This document shows positions 1 to 44,349 of a DNA stretch of 44,349 nt, piece by piece. Source of the DNA: an uncultured Armatimonadota bacterium (GTDB taxonomy: Bacteria > Armatimonadota > Fimbriimonadia > Fimbriimonadales > Fimbriimonadaceae). Under the pieces are notes generated by a model that worked only from the letters and a program-made list of their open reading frames with translations, was not told where the DNA came from and did not search any database. Position 1 is the stretch's first letter, and the number at the start of each line of letters is the position of its first letter. A program made the translations under genes and the position numbers. The DNA lies in the NCBI GenBank assembly GCA_903927025.1, contig CAIYLG010000030.1, positions 1 to 44,349 on the forward strand, written 5' to 3'.

Positions 1-137
1 ACAGCCTCGTCTGCCCAGAAACGGCTTAAATTGACACCTTAAAGCAATTATGCGGACGCGAATAGAGCCGATCCGCGACTTCCTATCTACTTACTTGCGT
101 GCGACCATAACAAACTCCCCCCTTTTTCCGAGACCTG

Positions 138-356
138 CTAGAAATCCATGAACTCAATGACAGCGGGTTGATGCGCTTTGATGCTAAACGCCTTTCTAAG
201 AATATTTGCTTCTTCACTAGTTCTCTTAACTGCAGGTTGCGAACCGCCTTGACCATAAACATTGGAAAAATGGGCGGCAACGAAGGTGAAGGCACACAAG
301 GCTGAAATGTATATGCACAAATCCTTGATCCAAGCGGGGCAATTTCTTAACCTCAT
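138..356 (-). CDS. small hypothetical protein with one membrane segment
   Basis: A 72-residue protein with no family that I recognise. Residues about 10-30 form a single hydrophobic stretch (DLCIYISALCAFTFVAAHF) preceded by basic residues, so it is probably an inner-membrane anchor or an uncleaved signal; the rest is polar. Its ATG overlaps the TGA of the pseudopilin gene upstream in an ATGA arrangement, which suggests translational coupling and is the main reason to believe the gene is real. It ends a three-gene minus-strand run. The alternative is a chance open frame. Base composition here looks more AT-rich than in the genes further right, as in the two genes before it. Confidence 0.5.
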   Translation of the reverse strand: MRLRNCPAWIKDLCIYISALCAFTFVAAHFSNVYGQGGSQPAVKRTSEEANILRKAFSIKAHQPAVIEFMDF

Positions 357-982
357 TCTATCAGTCCTCGATACTTGACGTGCCCATCACCGAATAAGAA
401 GTTAAGGGATGGCGTGTACCCGTAGGGGTTCTCATAAGGAGAATGCCAACTTGCAACCGAGTCATGTGCCAGTGTCAATGAACTCTGATCGTCCTTGGAT
501 GCACTTCTTCCATAGTAATTATTGGAATTGAACCAATAGCTACTCCCGTTGAAGTCAAACACGGATGGCCATGTGCCATACGGGCCAATACCCTCAGATA
601 GTAAGCTGAACGGGGCTACGTCTGAGGGGCACCTAAATATCCTCCTCTCATTGCCTGAAAAAGGAATGAGAGCATCTGAGATCATTGGAATATCATTAAG
701 GGCCGGATGAGGTTCGGGAATGTTTTCGGGGTTTTCTTTTGCGAATTCGTCAACAGCAATCGGATACGTGTCGTCATAGTCTGCAACATACAAATGAAAA
801 GTAGTTCCAATTGACTTCAAGTTCGATTGACATGACTGACGGATGGAGCTCCGCTTCGCTTCAGCAAGGGCTGGCTGAAGGAACGCTGCCAGCAACGCAA
901 TTATTGAGATTGCAGCCAGCAATTCAACCATTGAGAATGCCCTGAAGCGGCAATTATAGCTTTTTCGACTTTTGCTGTTCAT
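353..982 (-). CDS. type IV pseudopilin-like protein (prepilin N-terminal methylation domain, DUF1559-like)
   Basis: A 209-residue secreted or pilus-type protein. The N-terminus carries a short basic leader and the prepilin motif FRAFSMVELLAAISIIALLAAFL (about residues 13-35, given here as context), with the conserved Glu at +5 of the mature protein and the hydrophobic helix that packs into pilus or pseudopilus fibres. The residue before the expected cleavage site is Ala rather than the usual Gly. The C-terminus has the FGDGHVKY element typical of the DUF1559 / H-X9-DG families, which are expanded in Planctomycetes and Armatimonadota. Processing by a PilD-type peptidase is inferred. The start overlaps the preceding gene by 29 bp and the stop overlaps the next start (ATGA), so the three genes are probably co-translated. 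Confidence 0.85.
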   Translation of the reverse strand: MNSKSRKSYNCRFRAFSMVELLAAISIIALLAAFLQPALAEAKRSSIRQSCQSNLKSIGTTFHLYVADYDDTYPIAVDEFAKENPENIPEPHPALNDIPMISDALIPFSGNERRIFRCPSDVAPFSLLSEGIGPYGTWPSVFDFNGSSYWFNSNNYYGRSASKDDQSSLTLAHDSVASWHSPYENPYGYTPSLNFLFGDGHVKYRGLIE

Positions 983-1496
983 CCAACACTTTCCGGGTAA
1001 TTATCGCAAGCTCTGGATTCTTTGATGCTAACAGCGCATTGATCGTCGGCCGGTTATCGGGGTGCGCGGCCCACTGGGAGATCGTAAAACTCCAATCTTC
1101 ATGAAGCTTTGCGTTAATAGCACGGCCCACCATAAAATCCACAATTGCGATTTGTTGACGAACGTCTCTGAGCGCACCCAAGTTAAGAACCACTCCAATT
1201 TTGGCCGCTTCACTTCCAGAAGATAATGTCTCCTTCACGAACTCCAAATCGTGGGAGTCAAGAGTGCCCTTGCTGTACTCATGGGCAAGATACTTGCGGC
1301 GCTCTTCGCCAGATCGAACTGCATCATCGGCAGAAAAAAAACCAGCTGCCTTAGCCGCTGCCTCAGACGGTCTGTGTACTTCCTGAGGCAGCGGCCGTTG
1401 GTTGTGCCATAAAAGGTAGGCAGTAAGTGTGCCAGCTAATATGGTAACAACAATCAAGAGGCGTTCCTTATGCTTTGTTCGTACGAGTTGACTCAT
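954..1496 (-). CDS. hypothetical membrane-anchored protein
   Basis: A 180-residue protein that I cannot assign. Residues about 12-30 (LLIVVTILAGTLTAYLLW) are a single membrane span after a basic N-terminus, followed by a soluble, helix-rich domain of charged and alanine-rich segments, which would be extracytoplasmic in an N-in topology. It is the first gene of a minus-strand three-gene run and overlaps the pseudopilin gene by 29 bp, so it may be an assembly or accessory factor for that protein; this is inference from position only. Its start lies less than 100 bp from the left end of the ISL3 element, so its promoter may have been altered by the insertion. Confidence 0.65.
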   Translation of the reverse strand: MSQLVRTKHKERLLIVVTILAGTLTAYLLWHNQRPLPQEVHRPSEAAAKAAGFFSADDAVRSGEERRKYLAHEYSKGTLDSHDLEFVKETLSSGSEAAKIGVVLNLGALRDVRQQIAIVDFMVGRAINAKLHEDWSFTISQWAAHPDNRPTINALLASKNPELAIITRKVLDEQQKSKKL

Positions 1497-1574
1497 CTTC
1501 GCGGGACTAACAGAATTGCTTAAGGCTGGTTGTGACTGCTTGGACCATTAATTGGATTTTGCGCAGTGAACGTT

Positions 1575-1607
1575 CGTATTTTGACGGGTCTATGAAGATT
1601 TGTGTGG
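1575..1607 (+). repeat. left inverted repeat of the ISL3 element
   Basis: The inner part TATGAAGATTTGTGTGG (1591-1607) matches the reverse complement of 2835-2851 (TATGAGGTTTTGTGTGG) with two differences. The outer 16 bases match only weakly. The only usable in-frame start codon of the transposase (TTG, 1600) lies inside this repeat. Confidence 0.65.
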
Positions 1608-2852
1608 GTTCGCGCAGTCTTATTGCGCGCGCGACGTCGATTTCTTCACCTCTCTCTTGGGCCTGACTTCTTCTTGGTCGGTGTCTTCTGTGGATCTTAG
1701 CGAGGAGTCTCGAACGGTTGAGATTCATGTTGAGCATGTCGGTGTTCTGAACCGGCCGGTTTGTGGAGGAGTCTGCAGCCTCTACGATCATTCCTCCGAG
1801 CGTCGCTGGCGGGACCTGGACACGATGGGCTTCGCAACGTTCGTTGTTGCCCGGGTACCTGGTTCGAACTACAGGGATCACGGGGTGAAGCAGCTTGGTG
1901 TTCCCTGGGCAAGCCCGAACTCCCATATGACCCACGGTCTTGAGGACTGGACGATTCGCGTCCTTGAGCTTACGAAGAGTCAGATCCGCACGGCTCGTCT
2001 TCTTCGGCTGAGCGCTCAGCAGGTTCACGACGTGATGCACCGGGCAGTGGTCCGCGGTCTTGCCAGGCGTCGGCTCTGTGAGATCTCCCACGTGAGCGTG
2101 GACGAGAAGGGCTTCCAGCGCGGTCGAAAGTTCGCGACGGTGGTGTGCGACACCGGTGGGAAGAGGGTGCTGGAAGTAGAGCTGGGCCGCGATGAGAAGA
2201 CGGCGATCGCGGCATTTCCCAGCATCCCTGAACCGGAGAAGGTCAAGACGGTGAGTCTGGACATGGCGGAATCCTTCCGCAATGCGGCAATGGCCCAGTT
2301 TCCGAACGCCGACATCGTTCATGACCGATTCCACGTCGCAGCGATGCTTGGAGAGGCTGTGGACGATACGCGCAGAGCAGAGGTCAAGAAGCATCCGGAA
2401 CTCAGGGAGTCGAGATTCATATGGCTCAAGAACCCAGAGAATCTGACCGCGAACCAGAAGGCCGCCTTTGACGCCCTCGTTGGGACAGAGCTCAAAACAG
2501 CGGAGGCGTACGCATTCAAGCAGACCTTCAGAGCGTTCTTTGAACAGGACGATGTGCCGGCGGGAACAGAGTTCTTCGAGAACTGGACAGCTGAGCTGGA
2601 AGGACACGATCTGCCAAAAATGCACAAGGTCACCAGAACTCTTGAGAAGAACATACAGGGCCTGCTCAACTACCTCAAGTGGAGAATCACCAACGCCTAT
2701 GGAGAATCACCAACGCCTATGGAGAAGCCGCCAATGCGCTCATTCAGGAAATCAAGACTGTCGCAAGAGGATTTAGAAAGTTTGAAAATTTCAGAACAGC
2801 AATCCTATTCTTCCTGGGCAAACTTGAACTCCATCCACACAAAACCTCATAA
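1600..2852 (+). pseudogene. ISL3-family transposase, frameshifted
   Basis: DDE/D transposase of the ISL3 family. Visible landmarks are the YDHSSERRWRDLDTM block after the N-terminal zinc finger, the first acidic residue in SVDEKGF, the second in VSLDMAESFRNA with the family signature VHDRFHV, and the last block LKWRITNAYGE. Two zinc-finger cysteines appear replaced (RPVC instead of CPVC, and SNY instead of SNC). A perfect 20-bp tandem duplication at 2681-2720 shifts the frame at the catalytic Glu region. Removing one copy by eye restores the typical tail ANALIQEIKTVARGF through ELHPHKTS, with a stop at 2850-2852. As it stands, the frame runs on to 3567 and gives a 655-residue chimera. No ATG exists for the frame; TTG at 1600 is the only candidate. 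Confidence 0.9.
2681..2720 (+). repeat. perfect 20-bp tandem duplication inside the transposase
   Basis: Bases 2681-2700 and 2701-2720 are identical (ggagaatcaccaacgcctat). Twenty is not a multiple of three, so the second copy throws the transposase out of frame at its NAYGE catalytic motif. Confidence 0.98.
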
Positions 2853-2867
2853 AGCCAGAGAAAAGCC
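2835..2867 (+). repeat. right inverted repeat of the ISL3 element
   Basis: Reverse-complement partner of 1575-1607. It overlaps the original transposase stop codon at 2850-2852, as is common at the right end of compact ISL3 elements. Confidence 0.65.
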
Positions 2868-3567
2868 AATTGGCTCAGACGCGTCGAGAGAATTTTATTC
2901 CCTAATTGGGTCTATCTCGGATTCTGACTGGGATTCCCTGCTGGACCACCAGGTTTCACGGTGCGATCAACTTGCCATCACATCCAATCTCATTCGTTAC
3001 CTAAAGAGCGATAGTTCGATTCGACTGAATTCTTCAAAAGTCTTAGATGATTGGCATTTGCTGGCGCTAGAAAACTGCCCCGAAGTTCCAGATGAGGTGT
3101 CGAAGGTCGAAGTGATTCCCACATTGACCCGAGTAGTTAAGAATTACCCAGTTGGCAGGCCAATTCCAGATGGCTGGGATCCGTTCCCAGCCATTGGGAC
3201 CTATTTGTGTCCGCGAGCTGCTGTCATGCAGGATGACGATGGGAAATTGGTTCTTATTCTCAATCGCGAGAAAGCTGAGGCGCGGATGAACCGCGAGATG
3301 TTCTGGTTAGGGAATCGCGTCGATTACGATGTTAGGCTTTACCTATCGCCGGGCATCTTGATTGAGCAAACCATCTCTGGGTCAGTTGTAGCCGACAAGG
3401 CGAGTTTTCGGTACACAGATCTCACCGCTGCTGAACGCGATGAGGCTTGGATTGAGGGACAAAGGCAGGCATTTGACTGGGCTAAGAGTCATCCGCCCGT
3501 GGACATGACGGCGCCTAAACAGCAAAGCGAAAGCGCGGGTGGCATTCCTCCATTCGCCATGCGATAG
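2868..3567 (+). pseudogene. start-less remnant of an unidentified gene fused in frame to the broken transposase
   Basis: About 233 codons continue in the shifted transposase frame after the right end of the IS. The translation looks like genuine protein, with a mixed and structured composition (for example YPVGRPIPDGWDPFPAIGTYLCPRAA followed by FWLGNRVDYDVRLYLSPG), rather than random sequence. I recognise no family. There is no ATG near the beginning, so the natural interpretation is a gene whose 5' part was removed when the IS landed or by a later deletion. No matching upstream fragment is visible left of the IS, where the genes run the other way. It could alternatively start at an internal GTG or ATG. 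No function is proposed. Confidence 0.55.
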
Positions 3568-3753
3568 TCTCCAGATGCTGTACCTTGGTCAGGGCCCGAG
3601 CCGTATGTCAGGCGGGTCCGACGAAGTGGGACTGATTGCTCAATATTGGTGAGAGAATTCTGTACCGCGGCTAAAGCCATGGCTGAGGGGCAGACGAAGA
3701 ATCTGCTCTTCAATCGACTCGCATTCTGATCTGAGTCCAACCAAAATAGGTCC

Positions 3754-5163
3754 ATGGATCGCCTGATCGTAAGCACCCAGAATCCACACCTTCTCGCAAC
3801 CGAGGGAGGTGACCCCCTGCTCATTATCGGCGACACCGCTTGGGAGCTGTTCCACCGGCTGACTCTGCCAGAAATTGAGCTCTACCTAGCGACGCGAGCC
3901 CGGCAGGGCTTCAACATGATCTGGGCAAACATCCTGCCCGAATTCAACGGCCTCACCGAGCCCAATCGGAATGGCGACCTTCCCTTTGAGGATCTCGACC
4001 CACTTAAGCCGGTTGAGTCGTACTTTGAATTCATCGACGAGGTCGTCGCCATGGCCGCTTCCAAAGAGATCCATGTCGGCCTTTTGCCGACATGGGGGGA
4101 CAAGCTCACCGCCCCCTGGGGTGCGGGTCCGGTGCTGTTTCACCTGGACAACCTAGAAGTCTCTCGAAGCTATGCCCGGTGGCTTGGAACTCGGTATGCG
4201 AGCCAGCCGAACGTCATTTGGGTCCTCGGTGGAGACCGTCCGCCGCGGCTGTTCGGCCCTGCCGATCAATTTCCGAAACGCAATGCTGTCGAAGCAGGCC
4301 TGGATGCTGAGACGGATTGGACTCCTATCTGGCGAGAATTCGCATCAGGCCTCCGTGAGGGAGGTGCAACGCAGCTCATCGGCTACCATCCGCAAGGCGG
4401 ACCTCATTCGACGTCCGAATTTCTTCATGGCGAGCCATGGCTGGACTTCAACGCAATCCAGTCTGGGCACGGCGGCGGTCATGACGTGCCGATCTGGAAT
4501 TGGATCGAACGTGACTACAACTTATCGCCCCTGAAGCCGACGATGGACGCCGAGCCCAACTACGAGGATCATCCCGTCAACCCTTGGCCGGTTTGGGATC
4601 CGAAGAACGGATTCTTTGAGGACTACGACGTTCGCAAACAGGTCTACCGATCGATCTTCGCGGGCGGCTGCGGAGTCATCTATGGCAACCACTGCGTCTG
4701 GCAGTTTGCCAGTGAACTCTATGGTCCCGTGCTCGAGGTTCGGATGCCCTGGCAACAAGCAATCCTACAGCCTGGTGCGGAGCAAATGCGTCACCTGAGA
4801 GACCTTATCGAATCGATCGGCTTCGGCAGCATCCGTCCAGATCAAAGCCTCATCGTCAACCATCTTGAATCCGGCCAAGGGCTCGTCCGCGTCGCCAGAA
4901 CCGATGACTGCATCCTCGTGTACAGCGCAGCTCCTGCAAAGCTCCAGGTCCACCTGCCATGGTCGGGAGAAGACCGCGTCGTAGTCTCCATATTTGAGAC
5001 AAAGACAGGTGAAGTAGTCCCGTTGTACACCACTACCGGCGCTAGCACCCCGATCTGTGACGCGTTTGGACTTAGGCAAGACCACCTGACGATTTACCGA
5101 CGAGAGCAAGATCAGGCCAAATGGATCGAGCCGCATGCTTGGCGAAATAACCAGCAGGTGTGA
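3754..5163 (+). CDS. DUF4038-type glycoside hydrolase (GH140 apiosidase-like)
   Basis: A 469-residue predicted retaining glycosidase of the (beta/alpha)8-barrel type. The opening NPHLLATEGGDPLLIIGDTAWELFHRLT and the later GFNMIWANILPEFNG are hallmarks of DUF4038 proteins, whose characterised members include GH140 enzymes that release apiose-containing side chains of rhamnogalacturonan II. Candidate catalytic acids are Asp161 (LGGDRPP) and Glu267 (MDAEPNYE). The last ~90 residues resemble the small beta-domain (collagen-binding-like) usually found after DUF4038. There is no clear signal peptide, so the enzyme may be cytoplasmic and act on imported oligosaccharides. The true substrate cannot be read from the sequence. 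It stands alone in a 186-bp plus 283-bp intergenic setting. Confidence 0.85.
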   Translation: MDRLIVSTQNPHLLATEGGDPLLIIGDTAWELFHRLTLPEIELYLATRARQGFNMIWANILPEFNGLTEPNRNGDLPFEDLDPLKPVESYFEFIDEVVAMAASKEIHVGLLPTWGDKLTAPWGAGPVLFHLDNLEVSRSYARWLGTRYASQPNVIWVLGGDRPPRLFGPADQFPKRNAVEAGLDAETDWTPIWREFASGLREGGATQLIGYHPQGGPHSTSEFLHGEPWLDFNAIQSGHGGGHDVPIWNWIERDYNLSPLKPTMDAEPNYEDHPVNPWPVWDPKNGFFEDYDVRKQVYRSIFAGGCGVIYGNHCVWQFASELYGPVLEVRMPWQQAILQPGAEQMRHLRDLIESIGFGSIRPDQSLIVNHLESGQGLVRVARTDDCILVYSAAPAKLQVHLPWSGEDRVVVSIFETKTGEVVPLYTTTGASTPICDAFGLRQDHLTIYRREQDQAKWIEPHAWRNNQQV

Positions 5164-5446
5164 GCCTTCTGGATTCTCCCGAGTGCAAACTATCCGAACC
5201 AGCCCGAAAGATCGGTGGGCTCAGGCTGAATCACGACGAATGCGCCAGGTTCCATATCTCTCAGCGCGACGAGGACGCTCGAAGCCAGTGGTCTAATATG
5301 TGTCCAGGTGATCCGTCTTGCACTAGGGATGAGGATGCTGACCCATGAACGCAGATAAAGTGAGGGTGCCCATCTATTATTTGAGGTTCTTAGGGTCAAC
5401 TGACCGAATCCATAAGAGCTAGACGTGCCCTTCACTGAAATTTGCC

Positions 5447-6025
5447 ATGCCCTTCGCAATCGTGATCCTCGCCGCCGGTGGCTCCAGTCGTCTCGGTCAA
5501 CCGAAGCAGCTCGTCAGGTTTGGTGGCAAGACGCTGGTCAGGCGCGCCGCAGAAATCGCCATCCAATCCGGTGCAGAAGAGGTCATCGTCATCCTCGGGG
5601 CGCAGGCTGATGCCGTAAGGGCAGAACTTGGTGATCTCCCAGTCAAGTGCGTCATAAACCCAAACTGGGAGCAGGGCATGGGAGGCTCGATTGCCGTTGG
5701 TGTGAAGGCGATGGAGCCCATGACCGCCGTCTGCACCGTGATGCTGTGCGATCAGCCGAGCCTCACTGGTGACCACCTTGGCCGCCTTGTCCAGCACCAA
5801 GCAGAGAGCGGTGCCCCTATCGTCGCCTCAACCTACCAAGGCGTAAAGGGTGTCCCATGCGCCTTCGACAAGCTGGTCTTTCTGGACCTCATCGGCCTTA
5901 ATGGGGATGAAGGCGCCCGCGATATTATCCGCTCCGGACGCTATCGAGTCGAAACCGTTCCCTTCGAGGGAGGACTGATCGACATCGACACCCAAGCTGA
6001 TCTCGATCAGCTCAACCTCGAGTAA
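5447..6025 (+). CDS. MocA-like nucleotidyltransferase (MobA-like NTP transferase domain)
   Basis: A 192-residue GT-A fold nucleotidyltransferase. The N-terminal signature LAAGGSSRLGQPKQL (about residues 8-22) binds the nucleotide phosphate, and CDQPSLTGDHL (about 103-113) carries the metal-binding Asp. This pattern and length match MocA/MobA proteins, which transfer CMP or GMP to molybdopterin when maturing xanthine-dehydrogenase-type enzymes. No molybdoenzyme or other cofactor gene is nearby, so the exact role is uncertain; related proteins act on sugar phosphates. The gene converges on the dioxygenase gene with only 3 bp between stop codons. No good ribosome-binding site is visible upstream of the ATG. 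Confidence 0.8.
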   Translation: MPFAIVILAAGGSSRLGQPKQLVRFGGKTLVRRAAEIAIQSGAEEVIVILGAQADAVRAELGDLPVKCVINPNWEQGMGGSIAVGVKAMEPMTAVCTVMLCDQPSLTGDHLGRLVQHQAESGAPIVASTYQGVKGVPCAFDKLVFLDLIGLNGDEGARDIIRSGRYRVETVPFEGGLIDIDTQADLDQLNLE

Positions 6026-6028
6026 CCG

Positions 6029-6880
6029 TCAGTCGCGAAGATCTCGCTTGTCATGCTCTTGCTTGTCGACAAGCTCTAGAATCGGGTTGCCGGCCTGGTC
6101 TACCCACTGACCGCACTTAGATCCTCCTGGGTTTGCTTCCAGGCCGACTCGATTTCCCTCAAAGTCGATCGCCTTGTAAAACGTTCCGAGCTTCTGGGCA
6201 TCGCCGGTTGCGTAATGAGCAATCAGCGAGCGACGGAACCGATCTTTACTGACGTTGGGGCCCGAGCCATGAATCATCGAGCCATTGAAGAAGAGAACAT
6301 CACCCGGCTCCATTACAACTGGAACCGCCCGCATCTCGGAGGAGAGAGGCACCGTCACGTCCGTAAAGCTCTGGGTGGTGTCGGACTTGATCGTGCATAG
6401 AATCGGCAGATTCTGGCTCCCTGGCACCACAGACATGCAGCCGTTCTCCTCATCAATCGGTTCCAGCGCCAGCCAGGCCGCGATACATGTGCCTGGTTCA
6501 ACTTTGAGATAGAACTGATCCTGATGAAGCGCCTGCCCCCTCGCCCCCGCAGGTTTGTAGTAGATCATGGTCTGAACCGCGTACGGCTCGCTGCCTGCCA
6601 TGTCCATGAGGATCTTTTTCAGTCGCTGGTCAAGCAGGAACTTCATGCTGACCTCGTCCCACTCGTGCATGTTGATCATGCGGGGGTACTGAGTCAGGGG
6701 ATCGTTCGAGGTGGCGGCAGTTTCATAGGCAAGATCTCCGCCGCGTGGCTGCTTGCGAAGCTCCATGTAATGCTCCAAGAAGAATTTAGCCTCATCTTTG
6801 GAAAACAGTCCCTTTACGAGACAGTAGCCCTCTGTTTGATACGAGGTGATCGGGTCGGCTGAAGCAACAATGGTAGCCAT
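6029..6880 (-). CDS. phytanoyl-CoA dioxygenase (PhyH) family protein
   Basis: A 283-residue non-haem Fe(II)/2-oxoglutarate oxygenase with a double-stranded beta-helix core. The iron triad can be seen as His119 and Asp121 (HQDQFYL) and His204 (SMIHGSGPN), and Arg215 or Arg216 (RFRRSLI) is placed to bind 2-oxoglutarate. Family members hydroxylate a wide range of small molecules, so the substrate is unknown; PhyH genes next to AraC regulators are often part of carbohydrate or natural-product catabolism. The gene is divergent from the AraC-family gene across 77 bp, which makes it the probable regulatory target. No signal peptide, hence cytoplasmic. Confidence 0.88.
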   Translation of the reverse strand: MATIVASADPITSYQTEGYCLVKGLFSKDEAKFFLEHYMELRKQPRGGDLAYETAATSNDPLTQYPRMINMHEWDEVSMKFLLDQRLKKILMDMAGSEPYAVQTMIYYKPAGARGQALHQDQFYLKVEPGTCIAAWLALEPIDEENGCMSVVPGSQNLPILCTIKSDTTQSFTDVTVPLSSEMRAVPVVMEPGDVLFFNGSMIHGSGPNVSKDRFRRSLIAHYATGDAQKLGTFYKAIDFEGNRVGLEANPGGSKCGQWVDQAGNPILELVDKQEHDKRDLRD

Positions 6881-6943
6881 GACAGTACTCTCTATTCTGC
6901 TGCACCATTTGGTACAGGCGAATAGCCTAGACAGCTAAGAACC

Positions 6944-6949
6944 TATAAT
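6944..6949 (+). promoter_or_regulatory. -10-like hexamer TATAAT just upstream of the araC-family start
   Basis: A perfect TATAAT lies only 8 bases before the ATG at 6958. Transcription would begin at or within a couple of bases of the start codon, implying a leaderless or nearly leaderless message. No good -35 element is seen at the right distance. The partial palindrome ACCATTTGGT (6904-6913) in the same 77-bp gap could be an operator. Confidence 0.4.
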
Positions 6950-6957
6950 ATTCTGCT

Positions 6958-7770
6958 ATGGAGAGCGTACCGACTGAGAGGAGCCCCAAGCTTCTAAACC
7001 TGATCACGGGGCATTTTCAAGAGGACGGTTCCTATCGGTCAGTGCGGCCGAAAGGGTCGGATAGCTGGCTGCTCATCTACACCGCAGACGGAAGCGGCAA
7101 GGTCGGAGACTGGAAGACGATTCCCGGAGATTGGACTCTCATCCGCCCCAATATAAAACAAGACTACGGGACCGCAGGCGAGTACTGGGAACTCATATGG
7201 TGCCACTTTCACCCTCGACCTCATTGGCTGCCATGGCTGAGCAGGATTGATGAAGCTGACGGATTGATGAACGACTCGTTTCCAGATCATCCGGAGTTGA
7301 AGGCACTCATGGAATCCTGCCATTCTCTGTCTCAAAGCGGGGACCTTTACGCCGATGCCTTTGCAATGAATCGGCTTGAAGAACTGCTGCTCCGCTTAAG
7401 TCAACTGAGGCGGGCATCTCATGCAGATCTCGACATTCGAATTGAGGAATCCATCAGGCTGATTTCCGCAGACCTGTCGATACATCGATCCATTTCCGAG
7501 CTAGCCGAATGTGCCGGATTGTCCCCTTCGCGATACAGTCACCTATTTAGAGACCAAATTGGGCTCTCACCCGGTGAGTTCATTGAGCGTACGCGGATGG
7601 ATCGTGCCGGTGGGCTGCTTCGGCTAACGGAACTTCCGATCCAGAGTATCGCGAGTCAGGTTGGATTTGAGAACCCGTTCTACTTCACGCTTCGCTTTAA
7701 GAAGCACACGGGCGTAAGCCCTTCCAGCTATCGTCATTCCCGAGATTCCAAAGACATTGGAAGTCAGTAG
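6958..7770 (+). CDS. AraC-family transcriptional regulator
   Basis: A 270-residue one-component regulator. Residues about 20-100 form a cupin-like AraC sensor domain (WLLIYTADGSGKV, then WTLIRPNIKQDYG), and residues about 160-262 hold the two helix-turn-helix motifs: SISELAECAGLSPSRYSHLFRD, then the conserved closing block IQSIASQVGFENPFYFTLRFKKHTGVSPSSYR. The second motif is very close to the AraC/XylS consensus. The ligand is probably a sugar or derivative. The gene is transcribed away from the PhyH-family gene, so it likely controls that gene and perhaps the carbohydrate genes to its right. A TATAAT 8 bases upstream of the ATG suggests a leaderless transcript. Confidence 0.92.
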   Translation: MESVPTERSPKLLNLITGHFQEDGSYRSVRPKGSDSWLLIYTADGSGKVGDWKTIPGDWTLIRPNIKQDYGTAGEYWELIWCHFHPRPHWLPWLSRIDEADGLMNDSFPDHPELKALMESCHSLSQSGDLYADAFAMNRLEELLLRLSQLRRASHADLDIRIEESIRLISADLSIHRSISELAECAGLSPSRYSHLFRDQIGLSPGEFIERTRMDRAGGLLRLTELPIQSIASQVGFENPFYFTLRFKKHTGVSPSSYRHSRDSKDIGSQ

Positions 7771-7826
7771 CCGTTAAGTTTTTAAATTATGAACATTTAC
7801 GCTTACCATCAACGTCATCACTGATA

Positions 7827-9497
7827 ATGGTTACTGCCGGTTTTTTGGCACTTCTGCTTCAGGTGAGTTCTGGGCCCAACCTCTTGCCGCTCCCCGGTGT
7901 CCAGACCACCAATTGTAAGTGGAGTCCATGGGACGGACATTCCACATCAATTGCTGGAGAATATGTAGTTGACGGTTCTCCATACCCAGAAACAGGAACG
8001 GTCGAGGGATTCAACCTAATCAACCCACCGGTTGAAACCCACCTTATTCTCAGCGTAAAGGTGAGGGGGAACAAGGCAAAACAGCACTTCAACATGACCG
8101 CAGTGGGATACAACACACGCTTGCCAAAGGGCGAGGGTTGGACCGCCTGGTGGGAAAAATCGTACGTGATTGATGCTGGAAAATGGACTACGCTCGAAAG
8201 AGATATCTGCCTGCCAAAAGGCTCAGATCGACTGAGAGTCATCATCGGCAACCCTAACTCAGACTCCGTACGGATCTCAGATCTGAAGCTGGTCGCTGGC
8301 GTGCCCGGCTCACCGGACCCGGTAGCCATCGCCACCGCAAAAGAGAACATCGAAATCGTTAAGCACCTTGCTGACAAGCAACCCGACACTGTCCTCCAAC
8401 GAACAGCCGATGCGGACGCTCGCTCGGCTGGAGTTGTGATCAATCACGTCCATATTCGTGGCCCAATTCGCACCGGTAATCAAGGCGAAGTGGGAACGGC
8501 GACCTTCCCCGTTCCCGCAATGGATCCCGGCCAGATTCCGATCGCCTTCAAGATCACGTGCGATAAGCCGGGTCAAGTGCTTTCAGCCAAGTGGACCAAG
8601 CGCCCTGATGGAAGAAATACAGTCTGCAAGGTTCAGTTGAAGCCTGGCTCGAAGGGCGTTTGGGTGCAGTACGATGCTCTCGTGCTTTCTCCATCCGGGC
8701 ACACGAGAGATCTCACGCCTCCGACGTGGTTAGCGGCAACCAATCGGCAGCGTTGGACGCGAGGAACCGCCTGTGTTCAGACTTTTGATTCTGAGATTCA
8801 GGCAATGGCGAAGAAGCTGTCTGCTCCAAACGACTCCTCGGAATCGTACGCCCGAAAGGTGTTCGCGTTTGTGAGAGACTATCGCGGCAAAGGGGCCCCG
8901 TTTAAAACTTTGGATGCTGTCGCCTGTGTTCAATCGGAGGGAAGCTGTACGAACAAGGCCAATCTCACCGCCGCACTTTTGCGTGTTCATGGAATTCCAG
9001 CACGCACGGTCTCTCACATGCCCACTTGGGCGCCGGAAGCCATCTATGAGCATTGGCTCACCGAATTCTGGCAACCAGACAAGGGATGGGTTGCAATCGA
9101 CCCTGAACTCGGGCGATGGGATCCGGATCGGCGGACGCGCATCGTGCTTGCGACTTCAAGCGAGGAGGATGAAGATCTCGCATTCGAGAAGCTCCACACT
9201 CGATTCGTGATGCCCGGCGCGCCTTATGCCTCGTCGCTGGAGATCTCTTCAACGCTGTATCCCGCTGATATCGAGGGCTCTGAAACCGACGCCATCAACA
9301 CATCCAACCGAGTCAGCCGGTATATCGTCGACGCTGGCAGCGAGCTTCGACTCCTGGCTGCGGCCAATCATGCATACCTCTGGATGATGGCGGATCTGAC
9401 AGTAGGGAAGGCAACTGCCTTCAAATACGATCGCGTGAATGCTGCCGTATCGTCTGGCAGTGCGGCAACTCTGGAACGTGTCCTCCGCACGCCATAG
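7827..9497 (+). CDS. secreted transglutaminase-like protein
   Basis: A 556-residue protein. Residues 1-20 are hydrophobic, consistent with a signal peptide but without basic residues, so export is likely rather than certain. The first ~170 residues (LILSVKVRGNKA, LRVIIGNPNSDSVRISDLKLV) look like a carbohydrate-binding-type beta-sandwich. The transglutaminase core has Cys374 (GSCTNKANL), His409 (YEHWLTEFW) and Asp425 (AIDPELG), the complete triad. Bacterial members are often proteases, peptide cyclases or amidases rather than cross-linkers, so the reaction is not known. It sits between the AraC regulator and an arabinofuranosidase-like gene in the same direction, with a 56-bp upstream gap. Confidence 0.82.
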   Translation: MVTAGFLALLLQVSSGPNLLPLPGVQTTNCKWSPWDGHSTSIAGEYVVDGSPYPETGTVEGFNLINPPVETHLILSVKVRGNKAKQHFNMTAVGYNTRLPKGEGWTAWWEKSYVIDAGKWTTLERDICLPKGSDRLRVIIGNPNSDSVRISDLKLVAGVPGSPDPVAIATAKENIEIVKHLADKQPDTVLQRTADADARSAGVVINHVHIRGPIRTGNQGEVGTATFPVPAMDPGQIPIAFKITCDKPGQVLSAKWTKRPDGRNTVCKVQLKPGSKGVWVQYDALVLSPSGHTRDLTPPTWLAATNRQRWTRGTACVQTFDSEIQAMAKKLSAPNDSSESYARKVFAFVRDYRGKGAPFKTLDAVACVQSEGSCTNKANLTAALLRVHGIPARTVSHMPTWAPEAIYEHWLTEFWQPDKGWVAIDPELGRWDPDRRTRIVLATSSEEDEDLAFEKLHTRFVMPGAPYASSLEISSTLYPADIEGSETDAINTSNRVSRYIVDAGSELRLLAAANHAYLWMMADLTVGKATAFKYDRVNAAVSSGSAATLERVLRTP

Positions 9498-9627
9498 AGG
9501 TCAGAGTAGGATAGGTTGCCAGAATTCTGAACTCCCTGATAAGTCTTTAGCCCCTTATGGCAACCGGGACTTTTGGACTCGCCTACAATGGGCTGTGGTT
9601 CGCTCAAACAATGTCGTCGGCAAAACT

Positions 9628-11544
9628 ATGCGGTGGGGTCTATCTTCAGCTGCCATGCTGATCGCCTCCCTGGCATCCGCTCAAACGTTCAACGTATACG
9701 AAGGATACGGCACGCTGGAAAACGGATGGGCAGATTGGTCCTGGTGTACGCGCAATTTCAACAGCAGCGATTACAAGTTCAATAGCCGTCCGAGCATCCA
9801 AGTTCAGTACACGGGCGGCTGGCAAGGTTTGGCGCTCAACTTCTCGAACACCTTTCCTGCTCAGTACTTCAACGCCGTAAGCTTCGAAATCAATGGCGGT
9901 GCCACGTCCGGGCGGTCCATCAACGTCATCCTGACCGTCAATGGATCCTACACGTCAGCGGTCAATCTCAATAGCTACGTGCACGGCGGCACCGTCGCTG
10001 CGAACGCCTGGAACCTTGTTCAGATTCCACTCTCCGCTTTCGGTGTGAAATCGACGGACAAGATTAGCCAAGTCCTTCTCCAGGAATCTTCTGGAAACGC
10101 GCAGCCTTCTTTTTACGTGAGCCAATTAGGCTGGGTCCCCAATCCTCCACCCAGCACGGTTTCTATCAACGTCAACGCCGCAAGTGCCGTCCACACCGTT
10201 GATCGAAAGATGTTTGCGGTTAACACGGCTGTCTGGGATAACGGCTTTACCACCCCAACCTGTAAGAGCCTTGTTCTCAACGGAGGATTCAAGGCCTTTC
10301 GTTTCCCAGGTGGATCACTCTCTGACGGCTACCATTGGAAGACAAACACAACTGACAGCAACGCCTGGAGTTGGGCAACCAGCTTTGATGACTTTGCTTC
10401 GGTTGCCGCAAAGCAGTCTCAGGGCCACAGCTTTATCACTGTCAACTACGGAACAGGAACCCCCGCAGAAGCCGCTTCTTGGGTCAAGTATTCCAACGTG
10501 ACCAAGCATTACGGCTTCAAATACTGGGAAGTGGGCAACGAGGTTTACGGCAACTGGGAAGAAGATGGGCATACCCTGAAGAACGACCCGGTGACCTACG
10601 CCCAGCAGTTTGCACTCTATTACAAACAAATGAAGGCGGTCGATCCCACCATCCAGGTTGGCGCAGTGGTGATCAACGGCGAGGACAACTACGCGAACTA
10701 TTCAAGCGAGGTCGTTACCAACCCCCGCACCCATGCCAAGCACAGCGGTTGGACGCCTGTGCTCCTAGCCAAGCTCGCAAGTCTGCACGTCACGCCGGAC
10801 TACATCATCTATCACCGGTATCCACAGTACGCCGTGGACTGCGACTTCGCTCTTCTGACCGGCAACGGAGGGTGGTCCACCGATATCGCGGACATGCGAC
10901 AGCAGCTGACCGATTACTTGGGGTCAGCCGCCACGAAGACACAGATCATGTGTACCGAGAACAATGCCGATGCGGGAACGCCAGGGAAGCAACTATGTAG
11001 CCTTGTGAATGCGCTGTATCTGGCGGACTCATTTGGTTCTGTTCTCCAAACCGAAGCCAACTCATACGTGTGGTGGGATCTCATCAACGGACAGGGAACC
11101 AATTCAAACGACGGTCCCTGGCTGTACGGGTGGCGTCAGTATGGGGATGAGGGAATGTTCTCGCCCGATTTCACACAGGTCTACCCGATCTACTACGCCG
11201 AGCAGATTCTGAACGACTTTGCGGCAGCCGGTGACACAGTTGTTCATACAACTAGTAGCTATGGTTTGCTGACCGCGTACGCGGCAAAGCGCGCTAACGG
11301 CACTCTGCGTTTGATGGTGATCAACAAGAACTCGACAGCGGCGTCCTCGGCAAAGATCTCAATTACCGGATTCACCCCTGTCAAGGCCGCCACCCAGTAC
11401 TTCTATGGCATTCCCCAAGACACCGCCGCTTCTCAAGGCAAATCCCAGTCGATCCAAACCACAGGCATCACGAACGCCTCTGCTTCCATGTCGATGACGT
11501 TCCCGCCCTACTCCATCACGGTGATTCAGCTCTCGAATAAGTAG
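9628..11544 (+). CDS. secreted arabinofuranosidase-like clan GH-A glycoside hydrolase
   Basis: A 638-residue secreted enzyme starting at the ATG at 9628, which gives a clean signal peptide (MRWGLSSAAMLIASLASAQ); an open frame to 9439 is ignored. Residues about 20-170 form a beta-sandwich that resembles a carbohydrate-binding module. The catalytic barrel follows, with the acid/base Glu305 in WEVGNEVYG and the nucleophile Glu444 in MCTENNAD, spaced as in clan GH-A enzymes such as GH51 and GH39. The last ~90 residues form a beta-domain typical of arabinofuranosidases. Removal of arabinose side chains from plant polysaccharide is a reasonable prediction, but the exact GH family is unsettled. A strong terminator hairpin lies about 215 bp after the stop. 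Confidence 0.82.
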   Translation: MRWGLSSAAMLIASLASAQTFNVYEGYGTLENGWADWSWCTRNFNSSDYKFNSRPSIQVQYTGGWQGLALNFSNTFPAQYFNAVSFEINGGATSGRSINVILTVNGSYTSAVNLNSYVHGGTVAANAWNLVQIPLSAFGVKSTDKISQVLLQESSGNAQPSFYVSQLGWVPNPPPSTVSINVNAASAVHTVDRKMFAVNTAVWDNGFTTPTCKSLVLNGGFKAFRFPGGSLSDGYHWKTNTTDSNAWSWATSFDDFASVAAKQSQGHSFITVNYGTGTPAEAASWVKYSNVTKHYGFKYWEVGNEVYGNWEEDGHTLKNDPVTYAQQFALYYKQMKAVDPTIQVGAVVINGEDNYANYSSEVVTNPRTHAKHSGWTPVLLAKLASLHVTPDYIIYHRYPQYAVDCDFALLTGNGGWSTDIADMRQQLTDYLGSAATKTQIMCTENNADAGTPGKQLCSLVNALYLADSFGSVLQTEANSYVWWDLINGQGTNSNDGPWLYGWRQYGDEGMFSPDFTQVYPIYYAEQILNDFAAAGDTVVHTTSSYGLLTAYAAKRANGTLRLMVINKNSTAASSAKISITGFTPVKAATQYFYGIPQDTAASQGKSQSIQTTGITNASASMSMTFPPYSITVIQLSNK

Positions 11545-11650
11545 TGCCCTCAGAATCCGAAGATGCATGAATTCGCCTCCACTTAGGTCCAAATCGCCCG
11601 GAAGTTAGCCGCCTCCGGAATCCCAAAGGAATTCCCTATGCGCAGCCCTA

Positions 11651-11724
11651 GGTTGGAGCGAAGCTCCTACCCAGGACTCTTGTGCTTGCGAACGAGATGG
11701 GCTTCGGCCCACTGCTCCCAAACC
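11651..11724. repeat. REP-like branched palindromic element
   Basis: An outer stem GGTT/AACC encloses two compact hairpins: GGAGC-GAA-GCTCC (11655-11667) and TGGGC-TTCG-GCCCA (11698-11711), the latter with a stable TTCG loop. GGAGC can alternatively pair with GCTCC at 11714-11718. The layout resembles repetitive extragenic palindromes of other bacteria, but only one copy occurs in this window. Confidence 0.4.
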
Positions 11725-11760
11725 TTATCAACCCTACCGGAATGCCATCACGCCGTTACG

Positions 11761-11806
11761 AAAAGCGAATGCTCCAGCTGGCATACCAACTGGAGCATTC
11801 GCTTTT
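11761..11806. terminator. bidirectional intrinsic terminator
   Basis: Perfect 17-bp arms AAAAGCGAATGCTCCAG (11761-11777) and its complement (11790-11806) around a 12-base loop. The arms begin with A4 and end with T4, so either strand yields a hairpin followed by uridines. It separates two convergent genes. Confidence 0.88.
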
Positions 11807-11864
11807 CAACCTATCCTGCGAGGCATTGTAGGGGAATATTCCCCTTCAATGCGAATCCCTTACC

Positions 11865-13457
11865 CTAGCGGAAGCTGATCAGCTTGCCGGACTTCGCATC
11901 AACTTCGAGAGTCGACGCACCGTTCGGAGCGATATTCTTTCCAGTTCCATCATAGATGGCTGAGAACTGGCCAGACAGCTCAGACCTTCCCAGACCTGGT
12001 GTCGGCGGACCATGGCGAAGGACTCGCCCTGGTGCCACAAAGTCCACCGCACCCGTCGAGCCATCGAGTGAAACAATCGCTGTAGGTACTGCGGTTAGGG
12101 TCAGGGAGGTGTGGGACCCATTGTATACGTTCCCGAAAATGATGTTCGTGATGGCATCGGCTTTCAGGGTGAGCATGATTGGTCCAGAAGGTGTCGAGGC
12201 GACCGGAGGTGTGATTGAAGCTGTGCTGGGTGTTGTTGCCGTCATCGTCACCATGCTGCCGAACTGACTTCCAACCTGTGCCAAAACAAAGCCGGACACC
12301 GGAGTGGCAGAATAGCTGCCTCCAGGTCCAACGAATTTCTGATTCTCAAGAAATGGGGACCAGCTAATGTTCACCACTCCTCCTGTCGCACCAGAGGCGT
12401 CTGGATCTGGAATCACGAGGCGTGGGTTGGTGCCAACAAAGTCCTCAATGTAGATTCCTGGGATTGCACCTCCCGCGTTGGTGCGATAAAAGGCAATCTT
12501 CTCGTTGTCAGGTGAGAACGTCGGAGCGACGTCGGAAAAGCCGGTAGGAGTAAGCAGATTGCTGTAGCCACCAACCACACTCAGCGTCAGCAAGCTCCAA
12601 TTGGTTGCGCCGTTGGCGTTGTACATACATACAAGGGTCTGTCCGTCCGGAGACCATCCCGAGACCTGGGTATTCCCATTGTTGGAATAGTTGCTTGGAG
12701 TCACATTTGTTGGCGTTCCTCCGGTCACTGGAAGTGTCCAAACCTGACCCGTAACGGTAGAAGTTGAAACCGTGGAAAAGGCGATCTGGGAATTATTCGG
12801 AGACCAAACTGGAAGTCCACCTGCGTTGCCACCCGAATAAATCTTGGTAGGGGTGCCTCCATTAACTGAGATCGTGTACAGATTCCCGAGGGAGTCAATA
12901 TAGGCCACGACGCCCCCGTTGGGCGAAATCGCCGGGACTCCTGCAACACCGGAAATCACGGTTTTGATTTGAGTACCGTCACTCTGCACAGTCTTGATCG
13001 CGTAGGTGCCGCCCGTTTGAGTGAGGTAGGCCATCGTGCCGAACTGGCTGACGGAAACGTAGCCGTTGTTGCTTTGATGTAGCAACAGATTGGGCTGCCA
13101 CCCTGAACTGGCAGAAGCGGTATAGATCTGATCACCAGACAGGTTTAAGCTCCGGGTAAACGCTAGGAAAGTTGAATTTAGGTTCGGGGTCGGGTTAACC
13201 GCCAGTGTGCTAAACGAGGCTCCGGCCTGCCCAACGTATCCTACTGGACCCGTAGCTCCATTGATCATCGCTTTCGGCTGCCCAGAGAATGTGAACGATG
13301 CGTTGCCCACCTGTGTGGAGGTCGGCTTACCAGACGAACCTGTGCCAGCTAGGTTTCCAGAAACCCCCGCACCGCCGCAGCCTGTGGCGAAAAGTGCTAC
13401 TAAAGGGACTGCACGAAGCAGCGACGATGCGGGCCATTTGCCATTGATGTTGGTCAT
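11865..13457 (-). CDS. lipoprotein with TolB/WD40-like (PD40) beta-propeller repeats
   Basis: A 530-residue surface or periplasmic lipoprotein. The N-terminus has a signal peptide ending in the lipobox LFATGC. A Gly/Ser/Thr-rich linker is followed by repeated WSPNNSQIAFST, WSPDGQTLVCMY and FSPDNEKIAFYRT segments (about residues 170-340), the signature of PD40 propeller blades found in TolB and related proteins. The last ~150 residues form another beta-rich domain. A scaffold or binding role is likely; no enzyme residues are evident. The ATG is preceded by AAAGGAG at good spacing. It lies 180 bp downstream of the fucosidase gene in the same direction and may have its own promoter. Confidence 0.82.
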   Translation of the reverse strand: MTNINGKWPASSLLRAVPLVALFATGCGGAGVSGNLAGTGSSGKPTSTQVGNASFTFSGQPKAMINGATGPVGYVGQAGASFSTLAVNPTPNLNSTFLAFTRSLNLSGDQIYTASASSGWQPNLLLHQSNNGYVSVSQFGTMAYLTQTGGTYAIKTVQSDGTQIKTVISGVAGVPAISPNGGVVAYIDSLGNLYTISVNGGTPTKIYSGGNAGGLPVWSPNNSQIAFSTVSTSTVTGQVWTLPVTGGTPTNVTPSNYSNNGNTQVSGWSPDGQTLVCMYNANGATNWSLLTLSVVGGYSNLLTPTGFSDVAPTFSPDNEKIAFYRTNAGGAIPGIYIEDFVGTNPRLVIPDPDASGATGGVVNISWSPFLENQKFVGPGGSYSATPVSGFVLAQVGSQFGSMVTMTATTPSTASITPPVASTPSGPIMLTLKADAITNIIFGNVYNGSHTSLTLTAVPTAIVSLDGSTGAVDFVAPGRVLRHGPPTPGLGRSELSGQFSAIYDGTGKNIAPNGASTLEVDAKSGKLISFR

Positions 13458-13637
13458 AACTCTCCTTTCCCAAACGGTGGCGACAAACTCTTCGCCCGAA
13501 ATGTTTTGAGGAACGGCTAGTTATTCGTTACGGGCGTGACAATACGGTGACAAAACCGTCATTCGGCCCCGATAGGGAATTAGGGCCTATTTTTGCAAGT
13601 CGATTTGGCCCCAAGAGAGAAGAGTCGGTCGTCGTTT

Positions 13638-15125
13638 TCAGCGAGCCCCGGGGCCCTGAAGATAGAGCCCAAAGTCGTACAGAAGGGGACTGGCTGGCGA
13701 CTTATCCACGTGGATTCGAACCTTTCGAGTCGTAACCGGACGGTCGAGCCTCAAGATGCGGCAGTTCCCGATCGTGGTCGCATGGGCGATTTCTGACCAC
13801 TCTCCATTCAGCAAGGCATCGACCCCAAATGATTCGACGCGCTGCCCGAGCGCAATGGGTTCTCGCACACGGATTAGGTCGAAACTCTTTGGCTCGCCCA
13901 GATCCAATTCTGCAGAAGCTGAGGTCACGGCATCATCCGTAGCCCAAAATCTAGATGGCTGGGTGGACAAGAGCTGAGTCCCGCTGTACGCTCGACTTCC
14001 GCCTCGCACATTTGACGCAATCACCTTTGCGCCAGATGCCAAATTGGTTCGAAATGTCTCTTGCACCGCCTTGCCGAAGGTGCGGAGCGATGCCACGTCT
14101 GGCACATCAATCTGCCCCTTACGGTTCGGCGGCACATTGAGCAAGAAAGAGGCTCCGCGTCCAACCGACTTGCAGTACAGGTCGAAGAGCTGTTCTGATG
14201 TCTTCACACGACCGTTTTCTGCCTCATGCCAGAACCAGCCTGGACGGATCGAGACATCGCACTCTGCAGGGAGCCATTGGGTGCCGTGCGGCGTGCCTTC
14301 AGGCGACAGATTGGACTTCAGATATCCTGGCGCTGGCTGATCATCCTTTTCACCAATCGGGTCATATGTCGCCCAAGAGGTTTCGCCTGCATAGCCTTCT
14401 TCGTTTCCAACCCATCGAAGGTCTGGGCCAATATCGCTGAACACGTTGGCGCCGGGCTGGAGGTCTCGGACCATCTTCCAAGTCGTCGGCCAGCCGTAAT
14501 AGGTTCTTCGGTCGATGGATCGATCTTCTCTTGCACCGCCATAGTAGCCAGTTCCGCCATTTGCACCATCGTGCCAAATCTCGAACAGAGGGCCGTACTG
14601 GGTCATCAGCTCTTTCAATTGGTGCCGATAAATATCGACATATTCAGGCTTCCCGTAGGCTGGGTTGTTACGGTCCCATGGAGACAGATAGACGCCAAAT
14701 AGAAGGCCATGGCGGTGACAGGCTTCCGAAATTGCCTTGACGACATCCCCATTTCCTCCCATCCATCCACTCCTCGAAACGTTGTGCTTGGTCGTAGCGG
14801 TGGGCCAAAGGCAGAAGCCGTCGTGGTGCTTGGCGGTAAGAATCGCCCCTTTCATGCCGGCTGACTTAAGGGCGAGCACAATCTGGTCTGGGTCGAAGTC
14901 CGTGGGATGGAACACGGTTTCATGCTCGTCTCCGTTGCCCCACTCGCGATCGGTAAAAGTGTTCGTTGTGAAGTGCAGAAAAGCGTAAGTCTCCAGCTTT
15001 GCGTGGTCCAACTGACGTCTGCTCGGAAGTGCGCCGTACGGTGCAGGGGGTGCGACTTTAGCGGACGGAGTCGTCATCGCGATCGGTGCCAGCGCGGTCA
15101 AGGTGAGGAGCAACGAGTACAGCAT
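13638..15125 (-). CDS. secreted alpha-L-fucosidase (GH29)
   Basis: A 495-residue enzyme that hydrolyses terminal alpha-L-fucose with retention. A signal peptide covers about residues 1-20. The GH29 barrel shows LETYAFLHFTTNTFTDREWG near the start, AKHHDGFCLWPT (about 98-109) and the nucleophile Asp186 in FEIWHDGANG. The C-terminal ~140 residues (ATDDAVTSASAELDLGEPKSFDLIRVRE) resemble a discoidin/F5-8C-type sugar-binding domain. The acid/base residue, variable in GH29, cannot be assigned by eye. It is divergent from the DUF1800 gene across 146 bp. A TATACT hexamer at 15138-15143 (minus strand) lies only 12 bases before the ATG, hinting at a very short leader. Confidence 0.92.
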   Translation of the reverse strand: MLYSLLLTLTALAPIAMTTPSAKVAPPAPYGALPSRRQLDHAKLETYAFLHFTTNTFTDREWGNGDEHETVFHPTDFDPDQIVLALKSAGMKGAILTAKHHDGFCLWPTATTKHNVSRSGWMGGNGDVVKAISEACHRHGLLFGVYLSPWDRNNPAYGKPEYVDIYRHQLKELMTQYGPLFEIWHDGANGGTGYYGGAREDRSIDRRTYYGWPTTWKMVRDLQPGANVFSDIGPDLRWVGNEEGYAGETSWATYDPIGEKDDQPAPGYLKSNLSPEGTPHGTQWLPAECDVSIRPGWFWHEAENGRVKTSEQLFDLYCKSVGRGASFLLNVPPNRKGQIDVPDVASLRTFGKAVQETFRTNLASGAKVIASNVRGGSRAYSGTQLLSTQPSRFWATDDAVTSASAELDLGEPKSFDLIRVREPIALGQRVESFGVDALLNGEWSEIAHATTIGNCRILRLDRPVTTRKVRIHVDKSPASPLLYDFGLYLQGPGAR

Positions 15126-15271
15126 TGTGTCTCTGCGAGTATAAACGATGCTCGCCGTTCATATATGTGGTGAAACCCTCACGAGCCGAAGCTTAGGCAC
15201 GGCACAAGGATGGGACCTTTTCGCGTGCAACTGAACCATGCGAAAATCTGAGCGTCTTCCAAGCCAGCACC

Positions 15272-17317
15272 ATGAAACCTGCGGAAAAAACTAAGTCGGC
15301 TAATCCTTCGGCCTCGCCCATGACGTGCTCACCGGTTCGAACCGCCGCAAGCATTGCCCTTGCCATTGCATTTGGGCTGCTCACCGTCCAATCTGCTTCC
15401 GCATTCATGTCGATCGCTTCAGATTCGGCGACCCCAAACTCGGACCGGCAGAGCAAGTCTACAGAAGACCAAAAGATCCTGCACGTGCTCAACCGAATTG
15501 GCTATGGCCCTCGGCCCGAAGATGTGGCCAAAGTAAAAAGAATTGGTTTGTCCGCCTATATTGACGACCAGCTTCACCCAGATCGAATCACTGATACCGC
15601 CGTCGATCAAAAGCTGCAGGCGTTTACGGAACTTCAGCTGTCGGACGAAGACATCGCGGCGAAATACAAAGACTTCATTACTAGCGACCAGGAAGCGGCA
15701 AAGCTTAGGCAGAAAATGCGAAAGGAGATGGCTGCCAAAACGGGTGAAACCGCTTCCGTCGCAGCAGGTGGTGTGGCTGCCGGCAAAGCCGGACAATCCG
15801 CCCAGGAAATGATGGCCACGGATCCGGACCTGATGAAGCAAATTCAGGACACTCGCGAGCACCTCGCGAAAGCTGCCGAGCCCATTGCCCTTCTTCACGA
15901 AGAGTTTGTTGCGTCCAAGTTGATAAGAGCAGTGGAGTCTCAGCGCCAGCTGCAGGAAGTGTTAGTCGATTTCTGGAGCAACCACTTCAACATCGACATC
16001 CGCAAGGCACCATGCGGTGTGCTCAAGGTCATCGATGAGCGAGATGTGATCCGACCGCACATCTTCGGTAAGTTCCGAGATCTCCTCGAAGCTAGCGCCA
16101 AGAGTCCCGCGATGCTGGTGTATCTGGACAATTTTCAATCCGTAGCGGATCAGCTCCCACCAGCGCCGCGCACGCGCCGGGGAAGGCGACAAGTCACTGA
16201 GATCCAGAACGGATCCCAAACGATCTATTTCAATCCAGCGAACAAAATGCTGCCGAGCACAACTCCACCAGCAACGGTGGCTCCGGCACAAACTGGCAAG
16301 CGGAAGGTCGGTCTCAACGAGAACTACGCTCGGGAGATCATGGAGCTCCATACGCTTGGCGTTAATGGCGGCTACACCCAGCAGGACGTTAGGGAGGTCG
16401 CAAGGTGCCTTACTGGCTGGAGCATTGCTGCATCGGATGGGTTGAAGCCACGAATCAATCGATATGGAGAGGCGGGTGTGTTCCAATTCTTTCCTAGACT
16501 GCACGACGACGGCGAAAAGAATGTGCTTGGACATCGGATTCCGGCCGGGGGCGGAGAAAAGGACGGTGAGATCGTCCTTGACCTGCTTTCAAAGGACCCT
16601 GCCACGCGCAAACACATTTCCTACCAACTCTGTCAGCGCCTAGTGTCTGACGATCCACCCGTGCAACTTGTGAACCGGTGTGTGGAGACTTGGCAGCACA
16701 CAGATGGTGACTTGCGCGAGGTTGTTCGCACCATTCTGACTTCACCTGAATTTTATTCAGCGGACTCGATGAGAAAGAAGATCAAGTCTCCGTTTGAGTA
16801 TGCCGTCTCGTCGGTAAGAGCTTTGGATGGCCACATGGACGTCGACGCGATGGTCTCTCGAAATCAGTTGCCTCGAGAGGCTAACTTGATGGTCCGTCCT
16901 CCGCAGGGCGGAGGCTACATGGATGTGAACACAACATCCCTCGTAGGGCAGGTGGCGACGATGGGACAGCCGCTCTATCAATACCAGGCACCGACCGGGT
17001 TCCCAGAGGATTCGAGGAAGTGGGTTTCCTCAGGAGCCTTGATCGCCCGACTAAATTTCTCGCTCTCCCTCACCCAAGGGAAGGTTAAGGACGTGTTGCT
17101 GGCCGACCCAAGCGAAGATGCCGGTGGGGCGATGGACTCCCGCAAACTCATCGACAGGATGTCCGCCCAGATCCTTCATGGCGAGGTGTCGCCATCCACA
17201 CGGGCGACCCTGCTAAGAGAAGCGGGGCAGTCCGATTCTATGCGGAAGGATAGTGCCCTACCGCCTGCTACCATTGCTGCCCTCTTGCTAGGATCTCCAG
17301 AGTTCCAGCGCCGCTGA
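15272..17317 (+). CDS. DUF1800 family protein
   Basis: A 681-residue protein. The segment LHVLNRIGYGPRPEDVAKVKRIGLSAYIDDQL (about residues 71-102) opens the DUF1800 domain, and LNENYAREIMELHTLGVNGGYTQQDVREVARCLTGW is its most conserved block. A hydrophobic region at about 25-45 after a basic stretch looks like a signal peptide. Between the two blocks is a family-unusual Ala/Gly/Lys-rich insertion (about 130-190). DUF1800 proteins are nearly always encoded beside a DUF1501 protein, as here with a 16-bp gap. The biochemical role of the pair is unknown; a link with extracellular polymer handling has been suggested from context. Export by Sec is inferred. Confidence 0.9.
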   Translation: MKPAEKTKSANPSASPMTCSPVRTAASIALAIAFGLLTVQSASAFMSIASDSATPNSDRQSKSTEDQKILHVLNRIGYGPRPEDVAKVKRIGLSAYIDDQLHPDRITDTAVDQKLQAFTELQLSDEDIAAKYKDFITSDQEAAKLRQKMRKEMAAKTGETASVAAGGVAAGKAGQSAQEMMATDPDLMKQIQDTREHLAKAAEPIALLHEEFVASKLIRAVESQRQLQEVLVDFWSNHFNIDIRKAPCGVLKVIDERDVIRPHIFGKFRDLLEASAKSPAMLVYLDNFQSVADQLPPAPRTRRGRRQVTEIQNGSQTIYFNPANKMLPSTTPPATVAPAQTGKRKVGLNENYAREIMELHTLGVNGGYTQQDVREVARCLTGWSIAASDGLKPRINRYGEAGVFQFFPRLHDDGEKNVLGHRIPAGGGEKDGEIVLDLLSKDPATRKHISYQLCQRLVSDDPPVQLVNRCVETWQHTDGDLREVVRTILTSPEFYSADSMRKKIKSPFEYAVSSVRALDGHMDVDAMVSRNQLPREANLMVRPPQGGGYMDVNTTSLVGQVATMGQPLYQYQAPTGFPEDSRKWVSSGALIARLNFSLSLTQGKVKDVLLADPSEDAGGAMDSRKLIDRMSAQILHGEVSPSTRATLLREAGQSDSMRKDSALPPATIAALLLGSPEFQRR

Positions 17318-17333
17318 TTGTAAGGATTTCACC

Positions 17334-18647
17334 ATGAGCATCTCAAGAAGACTCTTCCTCAAGAACGGAGCATTTGCCCTCGCGTCCATCGGAGTGGGAC
17401 CGATGTTCGGGCCGACTTTCCTGCGGAGCACCGCATTCGGCGAAACCACCGCGCAAAAGCGAAAGAAGACCCTCATCTGCATCTTCCAGCGAGGTGCTGC
17501 CGATGGACTCAACATCGTGGTACCGCATGGCGACCCGAACCTGTACACCCATCGCGGCGGCTTCGCCGTCGCACGACCTTCTAAGTCCGACGCGCAGTCG
17601 GCCCTAGACCTGGATGGCTTCTTTGGCCTTCACCCTGCCCTCGCGTCATTCATGCCGATTTTTAAGGATGGACACCTGGCAGCGATACAGGCATGTGGCT
17701 CGCCCGACGGCACCCGCTCCCACTTTGACGCGCAGGATTACATGGAGGCAGGAACTCCAGGCGACAAGCGCGCTCCCGGCGGCTGGCTTTCACGCGCAGT
17801 TTTGGCGTGTCCAGAAGATCGCGCAAAGCTTGCATCCGGCGGCCCATTTCGAGCGGTAGCGATGGGGTGCGACAACGGCTTGCCCCTGAGCCTTCAGGGA
17901 GATCTTGGTGCTCTCGCCATCCCCGACCTCGCCTCGTTCGGTATTGGAATCAAGAACCTCAAAGGGAAGGGCCTCAATGTTGGGGGTGCAAATGGCGTGG
18001 TAGATGGTTTTGAATCCATCTATGACAGTGCCGTTGGAGACGTGCTTCATGGCCCGGGCAAGGAGAGCTTTGAAGCAATCGCGGCGCTTAACAAGCTATC
18101 GCCAGGCTCATACACCGCCGCAAACGGCGCCGTCTATCCAAATGGCCGATTTGGTCAATCGATGAAGCAGATCGCGCAGTTGGTCAAAGCGGATGTTGGC
18201 GTGGAGGTTGCCTTCGCCGAGATGGGAGGATGGGACACACACACCACCCAGGCAAACCGCCTGACCCAGCAGCTCCGAGATTTTGGCCAAGGCATCTCAG
18301 CCCTGTACCGCGATCTGGGAGACCGTATGAGCGACGTCGTCATCCTGACGATGAGTGAGTTTGGAAGAACGGTTCGTCCAAACGGAACGAACGGAACGGA
18401 TCATGGCCACGCCACCTGCTTCTTCGCACTCGGCGGAGACGTTCAGGGCGGCAAAGTCCTCGGCCACTGGCCCGGTCTCGCGCCTGAGCAACTTTACGAG
18501 AACCGAGATTTAGCCCTCACCACCGACTTCAGAGCTGTCTTTGGCGAGATCGCGGTGAAGCACCTTGGGGCCCAAGGACTCGACAAAATCTTCCCCGGAT
18601 ACACAGGTACCGCCTCGGACTTCCGCGGCGTGATGCGGTCGGCCTAG
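17334..18647 (+). CDS. DUF1501 family protein with Tat signal
   Basis: A 437-residue protein of the DUF1501 group, a distant relative of sulfatases and alkaline phosphatases. The N-terminus MSISRRLFLKNGAFALASIG has the twin-arginine SRRLFLK motif and a hydrophobic stretch, so it is exported folded by Tat. Visible family elements are LICIFQRGAADGLNIVVPH, GGWDTHTTQANRLTQQL and VVILTMSEFGRTVRPNGTNGTDHGHATCFF; the last carries the Glu, Asp and His residues expected to bind metal. It follows the DUF1800 gene closely with AAGGA before the ATG, so the two form an operon. Its stop codon overlaps the stop of the opposite-strand mannosidase gene. Confidence 0.92.
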   Translation: MSISRRLFLKNGAFALASIGVGPMFGPTFLRSTAFGETTAQKRKKTLICIFQRGAADGLNIVVPHGDPNLYTHRGGFAVARPSKSDAQSALDLDGFFGLHPALASFMPIFKDGHLAAIQACGSPDGTRSHFDAQDYMEAGTPGDKRAPGGWLSRAVLACPEDRAKLASGGPFRAVAMGCDNGLPLSLQGDLGALAIPDLASFGIGIKNLKGKGLNVGGANGVVDGFESIYDSAVGDVLHGPGKESFEAIAALNKLSPGSYTAANGAVYPNGRFGQSMKQIAQLVKADVGVEVAFAEMGGWDTHTTQANRLTQQLRDFGQGISALYRDLGDRMSDVVILTMSEFGRTVRPNGTNGTDHGHATCFFALGGDVQGGKVLGHWPGLAPEQLYENRDLALTTDFRAVFGEIAVKHLGAQGLDKIFPGYTGTASDFRGVMRSA

Positions 18648-20815
18648 TCTGAATACGGGCTAAGCGAGTAGGGCCGTCCTGCCGGCGGCACCACCGCTTT
18701 TGTTGGCTCATGGCTCATTGTGAAGGCGAGGGAGCCACCGTCTGCCACTTCTTGGTGACTGATGGAGAGGCGCTCAAGGTCGGCACCGTTGAGCTTTACA
18801 CCTGCCACAAAAACGCAGTCCTCCGATTCGTCAGAGGCAGTCACGACAAAAGTCTTGCCGTCGCCGAGGTTGACCTCAGCCCTCTTGACGGCGGGAGAAC
18901 CCAGCGTCCACGAAGGATGGCCCGGAGTCAGCGGGAAAATTCCGATTGCGGAAAGCACGTACCAAGCAGACATCTCTCCGTTGTCCTCGTCTCCCGGCTG
19001 AATATCTGCGCTGTACAGCTCTCGTAGGACACGCCGGACTTCCGCTTGGGTTCGCCAGGGTCGACCCGCCGAATTGTAGAAGTACAGCACGTGGTGAACC
19101 GGCTGGTTGGAATGGGCGTACTGTCCGAAATCGGCCATTGCCATTTCCGTCATCTCATGGATCTCCATGCCGTAAGCACCAGTGGTGAAGTACGGCGGTG
19201 TCGTCAGCATCTGGTCAAGCTTCGCCACAAACGCCTCTTCTCCACCCATTAGGTGGATGAGCCCCGCCGCGTCATGCTGAACCGCCCAGCTTGCCTGCCA
19301 AGGGCCACCCTCAACGTAAGGATTTCCCCAGTGGAATTCCTCCCAAGGTTCAAGCCACGTACCATCGCTGTTGCGTGCTCGCATAAATCCAACGGCAGGA
19401 TCAAACAGGTTCTTGTAGGTGGATAGGTCAACAGGCTGAGTTGAAGGCGACCCAAGCGTTTCGCCAACCTGCTCAATACACCAGTCATCGTAAGCGTAGT
19501 CCAGGGACCTCGCAACCGACTCATGGTGGTCCGTGGTGACATAACCCAGTCGCGTGTAGTCTTCGATGCCGATGCGGCCCCAAGCTCCTGATGGATCTCC
19601 AATTTCCGAGGCGTGTTTGCGCATTCCTTCGAGCGCGGTCTTTGCGTCGAAATTAGTTATTCCACGGACAATGCCGTCCGCCATCACGGCGTCAATGTGG
19701 GTGCCAACCATGCAGGCTCGGTAGCCTGGTGAGGCCCACTGAGGAAACCAGCCTCCCTCTTTATAGGCATTTGTCCAGCCTTCGAGAATTTCGGCCAGTC
19801 TGTCCTTTTGGATGAGTGAAAAGAGTGGATAGACGGTGCGGTACGTATCCCAGAATCCATTGTCAGTATAGAGCGGCCCTGGGTGAATATCGCCGCTGTA
19901 AGGGCTACGGTGAACGGTCTGCCCCGCTGAGTCCAACTCGTGCCAGATTCTGGGAAAGAGCTGAGTTCGATAGAGGCACGTGTAGAAGGTTTCCATCTTC
20001 TGCGTGTCGTCACTTTCAACAACAATCTTTGAGAGTGTCTCCTCCCAAATTTGCTCGGTCGCCGCAAGCGTATCCTCAAAGGTGGAGCTCAGCTCGCGCT
20101 GAAGGTTCAGTTCTGCCTGAGAAATCGAGATGAACGAAGTGGCAATTCGCATCTCAACGTCTTTATCAAACTCTGCAAAGAATCCGACACGGTCACCCAT
20201 GAAGTCATGGATGGGCTCGTTGCCCTGGAACGCAGTGGTGCTGGTGGGAGTGAGGCTGAACTGAGCCGCAAAGTAGTGGGCAAAGCCTTGAGGCACGCTC
20301 CCGGAATTTCCGCTAACCCAGCCAGTGACTAACCCGTCGGGATGGAACTCGACGCTGGATTCTCCTTTGATGGGCTCAAGAAGAACTCTGCCGCCGCCAT
20401 CCGGAAATTTGAATCGAAAGTGGGCGCCCCTTTCCGTCGGCGTCATTTCGATTCGAGTTCCGTCGTTCAGCAGGTCTACGGCGACAAAATGTGGGTGGAA
20501 GGTCCCCTTGTACGACCTGGCTCTTCGTCCGGCGGATAGGTGGACGTGGCGGCCGCTGTTTGCCATAACTGCAAAGTGGCCGTAGTCACCGATCCATGGT
20601 GAGGGCTGATGCGTGCAGCGGATTCCTTGCGTTTTGTGCGAGCGGGGCGAAAAGAACCACCCGCTGCTTTCTTCGGTCTGCACGCTCCAGTGATTCATTC
20701 CGAACGGACGAGCGGTAAAGGGAAGAGTATTTCCTTTGGAAAACCCGTAGTGGGAATCCGTTCCTTGAAGAGGGTTGACGAGCGTAAGCAGACCAGATGG
20801 GACGAACACTGGCAC
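18644..20815 (-). CDS. GH92 alpha-mannosidase
   Basis: A 723-residue member of the calcium-dependent inverting alpha-mannosidases. Family blocks in order: VNPLQGTDSHYGFSKGNTLP at the N-terminus, DNGFWDTYRTVYPLFSLI (about residues 300-320), HSNQPVHHVLYFYNSAGRPW and GDEDNGEMSAWYVLSAIGIF toward the end, where the acidic residues act as general base and the motif Glu supports catalysis. No signal peptide is visible, unlike most secreted GH92 enzymes, so it may act on imported manno-oligosaccharides or be misannotated at its start. It is 13 bp downstream of the histidine kinase gene in the same direction and could be co-transcribed with it. Confidence 0.92.
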   Translation of the reverse strand: MPVFVPSGLLTLVNPLQGTDSHYGFSKGNTLPFTARPFGMNHWSVQTEESSGWFFSPRSHKTQGIRCTHQPSPWIGDYGHFAVMANSGRHVHLSAGRRARSYKGTFHPHFVAVDLLNDGTRIEMTPTERGAHFRFKFPDGGGRVLLEPIKGESSVEFHPDGLVTGWVSGNSGSVPQGFAHYFAAQFSLTPTSTTAFQGNEPIHDFMGDRVGFFAEFDKDVEMRIATSFISISQAELNLQRELSSTFEDTLAATEQIWEETLSKIVVESDDTQKMETFYTCLYRTQLFPRIWHELDSAGQTVHRSPYSGDIHPGPLYTDNGFWDTYRTVYPLFSLIQKDRLAEILEGWTNAYKEGGWFPQWASPGYRACMVGTHIDAVMADGIVRGITNFDAKTALEGMRKHASEIGDPSGAWGRIGIEDYTRLGYVTTDHHESVARSLDYAYDDWCIEQVGETLGSPSTQPVDLSTYKNLFDPAVGFMRARNSDGTWLEPWEEFHWGNPYVEGGPWQASWAVQHDAAGLIHLMGGEEAFVAKLDQMLTTPPYFTTGAYGMEIHEMTEMAMADFGQYAHSNQPVHHVLYFYNSAGRPWRTQAEVRRVLRELYSADIQPGDEDNGEMSAWYVLSAIGIFPLTPGHPSWTLGSPAVKRAEVNLGDGKTFVVTASDESEDCVFVAGVKLNGADLERLSISHQEVADGGSLAFTMSHEPTKAVVPPAGRPYSLSPYSD

Positions 20816-20828
20816 TGATTATGGTCGA

Positions 20829-22964
20829 TCAATTTGAAAGAGAATCTAGGAGATTCTCGAGCTCTGCAAGTCGAATGGGTTTGGCGAGGACACCGGACAT
20901 TCCAGCATCCAGGCAAGCTTTCACCTCTTCCTGCATCGTGCTTGCCGTAAGGCCAATGATCGGGCAGGCGTCTGGGTGGTGCTGGAGAATCATTCGTGAG
21001 GCGGCGATGCCGTCCAGCTTCGGCATGTGCCAATCCATAAACACGACGTCGAAGTCCCCGGCCTCAAACGCAGTTACAGCTGCCTCACCGTCCGACACCA
21101 TCACAACCTCGTGTTGGAGGGTTTCCAACAGTCGCTGGGAAAGCATCTGGCTGATAAGGTCGTCTTCCGCGACTAAAACTTTCAGATGCTTCTTAATGTG
21201 AGCTTCCGGAATCGCCATCACCTTTGCGGTTGGATGAACCAATGAGGAAAGAATGTCGCCGAGTGCGCTCCGCCTCATCGGCTTCAAGTGAACGGCACTA
21301 AACAGCCCGGGCAGCTGATCTTGTTGGAGACTGCTCGCCGAAACCGAACTGAGCAAAACGAGCTGTACCTCCGGCCTTAGGTCCCGCATCGTTTTTGCCA
21401 GTTGAAGACCATTGATGCCAGGCATGTCAAAGTCAAGGATGGCAATTGAGATTCCTTTCTCACGCTGGAACATTTCCAGCGCGTCACCTGCACTTGCTGC
21501 AATCTTTGGGACGGCCCCAAGGCTATGGAGATGCTGGGCAAGAATTGTCCGGTTGACCTCATTGTCATCCACCGCGAGGACTTCCACACCCCCGAGGCGT
21601 GCTCCCGCTGAGTCGTCGGATATTGAGCCATCCGCAGGCAGGGGAAGAACGACCAAGAAGCTGGAGCCCTCTCCAGGGCGGCTCGAGACGGAGATTCTGC
21701 CATCCATCCGCTCCACAAGCCGTTTGCAGATGGAGAGCCCTAGCCCGGTTCCGCCGAAACGTCGCGTAGTGGAAGCGTCGGCCTGGGAGTACACCTCGAA
21801 AATACGGTCTTGAGCTTCCGGCGACATCCCAATGCCAGTGTCTGAGACTTCGAATCGAAGCTCATCGGGGCGCGTCGAGGACTCGAGCGTGCACCACAGC
21901 CGGATCTGACCTGTCGAGGTGAACTTCACGGCGTTGCTCAACAGATTGCTGAGAACTTGGCGAACACGAGTTGGGTCACCGATAACTTTGGATTGGACAC
22001 CAATATCGACCCCTCCAACGATCTCAATCCCCTTAAGGTGAGCCTGAGGCTCAAATAGGGTCAGAAGCTCTTCGACCAACTCTCGAATATCGAATGGAAT
22101 ACTTTCCAATTCGATCGTCGCCTGCTCCAACTTGGACAGGTCCAAGATATCGTTGAGAACGGTGAGGAGCGACTGTGCTGAGGAGTCGACGATCTTGGCA
22201 TAGCCTCGCTGGGTCTCGGTGAGTTCCGTCATCATGATCAGGGAATTCATCCCCATGATTCCGTTCATCGGAGTCCGAATTTCGTGACTCATGTTTGCCA
22301 GAAACTCCGCTTTGGATCTGGCGATGAACTGCGCCTCTTCCCTCAAGCGGGCTTCGGTGGCAGAATGCTTCCGCACCAGTCCTATCGCGGGTCGCAAAAT
22401 GAGGAACCACTCAGCTGCCAGCACCAAAAGTGCAAGCAGTCCAAGTCCTTCTTCCAAAAACCGCTGCGAGTTCATTCTCTTCTCGGCATCAAATTGGTAT
22501 TTGGTGACGATGGAGTCCATCCGAGTCAAGAATTCGGCTTCGTTGGCAAGGACCTCGTCCGGTGCCGTGGGGTCGTTTGTGACCATGCGCTCGGATCCTT
22601 GAACGATATGCCGGAAGAACGGCGTGATCTGGATAATATCGTGTGAGATCGCGGAAGACTGAATGTCTTTTTGCGTGGAGACGAATTTCGCGATCGTGTC
22701 TCGGGCCTCATCAATCGCCTTAGCTTTTTCGGCAGGTTTTCCCAGCTTGATCCACAAGGCGTCCTTCGAGAGTCGCTGACTCCTCATGCGCTGGCGGCCA
22801 GCATCATTGATGAGCGCCGCATCTCCCGCCTGTTGGGCCATGTGAAACTGTAGGACAGCCTGGGAGACCAAGATGACTCCAGCGATGAGGAGCACGGAGA
22901 CCAATAGCCTAACCCGTAGAGCGTCCGCTGCAAGATGGGAATTCAGCGGTGTTTTATCAGTCAT
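20829..22964 (-). CDS. hybrid sensor histidine kinase with PilJ-type sensor and two receiver domains
   Basis: A 711-residue membrane kinase when started at the ATG at 22964 (MTDKTPLNS), which puts the first membrane span at residues 15-37; a longer frame to 23057 adds an unlikely leader. Order: span 1, a periplasmic helical sensor with NDAGRQRMRSQRLSKDAL as in the PilJ/NarX nitrate-sensor-like domain, span 2 at about 174-191, HisKA with His227 (NMSHEIRTPMNG), HATPase with the N box (NLLSNAVKF) and G boxes (DTGIGM, GGTGLGLSIC), then two receivers with phosphorylatable Asp in ILDFDMPG and FMDWHMPK. No output domain, so the signal must pass to another protein. It may be co-transcribed with the GH92 gene. 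Confidence 0.92.
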   Translation of the reverse strand: MTDKTPLNSHLAADALRVRLLVSVLLIAGVILVSQAVLQFHMAQQAGDAALINDAGRQRMRSQRLSKDALWIKLGKPAEKAKAIDEARDTIAKFVSTQKDIQSSAISHDIIQITPFFRHIVQGSERMVTNDPTAPDEVLANEAEFLTRMDSIVTKYQFDAEKRMNSQRFLEEGLGLLALLVLAAEWFLILRPAIGLVRKHSATEARLREEAQFIARSKAEFLANMSHEIRTPMNGIMGMNSLIMMTELTETQRGYAKIVDSSAQSLLTVLNDILDLSKLEQATIELESIPFDIRELVEELLTLFEPQAHLKGIEIVGGVDIGVQSKVIGDPTRVRQVLSNLLSNAVKFTSTGQIRLWCTLESSTRPDELRFEVSDTGIGMSPEAQDRIFEVYSQADASTTRRFGGTGLGLSICKRLVERMDGRISVSSRPGEGSSFLVVLPLPADGSISDDSAGARLGGVEVLAVDDNEVNRTILAQHLHSLGAVPKIAASAGDALEMFQREKGISIAILDFDMPGINGLQLAKTMRDLRPEVQLVLLSSVSASSLQQDQLPGLFSAVHLKPMRRSALGDILSSLVHPTAKVMAIPEAHIKKHLKVLVAEDDLISQMLSQRLLETLQHEVVMVSDGEAAVTAFEAGDFDVVFMDWHMPKLDGIAASRMILQHHPDACPIIGLTASTMQEEVKACLDAGMSGVLAKPIRLAELENLLDSLSN

Positions 22965-23180
22965 GCGGAGTATTGGCCCAACCTTCAAACTGTTTCTTGT
23001 AATACGAGAACAGCTAATGGTAGTGTGCGCTGCCTGGCCATAAAACTTTAGGATCAAAAACCTGTCAAAGTTGCCTCTTTTTAGGCTGTTGCCAACTCAT
23101 GGCGGACATTATTGGGAGCATCCCTCGTCATGAGACTTCAGGCAATTTCACTTTTTTGCTGCGAGGTAATCTGAATAGGC

Positions 23181-24995
23181 ATGGGAAGTAACTCTGGAGA
23201 ATCCTTCCGGAAAGATCCCAGGTATCGAATAGCGGTTGGATTGCTGGTGCTTGTGATGGCGTCCGCAATTGGGATCGTGATTCTGGCGTGTCTTGCCCAG
23301 ACCGACGGCAAATTTACCTACGCACTTGACGACCCCTATATTCACCTTGGGATCGCAAAGAATTTTGCCCTCCATGGAATTTGGGGTGTCACCCAGTACG
23401 GAAACACTTCTGCATCTTCCTCTCCGCTGTGGACAGGGCTCCTCGCCGTATTTATTCGCGTGGGGGGAGATCATCAACTATGGCCCCTCATCCTAGGGGT
23501 CCTTTTCTCCGCCATTGCTGGCCTCTTTTTGCTGGATCGATTTGTGGCGTTCGGCATGAACCCGTGGATCAGTCTTGCGGCAAGTTCACTTATTTTCCTT
23601 GCCGGACCACTTCATGTTCTTCCCGTTTCCGGCATGGAGCATAGCCTTCAGATCCTCCTTGACTTGCTGTTTTTGTTCTGGCTTGTCGACGTTTTGGATC
23701 GAGAGACTTCGCGTAAAGATCTCATCATTGGGGTGTTGCTTCCAGCGCTGATGTGTCTGGACCGTTACGAAAGCTTCTTTCTTGTCATGGTTCCCGTGGC
23801 GGTTTGCCTGTTTAAGCGGCGGTGGAATCTTGCAGCAATGCTCGCCCTTGGTCCCGTCCTGGGTGTTGGGGGATTCGCAGCGTTTTCGCACCTCCTGGGG
23901 ATGCCGAGCATTCCGAACTCCATCATGATCAAGGGCAATCTGCCCAAAACGGGAGCGGCGGACTTTGTCGGAAACATCCTGTGGCGAATTAAAGCTCTTG
24001 TGCAGTCCGAGACCCTGACTCTATCGGATCTGCTCATCCTCGCAGTCTTCTCCGCTTGGGTCCTGCGTCTCAAAGCGATCCGGTCTGAAACCACTGCAGT
24101 AAGAACGGCGATTTGGACGGCCGTCGGTGCCTGTGTCGTTCATGCGAGTCTCGCCTCTTTTGGATGGTTCTTCCGCTACGAAGCCTATCTTGTAGTGCTG
24201 CTGGCGACCGTCAATGTGTTGGCGTGGTGGAAGATGCTTGCCTTTCGTGGAGCGATCGAGGAGCGGATCGTTTCGAAGGCAATTTGGATGTCGGTGGTGT
24301 TTGGAGTTTGTGCGGTGATGGTCATCCTTTCGAGGTTCATGACCTTTTTGCAGATCCACGAAAACCTCATCAAGGTTGTGGTCTTCTTTGGGTTTGCTGC
24401 CCTCGCTGCATTAGACCGGGGTACGAACTCCGCAGGCAGGCTTGCTCGTACCGTATTGATTTGGATGATGCCGCTCTCCTTCGTGCTAATCGTTCAGGAT
24501 CGGCACCTGCTGGCCCTCGACCAAGCGCCCAAGGCCTGCAGCGACATCTACCTTCAGCAATTCCAGATGTCACGGTTTGTGCGGCGCTTCTATCCGCAGG
24601 GAAGAGTTGCAGTCAACGACATCGGCGCAGTCACCTACTTCTCACACGCCCACCTCCTAGATCTGTACGGCCTCGCTACCGATGAAATCTGTCGCCAAAA
24701 GCTTAAGCGTGAATTCGGCACTCCGTCAATCAAGCGTCTGATGGACGGGTTCAAGCCAGAGCTCATCATGGCCTACCCAAATTGGTTCACGGGCGGCCAA
24801 AAGCTTCCACCCGACCTCATTCCTGTCGCCACATGGACGATTCCACCGATCACATCCGCTGGTGGAGCGGTCGTCGAGTTTTACGCCTACACCCCCCCTG
24901 ATGCGGTTCGAATCGCTCGACAGCTTCATGAGTTTCAATCTTCCCTGCCAAAGAGGGTGACTGTCGAATATTTAAAGCCGGGCACAAAGGTTTAG
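23181..24995 (+). CDS. multi-spanning membrane protein, GT-C glycosyltransferase-like
   Basis: A 604-residue integral membrane protein with roughly ten hydrophobic spans. Shortly after the first span lies FTYALDDPYIHLGIAKNFALHG (about residues 52-73), where the acidic pair in a first periplasmic loop matches the arrangement in GT-C enzymes that use polyprenyl-phosphate sugars, such as ArnT/PMT relatives. The ~130-residue C-terminus is soluble and may lie outside. A role in adding a sugar to a lipid, glycan or protein is likely; donor and acceptor are unknown. It stands alone between the kinase gene (divergent, 216 bp) and the convergent lipoprotein gene. Confidence 0.65.
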   Translation: MGSNSGESFRKDPRYRIAVGLLVLVMASAIGIVILACLAQTDGKFTYALDDPYIHLGIAKNFALHGIWGVTQYGNTSASSSPLWTGLLAVFIRVGGDHQLWPLILGVLFSAIAGLFLLDRFVAFGMNPWISLAASSLIFLAGPLHVLPVSGMEHSLQILLDLLFLFWLVDVLDRETSRKDLIIGVLLPALMCLDRYESFFLVMVPVAVCLFKRRWNLAAMLALGPVLGVGGFAAFSHLLGMPSIPNSIMIKGNLPKTGAADFVGNILWRIKALVQSETLTLSDLLILAVFSAWVLRLKAIRSETTAVRTAIWTAVGACVVHASLASFGWFFRYEAYLVVLLATVNVLAWWKMLAFRGAIEERIVSKAIWMSVVFGVCAVMVILSRFMTFLQIHENLIKVVVFFGFAALAALDRGTNSAGRLARTVLIWMMPLSFVLIVQDRHLLALDQAPKACSDIYLQQFQMSRFVRRFYPQGRVAVNDIGAVTYFSHAHLLDLYGLATDEICRQKLKREFGTPSIKRLMDGFKPELIMAYPNWFTGGQKLPPDLIPVATWTIPPITSAGGAVVEFYAYTPPDAVRIARQLHEFQSSLPKRVTVEYLKPGTKV

Positions 24996-25026
24996 GCGAT
25001 CCCCAAATGGGGCCCCTTGAAATGAG

Positions 25027-25050
25027 AAAAGCCGCCTCCGAAGAAGCGGC
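25027..25050 (-). terminator. intrinsic terminator between convergent genes
   Basis: GCCGC-(C)TC, loop CGAA, GA-(A)GCGGC at 25031-25050 forms a hairpin with one mismatch. Read on the minus strand it is followed by TTTT (25027-25030), so it best terminates the lipoprotein gene at 25084; it may also help end the plus-strand gene at 24995. Confidence 0.75.
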
Positions 25051-25083
25051 CATCTCACCTTTACTCAATCAACGAAATCCAAC

Positions 25084-26454
25084 TCACCGAATGCGGTGAA
25101 GCTTTCCTCCGCCTCCTGAAGCGTTGACTTCGGTTGCGGTGAGGGTCGTGCCGGAGTAAGTTCCTCGGACGTCCACGGTAGCCCCAGTAGCCAGGGTCGC
25201 CATGGTGACTCCATTGAATGTGGTCGAGGAATTCGTGACCACGTTGACAGTGCTGCCTTTCGTGAGAAGAACGTTCTCAAACTCGCTTGCGGTAATCGTG
25301 AATGCCGCATTGGCGACGTCAACGGAAGCCACTGGGCCCTGAAGCTGCACTCGCTGCTGTCCGTCTCCTTGTCCGTCCTGGTGAATGCTCACCGTGGTGG
25401 CAGTGATTGTGTTGGAAGGTTGGTCGTAGGTGCCTTGGGCGTCAATTCTTGTTCCCGTCGCTGCCGCGGTGAAGAATTGCGCTTCAGTGACGCTGAGACC
25501 ATTTCCATCCAAGTACGTGGTGGTTGTGGTCAGATTCACGTTAACCGTCGTCGAGGTGGGAAGAGCGCCATCACAGTTCGTCACATTCAGCACGAGGCTG
25601 TTTCCGGCAGAATTGGTGCTGGCAACCGTTCCTCGAACATCGTTGCTGGACTGGGTGTTTCCGATCTCAATCTTGATGCTCGTTGCATCGAGAGCGTTGG
25701 TGGTTGTATCAATCGTGCCTACAACATGAATGCGCGAGTTGTTGGCGAGGACGGGATTTGCAGTACCGTCTGAGTTCGCAATCACAGTAGACGCACTGGT
25801 GACCACGTGAATAGTCGTTCCGTCGGACGTGATGTCAAAGGCAAGGGTTGGCGGGGTGCCGCTTAGGTTGGCAACAGAGCCGCCAAAGTCCTGCGGTTCC
25901 TGTGTTGTGCTGCCGACCTGGGATCCATCGTCTTCTTGAGCCGTTGCCGTCACCTGGCCAGCAGCTAGGGTCCACTTAGAAAGGTCGAACTTTGCGACCA
26001 GGTTGCCCGCGCCAGTGAACGTGGAGGGGAAACTGATTATCTTCGTTGTGCCTGTCGAGCCAGTAAAGCTTGCCTGGGAGCCTTGGCTTGCGCCCTGGTT
26101 GATCACGGTTGCGGTGCTGTCTACGACGATTTGGACCTTGTTGTACTTGGAGCTGGGAACTGAAGCTACGCCGAGCGGTGCAAATAGCTTTTGGCCGCCT
26201 GCACTCAAGGTCGCAAGATCAATCGCCTTTCCTGTCGAACTCTTAAAGAGGGGTATCGATCCCGCTGGGCCAACAAGGTTGGCCTGTTTGACGTTGACCC
26301 AAACGTGAGAATAAGGTCCCTGGGCAGAGGTAACGTAAAACCCAACTTTGGGAGCCGCAGGGGTGACTGCAGAACCGCCCGCGCCGCCTCCACCACAGCC
26401 AATCGCCGCCACAAGTGCGATGGCCAAAATGCTTGTCTTCGTGAACGTGTTCAT
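25084..26454 (-). CDS. lipoprotein with DUF4382-like and repeated DUF5666-like domains
   Basis: A 456-residue protein from the ATG at 26454; a GTG one codon upstream is also possible. The signal peptide ends in the lipobox VAAIGC, followed by a Gly-rich linker. Residues about 35-180 (VGFYVTSAQGPYSHVWVNVKQANLVG, then VPSSKYNKVQIVVDST) resemble the DUF4382 beta-domain. Several later units of the form RIHVVGTIDTTTNALDATSIKIE, RIDAQGTYDQPSNTITATTVSI and TVDVRGTYSGTTLTATEVNA are the repeating DUF5666 beta-fold. The function of such proteins is unknown; a cell-envelope binding role is the usual guess. It is divergent from the ECF sigma gene across about 90 bp, so it is a plausible member of that regulon. 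Confidence 0.82.
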   Translation of the reverse strand: MNTFTKTSILAIALVAAIGCGGGGAGGSAVTPAAPKVGFYVTSAQGPYSHVWVNVKQANLVGPAGSIPLFKSSTGKAIDLATLSAGGQKLFAPLGVASVPSSKYNKVQIVVDSTATVINQGASQGSQASFTGSTGTTKIISFPSTFTGAGNLVAKFDLSKWTLAAGQVTATAQEDDGSQVGSTTQEPQDFGGSVANLSGTPPTLAFDITSDGTTIHVVTSASTVIANSDGTANPVLANNSRIHVVGTIDTTTNALDATSIKIEIGNTQSSNDVRGTVASTNSAGNSLVLNVTNCDGALPTSTTVNVNLTTTTTYLDGNGLSVTEAQFFTAAATGTRIDAQGTYDQPSNTITATTVSIHQDGQGDGQQRVQLQGPVASVDVANAAFTITASEFENVLLTKGSTVNVVTNSSTTFNGVTMATLATGATVDVRGTYSGTTLTATEVNASGGGGKLHRIR

Positions 26455-26546
26455 CACGCAGACAAAGAGTTTAAGCAGGCGATGTCTGATACATCCAAGT
26501 TACCATCCCAGCATCTTTCCCAGTCATAAAGGGCCCATTTCGAAGC

Positions 26547-27194
26547 ATGTTCAAGCAGATTCGGAGAGGTGCGAAAAGGCCCATAAAGCGCGCAGGTAGG
26601 CTGATTCGGTTGATGCGCGCACTTCTACAGCAACCGCAGCTGTCTCAGCTGTTGGAGCGATGCCGCAGGCAAGATTCGCGAGCCTGGGCGCAGTTGGTGG
26701 ATCAGTATCGAATGTTGGTCTACTCAGTAGCTCGACGTCACGGTCTAAACTCCGAAGACGCCGAGGATGTGTTCGTAAGCACTTTTGAGATACTCCTCAA
26801 ATCTTTGGACCGGATCGAAACTCCAGAGGCCCTACCTAAGTGGCTGGCAGTCACCGCTGGACGAGAAAGCCTTCGGCTGAGGCGGCTCTCCCAACGGTAT
26901 CCAGAAATCGATTCCTCCACTCTGCCGCTCGAGGAGATCATCGAGAACGAAGAACAGCGTGCAGATGCGATTGCAATCTCAGCCCTGAGGTCGAAGCAGG
27001 TCCGAAGTGCGTTGGAGCGAATCGACCCTCGATGTCGAGAACTCTTGCGCAAACTCTATTTCGAAGAGTCAACCTCTTACTCGGATATCAGCGCAGAACT
27101 TGGAATGCCGGTAGGCGCAATCGGTCCGACTCGCGCCCGGTGTCTGGAAAAGCTGCGATCCAATCTTGCCAGAGAAGATTTTTTTGAAGAATAG
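26547..27194 (+). CDS. ECF-type RNA polymerase sigma factor
   Basis: A 215-residue alternative sigma factor. Region 2 is seen in AWAQLVDQYRMLVYSVARRHGLNSEDAEDVFVSTFEILL (about residues 47-85) and region 4 in LRKLYFEESTSYSDISAELGMPVGAIGPTRARCLEKLR (about 169-206), whose helix-turn-helix reads the -35 element. The first ~30 residues are very basic and may be a non-native extension: the ATG at 26613 (MRALLQQP) would give a more usual length. No strong ribosome-binding site marks either start. It leads an operon with an anti-sigma-like gene 39 bp downstream, a TPR-CHAT protease and a secreted subtilase, and probably transcribes its own operon and the divergent lipoprotein gene. Confidence 0.93.
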   Translation: MFKQIRRGAKRPIKRAGRLIRLMRALLQQPQLSQLLERCRRQDSRAWAQLVDQYRMLVYSVARRHGLNSEDAEDVFVSTFEILLKSLDRIETPEALPKWLAVTAGRESLRLRRLSQRYPEIDSSTLPLEEIIENEEQRADAIAISALRSKQVRSALERIDPRCRELLRKLYFEESTSYSDISAELGMPVGAIGPTRARCLEKLRSNLAREDFFEE

Positions 27195-27233
27195 GTATCA
27201 GGCCCCGCCGGACTCCGCTCCATTAAGAAAGCC

Positions 27234-27764
27234 ATGAATTTGCCGTGCAGACAGATAAGAGCCAAGATTGCTGACTCCTTGGACAGCTCCATGGATCCAG
27301 TCGTGTTGGAGCACACTCAGGTTTGTGCAGGGTGCCGTAAGATCCTTAAGCAAACGGCTCAGTTGCTGGACGCTGCCAATGGTGCTTGGGAAGCACCTTC
27401 TGTGAGAATTGTCAGCCGAGTCCTTGGCCTTATGCCGGAATCGCGCAGGATCCTAGTTGGCAAAAGAATTCAGATTGGGGGACTGTTGCCCGCCCGCGGC
27501 CCAGTTGAGGAATTCCAGATTGTTATCGGTAGTGAGGATGTATCGGTGCGACTTCTGGCCACGCCGGAACGACAAGGCTGGGTGATCAGGGGCCGTCTTC
27601 CGTCACCGGATTGGCTGGCAGAGGCTGAGTTTCCGATCACGATCTCCGAAGATAGATTTGAGATGTTTGTCCCCAGCCTAGAGGAGTCGAGCTTTGAACT
27701 GGTCGGACCGGCCGAAGTTCTTCGAATTCCAGCGCTGTCAGAAGTGATTGCGGATGAGTCCTAG
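27234..27764 (+). CDS. zinc-finger anti-sigma-like protein, no membrane span
   Basis: A 176-residue protein. Near the N-terminus Cys5 and the motif His27-x3-Cys31-x2-Cys34 (HTQVCAGC) match the zinc-binding anti-sigma (ZAS) pattern that holds ECF sigma factors inactive. The rest (residues about 60-176) is a soluble beta-rich domain with repeated acidic and hydrophobic stretches (FQIVIGSEDVSVRLLA, FPITISEDRFEMFVPSLEES) that I do not recognise. Unlike many anti-sigmas it has no transmembrane segment, so the signal is received in the cytoplasm. Its end overlaps the CHAT gene start by 11 bp. Its position between a sigma and a protease gene makes it the natural candidate substrate of that protease; this is inference. 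Confidence 0.75.
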   Translation: MNLPCRQIRAKIADSLDSSMDPVVLEHTQVCAGCRKILKQTAQLLDAANGAWEAPSVRIVSRVLGLMPESRRILVGKRIQIGGLLPARGPVEEFQIVIGSEDVSVRLLATPERQGWVIRGRLPSPDWLAEAEFPITISEDRFEMFVPSLEESSFELVGPAEVLRIPALSEVIADES

Positions 27765-30387
27765 CGAACTGGTTGGGCAGGCTATCGAAAAACCATCAGA
27801 GGCGGCTTTCCTTCTCGCAACGGCTCCCTCACGTGCTGGTATCAGCCAGGCGTTTTTTGAGGTTGTATACGACCTGTATTCTCAAGACCACGCAAAACTT
27901 CGCGATCTGGAAGGGATGACCGCAGCTGTCCTGAAGTATGGCGACGACCGAGCATTAGGATATCGCTGTAAAGGGATCGTTGAGCGATCTGCGGGCCGTT
28001 GGCAAACAAGTGCCGCCGCCTTTCTTCGGGCAGGGTCTCTTGCCTTGAATCCCACCTCCCAGCTGAGCTTCAAAATTGGAGCAATCGATAGTCTCGCCCG
28101 CGCTGGGAAAGTGTCCGATGCCGTGAAGCTGGGGCACGAACTTGCTGATCGCCTCGGTGAGCTTGGGGAGACGGGACTTGCGCTGCGAGCACGCCTCAAC
28201 ATCGGCTATGCGTTGATGGAGCAGGATCGTTTTCAAGAAGCCGCCCAGGAACTACAAGGACTGCCCGACCAGCTGCAGGCAAACGACTACCTCGTGGATG
28301 CAGCTTCATCTAGCCTTGCACTCTCTACCTGCTTGCTCTTCAGCGGGGAAACCAAGGCCGCACGGGATATGGCCGCTTGGGCGGAGGCACAGGCGAGAGA
28401 GCAGGGAAGCCATTTGCTTGCGGCGATCGCCGAGGCAAACCTCGCCTATACGGACATTCTCTTCGGTAATCCCGATTTAGCGGTTGCCAGACTCATCGAA
28501 CTGAAAACAAAGCACGCTGAAGAGCCGGTTGAACTCGCGCGGGTGCTTGAGTATCTTGGAGATGCCTATGGAGCAATGGGGCTCTTCCGTGAAGCAATCG
28601 ATGCTTACAAGGAAGCGGAATCAGTAAACGAAGGGGTCTCACAGCTTCATCGAGCACACATTAAAATGGGCCTTGGCCTAGCCGAGGCCGGCCAGGGAAA
28701 GCTTGAGGTGGCTCGCGAGTGCTTTCAATTCGCTGTTGAAGGCTACAAGCGCCTGTCCAACCTGCCATGGCTCGCAGCTGCGGAAGGCGAAAGCGTCGCC
28801 ATAGACTTAGAATTGGGCAATCCTGGTGCAAAACGCCGTCTGCTGGGCGTTTTGCAGAGAGCGAGGCTGCGTGCTTATCCAGTCCACCTCTGCCGAATAC
28901 TGATCGAATCTGCCGAGCATGGTGGTTCGGATTCGGAATTGAAAGAAGCCGAAGCGCTCGCAAAACGTTGGCATCTGCCCAGCCTTGGATGGCGGATCCA
29001 TGCAGAAAGGGCTCGACGCGTGCAGGGAGCGGCAAGACTTCGCGAGTACCGCAAAATGTTTCGAATGATGGAGGCTGACCACTTGAGGGTCTCCTCATTT
29101 GCCGCGCGCCAGACTTTTTTCACTGGAAAGCAGGTGCCGCTCCGGGATTATGTGGAGGAGCTGCTCGCCCATCCTTCCAAGCGACGTCTGAGCGAAGCGC
29201 TCAATGTCCTCGCACGGTCTCGTGGCATTGCCCTCCTCGATGAGGTGCTGTCTGCCCGAAAAGCTTCTGTTTCCGATTCGGTTAGGCAGAGCCTTGTCGA
29301 ACTGCGCGAGCACTTAAGTGCAACTCCTCAGACTCCATCAGGAAATGGAACGAGGAAGCTATCACCCTATGTCAAGGATCTTGATCACTGGCAGCGTAGA
29401 TGGATTGAGGAGACGTTCGAGATGGAGGCATCCAGCGAGAGTGCAACGGCGACGATTGCCGTTCCAGAAGACTCCTTCCTGTACGTTCAGAGCCGCAAGC
29501 AAATTCGGATTGCAAGCAATTCAGGAGTCTTGAACGTCCCGTTGCCTGACCAAAGTCTGCAAAAACGACTCAGTTGGATGCAATACGACCTTTTGGCTCC
29601 TCAGGCTGATCCAGGAGCGAGCCCAGCTCAGGCAATGAAACAGCTGAAAGAATTGGGTGAATTGGTGCTCGGGCCCATCGTCTCGAGTGGGAAAACCCTT
29701 GGAATCTGCCCCGAGGGCGCCCTCTGGAACATTCCCTGGATCGCATGTCTGGACGCGATGGGGGCGACCAATGATTTGGAGCTGCGCCTGCACCCTGGCC
29801 TGCGCGGCACGACCGCTCCGGTTGAGGGCAGACCCGCAATGCTGTGGATTGCAAGTCACTCCGATCTGCCTCAGGCGCAGCGTGAAGCCGAACAGTTCCT
29901 TGAGATTCATCCCGACGCGCTTATTTGTCGCTCCGCTGCAGAAGTTCGAAGGGTTATGCGAACCACCAAGGTCGGACTCCTTCACGTGGTGTCCCACTCA
30001 CGACATCGCTCAACTCACCCCATGTTCAGCACCCTAGACTTTACCGATGGCCCAGTGTTTGCCGCAGAGGTCGCTCGATCCGGCCTTCGTGCCAGCTTAG
30101 TGACGCTGTCGGGTTGTGACACCGGCCGGATGTCGGGTGAAAACTCACTGGAGCCAGATGGACTGGTTAGAGCCTTCTTGGCATGCGGAGCAGGTTACGT
30201 GGTCGGCAGTGCGTGGCCACTTGACGATGAATCCGCGATGCGGTTCTACTCAAGGTTTTTTAAATCATACGGTTCAGCAGCAAATATTCACGAGTCCCTG
30301 CGCGAGGCGCGTGAAGCTGTAAGACAATGGAGAGACCACCCATATTATTGGGCCTTTCCTCTTCTGTTTTCGGGTTATCAATCATGA
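27754..30387 (+). CDS. TPR-CHAT caspase-like cysteine protease
   Basis: An 877-residue protein from the ATG at 27754; a TTG two codons upstream is less likely. Residues about 20-400 are helical repeats of TPR type (for example LARVLEYLGDAYGAMGLFREAIDAYKEAESVNEG), a middle helical region follows, and the last ~270 residues are a CHAT domain. The catalytic pair is visible: His748 in LLHVVSHSRHR and Cys788 in VTLSGCDTGR, with the later block GLVRAFLACGAGYVVGSAWPLDDESA typical of the family. No signal or membrane span, so it is cytoplasmic. TPR-CHAT proteins are proteases switched on by partners or allosteric signals; Csx29 of type III-E CRISPR is the best-known. Its stop overlaps the subtilase start (ATGA). 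Confidence 0.93.
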   Translation: MSPSELVGQAIEKPSEAAFLLATAPSRAGISQAFFEVVYDLYSQDHAKLRDLEGMTAAVLKYGDDRALGYRCKGIVERSAGRWQTSAAAFLRAGSLALNPTSQLSFKIGAIDSLARAGKVSDAVKLGHELADRLGELGETGLALRARLNIGYALMEQDRFQEAAQELQGLPDQLQANDYLVDAASSSLALSTCLLFSGETKAARDMAAWAEAQAREQGSHLLAAIAEANLAYTDILFGNPDLAVARLIELKTKHAEEPVELARVLEYLGDAYGAMGLFREAIDAYKEAESVNEGVSQLHRAHIKMGLGLAEAGQGKLEVARECFQFAVEGYKRLSNLPWLAAAEGESVAIDLELGNPGAKRRLLGVLQRARLRAYPVHLCRILIESAEHGGSDSELKEAEALAKRWHLPSLGWRIHAERARRVQGAARLREYRKMFRMMEADHLRVSSFAARQTFFTGKQVPLRDYVEELLAHPSKRRLSEALNVLARSRGIALLDEVLSARKASVSDSVRQSLVELREHLSATPQTPSGNGTRKLSPYVKDLDHWQRRWIEETFEMEASSESATATIAVPEDSFLYVQSRKQIRIASNSGVLNVPLPDQSLQKRLSWMQYDLLAPQADPGASPAQAMKQLKELGELVLGPIVSSGKTLGICPEGALWNIPWIACLDAMGATNDLELRLHPGLRGTTAPVEGRPAMLWIASHSDLPQAQREAEQFLEIHPDALICRSAAEVRRVMRTTKVGLLHVVSHSRHRSTHPMFSTLDFTDGPVFAAEVARSGLRASLVTLSGCDTGRMSGENSLEPDGLVRAFLACGAGYVVGSAWPLDDESAMRFYSRFFKSYGSAANIHESLREAREAVRQWRDHPYYWAFPLLFSGYQS

Positions 30388-31574
30388 AGAGAGCCATCAG
30401 TCGTCTTTCAATTCTCCTGTTGCTGGCGGCAGCGGGATCTGCCAATGCGCAGAATCTCATTTGCCGGCTAGCGCCTGGCGTAACGGCCCAAAGCCTGGCC
30501 GTAAAGTACGGCATCAACCTCATTGACTTCACCCCAGGTGCGCCATTCGCTATCTTCGAGGGAAGTTCTGACGCTGTATCCAACGAACTGCAGAATGACC
30601 CTGGCGTTGTCTGGCTGGAGGATGACGAGGCAGTCGGTTCTCCAGAAGATCAGTCCAAAGGAAAACCAACGAAAGGAGGTGGACTGCCGGCAGTCGGAAC
30701 TCGCAGCGGGCTGCAGAAGATTAACAAGAACATTCTCCGTCAGATCGGATGGAGCGCAAACATTGCCGCATCCACTGGACGGACGGTTCATGTGGCCATT
30801 CTCGACACAGGTCTGGGCCCCAAGCAGACTGCATTGTGGGCAAAAGTTGATGCAAGCATGAACACGGTAGAGCCTGGCTCTCCTGCCTACGATATTCCGC
30901 ATGGCACCGATTCAAACGGAAACGGTATTCCTGACGAGGCAGTTGGCCACGGCACAATGATCGCAGGAATCATCGACCAGATCGCACCAAATGTTCGCCT
31001 AAATGTAGCCCGCATTACCGACTCAGATGGAATTGCGACGGGATGGAGCGTCATTAAGGGGCTCGCATTTGCCGTTTCGTCTAAGTCCGAGATTGCGAAC
31101 GTCTCGCTCGGCTCCCTAACCAATGTTCCCGCCCTCAGCGACGTGATGGAATGGTGCCTCGCAAATAATCTCCTCATCGTCGCGCCAATCGGCAATAACG
31201 ATCTTCAGGTGATCTGCTACCCCGCGAAGATTGAAGGGGCCCTTTGTGTCGGAGGCGTGGATGCTATTAACCAGAAGGCTTCCTTCAGCAACTGGAACAG
31301 CAACTGCGCCGTGTCTGCTCCATCGGTGGGCTTTGCAAGCCAGTTCTGGGATGGGTCACTCGCGATCTGGTCGGGAACCTCCTTCGCAGCACCTGTTGTG
31401 GCGGCTACGATTGCAGAAGCCCTTCGTCACTCGAAGGCGAGTGATCCACAGTCAATGATCCAGGCTACCAAGTCCACGGGGAACCAGCTCATTCACATGA
31501 ATCCGGCATACAAGAATAGGATGGGGGTTCTCGTGAACTTCACGCGATTGGTCAACTACTTCAACAAGCCATAG
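30384..31574 (+). CDS. secreted subtilisin-like (S8) serine protease
   Basis: A 396-residue exported protease. The ATG at 30384 overlaps the CHAT stop (ATGA) and gives a clean signal peptide (MKRAISRLSILLLLAAAGSANAQ is the leader region, cleaved near residue 23). Residues about 25-85 look like an I9-type propeptide (LICRLAPGVTAQSLAVKYGI, GVVWLEDDEAV). The catalytic triad is complete: Asp141 (ILDTGLG), His189 (VGHGTMIAGI), Ser333 (SGTSFAAPV), with the oxyanion Asn near 271 (PIGNND). A Ca-binding-like Asp/Asn stretch TDSNGNGIPD lies just before the His. Substrates are unknown. Being last in a sigma/anti-sigma/CHAT operon, it is probably an extracytoplasmic effector of the response. It converges on ccmF with a 20-bp gap. 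Confidence 0.93.
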   Translation: MKRAISRLSILLLLAAAGSANAQNLICRLAPGVTAQSLAVKYGINLIDFTPGAPFAIFEGSSDAVSNELQNDPGVVWLEDDEAVGSPEDQSKGKPTKGGGLPAVGTRSGLQKINKNILRQIGWSANIAASTGRTVHVAILDTGLGPKQTALWAKVDASMNTVEPGSPAYDIPHGTDSNGNGIPDEAVGHGTMIAGIIDQIAPNVRLNVARITDSDGIATGWSVIKGLAFAVSSKSEIANVSLGSLTNVPALSDVMEWCLANNLLIVAPIGNNDLQVICYPAKIEGALCVGGVDAINQKASFSNWNSNCAVSAPSVGFASQFWDGSLAIWSGTSFAAPVVAATIAEALRHSKASDPQSMIQATKSTGNQLIHMNPAYKNRMGVLVNFTRLVNYFNKP

Positions 31575-31594
31575 TCCACCGTGTGAACTCTGGC

Positions 31595-33925
31595 TTATTG
31601 AGTGGCCGGCCTTCGGTACCAGGCCGCAAGAAGCCCGCCGATGGTCATCAGGAACAGTCCGATCCAAATGAGGATCGTCATAGGCTTGTAGAACATCTGG
31701 ATAGGGAAGAGGATATGCGTGTAGGGCATTTGAAGCCGGATGGAATGATCTGCGGCATCCATCCCATCTAAAGTTGCCCTCAGCGATGGCGATACCTGGG
31801 GGGTATCGGCACCGCTATCCAGTGACAACTTAGGCTCGCCGAAATATTCGACGCCATCCTCAACAACCTTCAACTTGGCGCCGAACGAGGTCCCCGCTGC
31901 TCCCGGCTGGCCGTGCTGAACCAATCCAATGTAAGTGATCGAAACCCCTGATCCCTCTTTGGTCTCGCCCACAGCGAAGGTTTGCGGCTGATCCCACAGG
32001 TTCGTTTGAGGTGTTTCTAAGGCCAGGTAGACATCGTGCGTTAGCGTATGCTCGATTGCAGGTGTGGTGAACGAATCCACCTTATTTCCTTCGCCTGGCG
32101 TGAGATAGTAGGCAGGCTGCGCTTCAAATGCCCGCTCTGAGGAAGTGCCTGACCCTGGGGTGACTTCAAAGATCGCCCGGTTGTGGTTATCTTTGGCTGG
32201 ATCTCCAGTCATTCGCTTGAAGGCGATTGAATAGCCCAGTCCCTTCCCCGAAGTTCCTTCCATCACCAAGATCTGTTGCTTCTGCTCCAGCCCTCGGGAG
32301 ACGATAAGGCCGCCAAGAGTCACCGCAACTCCGATGTGAGCAACGAATCCGCCAATCCCCATTTTGGAGCGCTTATAAAGTTCCGCTACCCTCCAAGCGT
32401 TTGCGGCGACGGCAACGCAAGTCAGAAAACAAAGCAGGACCACAAGAGGCGCGCGTGGAACGGACACACCGAATGGCATTGTCAATGACGAGGGTGCATC
32501 CCCTTCGCGGTGCCAGTTTGAAAGATGGAGCCCGAACATCACCAGGCTTTGCAGGAGCACAGCGATGCCGATGATCCCCCAGAACTTTTGCCCGATGCCC
32601 TTAGATTCTGACTTTCGCCAGGAAAGAAACGGCACGATGCTCATAAAGAGCATGATGGGAATGAAGAACCAGACCACTACCTGGTGATACAAGGGTTCAT
32701 CCACCACCTTCGCATCCTTGCCTAAAAGGCCGTACAGAAACGGCACGCTCATCCCAAGTCCCACTGAAACTGCCAGTACAGATAGGAGGATCACGCCTCC
32801 TGTGAACCCAGTTTCACGTGGAGAACTGTTGGTCTCCTCTGATACCAACACCTTCCGAGTTGCTGACCGTCCTTTTGTCCACCAAAGTCCAAGGAAGCCG
32901 CTCATGGCAAACACCAGGAAGCTCAGCAGAAACCACAGAGCCGTTCGATTCATCTGGGCAAAGCTGTGAACGCTGAATTTGTCCAAATAGCCTGAGCGGG
33001 TTAAAAATGTCCCGTAAACAAAGAGGAGAAATGGAGCGCCGGCCAGGAGCAAGTTCCCGGAGTGCCACTTCTTTCGAGTGACCTGAACCATGAGCCCATG
33101 AATCAATGCGGCTCCCATGAGCCATGGAACGAAGCTGACATTCTCAACCGGGTCCCACGCCCAAAATCCTCCCCATCCCTGAGTTTCGTAAGCCCAAAGC
33201 CCGCCCATGACGAGGCCAAGGCCCAGGATGGTGAGTGAGAGAAGCGCCCAGGGGCGAACTTTTGGGACCCATCCTTCCACATCTCCAGTGACCATCGCTG
33301 CCACCGCATACGCGAACATGACGGTGAGGGACCCAAACCCCAGGAAGATCGTAGGGGGATGGATCACAACCCAGTAATTCTGAAGCGATGGAACGAGACC
33401 GAGTCCGTTCAGTGGGATATAGACGGTGCCGCCCTGCACCATCTTCGGGAGAATCCCAAAGGGCGTCTCGAAGGTGAGAATCGAGGAAAGGCAAAGCAGA
33501 AACGCCGAAAAGACATTGACAAGAGTGCGGCGGTATTGTGCGGCGCCTCGAATAGTCAGGAGTCCAAATAGGGCAGAGCAACAGGCCCAAAGCAGGAAGC
33601 TCCCTTGCTGTCCAGCCCAAATTGCGGCGAGTTTGTATGGAAGTGAGGTTTCTCGCCAGGAATGCCCAGCAACGTATTCGTACTGGAACTGATCAAACGC
33701 GAACAGTGTGCCGAGATTGATGAAGGCGGAAAAGAGACCGGCGCAGCCTCCCCAGAAACTCCATCGAGTCCAACGTTCGGCAGCAGGTTTTAGGAGTCCA
33801 AATCCAAGGCATGCCCCAAAGCAGAGAACTGACAGAATGATAGAGCCGCGGCCCACCACGCCGACCGCTGTTGACCACAGCGGTGCGGCGTGAAAGCCTG
33901 CGGCAGCAAGCGCACGTTCATCCAT
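31595..33925 (-). CDS. ccmF: cytochrome c haem lyase subunit CcmF
   Basis: A 776-residue membrane protein of the haem-handling family. The tryptophan-rich haem-binding WWD motif is intact (GWGGFWAWDPVENVSFVPWL, about residues 249-268), and about 14 hydrophobic spans are present, with the usual large periplasmic loop before the last span. CcmF attaches haem to the CXXCH cysteines of apocytochromes in system I maturation. It is the last gene of the respiratory operon, 6 bp after the eight-haem cytochrome gene, which makes sense because that protein alone needs eight haems. Other ccm genes (A-E, G, H) are not in this window. The length is near the top of the family range (about 650-680 residues is common), from a longer C-terminal periplasmic loop. 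Confidence 0.9.
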   Translation of the reverse strand: MDERALAAAGFHAAPLWSTAVGVVGRGSIILSVLCFGACLGFGLLKPAAERWTRWSFWGGCAGLFSAFINLGTLFAFDQFQYEYVAGHSWRETSLPYKLAAIWAGQQGSFLLWACCSALFGLLTIRGAAQYRRTLVNVFSAFLLCLSSILTFETPFGILPKMVQGGTVYIPLNGLGLVPSLQNYWVVIHPPTIFLGFGSLTVMFAYAVAAMVTGDVEGWVPKVRPWALLSLTILGLGLVMGGLWAYETQGWGGFWAWDPVENVSFVPWLMGAALIHGLMVQVTRKKWHSGNLLLAGAPFLLFVYGTFLTRSGYLDKFSVHSFAQMNRTALWFLLSFLVFAMSGFLGLWWTKGRSATRKVLVSEETNSSPRETGFTGGVILLSVLAVSVGLGMSVPFLYGLLGKDAKVVDEPLYHQVVVWFFIPIMLFMSIVPFLSWRKSESKGIGQKFWGIIGIAVLLQSLVMFGLHLSNWHREGDAPSSLTMPFGVSVPRAPLVVLLCFLTCVAVAANAWRVAELYKRSKMGIGGFVAHIGVAVTLGGLIVSRGLEQKQQILVMEGTSGKGLGYSIAFKRMTGDPAKDNHNRAIFEVTPGSGTSSERAFEAQPAYYLTPGEGNKVDSFTTPAIEHTLTHDVYLALETPQTNLWDQPQTFAVGETKEGSGVSITYIGLVQHGQPGAAGTSFGAKLKVVEDGVEYFGEPKLSLDSGADTPQVSPSLRATLDGMDAADHSIRLQMPYTHILFPIQMFYKPMTILIWIGLFLMTIGGLLAAWYRRPATQ

Positions 33926-33931
33926 TCCTTA

Positions 33932-36900
33932 TCATGGCGATTTGGTGGCCTGCTTCATCAGGAAGTCGACAATTGCCAGGTATTGATCGTCCGGTTTTCC
34001 AAACGATGGCATCTGCGTTCCCGGGCTAAATCCTTGAGGGTCCTTAAGGAACCTAAAGATCCAGTCTTTCTTCAGTCGTGCCGGCGCCATGCCGAGGTCG
34101 GGTCCGAGCTTCTTCGAATCTCCACCCGCAACGCCCTGCTTACCAGCCAGAGGGTGGCAGCTTTGGCACTTCAGGTCAGAGAAGTACTTAGCACCCAGCT
34201 GAGCCAGAGGGAACACCTTCTGGTCAGGCGGTGTGTACTCATAAGGAGCCGGCTGATTCGACAGAGACATGAAGTACTCAGTGAGAGTCGTTGCCTCTTG
34301 GTCCGTGAGGTGATAGTTAGGCATTCTTGCATCTGCCCACCATCGGATTCGGATTGGCTGCTTGAGGAATTCAAACATCCACCCTGGGCGCACCATTTCC
34401 CCTTCTCGTGTGAGCTCGGGGCCAACTTTGCCGCCGACACCGGAAATGCGGTGACACGCTGCGCAATCGTGCTGTGCAAAGATACGGCGTCCTGCTAGAA
34501 GCGGCGAATTCTGCTCCTGGAGGTCCTTGGTGTACTCCGGAGGGAGTTCCTGACCTGACAGAGACATCAGATAGACGGCAATCGTCTTTGCGTCGCTCTT
34601 TTCAAGACCGAACTTCGGCATCTTGCCCTTGAACTTGTCAGTGTCAAACGAGCGGGGATCGGTGATCTTTGTGAGCATGTAGCTGTAAAGATCGCGCTTT
34701 ACGCCCTTTGCATTTCCAAACTCGAGAACGTCCGCAGTCTTGTCGCCGACATGAGTCAGCTCAGGTGCAGAGATTCTGTCGAAGCCCTTCATGTCATGGC
34801 ATCCTGCGCACCCTCTTTCCGCGATGAGCTTCTGACCGAGGTCTTTGGCTCGCGCGTCTTGGAGGTTTGGCATGAAGTCATGTGGGTTTTTCGACCCTGT
34901 CTTCACGGACAGAAGATAGTCTCCGATAAGAACCGATTGGTCCTTCGTGAGGTTGAACACCGGCATTCGGCTGTTCGGGAAGTACTGCTTCGGATTGGCA
35001 ATCCAGCCATACAGCCATTCAGGATTCACTTTCCCGCCAAGGTTGGTGAGTTCTGGGCCGATCGAGGAACCTTCTCCCCGAATCGTGTGGCATCCAAAGC
35101 ATCCGAGATTTTCGACGAGTCGTCGTCCCTGTGCTAGCCGTTGCTCGTTCATGGATGGGGGCGCGCTCGATCCTGCGGCAGTTCCACCCCGTTGCGTCAA
35201 TAGGAAAGTCGCGATGGCTCCTGCCTGGTCCTTAGAGAGACCAAGGTTAGGCATTCTCGCATCAAGAGAGTGAGATTGAGGGTTCTGTAGCCAGCCCGTG
35301 AGCCAGTCTGGATGGACCTTTTCACCGACTCGGTCCAAGTCTGGTCCGGCCTTGGTCGGTGCGCCCTGAATGACTCGCTGAGCGGCACTTGCAGTGGCGG
35401 CAGGCTGAGTGGGCTCAACCTTGTGGCAACCCAGACAACCGCTGGTCTTGAATAGCTCTGCACCGGCGAGATAGGTTGCCTCGCCTGACAGCTGCCTAGT
35501 TTCGCCGTGGCACTTACCGCAGGAGGACTGGATCTGCTCCCCAATGAGAAGCGGATGTCCCTTGCCGATATCTTCGCCATGGGCCTCTGCCTTGTTCAGA
35601 GCATTGCCGTAGCCGCCGTGGCAGCTCACACAACCGAATTTCTCAATTGGGTGATTCTTCAGAACTTCAGCGGAGTGAGTTCGAAATGGCTCAGCCTGCT
35701 TTTCAAAACCAGGCTGCTCTACTGCCTTGTGACAGGTTGTGCAGCGGTCGATGGACCCTAGGCGATCAGCATAGTTCTGCTCAACAGCGGCACCGTTGGT
35801 TTGGTTTCGTGAGAGTCGTCCCTGCACGAGTCGCAGATCTTTTTGGAGAGAGGCGACGTGTGCCTTTAGGTTCGTGTCCGAGTCCTTCAGCTGCTTGATT
35901 CGATCAGCGGGCTGAGCCTCTAGTTGCTTCCTTGAAACAAGCTCGTTGAGCGCCTGACCATCAGCCGCCCACTTCGCCACCTGGGCCGCAGTCTTAACCA
36001 CGCTCTTGGCTTCTTCAAGGTCGACACTGGTTTTAGCGACTTCAAGCGACTGCTGCGCTTCCGTCCACTTGCCCTGAGAGATGTCTCGCTTCAGCGTGGC
36101 ATCTTCAGGAAGGCCAATCTTTTCCTTGTTGAAGGTTCGCTCCGCAGTGATGAGGTCTCGTTGTGCGGCTTCCAAGCGTGCCTGAGCCGCGGGGACATCA
36201 ACTTTAAAGTCCGCTTCCTCAAATGTCAGCGTATCTTCTGGCTTGGCTGCCGTTGCAGCGGTTGCCGCACCCTGGGAGCCACTGGCCTTTGCCGTGCCGG
36301 TGTCCTTGAACTCTTTGTCAAGGTCCGCCATTTCTGAACTCTCGCCTTTGGCGGGAGCTGTCGTCTGCTTTCCAGAGGCTGGCGCAGGTGTGGCCGGTGC
36401 CGGTTTGGAAGAGGAGCTGCTAAATTCCTTGTCAAGGTCGTCTAGCTCGTTCTTGGAGGCAGAGGCGGGAGCTGGAGAAGCCTTGCCCGGCTTAGCGGGT
36501 GCCGATCCTGGGGCCGGCTTAGACTTATCTCCGCTGGCAAACTCTTTATCCAAGTCATCCAGCTCTTTGCCTGAGGCTTTCGCTGGTGCTGCCGCCGGGG
36601 CTACCTTTGCCGGAGGGGTCGAACCTGACTTTGCAGATCCGCCGGCAAACTCTTTGTCAAGGTCATCCATCTCAGACTTGCTTGAAGTTGGAGCGCCGCC
36701 CTTCGCAGGAGCTGCGGCTGGCGTGGCGGGAGCAGGAGCTGAACCGCCTTCTTCGTCTTTGCCTGCGTTGAGGCGGACTTCTTTCTCTTCCAGATCGGCT
36801 TCAGTGCCTTCCAGAGCGGAAGTGGCGGCGTCAGACTTTGCTTTAGAAGCCAAGTAGGCCGCCTTCGCCTTCTTATAGTCCTCAAGGTAAGTCGGGTGGT

Positions 36901-37114
36901 TGATTTGGCGGAGCAGGTCTTCCTGCTTAGCCAGAAGAACTGACCTTTCGAGAGAAGTGAATTTCTCCTGATAGACAAGCCATTCTGGGTGGGTGTCTTT
37001 CCACATGGAAACGCCCATCACGAGCAAGACCACGACGCTCATCACGAAGAACAGAATGTTCATGTGAAGTCCTGTGCGGACTTCTTTACGATGCCGAGTT
37101 ACTGCCACGGCCAT
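33932..37114 (-). CDS. membrane-anchored eight-haem cytochrome c with acidic repeat region
   Basis: A 1060-residue protein from the ATG at 37114, which has GGAGGTG just upstream; a GTG four codons earlier is also open. Residues about 18-37 are a single membrane span. Then follow a charged segment, a Pro/Ala/Ser/Lys-rich region with four LDDLDKEF-type motifs (149-269), a coiled-coil-like stretch (about 300-445), and eight CXXCH haem sites starting at Cys458, 495, 532, 560, 672, 769, 884 and 983. The last five each have a following MP motif (Met621, 717, 832, 931, 1035), as in His/Met class I cytochrome c domains; the first three lack one and may be bis-His. It probably replaces cytochrome c1/f as electron acceptor of the Rieske/cytochrome b complex encoded upstream. 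Confidence 0.93.
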   Translation of the reverse strand: MAVAVTRHRKEVRTGLHMNILFFVMSVVVLLVMGVSMWKDTHPEWLVYQEKFTSLERSVLLAKQEDLLRQINHPTYLEDYKKAKAAYLASKAKSDAATSALEGTEADLEEKEVRLNAGKDEEGGSAPAPATPAAAPAKGGAPTSSKSEMDDLDKEFAGGSAKSGSTPPAKVAPAAAPAKASGKELDDLDKEFASGDKSKPAPGSAPAKPGKASPAPASASKNELDDLDKEFSSSSSKPAPATPAPASGKQTTAPAKGESSEMADLDKEFKDTGTAKASGSQGAATAATAAKPEDTLTFEEADFKVDVPAAQARLEAAQRDLITAERTFNKEKIGLPEDATLKRDISQGKWTEAQQSLEVAKTSVDLEEAKSVVKTAAQVAKWAADGQALNELVSRKQLEAQPADRIKQLKDSDTNLKAHVASLQKDLRLVQGRLSRNQTNGAAVEQNYADRLGSIDRCTTCHKAVEQPGFEKQAEPFRTHSAEVLKNHPIEKFGCVSCHGGYGNALNKAEAHGEDIGKGHPLLIGEQIQSSCGKCHGETRQLSGEATYLAGAELFKTSGCLGCHKVEPTQPAATASAAQRVIQGAPTKAGPDLDRVGEKVHPDWLTGWLQNPQSHSLDARMPNLGLSKDQAGAIATFLLTQRGGTAAGSSAPPSMNEQRLAQGRRLVENLGCFGCHTIRGEGSSIGPELTNLGGKVNPEWLYGWIANPKQYFPNSRMPVFNLTKDQSVLIGDYLLSVKTGSKNPHDFMPNLQDARAKDLGQKLIAERGCAGCHDMKGFDRISAPELTHVGDKTADVLEFGNAKGVKRDLYSYMLTKITDPRSFDTDKFKGKMPKFGLEKSDAKTIAVYLMSLSGQELPPEYTKDLQEQNSPLLAGRRIFAQHDCAACHRISGVGGKVGPELTREGEMVRPGWMFEFLKQPIRIRWWADARMPNYHLTDQEATTLTEYFMSLSNQPAPYEYTPPDQKVFPLAQLGAKYFSDLKCQSCHPLAGKQGVAGGDSKKLGPDLGMAPARLKKDWIFRFLKDPQGFSPGTQMPSFGKPDDQYLAIVDFLMKQATKSP
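36308..36670 (-). repeat. four coding repeats of an LDDLDKEF-type motif
   Basis: Within the multihaem cytochrome gene, the eight-residue motif occurs as MDDLDKEF, LDDLDKEF, LDDLDKEF and MADLDKEF at residues 149, 185, 224 and 262, spaced 36-39 residues apart and joined by Pro/Ala/Ser/Lys-rich linkers. The motifs are conserved while the linkers vary, which suggests selection on the motif. Confidence 0.9.
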
Positions 37115-37788
37115 ACCCACCTCCACTCCGGTCCACGGAAGAACTGGCCGATCATGACCAGAATAAACAAGATGCCGACAAACGTGAGAAAGAGCTTGTT
37201 CCGCAGCTTCTCAACCTTTGCTTCATCATCGAACGCCGAGCTAAGAACGAATTTCCCGAGTACCAGTGCGCTGATCACCAGCATCACCATCGTGGGGAAG
37301 CCATAACTTCGCGTTGCATCAGCGAAGGAAGGAGCAACGGCATGAATGCCCGCCCAGATGATTCCGTCTGTTAGGGGCACAAGGATCAGTGCCAACAGAA
37401 ACATGATGGGGAACAGCACAAACCGGCCGCGCCAGTAGGGCACCGTGCACATCACGATGACGATCAATCCTGGGATCACGACGCCTGAGATAAACGGAGG
37501 CGCGTAGTGAAGCATTTCCTGTAAGGACAGGAAGTACCAGGGAGCTTTAGCCGGGTTCGGCGTCTTTCCTGGGTTAGCCAACTCCTCAAGCGGAGCGTCA
37601 AACAGGAAGGAGAAGACGAGAAGTGCCGCTAACATAAGCCCAAAGGCTAGAAACTCGCGAGCAACGAGGTGAGGGTAGCTGGATACGCGATCGGCATCTG
37701 GGTCTGGAAGGTTCTTGGGATGTCCTTCGATAAACCCAAGAAGCCCAAACTCTTTGTCGCCGGTACCCTTAGAAGGGATATCCGCCAT
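37099..37788 (-). CDS. cytochrome b C-terminal subunit (subunit IV / PetD-like)
   Basis: A 229-residue membrane protein with about four spans, equivalent to the C-terminal part of cytochrome b (helices E-H) or to subunit IV of b6f complexes. It carries the quinol-oxidation-site loop, but the family PEWY motif reads APWY here (residues 82-85, NPAKAPWYFLSLQEML). The N-terminus PDPDADRVSSYPHLVAREFLAFG also matches the split type. Its ATG overlaps the stop of the cytochrome b6-like gene by one base (TAATG), and its end overlaps the multihaem cytochrome start by 16 bp. It contributes the Qo pocket of a quinol-oxidising complex. The missing Glu of PEWY is known in some menaquinone-type complexes. 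Confidence 0.88.
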   Translation of the reverse strand: MADIPSKGTGDKEFGLLGFIEGHPKNLPDPDADRVSSYPHLVAREFLAFGLMLAALLVFSFLFDAPLEELANPGKTPNPAKAPWYFLSLQEMLHYAPPFISGVVIPGLIVIVMCTVPYWRGRFVLFPIMFLLALILVPLTDGIIWAGIHAVAPSFADATRSYGFPTMVMLVISALVLGKFVLSSAFDDEAKVEKLRNKLFLTFVGILFILVMIGQFFRGPEWRWVWPWQ

Positions 37789-38633
37789 TACTTGCCTCCT
37801 GAGAAGCCGTCTTTACGCACTCGCCAGAAGTGATAGACCATGAACAGGGAGATCACTAGAGGAAGCACCACCACGTGGAGCACGAAGAATCGTATGAGAG
37901 TCGCCTGATCCACGTTGGGACCACCCAGAAGGATGTAGCGAACCTTGGAGCCGATGAACGGGATCGAACCCGCCATGTTGGTTCCAACCGTGACTGCCCA
38001 AAGCGCTAGCTGGTCCCAAGGAAGCAGGTAGCCAGTGAAGCTGAGCCCCATGGTGAGGCAGAGGAGAATGACTCCTACAACCCAGTTGAGCTGCCGCGGT
38101 GCCTTGTACCCCTTCTGGAGGAAGACACGAAGCATGTGCATTGAGACAACGACGACCATCGCGTGGGCAGACCAGCGGTGCATGTTGCGCAGGATCTTTC
38201 CAAGCGAGACCACATGCTGCAGGTCGACCATGTCTTTGTAGGCGTGGTCGGTTGCCGGAACGTAGTAGAACATCTCCATGATGCCGGTAACGGCAAGAAC
38301 CATAAAGAGTCCGCACGCCAACCCGCCGAGCCCGTAGGTGACACCAAATTTGAGGGTCTCACGGCGAATGAAAGCAGGATGGATGTGTAGCCAAAAGCTA
38401 GAAATCGCAATCTCAGAGTTGTCTTTGGGAGTCTGAGGGTAGGGTCCGGCAAAAACAGATTTCCAAGGTGTGGAGCGCACAATATCCTTTCGGAGCGCTT
38501 CACGAAATCCCTTGGACATCATCGACGGTCGGGCTTCCGAGTCCGTCGAATTCAAATATTTGGAAGCATTTGTCGTGCGAAAAGCCTGACCAATTCGCTT
38601 CCATAAGCCTCTTTCGATCGGTTCGTCGCTCAT
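37788..38633 (-). CDS. cytochrome b6-like subunit of a Rieske/cytochrome b complex
   Basis: A 281-residue membrane protein, helices A-D of cytochrome b. The four haem ligands can be read: His152 and His166 (H-X13-H, MHRWSAHAMVVVVSMHML) and His253 and His268 (H-X14-H, LHVVVLPLVISLFMVYH); X14 in helix D is the b6f-type spacing. The Qo element GYLLPWDQLALWAV is intact. The Cys that binds extra haem cn in plant b6 and Bacillus QcrB appears to be Gly101 here (TYGLGGLACG). An unusually long hydrophilic N-terminus of ~85 residues precedes helix A. Its start overlaps the Rieske stop (ATGA). It moves electrons across the membrane from quinol. Confidence 0.93.
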   Translation of the reverse strand: MSDEPIERGLWKRIGQAFRTTNASKYLNSTDSEARPSMMSKGFREALRKDIVRSTPWKSVFAGPYPQTPKDNSEIAISSFWLHIHPAFIRRETLKFGVTYGLGGLACGLFMVLAVTGIMEMFYYVPATDHAYKDMVDLQHVVSLGKILRNMHRWSAHAMVVVVSMHMLRVFLQKGYKAPRQLNWVVGVILLCLTMGLSFTGYLLPWDQLALWAVTVGTNMAGSIPFIGSKVRYILLGGPNVDQATLIRFFVLHVVVLPLVISLFMVYHFWRVRKDGFSGGK

Positions 38634-39103
38634 ATTCTGTACTTGTCCTTGGGAGAGATGAGCGTCCTCTTGTCGACGATCAGTTCGCCCGAGTTGCCCA
38701 TCGAAATCTCGTAGGCTTCGAGGGGTTTGGGGGCCGGACCGGCATAGTTCGTGCCATCTGGCTTAAAGCGACTTCCGTGACATGGGCAGAAGAAACCCGG
38801 CTTGTCCGGATCGGTGCGAACTGCGCATCCAAGATGGGTGCAAACAGCAGATAGCGCCATGAAGGTGTCGCCATCTCGAACGATAAACACCTGTTGCTCT
38901 GGCAGATAGGTTGCCTGCTTATCGGGAAAGTCCTTCGGCGAGCCGATCTTGAACCTTTGGTTCTTTCCGTAAAGCACATTGGGAACCACAAATCGAAACG
39001 CGCCAAGCGCAATCAGTCCGATTGACGTCAAAAACGCAAAAATTCCACCCAAGAAGAAACGCCTCGAGTGGAGTTCCTCCTGACCTGGTTCAGACTGCGA
39101 CAT
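38630..39103 (-). CDS. Rieske iron-sulfur protein
   Basis: A 157-residue protein from the ATG at 39103, chosen because AGGAGG lies 6 bases upstream; the frame opens earlier but without such a site. The N-terminus has an RR pair (SRRFFLGGIFAFLTSIGLIALGAF) and one span, consistent with Tat-dependent insertion. The 2Fe-2S ligands are in CTHLGCAV and CPCHGSRF: two Cys, two His, plus the disulfide Cys pair. It takes the first electron from quinol at the Qo site and passes it to the multihaem cytochrome. The gene starts inside the 3' end of the NAD(P) oxidoreductase gene (14-bp overlap) and its stop overlaps the next start. Confidence 0.95.
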   Translation of the reverse strand: MSQSEPGQEELHSRRFFLGGIFAFLTSIGLIALGAFRFVVPNVLYGKNQRFKIGSPKDFPDKQATYLPEQQVFIVRDGDTFMALSAVCTHLGCAVRTDPDKPGFFCPCHGSRFKPDGTNYAGPAPKPLEAYEISMGNSGELIVDKRTLISPKDKYRI

Positions 39104-40943
39104 ATCCTTCCTCCTCGTATTTGCCCATCCACATAGCACCAACTGGGCAACGTTCGACGCACAGGGCGCAGCGAGTACATTTCTCCTCGTCCTTCAGCAT
39201 CGCAAACCATTTATTTCCGGTCTCAGTCTCGGAGCTGCTCATGTCGGACACGGTGACTCCGTGTCTCGCTTCGGCAAGCTCGCCAACTTTGGCCTCACCT
39301 TCAAGCCTGTCGACCGGGACGATCTTCAGACAGCCGTATGGGCAGACGTCAACACATCCTCCGCACAAAACGCACTTGTCCCAGTCCACCATCGGGACTC
39401 GGTTGCACTTGAGGCATCTCGATGCCTCGGTCATGGCCTCTTCGCGGGTGTAGCCGAGTTCCACCTCGGTCACGCCCGTTCTTCTGTCGATGGACAGGGT
39501 AGGCACTTCGAGCCGCTCGATCCGGTCGTACTCGGCGGGCATCTTGTGCATGGGAAGCATCGTCAGCCGAGGTCGCTCAGCGTCCTGATCAACGCCGGTA
39601 CCCGAGAGGAATCGATGAATGGCCACGGCGGCACGCCTTGCATCGGCGATTCCTTCGATTGCAGTTCGAGCTCCGAAGGCAACGTCTCCGCCGACATAAA
39701 CGCCTGGCAGATTGGTGGACATTGTTTTGCCGTCCGCCTTTACAAAGCCAGAGGGTGTTCGATCCAAAGCATTTTCTTCACCAAGGAACGATAGGTCGGG
39801 CATTTGTCCGATTGCGAGCAGAATCGTGTCGCACTCGATGACCTCTTCTGAGTTCGGTTCGAACTTAGGCGAGAACCGACGATTCTCGTCGAAAACTGAA
39901 ATGCAGTTGACGGTCTGCAGTCCAGCGCACTTCCCATCCTTTGCAACGACCTTTGTTGGACCTCGAGAGTTGTGAAGCGTGATGCCCTCTCGCAGGGTCT
40001 CTTCAAGTTCTTCGTCGTGAGCCGGCATTTCTTGGAACGACTCCAAGCAGACAAGGTGAACTTCACCCGCCCCAAGGCGCATGGCTGACCGAGCAATATC
40101 GATCGAAGCTTCGTATCGATGATCCTCATCTGGAACCAGGATGCCGGCTTCTCGCGCTGCAGTTCGAGCCACGTCGACTGCGACGTTGCCACCGCCGACC
40201 ACCACGACTCGATTGCCCAGTGGAACCTTGTATCCAAGGCTGACATTCAGCAGGAAGTCGATTCCATTAATGACGCCGTCAGTCTCAACGCCTTCGATCC
40301 TCAGATCGCGTCCTTTTTGAGCGCCGACTGCAAGGAAGATTGCCTTGTAGTCTCGACGAATGTCGCTGAAGGAGATATCTTTGCCAACCTTCGTGTTCAT
40401 CCGAACCTCGACGCCGACATTGAGAAGGCCCTCGATCTCGGATTGAATGACCTGGCGGGGTAGCCGATACTCTGGCACGCCGTGGTACAGCATTCCACCA
40501 AGCTGGTTGGAGCCCTCGAACAGCGTGACGTCGTATCCGTAAAGTGTGAGGTCGTGTGCGGCAGTGACGCCTGCGGGACCTGCGCCGATCACGGCGACTT
40601 TCTTGTTCTGTTTCGATCTTTTGGGTATTCCGCCGCCCTGTCGCATCGCGCCGCTCGATAGGTCAACTGCGGCACGCTTCAGAGCACGGATGGAAAGCGG
40701 TAGATCGTGAACTCCGCGTCGACACGCCGTTTCGCACGGGTGACCGCAGATTCTTGAACAGACGTTTACAAAAGGGTTCGGCCTACGAGCAAGCTCGTAG
40801 GCCGTATCAAAATCCCCCAGCGATATCGCTTCGATGTAGCCCTGCGCATTGGTATGCACTGGGCATGCGGCGCGGCAGCTGACGTTTTTGCGCAGCCAGT
40901 CCGCATCGACAACCTTTGCTTTGAACTTGGGTAGAAGCGACAT
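39090..40943 (-). CDS. FAD/NAD(P)-dependent iron-sulfur oxidoreductase (GltD-like) with C-terminal ferredoxin domain
   Basis: A 617-residue protein. The N-terminal ~100 residues have the GltD-type Cys array (SCRAACPVH, then VCSRICGHPCETACRRG) for two 4Fe-4S clusters. FAD binds at VAVIGAGPAGVTAAHD and NAD(P) at VVVVGGGNVAVDVA. The C-terminal ~100 residues add CVLCGGCVDVCP (from about 524) and CTRCALCVERCP (from about 589), a 2x4Fe-4S ferredoxin module. No signal peptide, so it is on the cytoplasmic face. It is not glutamate synthase: no large subunit is present, and the next genes encode Rieske and cytochrome b. It would connect NAD(P)H to this complex, as in anammox Rieske/cytochrome b clusters. 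The direction of electron flow is unknown. Confidence 0.9.
   Translation of the reverse strand: MSLLPKFKAKVVDADWLRKNVSCRAACPVHTNAQGYIEAISLGDFDTAYELARRPNPFVNVCSRICGHPCETACRRGVHDLPLSIRALKRAAVDLSSGAMRQGGGIPKRSKQNKKVAVIGAGPAGVTAAHDLTLYGYDVTLFEGSNQLGGMLYHGVPEYRLPRQVIQSEIEGLLNVGVEVRMNTKVGKDISFSDIRRDYKAIFLAVGAQKGRDLRIEGVETDGVINGIDFLLNVSLGYKVPLGNRVVVVGGGNVAVDVARTAAREAGILVPDEDHRYEASIDIARSAMRLGAGEVHLVCLESFQEMPAHDEELEETLREGITLHNSRGPTKVVAKDGKCAGLQTVNCISVFDENRRFSPKFEPNSEEVIECDTILLAIGQMPDLSFLGEENALDRTPSGFVKADGKTMSTNLPGVYVGGDVAFGARTAIEGIADARRAAVAIHRFLSGTGVDQDAERPRLTMLPMHKMPAEYDRIERLEVPTLSIDRRTGVTEVELGYTREEAMTEASRCLKCNRVPMVDWDKCVLCGGCVDVCPYGCLKIVPVDRLEGEAKVGELAEARHGVTVSDMSSSETETGNKWFAMLKDEEKCTRCALCVERCPVGAMWMGKYEEEGYVAV
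39106..39116 (-). promoter_or_regulatory. Shine-Dalgarno site that fixes the Rieske start
   Basis: AGGAGG (minus strand, 39110-39115) sits 6 bases before the ATG at 39103 and lies inside the last codons of the upstream oxidoreductase gene (the YEEEG residues). It decides between the internal ATG and the longer open frame. Confidence 0.8.
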
Positions 40944-40957
40944 CTTTTCTCCAGGGA

Positions 40958-42343
40958 TTAGAACGCGAAGTTGAACAGCATGCCCAGCAGGTTCTGCTTG
41001 GCGCCGGAAACGTCGCGGGTGTATTCCAGACCAGCCCAGAAGTTGGTTCGGAAGTAGTAGGTGTAGTTGGCCGTCAGCGCGTTGGTAATCGTCGGCTGAA
41101 GGTTGGCAATGTTGTTGCTCTCAACCTTGTCGTAGCGAAGGAAGCACATGCTCTTCGGGCTGACGCAGTAGTTAAGCTCGGCATAGTAGCCCTTGAACGA
41201 AGCGCGAAGGCCGTCGTTGTTGGGGTTGTCAACCTGGCCGGTGAGATATCCGCCAAGAAGGTTGAATGGCTTAGCCTTGAGACCCTGGGTCTTTTCAAAC
41301 GGCTTGCCGAAGTAGTAGCTGAAGTCAGGTCCGATCTCTCGATACCGATTGGTGACGCCAGATCCAACTGACATCAGGCCACTGTAGGCCGCGATACCTA
41401 TGAATGAGTCTCCGCCAAAGTAGGCGTTGACGCGGGCCGTATAGTCTGAGGGATTTGGACTGAATTGGCTCGTGCTGAGGTTGAGACTGTTGTAGACGCC
41501 AACCTCCCACAGATAGCCAGTGAGCTTGTCCATCGGGTCGATGGTTTCAGACTCTTCCATGTCCTTATCTTTTTGACCCTTCTGCATTCGCATCGGGCGG
41601 ACTGGATCCTCTCCCTTGGCTTTCTCTTCTGCGGGTTGCTTATCATCTCCGCCTGCAAACTTGCCGTGGATGAGGTCGGGGCTAACCGACGCTCCGATGA
41701 GTCCATAAACCTTAACACCCATATTGGTGTTGCTGAGGAACCAAGGATTTGGAGTGACTCCGCCGGAAGCAAGGCCGAGATCTTGAATGCCGTAGCCGTT
41801 GCGACCGTACAGGTCGTGCTCGGTGACGCCGTGCTCTACTGGATCCAGGTTGCCTACCTGAAGGAACAGGTTGCGGTTGCCAAGGTGGCTGAAGATTGCC
41901 GACACCTTGCCGATGTCAGTCACTCCGCCTGAAGTAGCCAATTCGCCGAAGAAACTCATGTCCTGGGCGAAGCTGTCTGCGGCAAATATATGGAAAACAG
42001 TTGGGCTAGAGATGCCGTTGGAAGCCTGGCTTCCTGCTGCCTTATCTAGCTGGAGCTGATTCTCGATGAGGAATGCAACCGGAAGCTGCTCAGGCAGGGT
42101 CAGGTTCTTGTCTTCAGGGTATTCAAGCTTTCCGACGCTCTTGTCGCCAGGTTGCTGATATCCGTGAAGCTGGAAATTCTTGCCGAAAGTGTTGAGCTTA
42201 GGAACGGCAAGGTGGCATCGCGAACACGTTGTTTTGTACTTGCGAGCGAAATAGGGAATGGCTGATGACTTGGACGGAATCGCCGTGACCAGCAGAACGA
42301 AGAGAGTCGGCACGATGAGTGCCGATTTCTTAAATGGAGTCAT
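40958..42343 (-). CDS. monohaem outer-membrane beta-barrel-like protein
   Basis: A 461-residue exported protein from the ATG at 42343 (MTPFKKSALIVP), preceded by GAGG; a frame to 42370 adds nine basic residues. After the signal peptide comes one haem-binding motif CSRCH in YKTTCSRCHLAVPKLNTFGKNF, then about 400 residues with alternating, Tyr/Gly/Asn-rich strands and a C-terminal Phe, as in outer-membrane barrels. Similar monohaem porin-like proteins occur in Acidobacteria and metal-reducing bacteria, but their function is unclear. A highly charged Lys/Glu/Asp insertion in the middle (DDKQPAEEKAKGED to KDKDMEESE) looks like a large loop. It could carry electrons to or through the outer membrane. 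It lies between the cupredoxin and oxidoreductase genes. Confidence 0.75.
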   Translation of the reverse strand: MTPFKKSALIVPTLFVLLVTAIPSKSSAIPYFARKYKTTCSRCHLAVPKLNTFGKNFQLHGYQQPGDKSVGKLEYPEDKNLTLPEQLPVAFLIENQLQLDKAAGSQASNGISSPTVFHIFAADSFAQDMSFFGELATSGGVTDIGKVSAIFSHLGNRNLFLQVGNLDPVEHGVTEHDLYGRNGYGIQDLGLASGGVTPNPWFLSNTNMGVKVYGLIGASVSPDLIHGKFAGGDDKQPAEEKAKGEDPVRPMRMQKGQKDKDMEESETIDPMDKLTGYLWEVGVYNSLNLSTSQFSPNPSDYTARVNAYFGGDSFIGIAAYSGLMSVGSGVTNRYREIGPDFSYYFGKPFEKTQGLKAKPFNLLGGYLTGQVDNPNNDGLRASFKGYYAELNYCVSPKSMCFLRYDKVESNNIANLQPTITNALTANYTYYFRTNFWAGLEYTRDVSGAKQNLLGMLFNFAF

Positions 42344-42415
42344 TTTGGACCTCGGTTTCCGCGAGGCCAATCGATTTGGAACCAGTCACCCAACCGGTTG
42401 ACCTCACGATTTCGG

Positions 42416-43039
42416 TTACTGTGTGACCTTAAAAATCGCCTTGGCACGTCCACCGGCGGTGACCGTTACTGACTGCGTCGTCGATGAGCCTTTATCCGAC
42501 CAAATCTTCAAGGTGTACGTTCCGGCAGGAACATCACCGATCTGGAATTGACCCTTTGCGTTGGAAACGGCAAAGTAGGGGTTAGGCAGAACCACGATGT
42601 ACGCCTTCATGTTGGCGTGGATGTGGCATCGAATCGGAATCAGCCCCGTCTTATCGAAGGTGAGCTCTGAGACGTCTCCCTTCTTTTCTTGGCTGACGTT
42701 GAACATCTTGATCCGTGAGCTGGAGAAGACGTTGTGGAAGAACGGATCTGAGTTATTGAACTTAACTTTGGATCCCTTGAGAATCGCGAGAACGTGCGGA
42801 ATAAACTGCTTGTCCTTCTGGTCCATCATGACCCCGGCTGAAGGCGGAGAGTAGTTGCCGGGTGCTTCAGAAATGCTGATGACAGCATCTTCCACACGGG
42901 TGGACCCCATTTCGACGATGCCGATGATTTCACCGTTAGCTTTAACAGGCACACTTGCGGGTGATGCTCCCCCCGCGAGGGCCATAACCACGGCCATTGC
43001 ACCAACTCCTAGTGTCTTTCGAGCGATGTTTGACTTCAT
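42416..43039 (-). CDS. periplasmic cupredoxin (plastocyanin-like) with C-terminal carboxypeptidase-regulatory-like domain
   Basis: A 207-residue exported blue-copper protein. The ATG at 43039 is chosen for the AAAGGAGG before it; the frame opens to 43150 without a start signal. A signal peptide covers residues 1-29. Type 1 copper ligands can be read as His102 (FFHNVFS), Cys138, His141 and Met144 (RCHIHANM). The last ~50 residues (GQFQIGDVPAGTYTLKIWSDKG) are a carboxypeptidase-regulatory-like beta-fold. It probably shuttles electrons in the periplasm, between the multihaem cytochrome and another acceptor, or to the monohaem barrel. First gene of the operon. Confidence 0.88.
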   Translation of the reverse strand: MKSNIARKTLGVGAMAVVMALAGGASPASVPVKANGEIIGIVEMGSTRVEDAVISISEAPGNYSPPSAGVMMDQKDKQFIPHVLAILKGSKVKFNNSDPFFHNVFSSSRIKMFNVSQEKKGDVSELTFDKTGLIPIRCHIHANMKAYIVVLPNPYFAVSNAKGQFQIGDVPAGTYTLKIWSDKGSSTTQSVTVTAGGRAKAIFKVTQ

Positions 43040-43202
43040 GTGAGCCTCCTTTAACGATTGGGAGTCGCGAAGCTGCGGTTCTCTCTTCCGCTGCTTGCGA
43101 CCCCAAACGTAAGAACAAGTTGGACTAAATGAAGAATTCATGAAAGTCATCTATTCAACGTCATGAGTTTCAATGACATCAATAGTGCTACTCCTGATGG
43201 CA

Positions 43203-43231
43203 ATTAGCACCTTTCGAGCACAATTTGTCAA
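43203..43231 (-). promoter_or_regulatory. candidate promoter of the respiratory operon
   Basis: On the minus strand TTGACA (43231-43226) and GCTAAT (43208-43203) are separated by exactly 17 bases, upstream of the cupredoxin start with a ~160-base leader. The -10 box matches the consensus at only four of six bases. The -35 box overlaps the start of the divergent sialidase gene. Confidence 0.5.
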
Positions 43232-44187
43232 TGCTTGCCCGATTTATGATGTGGACTCTCGCGATGTCCGTCCACAGCGCGACCGGTCCACCGGCGTGTC
43301 CCACAGCGGCCAAAGCTCAAAAAGCGGTCAATGTGTTCACCGCGGGTGAGGGCGGATTTGCCGTGATCAGAATTCCTTCCCTCATCGCAGATCGGTCAGG
43401 AAAGCTGTTTGCTCTTGCGGAAGGAAGGGCTGGGGGTGATTCGGATCAAGCCGCCAACCAGATCATCCTCAAGGTGAGTGAGAATCAGGGGAAGTCTTGG
43501 GGACCGCTTTCCGTGGTTGCGAGCGATGGCAATAACTCTCTCAACAACCCTTGCACGGTCGTCGATCAATCGACTGGCCGACTGTTCCTGATGTATCAGC
43601 GCGTGCCAAGTGGACTTAACGAAGGAAGCTCAAAGATTGAAGATGGCTTTGACTCTCCGAACGCCTATCGCTCGCTGCTAACCTGGACGGATAACGGTGG
43701 AAAGTCTTGGCAGGCACCAATGGACATCACCCGATTCGTCAAGCGTGCGCAAGGCGTCAAGACAATTTGCAGTGGACCTGGGATCGGAATTCAGCTCACC
43801 CGCGGCAAGCATCGGGGCCGGCTAATCGTTCCCTTCAACGAGGGTCCTTATGGACATTGGAACAACTACGCAGTGTTCAGTGATGATCACGGAAAGCACT
43901 GGCGGATGGGAAACAATGTGCCTGGAGCTCATATCACAGACAATAAGGGACGCACTCACAGCCAAGTGAATGAAGTTCAGATGGCAGAGACTTCGGATGG
44001 GTCGGTCATTTTGAGCAGCCGTCAGTTTGCGGGAGCTCACGTTCGAAAGCAATCCATCAGTAGGGACGGTGGCGAAACCTGGAGCGCCGTCTCCGATGCA
44101 CCCGAAATCCAAGACCCCAGCTGTATGGGCAGCCTGCTTCGCTACAACTTCAGCAAACATGGAATGGGTCTGCTTCTGTACAGCTGA
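43231..44187 (+). pseudogene. GH33 sialidase, 3' end cut off by an IS3-family element
   Basis: About 318 codons from the ATG at 43231 (a TTG at 43225 is also open). A weak signal peptide precedes a six-bladed sialidase fold. The Arg-Ile-Pro motif is present (VIRIPSLIADRSG) with the following EGRAGGDSD, and four Asp-box-like repeats are seen: SENQGKSWG, TDNGGKSWQ, SDDHGKHWR and SRDGGETWS. The protein ends abruptly at GLLLYS. In the family this is followed by the third catalytic Arg, the Tyr nucleophile and the last blade, all of which are missing. The stop codon TGA (44185-44187) is the outermost sequence of the adjoining IS. The product is expected to be inactive. Confidence 0.88.
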
Positions 44188-44349
44188 CTAGTCCCCGGAT
44201 TCTGACCCACCTAGAGTGTTAGTGCCTCTGCCTCCATTTTAGTCTTTAGATTTGCCTTATAGGTCGCGGGAGAGAGCCCTCCGAGTGCCGAGTGAGGACG
44301 ACGGTTGTTGTAGAACTCCGAGAAGTCGTCCAGGTGAGATTGAAGATCT
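44185..44349 (-). mobile_element. IS3-family insertion sequence, right part only (runs off the window)
   Basis: Begins with TGACTAGTCCCCGGATT at the end of the sialidase coding sequence, a typical TG-starting terminal repeat of IS3-family elements, and contains the 3' end of an IS3-type transposase gene. The other end lies beyond the window, so the inverted repeat and the target duplication cannot be checked. Confidence 0.8.
44211..44349 (-). CDS. IS3-family transposase (OrfB), C-terminal part
   Basis: The last ~45 codons of an IS3-type DDE transposase, open to the window edge. The translation reads DDFSEFYNNRRPHSALGGLSP, then ATYKANLKTKMEAEALTL and a stop at 44211-44213. The FYNNRRPHSALGGLSPATY block is the strongly conserved end of the rve integrase core of this family. 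The catalytic residues and start are outside the window. The reading frame is intact as far as it can be seen, so the element may still be active or recently acquired. Confidence 0.85.
   Translation of the reverse strand, partial: DLQSHLDDFSEFYNNRRPHSALGGLSPATYKANLKTKMEAEALTL

Follow-up and report, generated by a model that had tools for sequence, protein, structure and literature searches.

A decayed ISL3-family insertion sequence with a tandem duplication at an apparent rearrangement junction in an Armatimonadota genome

Transposases of the ISL3 family are built from a zinc ribbon, an HTH region and a DDE domain. Among described elements, Tn7546 has an ISL3 transposase, GGGTCTTCGGA repeats and an 8-base target duplication (PMC9782665). 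The insertion sequence (IS) that we analyzed has the same transposase family, similar terminal bases and, as an element type, an 8-base duplication; Tn7546 differs in carrying mercury genes and is presented as a transposon-like element that occurs in several strains (PMC9782665). Our element lies in a stretch of 44,349 nucleotides from an uncultured Armatimonadota bacterium (contig CAIYLG010000030.1, assembly GCA_903927025.1; hereafter the window). With the ISL3 group it shares the HTH and DDE domain, a zinc-ribbon region, terminal repeats beginning GGGTCT or GGCTCT and, in sister copies, 8-base target duplications. The window copy has lost its putative start, two of the four zinc ligands, the continuity of its frame and its target duplication.

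The element, its ends and its relatives

The element comprises the following features.

1586..2856, + strand: ISL3-family insertion sequence, 1271 bases here (junctions of related copies; Pfam, NCBIfam)
1586..1607, + strand: left terminal inverted repeat, 82% complementary to 2835-2856 over 22 nt
2709..2852, + strand: C-terminal part of the transposase in its own frame, reached only by a change of frame; its stop ends at 2852
2835..2856, − strand: right terminal inverted repeat, in which base 2852 is A

Both ends, 1586 and 2856, were set by the junctions of related copies in three genomes (G019, G004 and G012), and the left terminal repeat is kept at other insertions of relatives. The transposase matches Pfam DDE_Tnp_ISL3 (PF01610; E 4e-52, 177.8 bits against a cut-off of 23) and NCBIfam transpos_ISL3 (NF033550; 238.5 bits, cut-off 180). 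Frame 1 from 1600 covers positions 1-215 of PF01610, and window positions 2709-2849, in another frame, match positions 209-240 of 240. These profile matches in two frames bear out the first-pass annotation, which had proposed an ISL3 element whose frame was shifted by a duplication. The catalytic Asp, Asp and Glu motifs remain in frame 1, and the zinc-ribbon region scores above the PF14690 cut-off (30.4 bits against 25.5), although two of its four Cys residues have been replaced in the window copy.

Sister copies occur in G019 (Umea_bin-06016, Armatimonadetes), which belongs to the same genus as the window's genome (G000). They are 90-91% identical to the window copy over the left 119-141 bases; copies in G004 are about 81% identical, and the termini are the same in both groups. 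Unlike the window copy, the sister copies retain the GTG start and the right-end base, and have a single copy of the duplicated unit wherever that site is spanned. In addition, they carry target duplications and the window copy has none: of the 12 left junctions examined (6 from G019 and 6 of the 11 listed for G004), 10 have an exact 8-base partner among the right junctions of their own genome. We excluded the apparent right flank on G019:C59, which is simply the left flank of that contig in reverse complement. The flanks of the window copy, ATTTTGAC and AGAGAAAA, agree at only 2/8 positions. Within ~30 bases of the ends of the window copy, the best candidate for an 8-base target duplication was a 7/8 match away from both ends, one among 930 comparisons, which we took as chance. 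The element type thus has this feature, and the window copy has lost it. The sister copies sit at many sites, which implies recent movement there; the window copy can probably no longer move.

Within its own genome, the only other copy is a truncated relic (G000:C27:2824-3266). This relic is of the same IS group, is 81% identical over its left 441 bases and contains in-frame stops. No further ISL3 DDE domain was found in this 66-contig assembly, from which collapsed copies could be missing. A search of genome_contigs for close full-length relatives returned 10 loci, of which only one, a contig end (L038), was close; none was found among viral_contigs. Six further G019 contigs (C54, C49, C35, C32, C27 and C25; L106-L111) have only the first 26 left-end bases in common with the element (96%), in matches lying ~140 bases from contig ends, and probably belong to another multicopy IS that shares this terminal repeat.

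The tandem duplication and other lesions

Several changes distinguish the window copy.

1627..1629, + strand: GCG at the putative transposase start; GTG in G019, G004 and the relic on G000:C27
1753..1755, + strand: first zinc-ribbon Cys codon, now Arg (sequence comparison)
1870..1872, + strand: third zinc-ribbon Cys codon, now Tyr (sequence comparison)
2680..2719, + strand: tandem duplication of 20 bases, both copies identical; a partial third copy of 7 bases runs on to 2726

Tandem Repeats Finder reports 2680-2726 as an array of period 20 with 2.3 copies and 100% matches, 47 bases in total. Across lags 10-500, no other perfect lagged run in the window is as long as its 27 matches at lag 20; the longest runs in 20 first-order Markov sequences were 11-16. 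It is the same duplication that had been placed one base later, at 2681-2720, and it is real. Its 20 bases put the frameshift just after the catalytic Glu motif. Three sister-species copies span this site (G019 contigs C9, C79 and C43), and all three have one copy of the unit, measuring 218 bases where the window copy measures 238; the 20-base gap was inspected in the alignment for C9 and C79. A query of 2560-2860 found matches in five of the six genomes searched, and the other right-end matches begin at or after ~2716, where contigs break at the repeat, so that the duplication site lies outside them. Since each of the three spanning relatives has one copy, the duplication arose in the window's lineage and is lineage-specific.

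The heptamer TGGAGAA stands at the start of the duplicated unit and again right after it. A short direct repeat at such spacing is the usual substrate for replication slippage. The ancestor would have had a single copy of the unit with TGGAGAA twice, 20 bases apart, beside the catalytic-Glu motif, and slipped-strand mispairing between these 7-base repeats, which is probably the origin of the duplication, would have doubled the 20 bases. The perfect identity of the two copies had been read as suggesting a recent event. This reading is not supported, because zero differences between two 20-base copies still allow, by simple arithmetic, up to ~3/40 = 7.5% change per branch at 95%.

The duplication is not the only lesion. 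The GTG of G019 and G004 is preceded, four codons upstream, by an in-frame stop; it is the first start after this stop and thus the likely start codon. Among the four left-end sequences compared, the window alone has GCG there. Both replaced zinc-ribbon positions are Cys in the G000:C27 relic and in L032-L036 and L039, and G019 retains the first Cys where it is readable (L006 is without a ribbon, and L004, a poorly framed fragment, was excluded). At the right end, base 2852 is A in the window copy and G in six of six comparators. In the C-terminal part of the transposase, the codons at 2796 and 2730 encode Thr and Ala, whereas each of the six comparators has Ile or Val at these positions. Toward the left end, 11 of the 76 codons compared differ from every comparator. 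The statement that the duplication killed the transposase goes too far. The duplication disrupts the frame, but the start, two Cys, the right-end base and the target duplication have also been lost, either before or after it. Several changes have inactivated this decaying IS, and the duplication is one of them.

Note that this decay could be young. Over the first 232 bases, the window copy and G019 differ by 15 synonymous and 6 other codon changes, so most of the divergence would have accrued under selection. The ~1,100 bases before the duplication are free of stops, as is the 711-base host remnant described below, and both stretches exceed what is expected of long-decayed DNA, which counts against long decay.

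The fused frame and the truncated host gene

Two overlapping features extend to position 3567.

1600..3567, + strand: chimeric frame of 655 codons, defined mechanically; it opens at TTG 1600 and closes with a stop that ends at 3567
2857..3567, + strand: remnant of 236 aa from the C-terminal part of an uncharacterised ~700-aa host protein (homology)

After the duplication, the chimera reads the +1 frame of the transposase C-terminal part. In the window copy and in the G004 and G012 copies examined, no stop interrupts this shifted frame before it passes the right end; in G019, those copies that extend far enough meet a stop 96 bases short of the right end. The element thus contributes a natural open frame to part of the chimera. 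The duplication would place a ribosome in a frame without a stop before the right end and carry it into the host-gene remnant. The 655-codon frame had been called an artefact of mutation; it is an annotation artefact, but not solely one of mutation, since its 3′ part comes from a genuine host gene that has been truncated. The transposase C-terminus, as had been predicted, lies in the other frame with its stop ending at 2852. In all likelihood, the fused frame yields no functional product.

A 715-aa frame on G000:C53 aligns gap-free with the remnant through its residues 482-709, at 39-40% identity; the alignment begins at remnant residue 1, the first codon after the IS end (2857). The remnant is 34% identical to residues 473-706 of a 706-aa frame in G019, and matches were found in four of the 20 genus genomes, its own included. 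The stretch 2857-3567 is thus not random sequence but the C-terminal third of a host protein. No Pfam family was found in the two members scanned, and NCBIfam matches were far below cut-off. The N-terminal part of the host protein is absent from the window, and a search of the assembly with the C53 N-terminal part recovered only two intact paralogues and not the missing part. In the four intact homologues examined (L104, L105, L112 and L113), a gene for a protein of ~190-230 residues lies directly upstream; this small gene is absent from the window. To the left of the IS, the flanking gene at 957-1496 has a single relative among the 20 genus genomes, a paralogue in its own genome.

Because the first homologous codon directly follows the IS and the N-terminal part was not found in the assembly, the IS lies at a deletion or rearrangement junction. 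This junction would stem from a deletion next to the IS, from recombination of two IS copies or, with lower probability, from a misjoin, and the upstream part of the host gene would have been lost when the IS became this junction. A misjoin through the repeated IS would have brought together flanks from different insertions, which would account for the truncated host gene and for the missing target duplication; the 20-base duplication itself could likewise be an assembly error. Contigs of the sister genomes G019 and G004 end where copies of this IS lie, so the repeat is hard to assemble, and the window copy does lack a target duplication. However, its own genome has only one short relic besides this copy, no contig with the missing N-terminal part of the host protein was found, and the 47-base array is much shorter than the ~140-base overlaps at which sister contigs break, so that a single read would span it. 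We therefore regard an assembly error as improbable.

Could the fused frame nevertheless be used? It is very unlikely that the fusion is a domesticated protein, expressed and retained by selection as a new gene that joins the DNA-binding and catalytic parts of the transposase to the C-terminal domain of the uncharacterised host protein. Its 655 codons are open, the catalytic motifs persist in frame 1 and the remnant aligns gap-free over 228 residues with its paralogue; against this, the putative native start and two zinc ligands are gone, the sole upstream start (TTG 1600) sits within the terminal repeat, ~45 codons from the duplication to the IS end are read out of frame, and no orthologue of the fusion was found when 20 genus genomes were searched with either part. 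That a transposase is still produced by programmed −1 frameshifting across the duplication is hardly credible. A −1 shift would reach the C-terminal frame, which overlaps the first frame between 2646 and 2852, but no in-phase slippery heptamer was found in this overlap (its single X XXY YYZ heptamer, at 2786, is in the wrong phase), the relatives encode the transposase in one uninterrupted frame and the start codon has been lost. We consider it highly probable that the locus is a decayed, immobile ISL3 element with a slippage duplication and a fused frame at a deletion or rearrangement junction, most likely without a functional product.

Neighborhood and meaning

Around the element, a prepilin-like frame on the minus strand (353-982) contains an imperfect 27-base tandem repeat (881-940; 75%), and an apiosidase-like glycoside hydrolase gene (3754-5163; PF13204, 319.5 bits) lies downstream of the remnant. 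The whole locus is a product of ordinary genome decay, and its significance extends little beyond annotation. As a clear worked example, it combines an ISL3 element located at a rearrangement junction with probable slippage between 7-base repeats inside an IS, and with an automated frame in which a transposase read out of frame runs into a truncated host gene. It also shows how little the perfect identity of short duplicates says about recency.

What the first reader, a model, noticed from the sequence alone, without database searches (positions are those of the whole stretch)
31595..43039. Rieske/cytochrome b operon with NAD(P) oxidoreductase, eight-haem cytochrome, cupredoxin and barrel-type cytochrome
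Eight genes in one direction with tiny gaps or overlaps couple a GltD-like FAD/Fe-S NAD(P) enzyme to Rieske, split cytochrome b, a multihaem c, periplasmic copper and outer-membrane haem proteins. Complexes joining an NAD(P) oxidoreductase to Rieske/cytochrome b are described in anammox planctomycetes such as Kuenenia. Finding one in a probable heterotroph with an added outward path (cupredoxin, monohaem barrel) suggests a route for electrons from NAD(P)H or quinol toward the outer membrane, or quinol-driven NAD(P) reduction.
Basis: partly seen in the sequence, partly recalled or inferred. Interest (0 to 1): 0.75.

Follow-up and report, generated by a model that had tools for sequence, protein, structure and literature searches.

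The report
NADH-linked Rieske complex wired to Cyc2
A bacterium of the phylum Armatimonadota carries one operon that joins an inner-membrane respiratory complex fitted with an NADH-type enzyme to a copper protein and to an outer-membrane pore protein of the iron-oxidizing Cyc2 type; the same gene set is conserved in at least six phyla, and its direction of electron flow is untested.

Summary
In detail: eight co-directional minus-strand genes (43039-31595) with overlaps or gaps of at most 72 bp. They encode a blue-copper protein, a monohaem barrel, a GltD-like FAD/Fe-S enzyme, Rieske, b6-type cytochrome b, a five-helix subunit IV, an octahaem c and CcmF.

Two things were identified. (1) The core is the NAD(P)-linked Rieske/cytochrome b (R/b) complex known from anammox (Kuenenia Kustd1480-85 and Kuste4569-74). 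In 79 of 80 best relatives, across 13 phyla, the GltD-like gene sits beside Rieske/cytochrome b genes. (2) The barrel meets the sequence criteria published for the Cyc2 fused cytochrome-porin (Fe(II) oxidase) family. Barrel, copper protein and R/b-NAD core recur as one cluster in six phyla, so they are not a local add-on.

The enzyme has Leu-Glu where ordinary GltD paralogues have the NADPH-binding Arg pair, so NAD(H) is predicted. The Rieske carries the Ser/Phe pair of Kustd1480 (+335 mV). The haem cN cysteine is missing.

Most likely mechanism (inferred): menaquinol bifurcation reducing NAD+, with the high-potential electron entering an octahaem/copper pool that Cyc2 also feeds. Electron export is the main rival. 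I found no report of this combination in the papers searched.

The parts
42416..43039 (-). Periplasmic blue-copper protein (cupredoxin, 207 aa, signal peptide) with a C-terminal beta domain; ligands His102, Cys138, His141, Met144 (amicyanin-type C-x2-H-x2-M loop)
   Evidence: ligands invariant in 28 homologues; model pLDDT 89.8; amicyanin and plastocyanin matches
40958..42343 (-). Cyc2-type outer-membrane fused monohaem cytochrome-porin (461 aa): AIPYFARKY, CSRCH, PKL, 16-stranded barrel
   Evidence: published Cyc2 motif met; 16 strands; OprP/OprO Z 23.5, tied with other 16-stranded porins
39090..40943 (-). GltD-like FAD/NAD oxidoreductase (617 aa): N-terminal Cys cluster, two Rossmann motifs, C-terminal RCLKC plus two 4Fe-4S ferredoxin motifs; cytoplasmic; predicted NAD(H)-specific (CLES at 299-302 in place of YRR)
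38630..39103 (-). Rieske 2Fe-2S protein (157 aa) with RRFF twin-arginine-like N terminus and one membrane helix; Ser/Phe tuning pair (CPCHGSRF) as in Kustd1480
37788..38633 (-). b6-type cytochrome b (281 aa): haem ligands H152/H166 and H253/H268; H83 in LHIHP at the proposed interface haem; Gly101 at the haem cN cysteine position
37099..37788 (-). Subunit IV-like cytochrome b C-terminal part (229 aa), five predicted membrane helices, NPAKAPWYF in place of PEWY
33932..37114 (-). Membrane-anchored octahaem cytochrome c (1060 aa), eight CXXCH, with an insert of about 380 aa ahead of the first haem found only in this family among the loci compared
31595..33925 (-). CcmF/NrfE-type haem lyase (cytochrome c maturation), 6 bp downstream; linkage not conserved in relatives

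Best explanation
The operon encodes a trans-envelope electron chain built around an NAD-linked Rieske/cytochrome b complex of the kind described in anammox bacteria. Shown by sequence and models: a cytoplasmic FAD/Fe-S NAD-type reductase, a b6/IV-type membrane core with a Kuenenia-type Rieske, a membrane-anchored octahaem c, a soluble blue-copper protein, and an outer-membrane Cyc2-type cytochrome-porin. Inferred mechanism: menaquinol is oxidised at the outer quinone site with bifurcation. One electron goes to the high-potential Rieske and on to the octahaem c and copper/cytochrome pool, then to the haem-copper oxidase. The other goes through haems bP and bN (and possibly a dimer-interface haem on His83) to the Fe-S chain, FAD and NAD+. 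Cyc2 passes electrons from a dissolved extracellular donor, most likely Fe(II), into the same periplasmic pool. The cell is then an aerobic heterotroph that can gain energy from, or spare NADH with, an inorganic donor. Identity and architecture: about 0.9. The full mechanism, including direction, is much less sure; the confidence below is for identity plus mechanism together.
For: Identity: Rieske best PDB matches are Kuste4569 (110 bits) and Kustd1480 (87 bits) ahead of b6f at 64 bits. GltD-like genes sit beside Rieske and/or cyt b in 79 of 80 named relatives in 13 phyla; the exception, L113, is a 4.5 kb contig. Distances of the GltD-like and cyt b proteins correlate at r = 0.90, best permutation 0.20. 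The barrel meets the Cyc2 motif AXPXFAR[Q/K][T/Y]-CXXCH-PXL of PMC8406198 and models as 16 strands. Barrel and GltD-like gene co-occur: 14 genomes with both, out of 21 with the barrel and 16 with the enzyme, in 95 genomes of an Acidobacteriota order, Fisher p 5.8e-10, adjacent on the same strand in all 14; in the host family the only five strong barrels of 85 genomes are the five operons. Mechanism: Rieske Ser/Phe pair as in Kustd1480, measured at +335 mV (PMC12954380), while the genome's ordinary Rieske has Gly; menaquinone is reported for Fimbriimonas (PMC4072686), so the symmetry argument of PMC12954380 for a low-potential bP haem applies. Glu301 replaces the NADP Arg pair in 80 of 81. The haem cN cysteine is absent in 74 of 77, which removes the roughly 250 mV uphill step that PMC12954380 lists as a difficulty. 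Complex I and haem-copper oxidase are present, so a plain NADH-to-quinone role would be redundant.
Against: I found no report that any member of the R/b-NAD family has been assayed for NAD reduction. The genus has no RuBisCO, so a strong need for lithotrophic NADH is not evident. His83 is also invariant in R/b complexes without an adjacent GltD-like gene, so it does not prove an electron path. Lack of haem cN is equally compatible with an ordinary bc1-like inner quinone site. Cyc2 of these phyla was placed in Cluster 3 in one survey (PMC9671151), the cluster whose function is called most uncertain (PMC8406198). Electrons from Cyc2 cannot reach NAD+ through this complex alone; run in reverse it would consume NADH.
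Confidence: 0.42

Rival explanations
1. Electron export: NADH (through FAD, Fe-S and b haems to the quinone) and menaquinol are oxidised by the complex, and the electrons leave through octahaem c, copper protein and the Cyc2-like porin to an extracellular acceptor such as Mn(IV), humics or Fe(III) at low pH.
For: Trans-envelope gene set in one operon; hosts are uncultured, mostly heterotroph lineages and the genus lacks RuBisCO, so an overflow route for NADH would be useful when oxygen is scarce.
Against: Tested Cyc2 proteins oxidise Fe(II), one with a potential near +208 mV (PMC8406198), and the Rieske type here is measured at about +300 mV in Kuenenia, so ferric oxides at neutral pH are poor acceptors. 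Complex I already serves NADH oxidation with proton pumping.
Confidence: 0.25
2. Fe(II)-driven confurcation: electrons from Cyc2 through the copper protein and Rieske combine with electrons from NADH to reduce menaquinone, driven by the proton-motive force (the same complex run backwards).
For: Bifurcating complexes are reversible in principle; Cyc2 is operon-linked; the mean of Fe(II) and NADH potentials lies near or below that of menaquinone (inference).
Against: It consumes NADH and proton-motive force, and Fe(II) electrons could go straight to the oxidase.
Confidence: 0.08
3. An ordinary proton-pumping quinol:cytochrome c reductase; the GltD-like protein is a soluble electron-transfer enzyme that shares the operon but not the complex, and Cyc2 and the copper protein only feed the oxidase.
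For: R/b complexes of the same clade without an adjacent GltD-like gene exist; loss of the haem cN cysteine makes the inner quinone site more bc1-like.
Against: Near-universal linkage, distance correlation 0.90, a dedicated enzyme clade with its own cofactor signature, and a separate ordinary R/b complex in the same genome. Co-migration of the subunits was reported for Kuenenia (PMC12954380).
Confidence: 0.17

Closest known systems
Kuenenia stuttgartiensis Kustd1480-1485 and Kuste4569-4574 R/b complexes (Kartal 2013; PMC12954380)
   Same: Rieske, b6-like cyt b, five-helix subunit IV, multihaem c and GltD-like NAD(P) oxidoreductase in one cluster; Ser/Phe Rieske pair as in Kustd1480; LHxH motif and Arg-Lys; a copper protein lies next to the Kustd1480-like cluster in a Brocadiales relative
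   Different: Here a Cyc2-type porin is added, the haem cN cysteine is Gly, there is no HAO-like octahaem enzyme, gene order differs, and the host belongs to an aerobic Armatimonadota lineage
Cyc2 fused cytochrome-porin family (PMC8406198, PMC7029218)
   Same: AXPXFAR[Q/K][T/Y], single CXXCH, PXL, 16-stranded porin, over 365 aa
   Different: Fe(II) oxidation not tested; cluster placement not tested; embedded in an R/b-NAD operon with a blue-copper protein
Acidithiobacillus ferrooxidans Cyc2-rusticyanin-bc1 chain (described in PMC10654088)
   Same: Cyc2, a periplasmic blue-copper protein and a bc-type complex in one electron route
   Different: There NADH is made by a separate complex I; here the NAD enzyme is in the R/b operon and an octahaem c replaces cytochrome c1 and c4
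Nitrospina gracilis, Kuenenia and Methylomirabilis operon of b6/IV cytochrome b with octahaem c (PMC3578206)
   Same: Rieske, split b6-type cytochrome b and an atypical octahaem c
   Different: No Cyc2-type porin described in the passages read
ExtP/ExtQ/ExtS of the selenite/tellurite reduction operon (NCBIfam NF040969, NF040970, NF040971)
   Same: Best curated family for cyt bN (271.5 bits) and for the subunit IV part
   Different: All below the curated cut-offs (290, 150 and 100 bits)

Membership tests
Anammox-type NAD(P)-linked R/b complex | GltD-like FAD/Fe-S oxidoreductase gene next to Rieske and cytochrome b genes | tested here: met
Anammox-type NAD(P)-linked R/b complex | b6-like cytochrome b with two His pairs | tested here: met
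   H152/H166 and H253/H268 conserved in every aligned relative that covers them
Anammox-type NAD(P)-linked R/b complex | Subunit IV with five membrane helices | tested here: met
   five hydropathy peaks
Anammox-type NAD(P)-linked R/b complex | Hexa- or octahaem c-type partner | tested here: met
   eight CXXCH
Anammox-type NAD(P)-linked R/b complex | Interface haem residues (His62 and Arg266/Lys267 of Kustd1481; His43 and Arg247 of Kuste4571) | tested here: met
   map to H83, R273 and K274 through close relatives L162 and L163, allowing for a numbering shift; not discriminating, since unlinked complexes share H83
Anammox-type NAD(P)-linked R/b complex | Haem cN (cysteine at b6 Cys35), present in the Kuenenia models; variable in the wider family, so not treated as defining | tested here: not met
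   Gly101 in the window; Cys in 3 of 77 R/b-linked complexes; Scalindua L082 also lacks it
Anammox-type NAD(P)-linked R/b complex | Physical complex and NAD(P) reduction | not testable with these tools
   needs biochemistry
Cyc2 fused cytochrome-porin | AXPXFAR[Q/K][T/Y] about 5 residues before CXXCH and PXL 4 residues after | tested here: met
   AIPYFARKYKTTCSRCHLAVPKL
Cyc2 fused cytochrome-porin | Single haem motif and at least 365 aa | tested here: met
   461 aa, one CXXCH
Cyc2 fused cytochrome-porin | 16-stranded porin domain | tested here: met
   16 strands in the model, mean pLDDT 70 with weaker loops; OprP/OprO tied with other 16-stranded porins
Cyc2 fused cytochrome-porin | Placement in Cyc2 clusters 1-3 | not tested
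   no reference Cyc2 sequences were fetched
Cyc2 fused cytochrome-porin | Fe(II) oxidation | not testable with these tools
   needs assay
Ordinary glutamate synthase small subunit (GltD) | NADPH-binding Arg pair (YRR) and clustering with GltD | tested here: not met
   CLES in place of YRR; the genome's own GltD (C26) groups with a Scalindua GltD, apart
Canonical bc1 or b6f complex | Cytochrome c1 or f as the c-type subunit | tested here: not met
   the only inner-membrane c-type subunit in the operon is the octahaem c
ExtP/ExtQ/ExtS (NCBIfam) | Score above the curated cut-off | tested here: not met
   271.5 of 290, 56.3 of 150, 75.1 of 100 bits
Type-1 copper protein (cupredoxin) | His-Cys-His-Met ligand set and cupredoxin fold | tested here: met

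The most novel reading that the evidence does not exclude
A widespread, unnamed respiratory module in which a Cyc2-type outer-membrane iron oxidase, a blue-copper carrier and an octahaem hub are wired to a bifurcating R/b complex that reduces NAD+ directly from menaquinol. This would be an uphill arm that bypasses complex I, present in aerobic heterotroph lineages of at least six phyla, with the anammox complexes as one specialised branch.
Probability: 0.35. Interest if true: 0.85.

Novelty: new variant of a known kind. Interest (0 to 1): 0.62.

Why it matters
Whether an R/b complex can hand one bifurcated electron to NAD+ has been open since it was proposed for anammox bacteria, which are hard to work with. 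The same complex, with a conserved NAD(H)-type signature, a high-potential-type Rieske and mostly without haem cN, occurs in 13 phyla here, including aerobic lineages. That makes the proposal testable on many more proteins. The operon also gives Cyc2 homologues of Acidobacteriota, Bacteroidota, Ignavibacteriota, Gemmatimonadota, Nitrospirota and Armatimonadota, a family used as an iron-oxidation marker but of uncertain function in these groups, a specific set of electron partners.

Tried and rejected
Two literature calls failed on terms with brackets. RuBisCO was looked for as a sign of autotrophy and not found in 20 genomes of the genus. The Arg of Kustd1483/Kuste4570 (Arg550/Arg511) could not be mapped, because the exact Kuenenia proteins were not in hand. 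A first HMM survey timed out and was replaced by phmmer. Ordinary GltD, canonical bc1/b6f and ExtP/Q/S membership were considered and not met. CcmF was dropped from the conserved module. A role of the complex in moving Cyc2 electrons directly to NAD+ was rejected on mechanism: run backwards it would oxidise NADH. No tandem repeat was found at DNA level in the operon. Targeted searches of the held papers for Cyc2 together with Rieske operons gave nothing that described this cluster; subscription papers are not held, so this is weak evidence of novelty.
Full report
What is there. In order of transcription: cupredoxin (43039-42416), monohaem barrel (42343-40958), GltD-like FAD/Fe-S oxidoreductase (40943-39090), Rieske (39103-38630), cytochrome b N-terminal part (38633-37788), C-terminal part/subunit IV (37788-37099), octahaem cytochrome c (37114-33932), CcmF (33925-31595). 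Gaps are at most 72 bp and several genes overlap. Pfam and NCBIfam agree with these labels; the barrel has no library match and the cupredoxin only a weak one.

Host. The window is contig C30 of a 5.25 Mb, 98% complete genome. The nearest named relatives are Armatimonadota MAGs, including a Fimbriimonas sp. (L053). The genus carries complex I in 20 of 20 genomes, a haem-copper oxidase in 19 of 20 and no RuBisCO. Fimbriimonas ginsengisoli is a strict aerobe with menaquinones MK-11 and MK-10 (PMC4072686). The genome also has a second, ordinary Rieske/cytochrome b pair. The operon is an accessory: 4 of the 20 genomes of the genus and one genome of another genus carry it.

Conservation. Four relatives have the seven genes from cupredoxin to octahaem c in the same order where the contig allows (L033-L036). 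A scan of 84,980 species genomes with an alignment of the GltD-like protein gave 385 relatives; the best 80 were kept. Of these, 79 have Rieske and/or cytochrome b next to the GltD-like gene; the exception, L113, is a 4.5 kb contig. They cover Armatimonadota, Acidobacteriota, Bacteroidota, Ignavibacteriota, Nitrospirota, Nitrospinota, Gemmatimonadota, Zixibacteria, Verrucomicrobiota, Chloroflexota, Thermodesulfobacteriota, Binatota and Planctomycetota (including anammox Scalindua, L082). The query alignment was itself made of R/b-linked proteins, so the figure describes the nearest relatives and not all GltD-like proteins. In 25 of the 80 loci both the monohaem barrel and the copper protein precede the GltD-like gene; outside the window's own family the order of these two is reversed.

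The barrel is of the Cyc2 type. Keffer and co-workers define Cyc2 by AXPXFAR[Q/K][T/Y] shortly before a single CXXCH and PXL four residues after, fused to a 16-stranded porin (PMC8406198). The window has AIPYFARKYKTTCSRCHLAVPKL. The AlphaFold model (31 sequences, mean pLDDT 70, loops weak) has a small helical haem domain and 16 barrel strands; OprP and OprO head the structural list at Z 23.5, tied with other 16-stranded porins. Barrel and GltD-like gene are linked: in 95 genomes of an Acidobacteriota order, 21 have the barrel, 16 the GltD-like gene, 14 both, all 14 adjacent on the same strand 705-747 bp apart (Fisher p 5.8e-10, not corrected for shared ancestry). In the host family, the only five strong barrels among 85 genomes are the five operons. 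Cyc2 genes of Acidobacteriota, Armatimonadota, Bacteroidota and Gemmatimonadota in one hot-spring survey fell in Cluster 3 (PMC9671151), whose function is called most uncertain (PMC8406198). I could not place the window's barrel in a cluster.

The copper protein. His102, Cys138, His141 and Met144 are invariant in 28 homologues from the operons; the model (pLDDT 90) matches amicyanin and plastocyanin. A homologue also lies beside the Kustd1480-like cluster of a Brocadiales genome (L162) and in Scalindua.

The R/b-NAD core. The Rieske's two best solved matches are the Kuenenia proteins Kuste4569 (9rk4, 110 bits) and Kustd1480 (9rk3, 87 bits); the best b6f is at 64 bits. Subunit IV has five hydropathy peaks, as stated for Kuenenia (PMC12954380). 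His83 is conserved in 77 of 77 aligned cytochromes b and corresponds, through close relatives, to the His proposed to bind an extra interface haem in Kuenenia, with Arg273 and Lys274 at the charge-compensating positions. But His83 is also invariant in unlinked complexes, so it is not diagnostic. The cysteine that holds haem cN in b6f and in the Kuenenia-like sequences is Gly101 here and is present in only 3 of 77.

The NAD enzyme. Its tree separates the R/b-linked enzymes, with the anammox ones close by, from the ordinary GltD of the same genome (quick tree, some weak nodes). It keeps the N-terminal cysteine cluster, RCLKC, and two C-terminal ferredoxin motifs. Where ordinary GltD-like paralogues have YRR, the Arg pair that by established knowledge of GltD/NfnB contacts the NADPH 2'-phosphate, the R/b-linked enzymes have a Leu-Glu motif (CLES in the window), Glu in 80 of 81 (PDB alignment). 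I infer NAD(H); the Kuenenia model used NADP. Distances of GltD-like protein and cytochrome b correlate at r = 0.90 against at most 0.20 in permutations, which fits inheritance as a unit but does not exclude shared species history.

Energetics (inference). The window's Rieske has the Ser/Phe pair of Kustd1480, measured at +335 mV (PMC12954380); Ser is present in all 73 R/b-linked Rieske proteins where the motif was readable, whereas the ordinary Rieske of the same genome has Gly there. With menaquinone near -70 mV, the symmetry argument of PMC12954380 gives a bP haem low enough to reach NAD+. The roughly 250 mV uphill step through haem cN discussed there does not arise in a complex without cN. 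Run backwards the complex would combine Rieske electrons with NADH electrons to reduce menaquinone; it cannot carry Fe(II) electrons to NAD+ on its own. Cyc2 therefore most plausibly shares the octahaem/copper pool with the high-potential branch, feeding the oxidase, and is not in series with the NAD branch. Direction remains open: an export role is the main rival.

Verdict. Observation confirmed; interpretation partly supported. It is a new variant of a known kind: the anammox-type NAD-linked R/b complex, without haem cN, in a conserved operon with a Cyc2-type porin and a blue-copper protein. The searches of the held papers found the parts but not the combination.

Noticed in passing
window 37114-33932, residues about 75-450 of the octahaem protein: The family of the window has an insert of about 380 aa before the first haem (first haem at residue 451-481, against 70-82 in other phyla), partly Ala/Pro/Lys-rich with repeated DDLDKEF units; it may be a tether.
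   Followed up: partly
L097:4144-7561, L111:4453-7821, L075:5696-7096: A histidine kinase and a sigma-54 response regulator (L097, L111), or at least the sigma-54 response regulator (L075), lie directly upstream of the operon in other phyla; they could show which signal controls it.
   Followed up: partly
L064, L057, L096, L124: R/b-NAD complexes with other periplasmic partners (4- to 6-haem or 12-haem proteins), as if a fixed R/b-NAD core were combined with exchangeable electron-transfer modules.
   Followed up: no
L111:16834-19564: Next to the Gemmatimonadota operon lie an eight-haem c7-type protein and an NrfD-type membrane protein.
   Followed up: no
L087:10486-13212: Downstream of the Desulfobacterales operon: a protein joining an ethylbenzene-dehydrogenase-type haem domain to a histidine kinase.
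   Followed up: no
window 26547-31574 (+): Sigma-70-like factor, unknown protein, CHAT-TPR protein and subtilase in a row, a possible protease-signalling module next to the operon.
   Followed up: no
window 3754-23057: Carbohydrate-degradation genes (apiosidase-like, alpha-L-fucosidase, GH92) and a DUF1800/DUF1501 pair, which fit a heterotroph.
   Followed up: no
L033:8085-14125: Upstream of the operon in a close relative: a MauG-type di-haem peroxidase, 2-oxoacid:ferredoxin oxidoreductase subunits and a second GltD-like gene.
   Followed up: no
G000, G091, G093 and G095 (genomes): The four genomes of the genus with the operon are among the largest of the genus (5.3-6.5 Mb; most others 2.6-4.9 Mb).
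   Followed up: no
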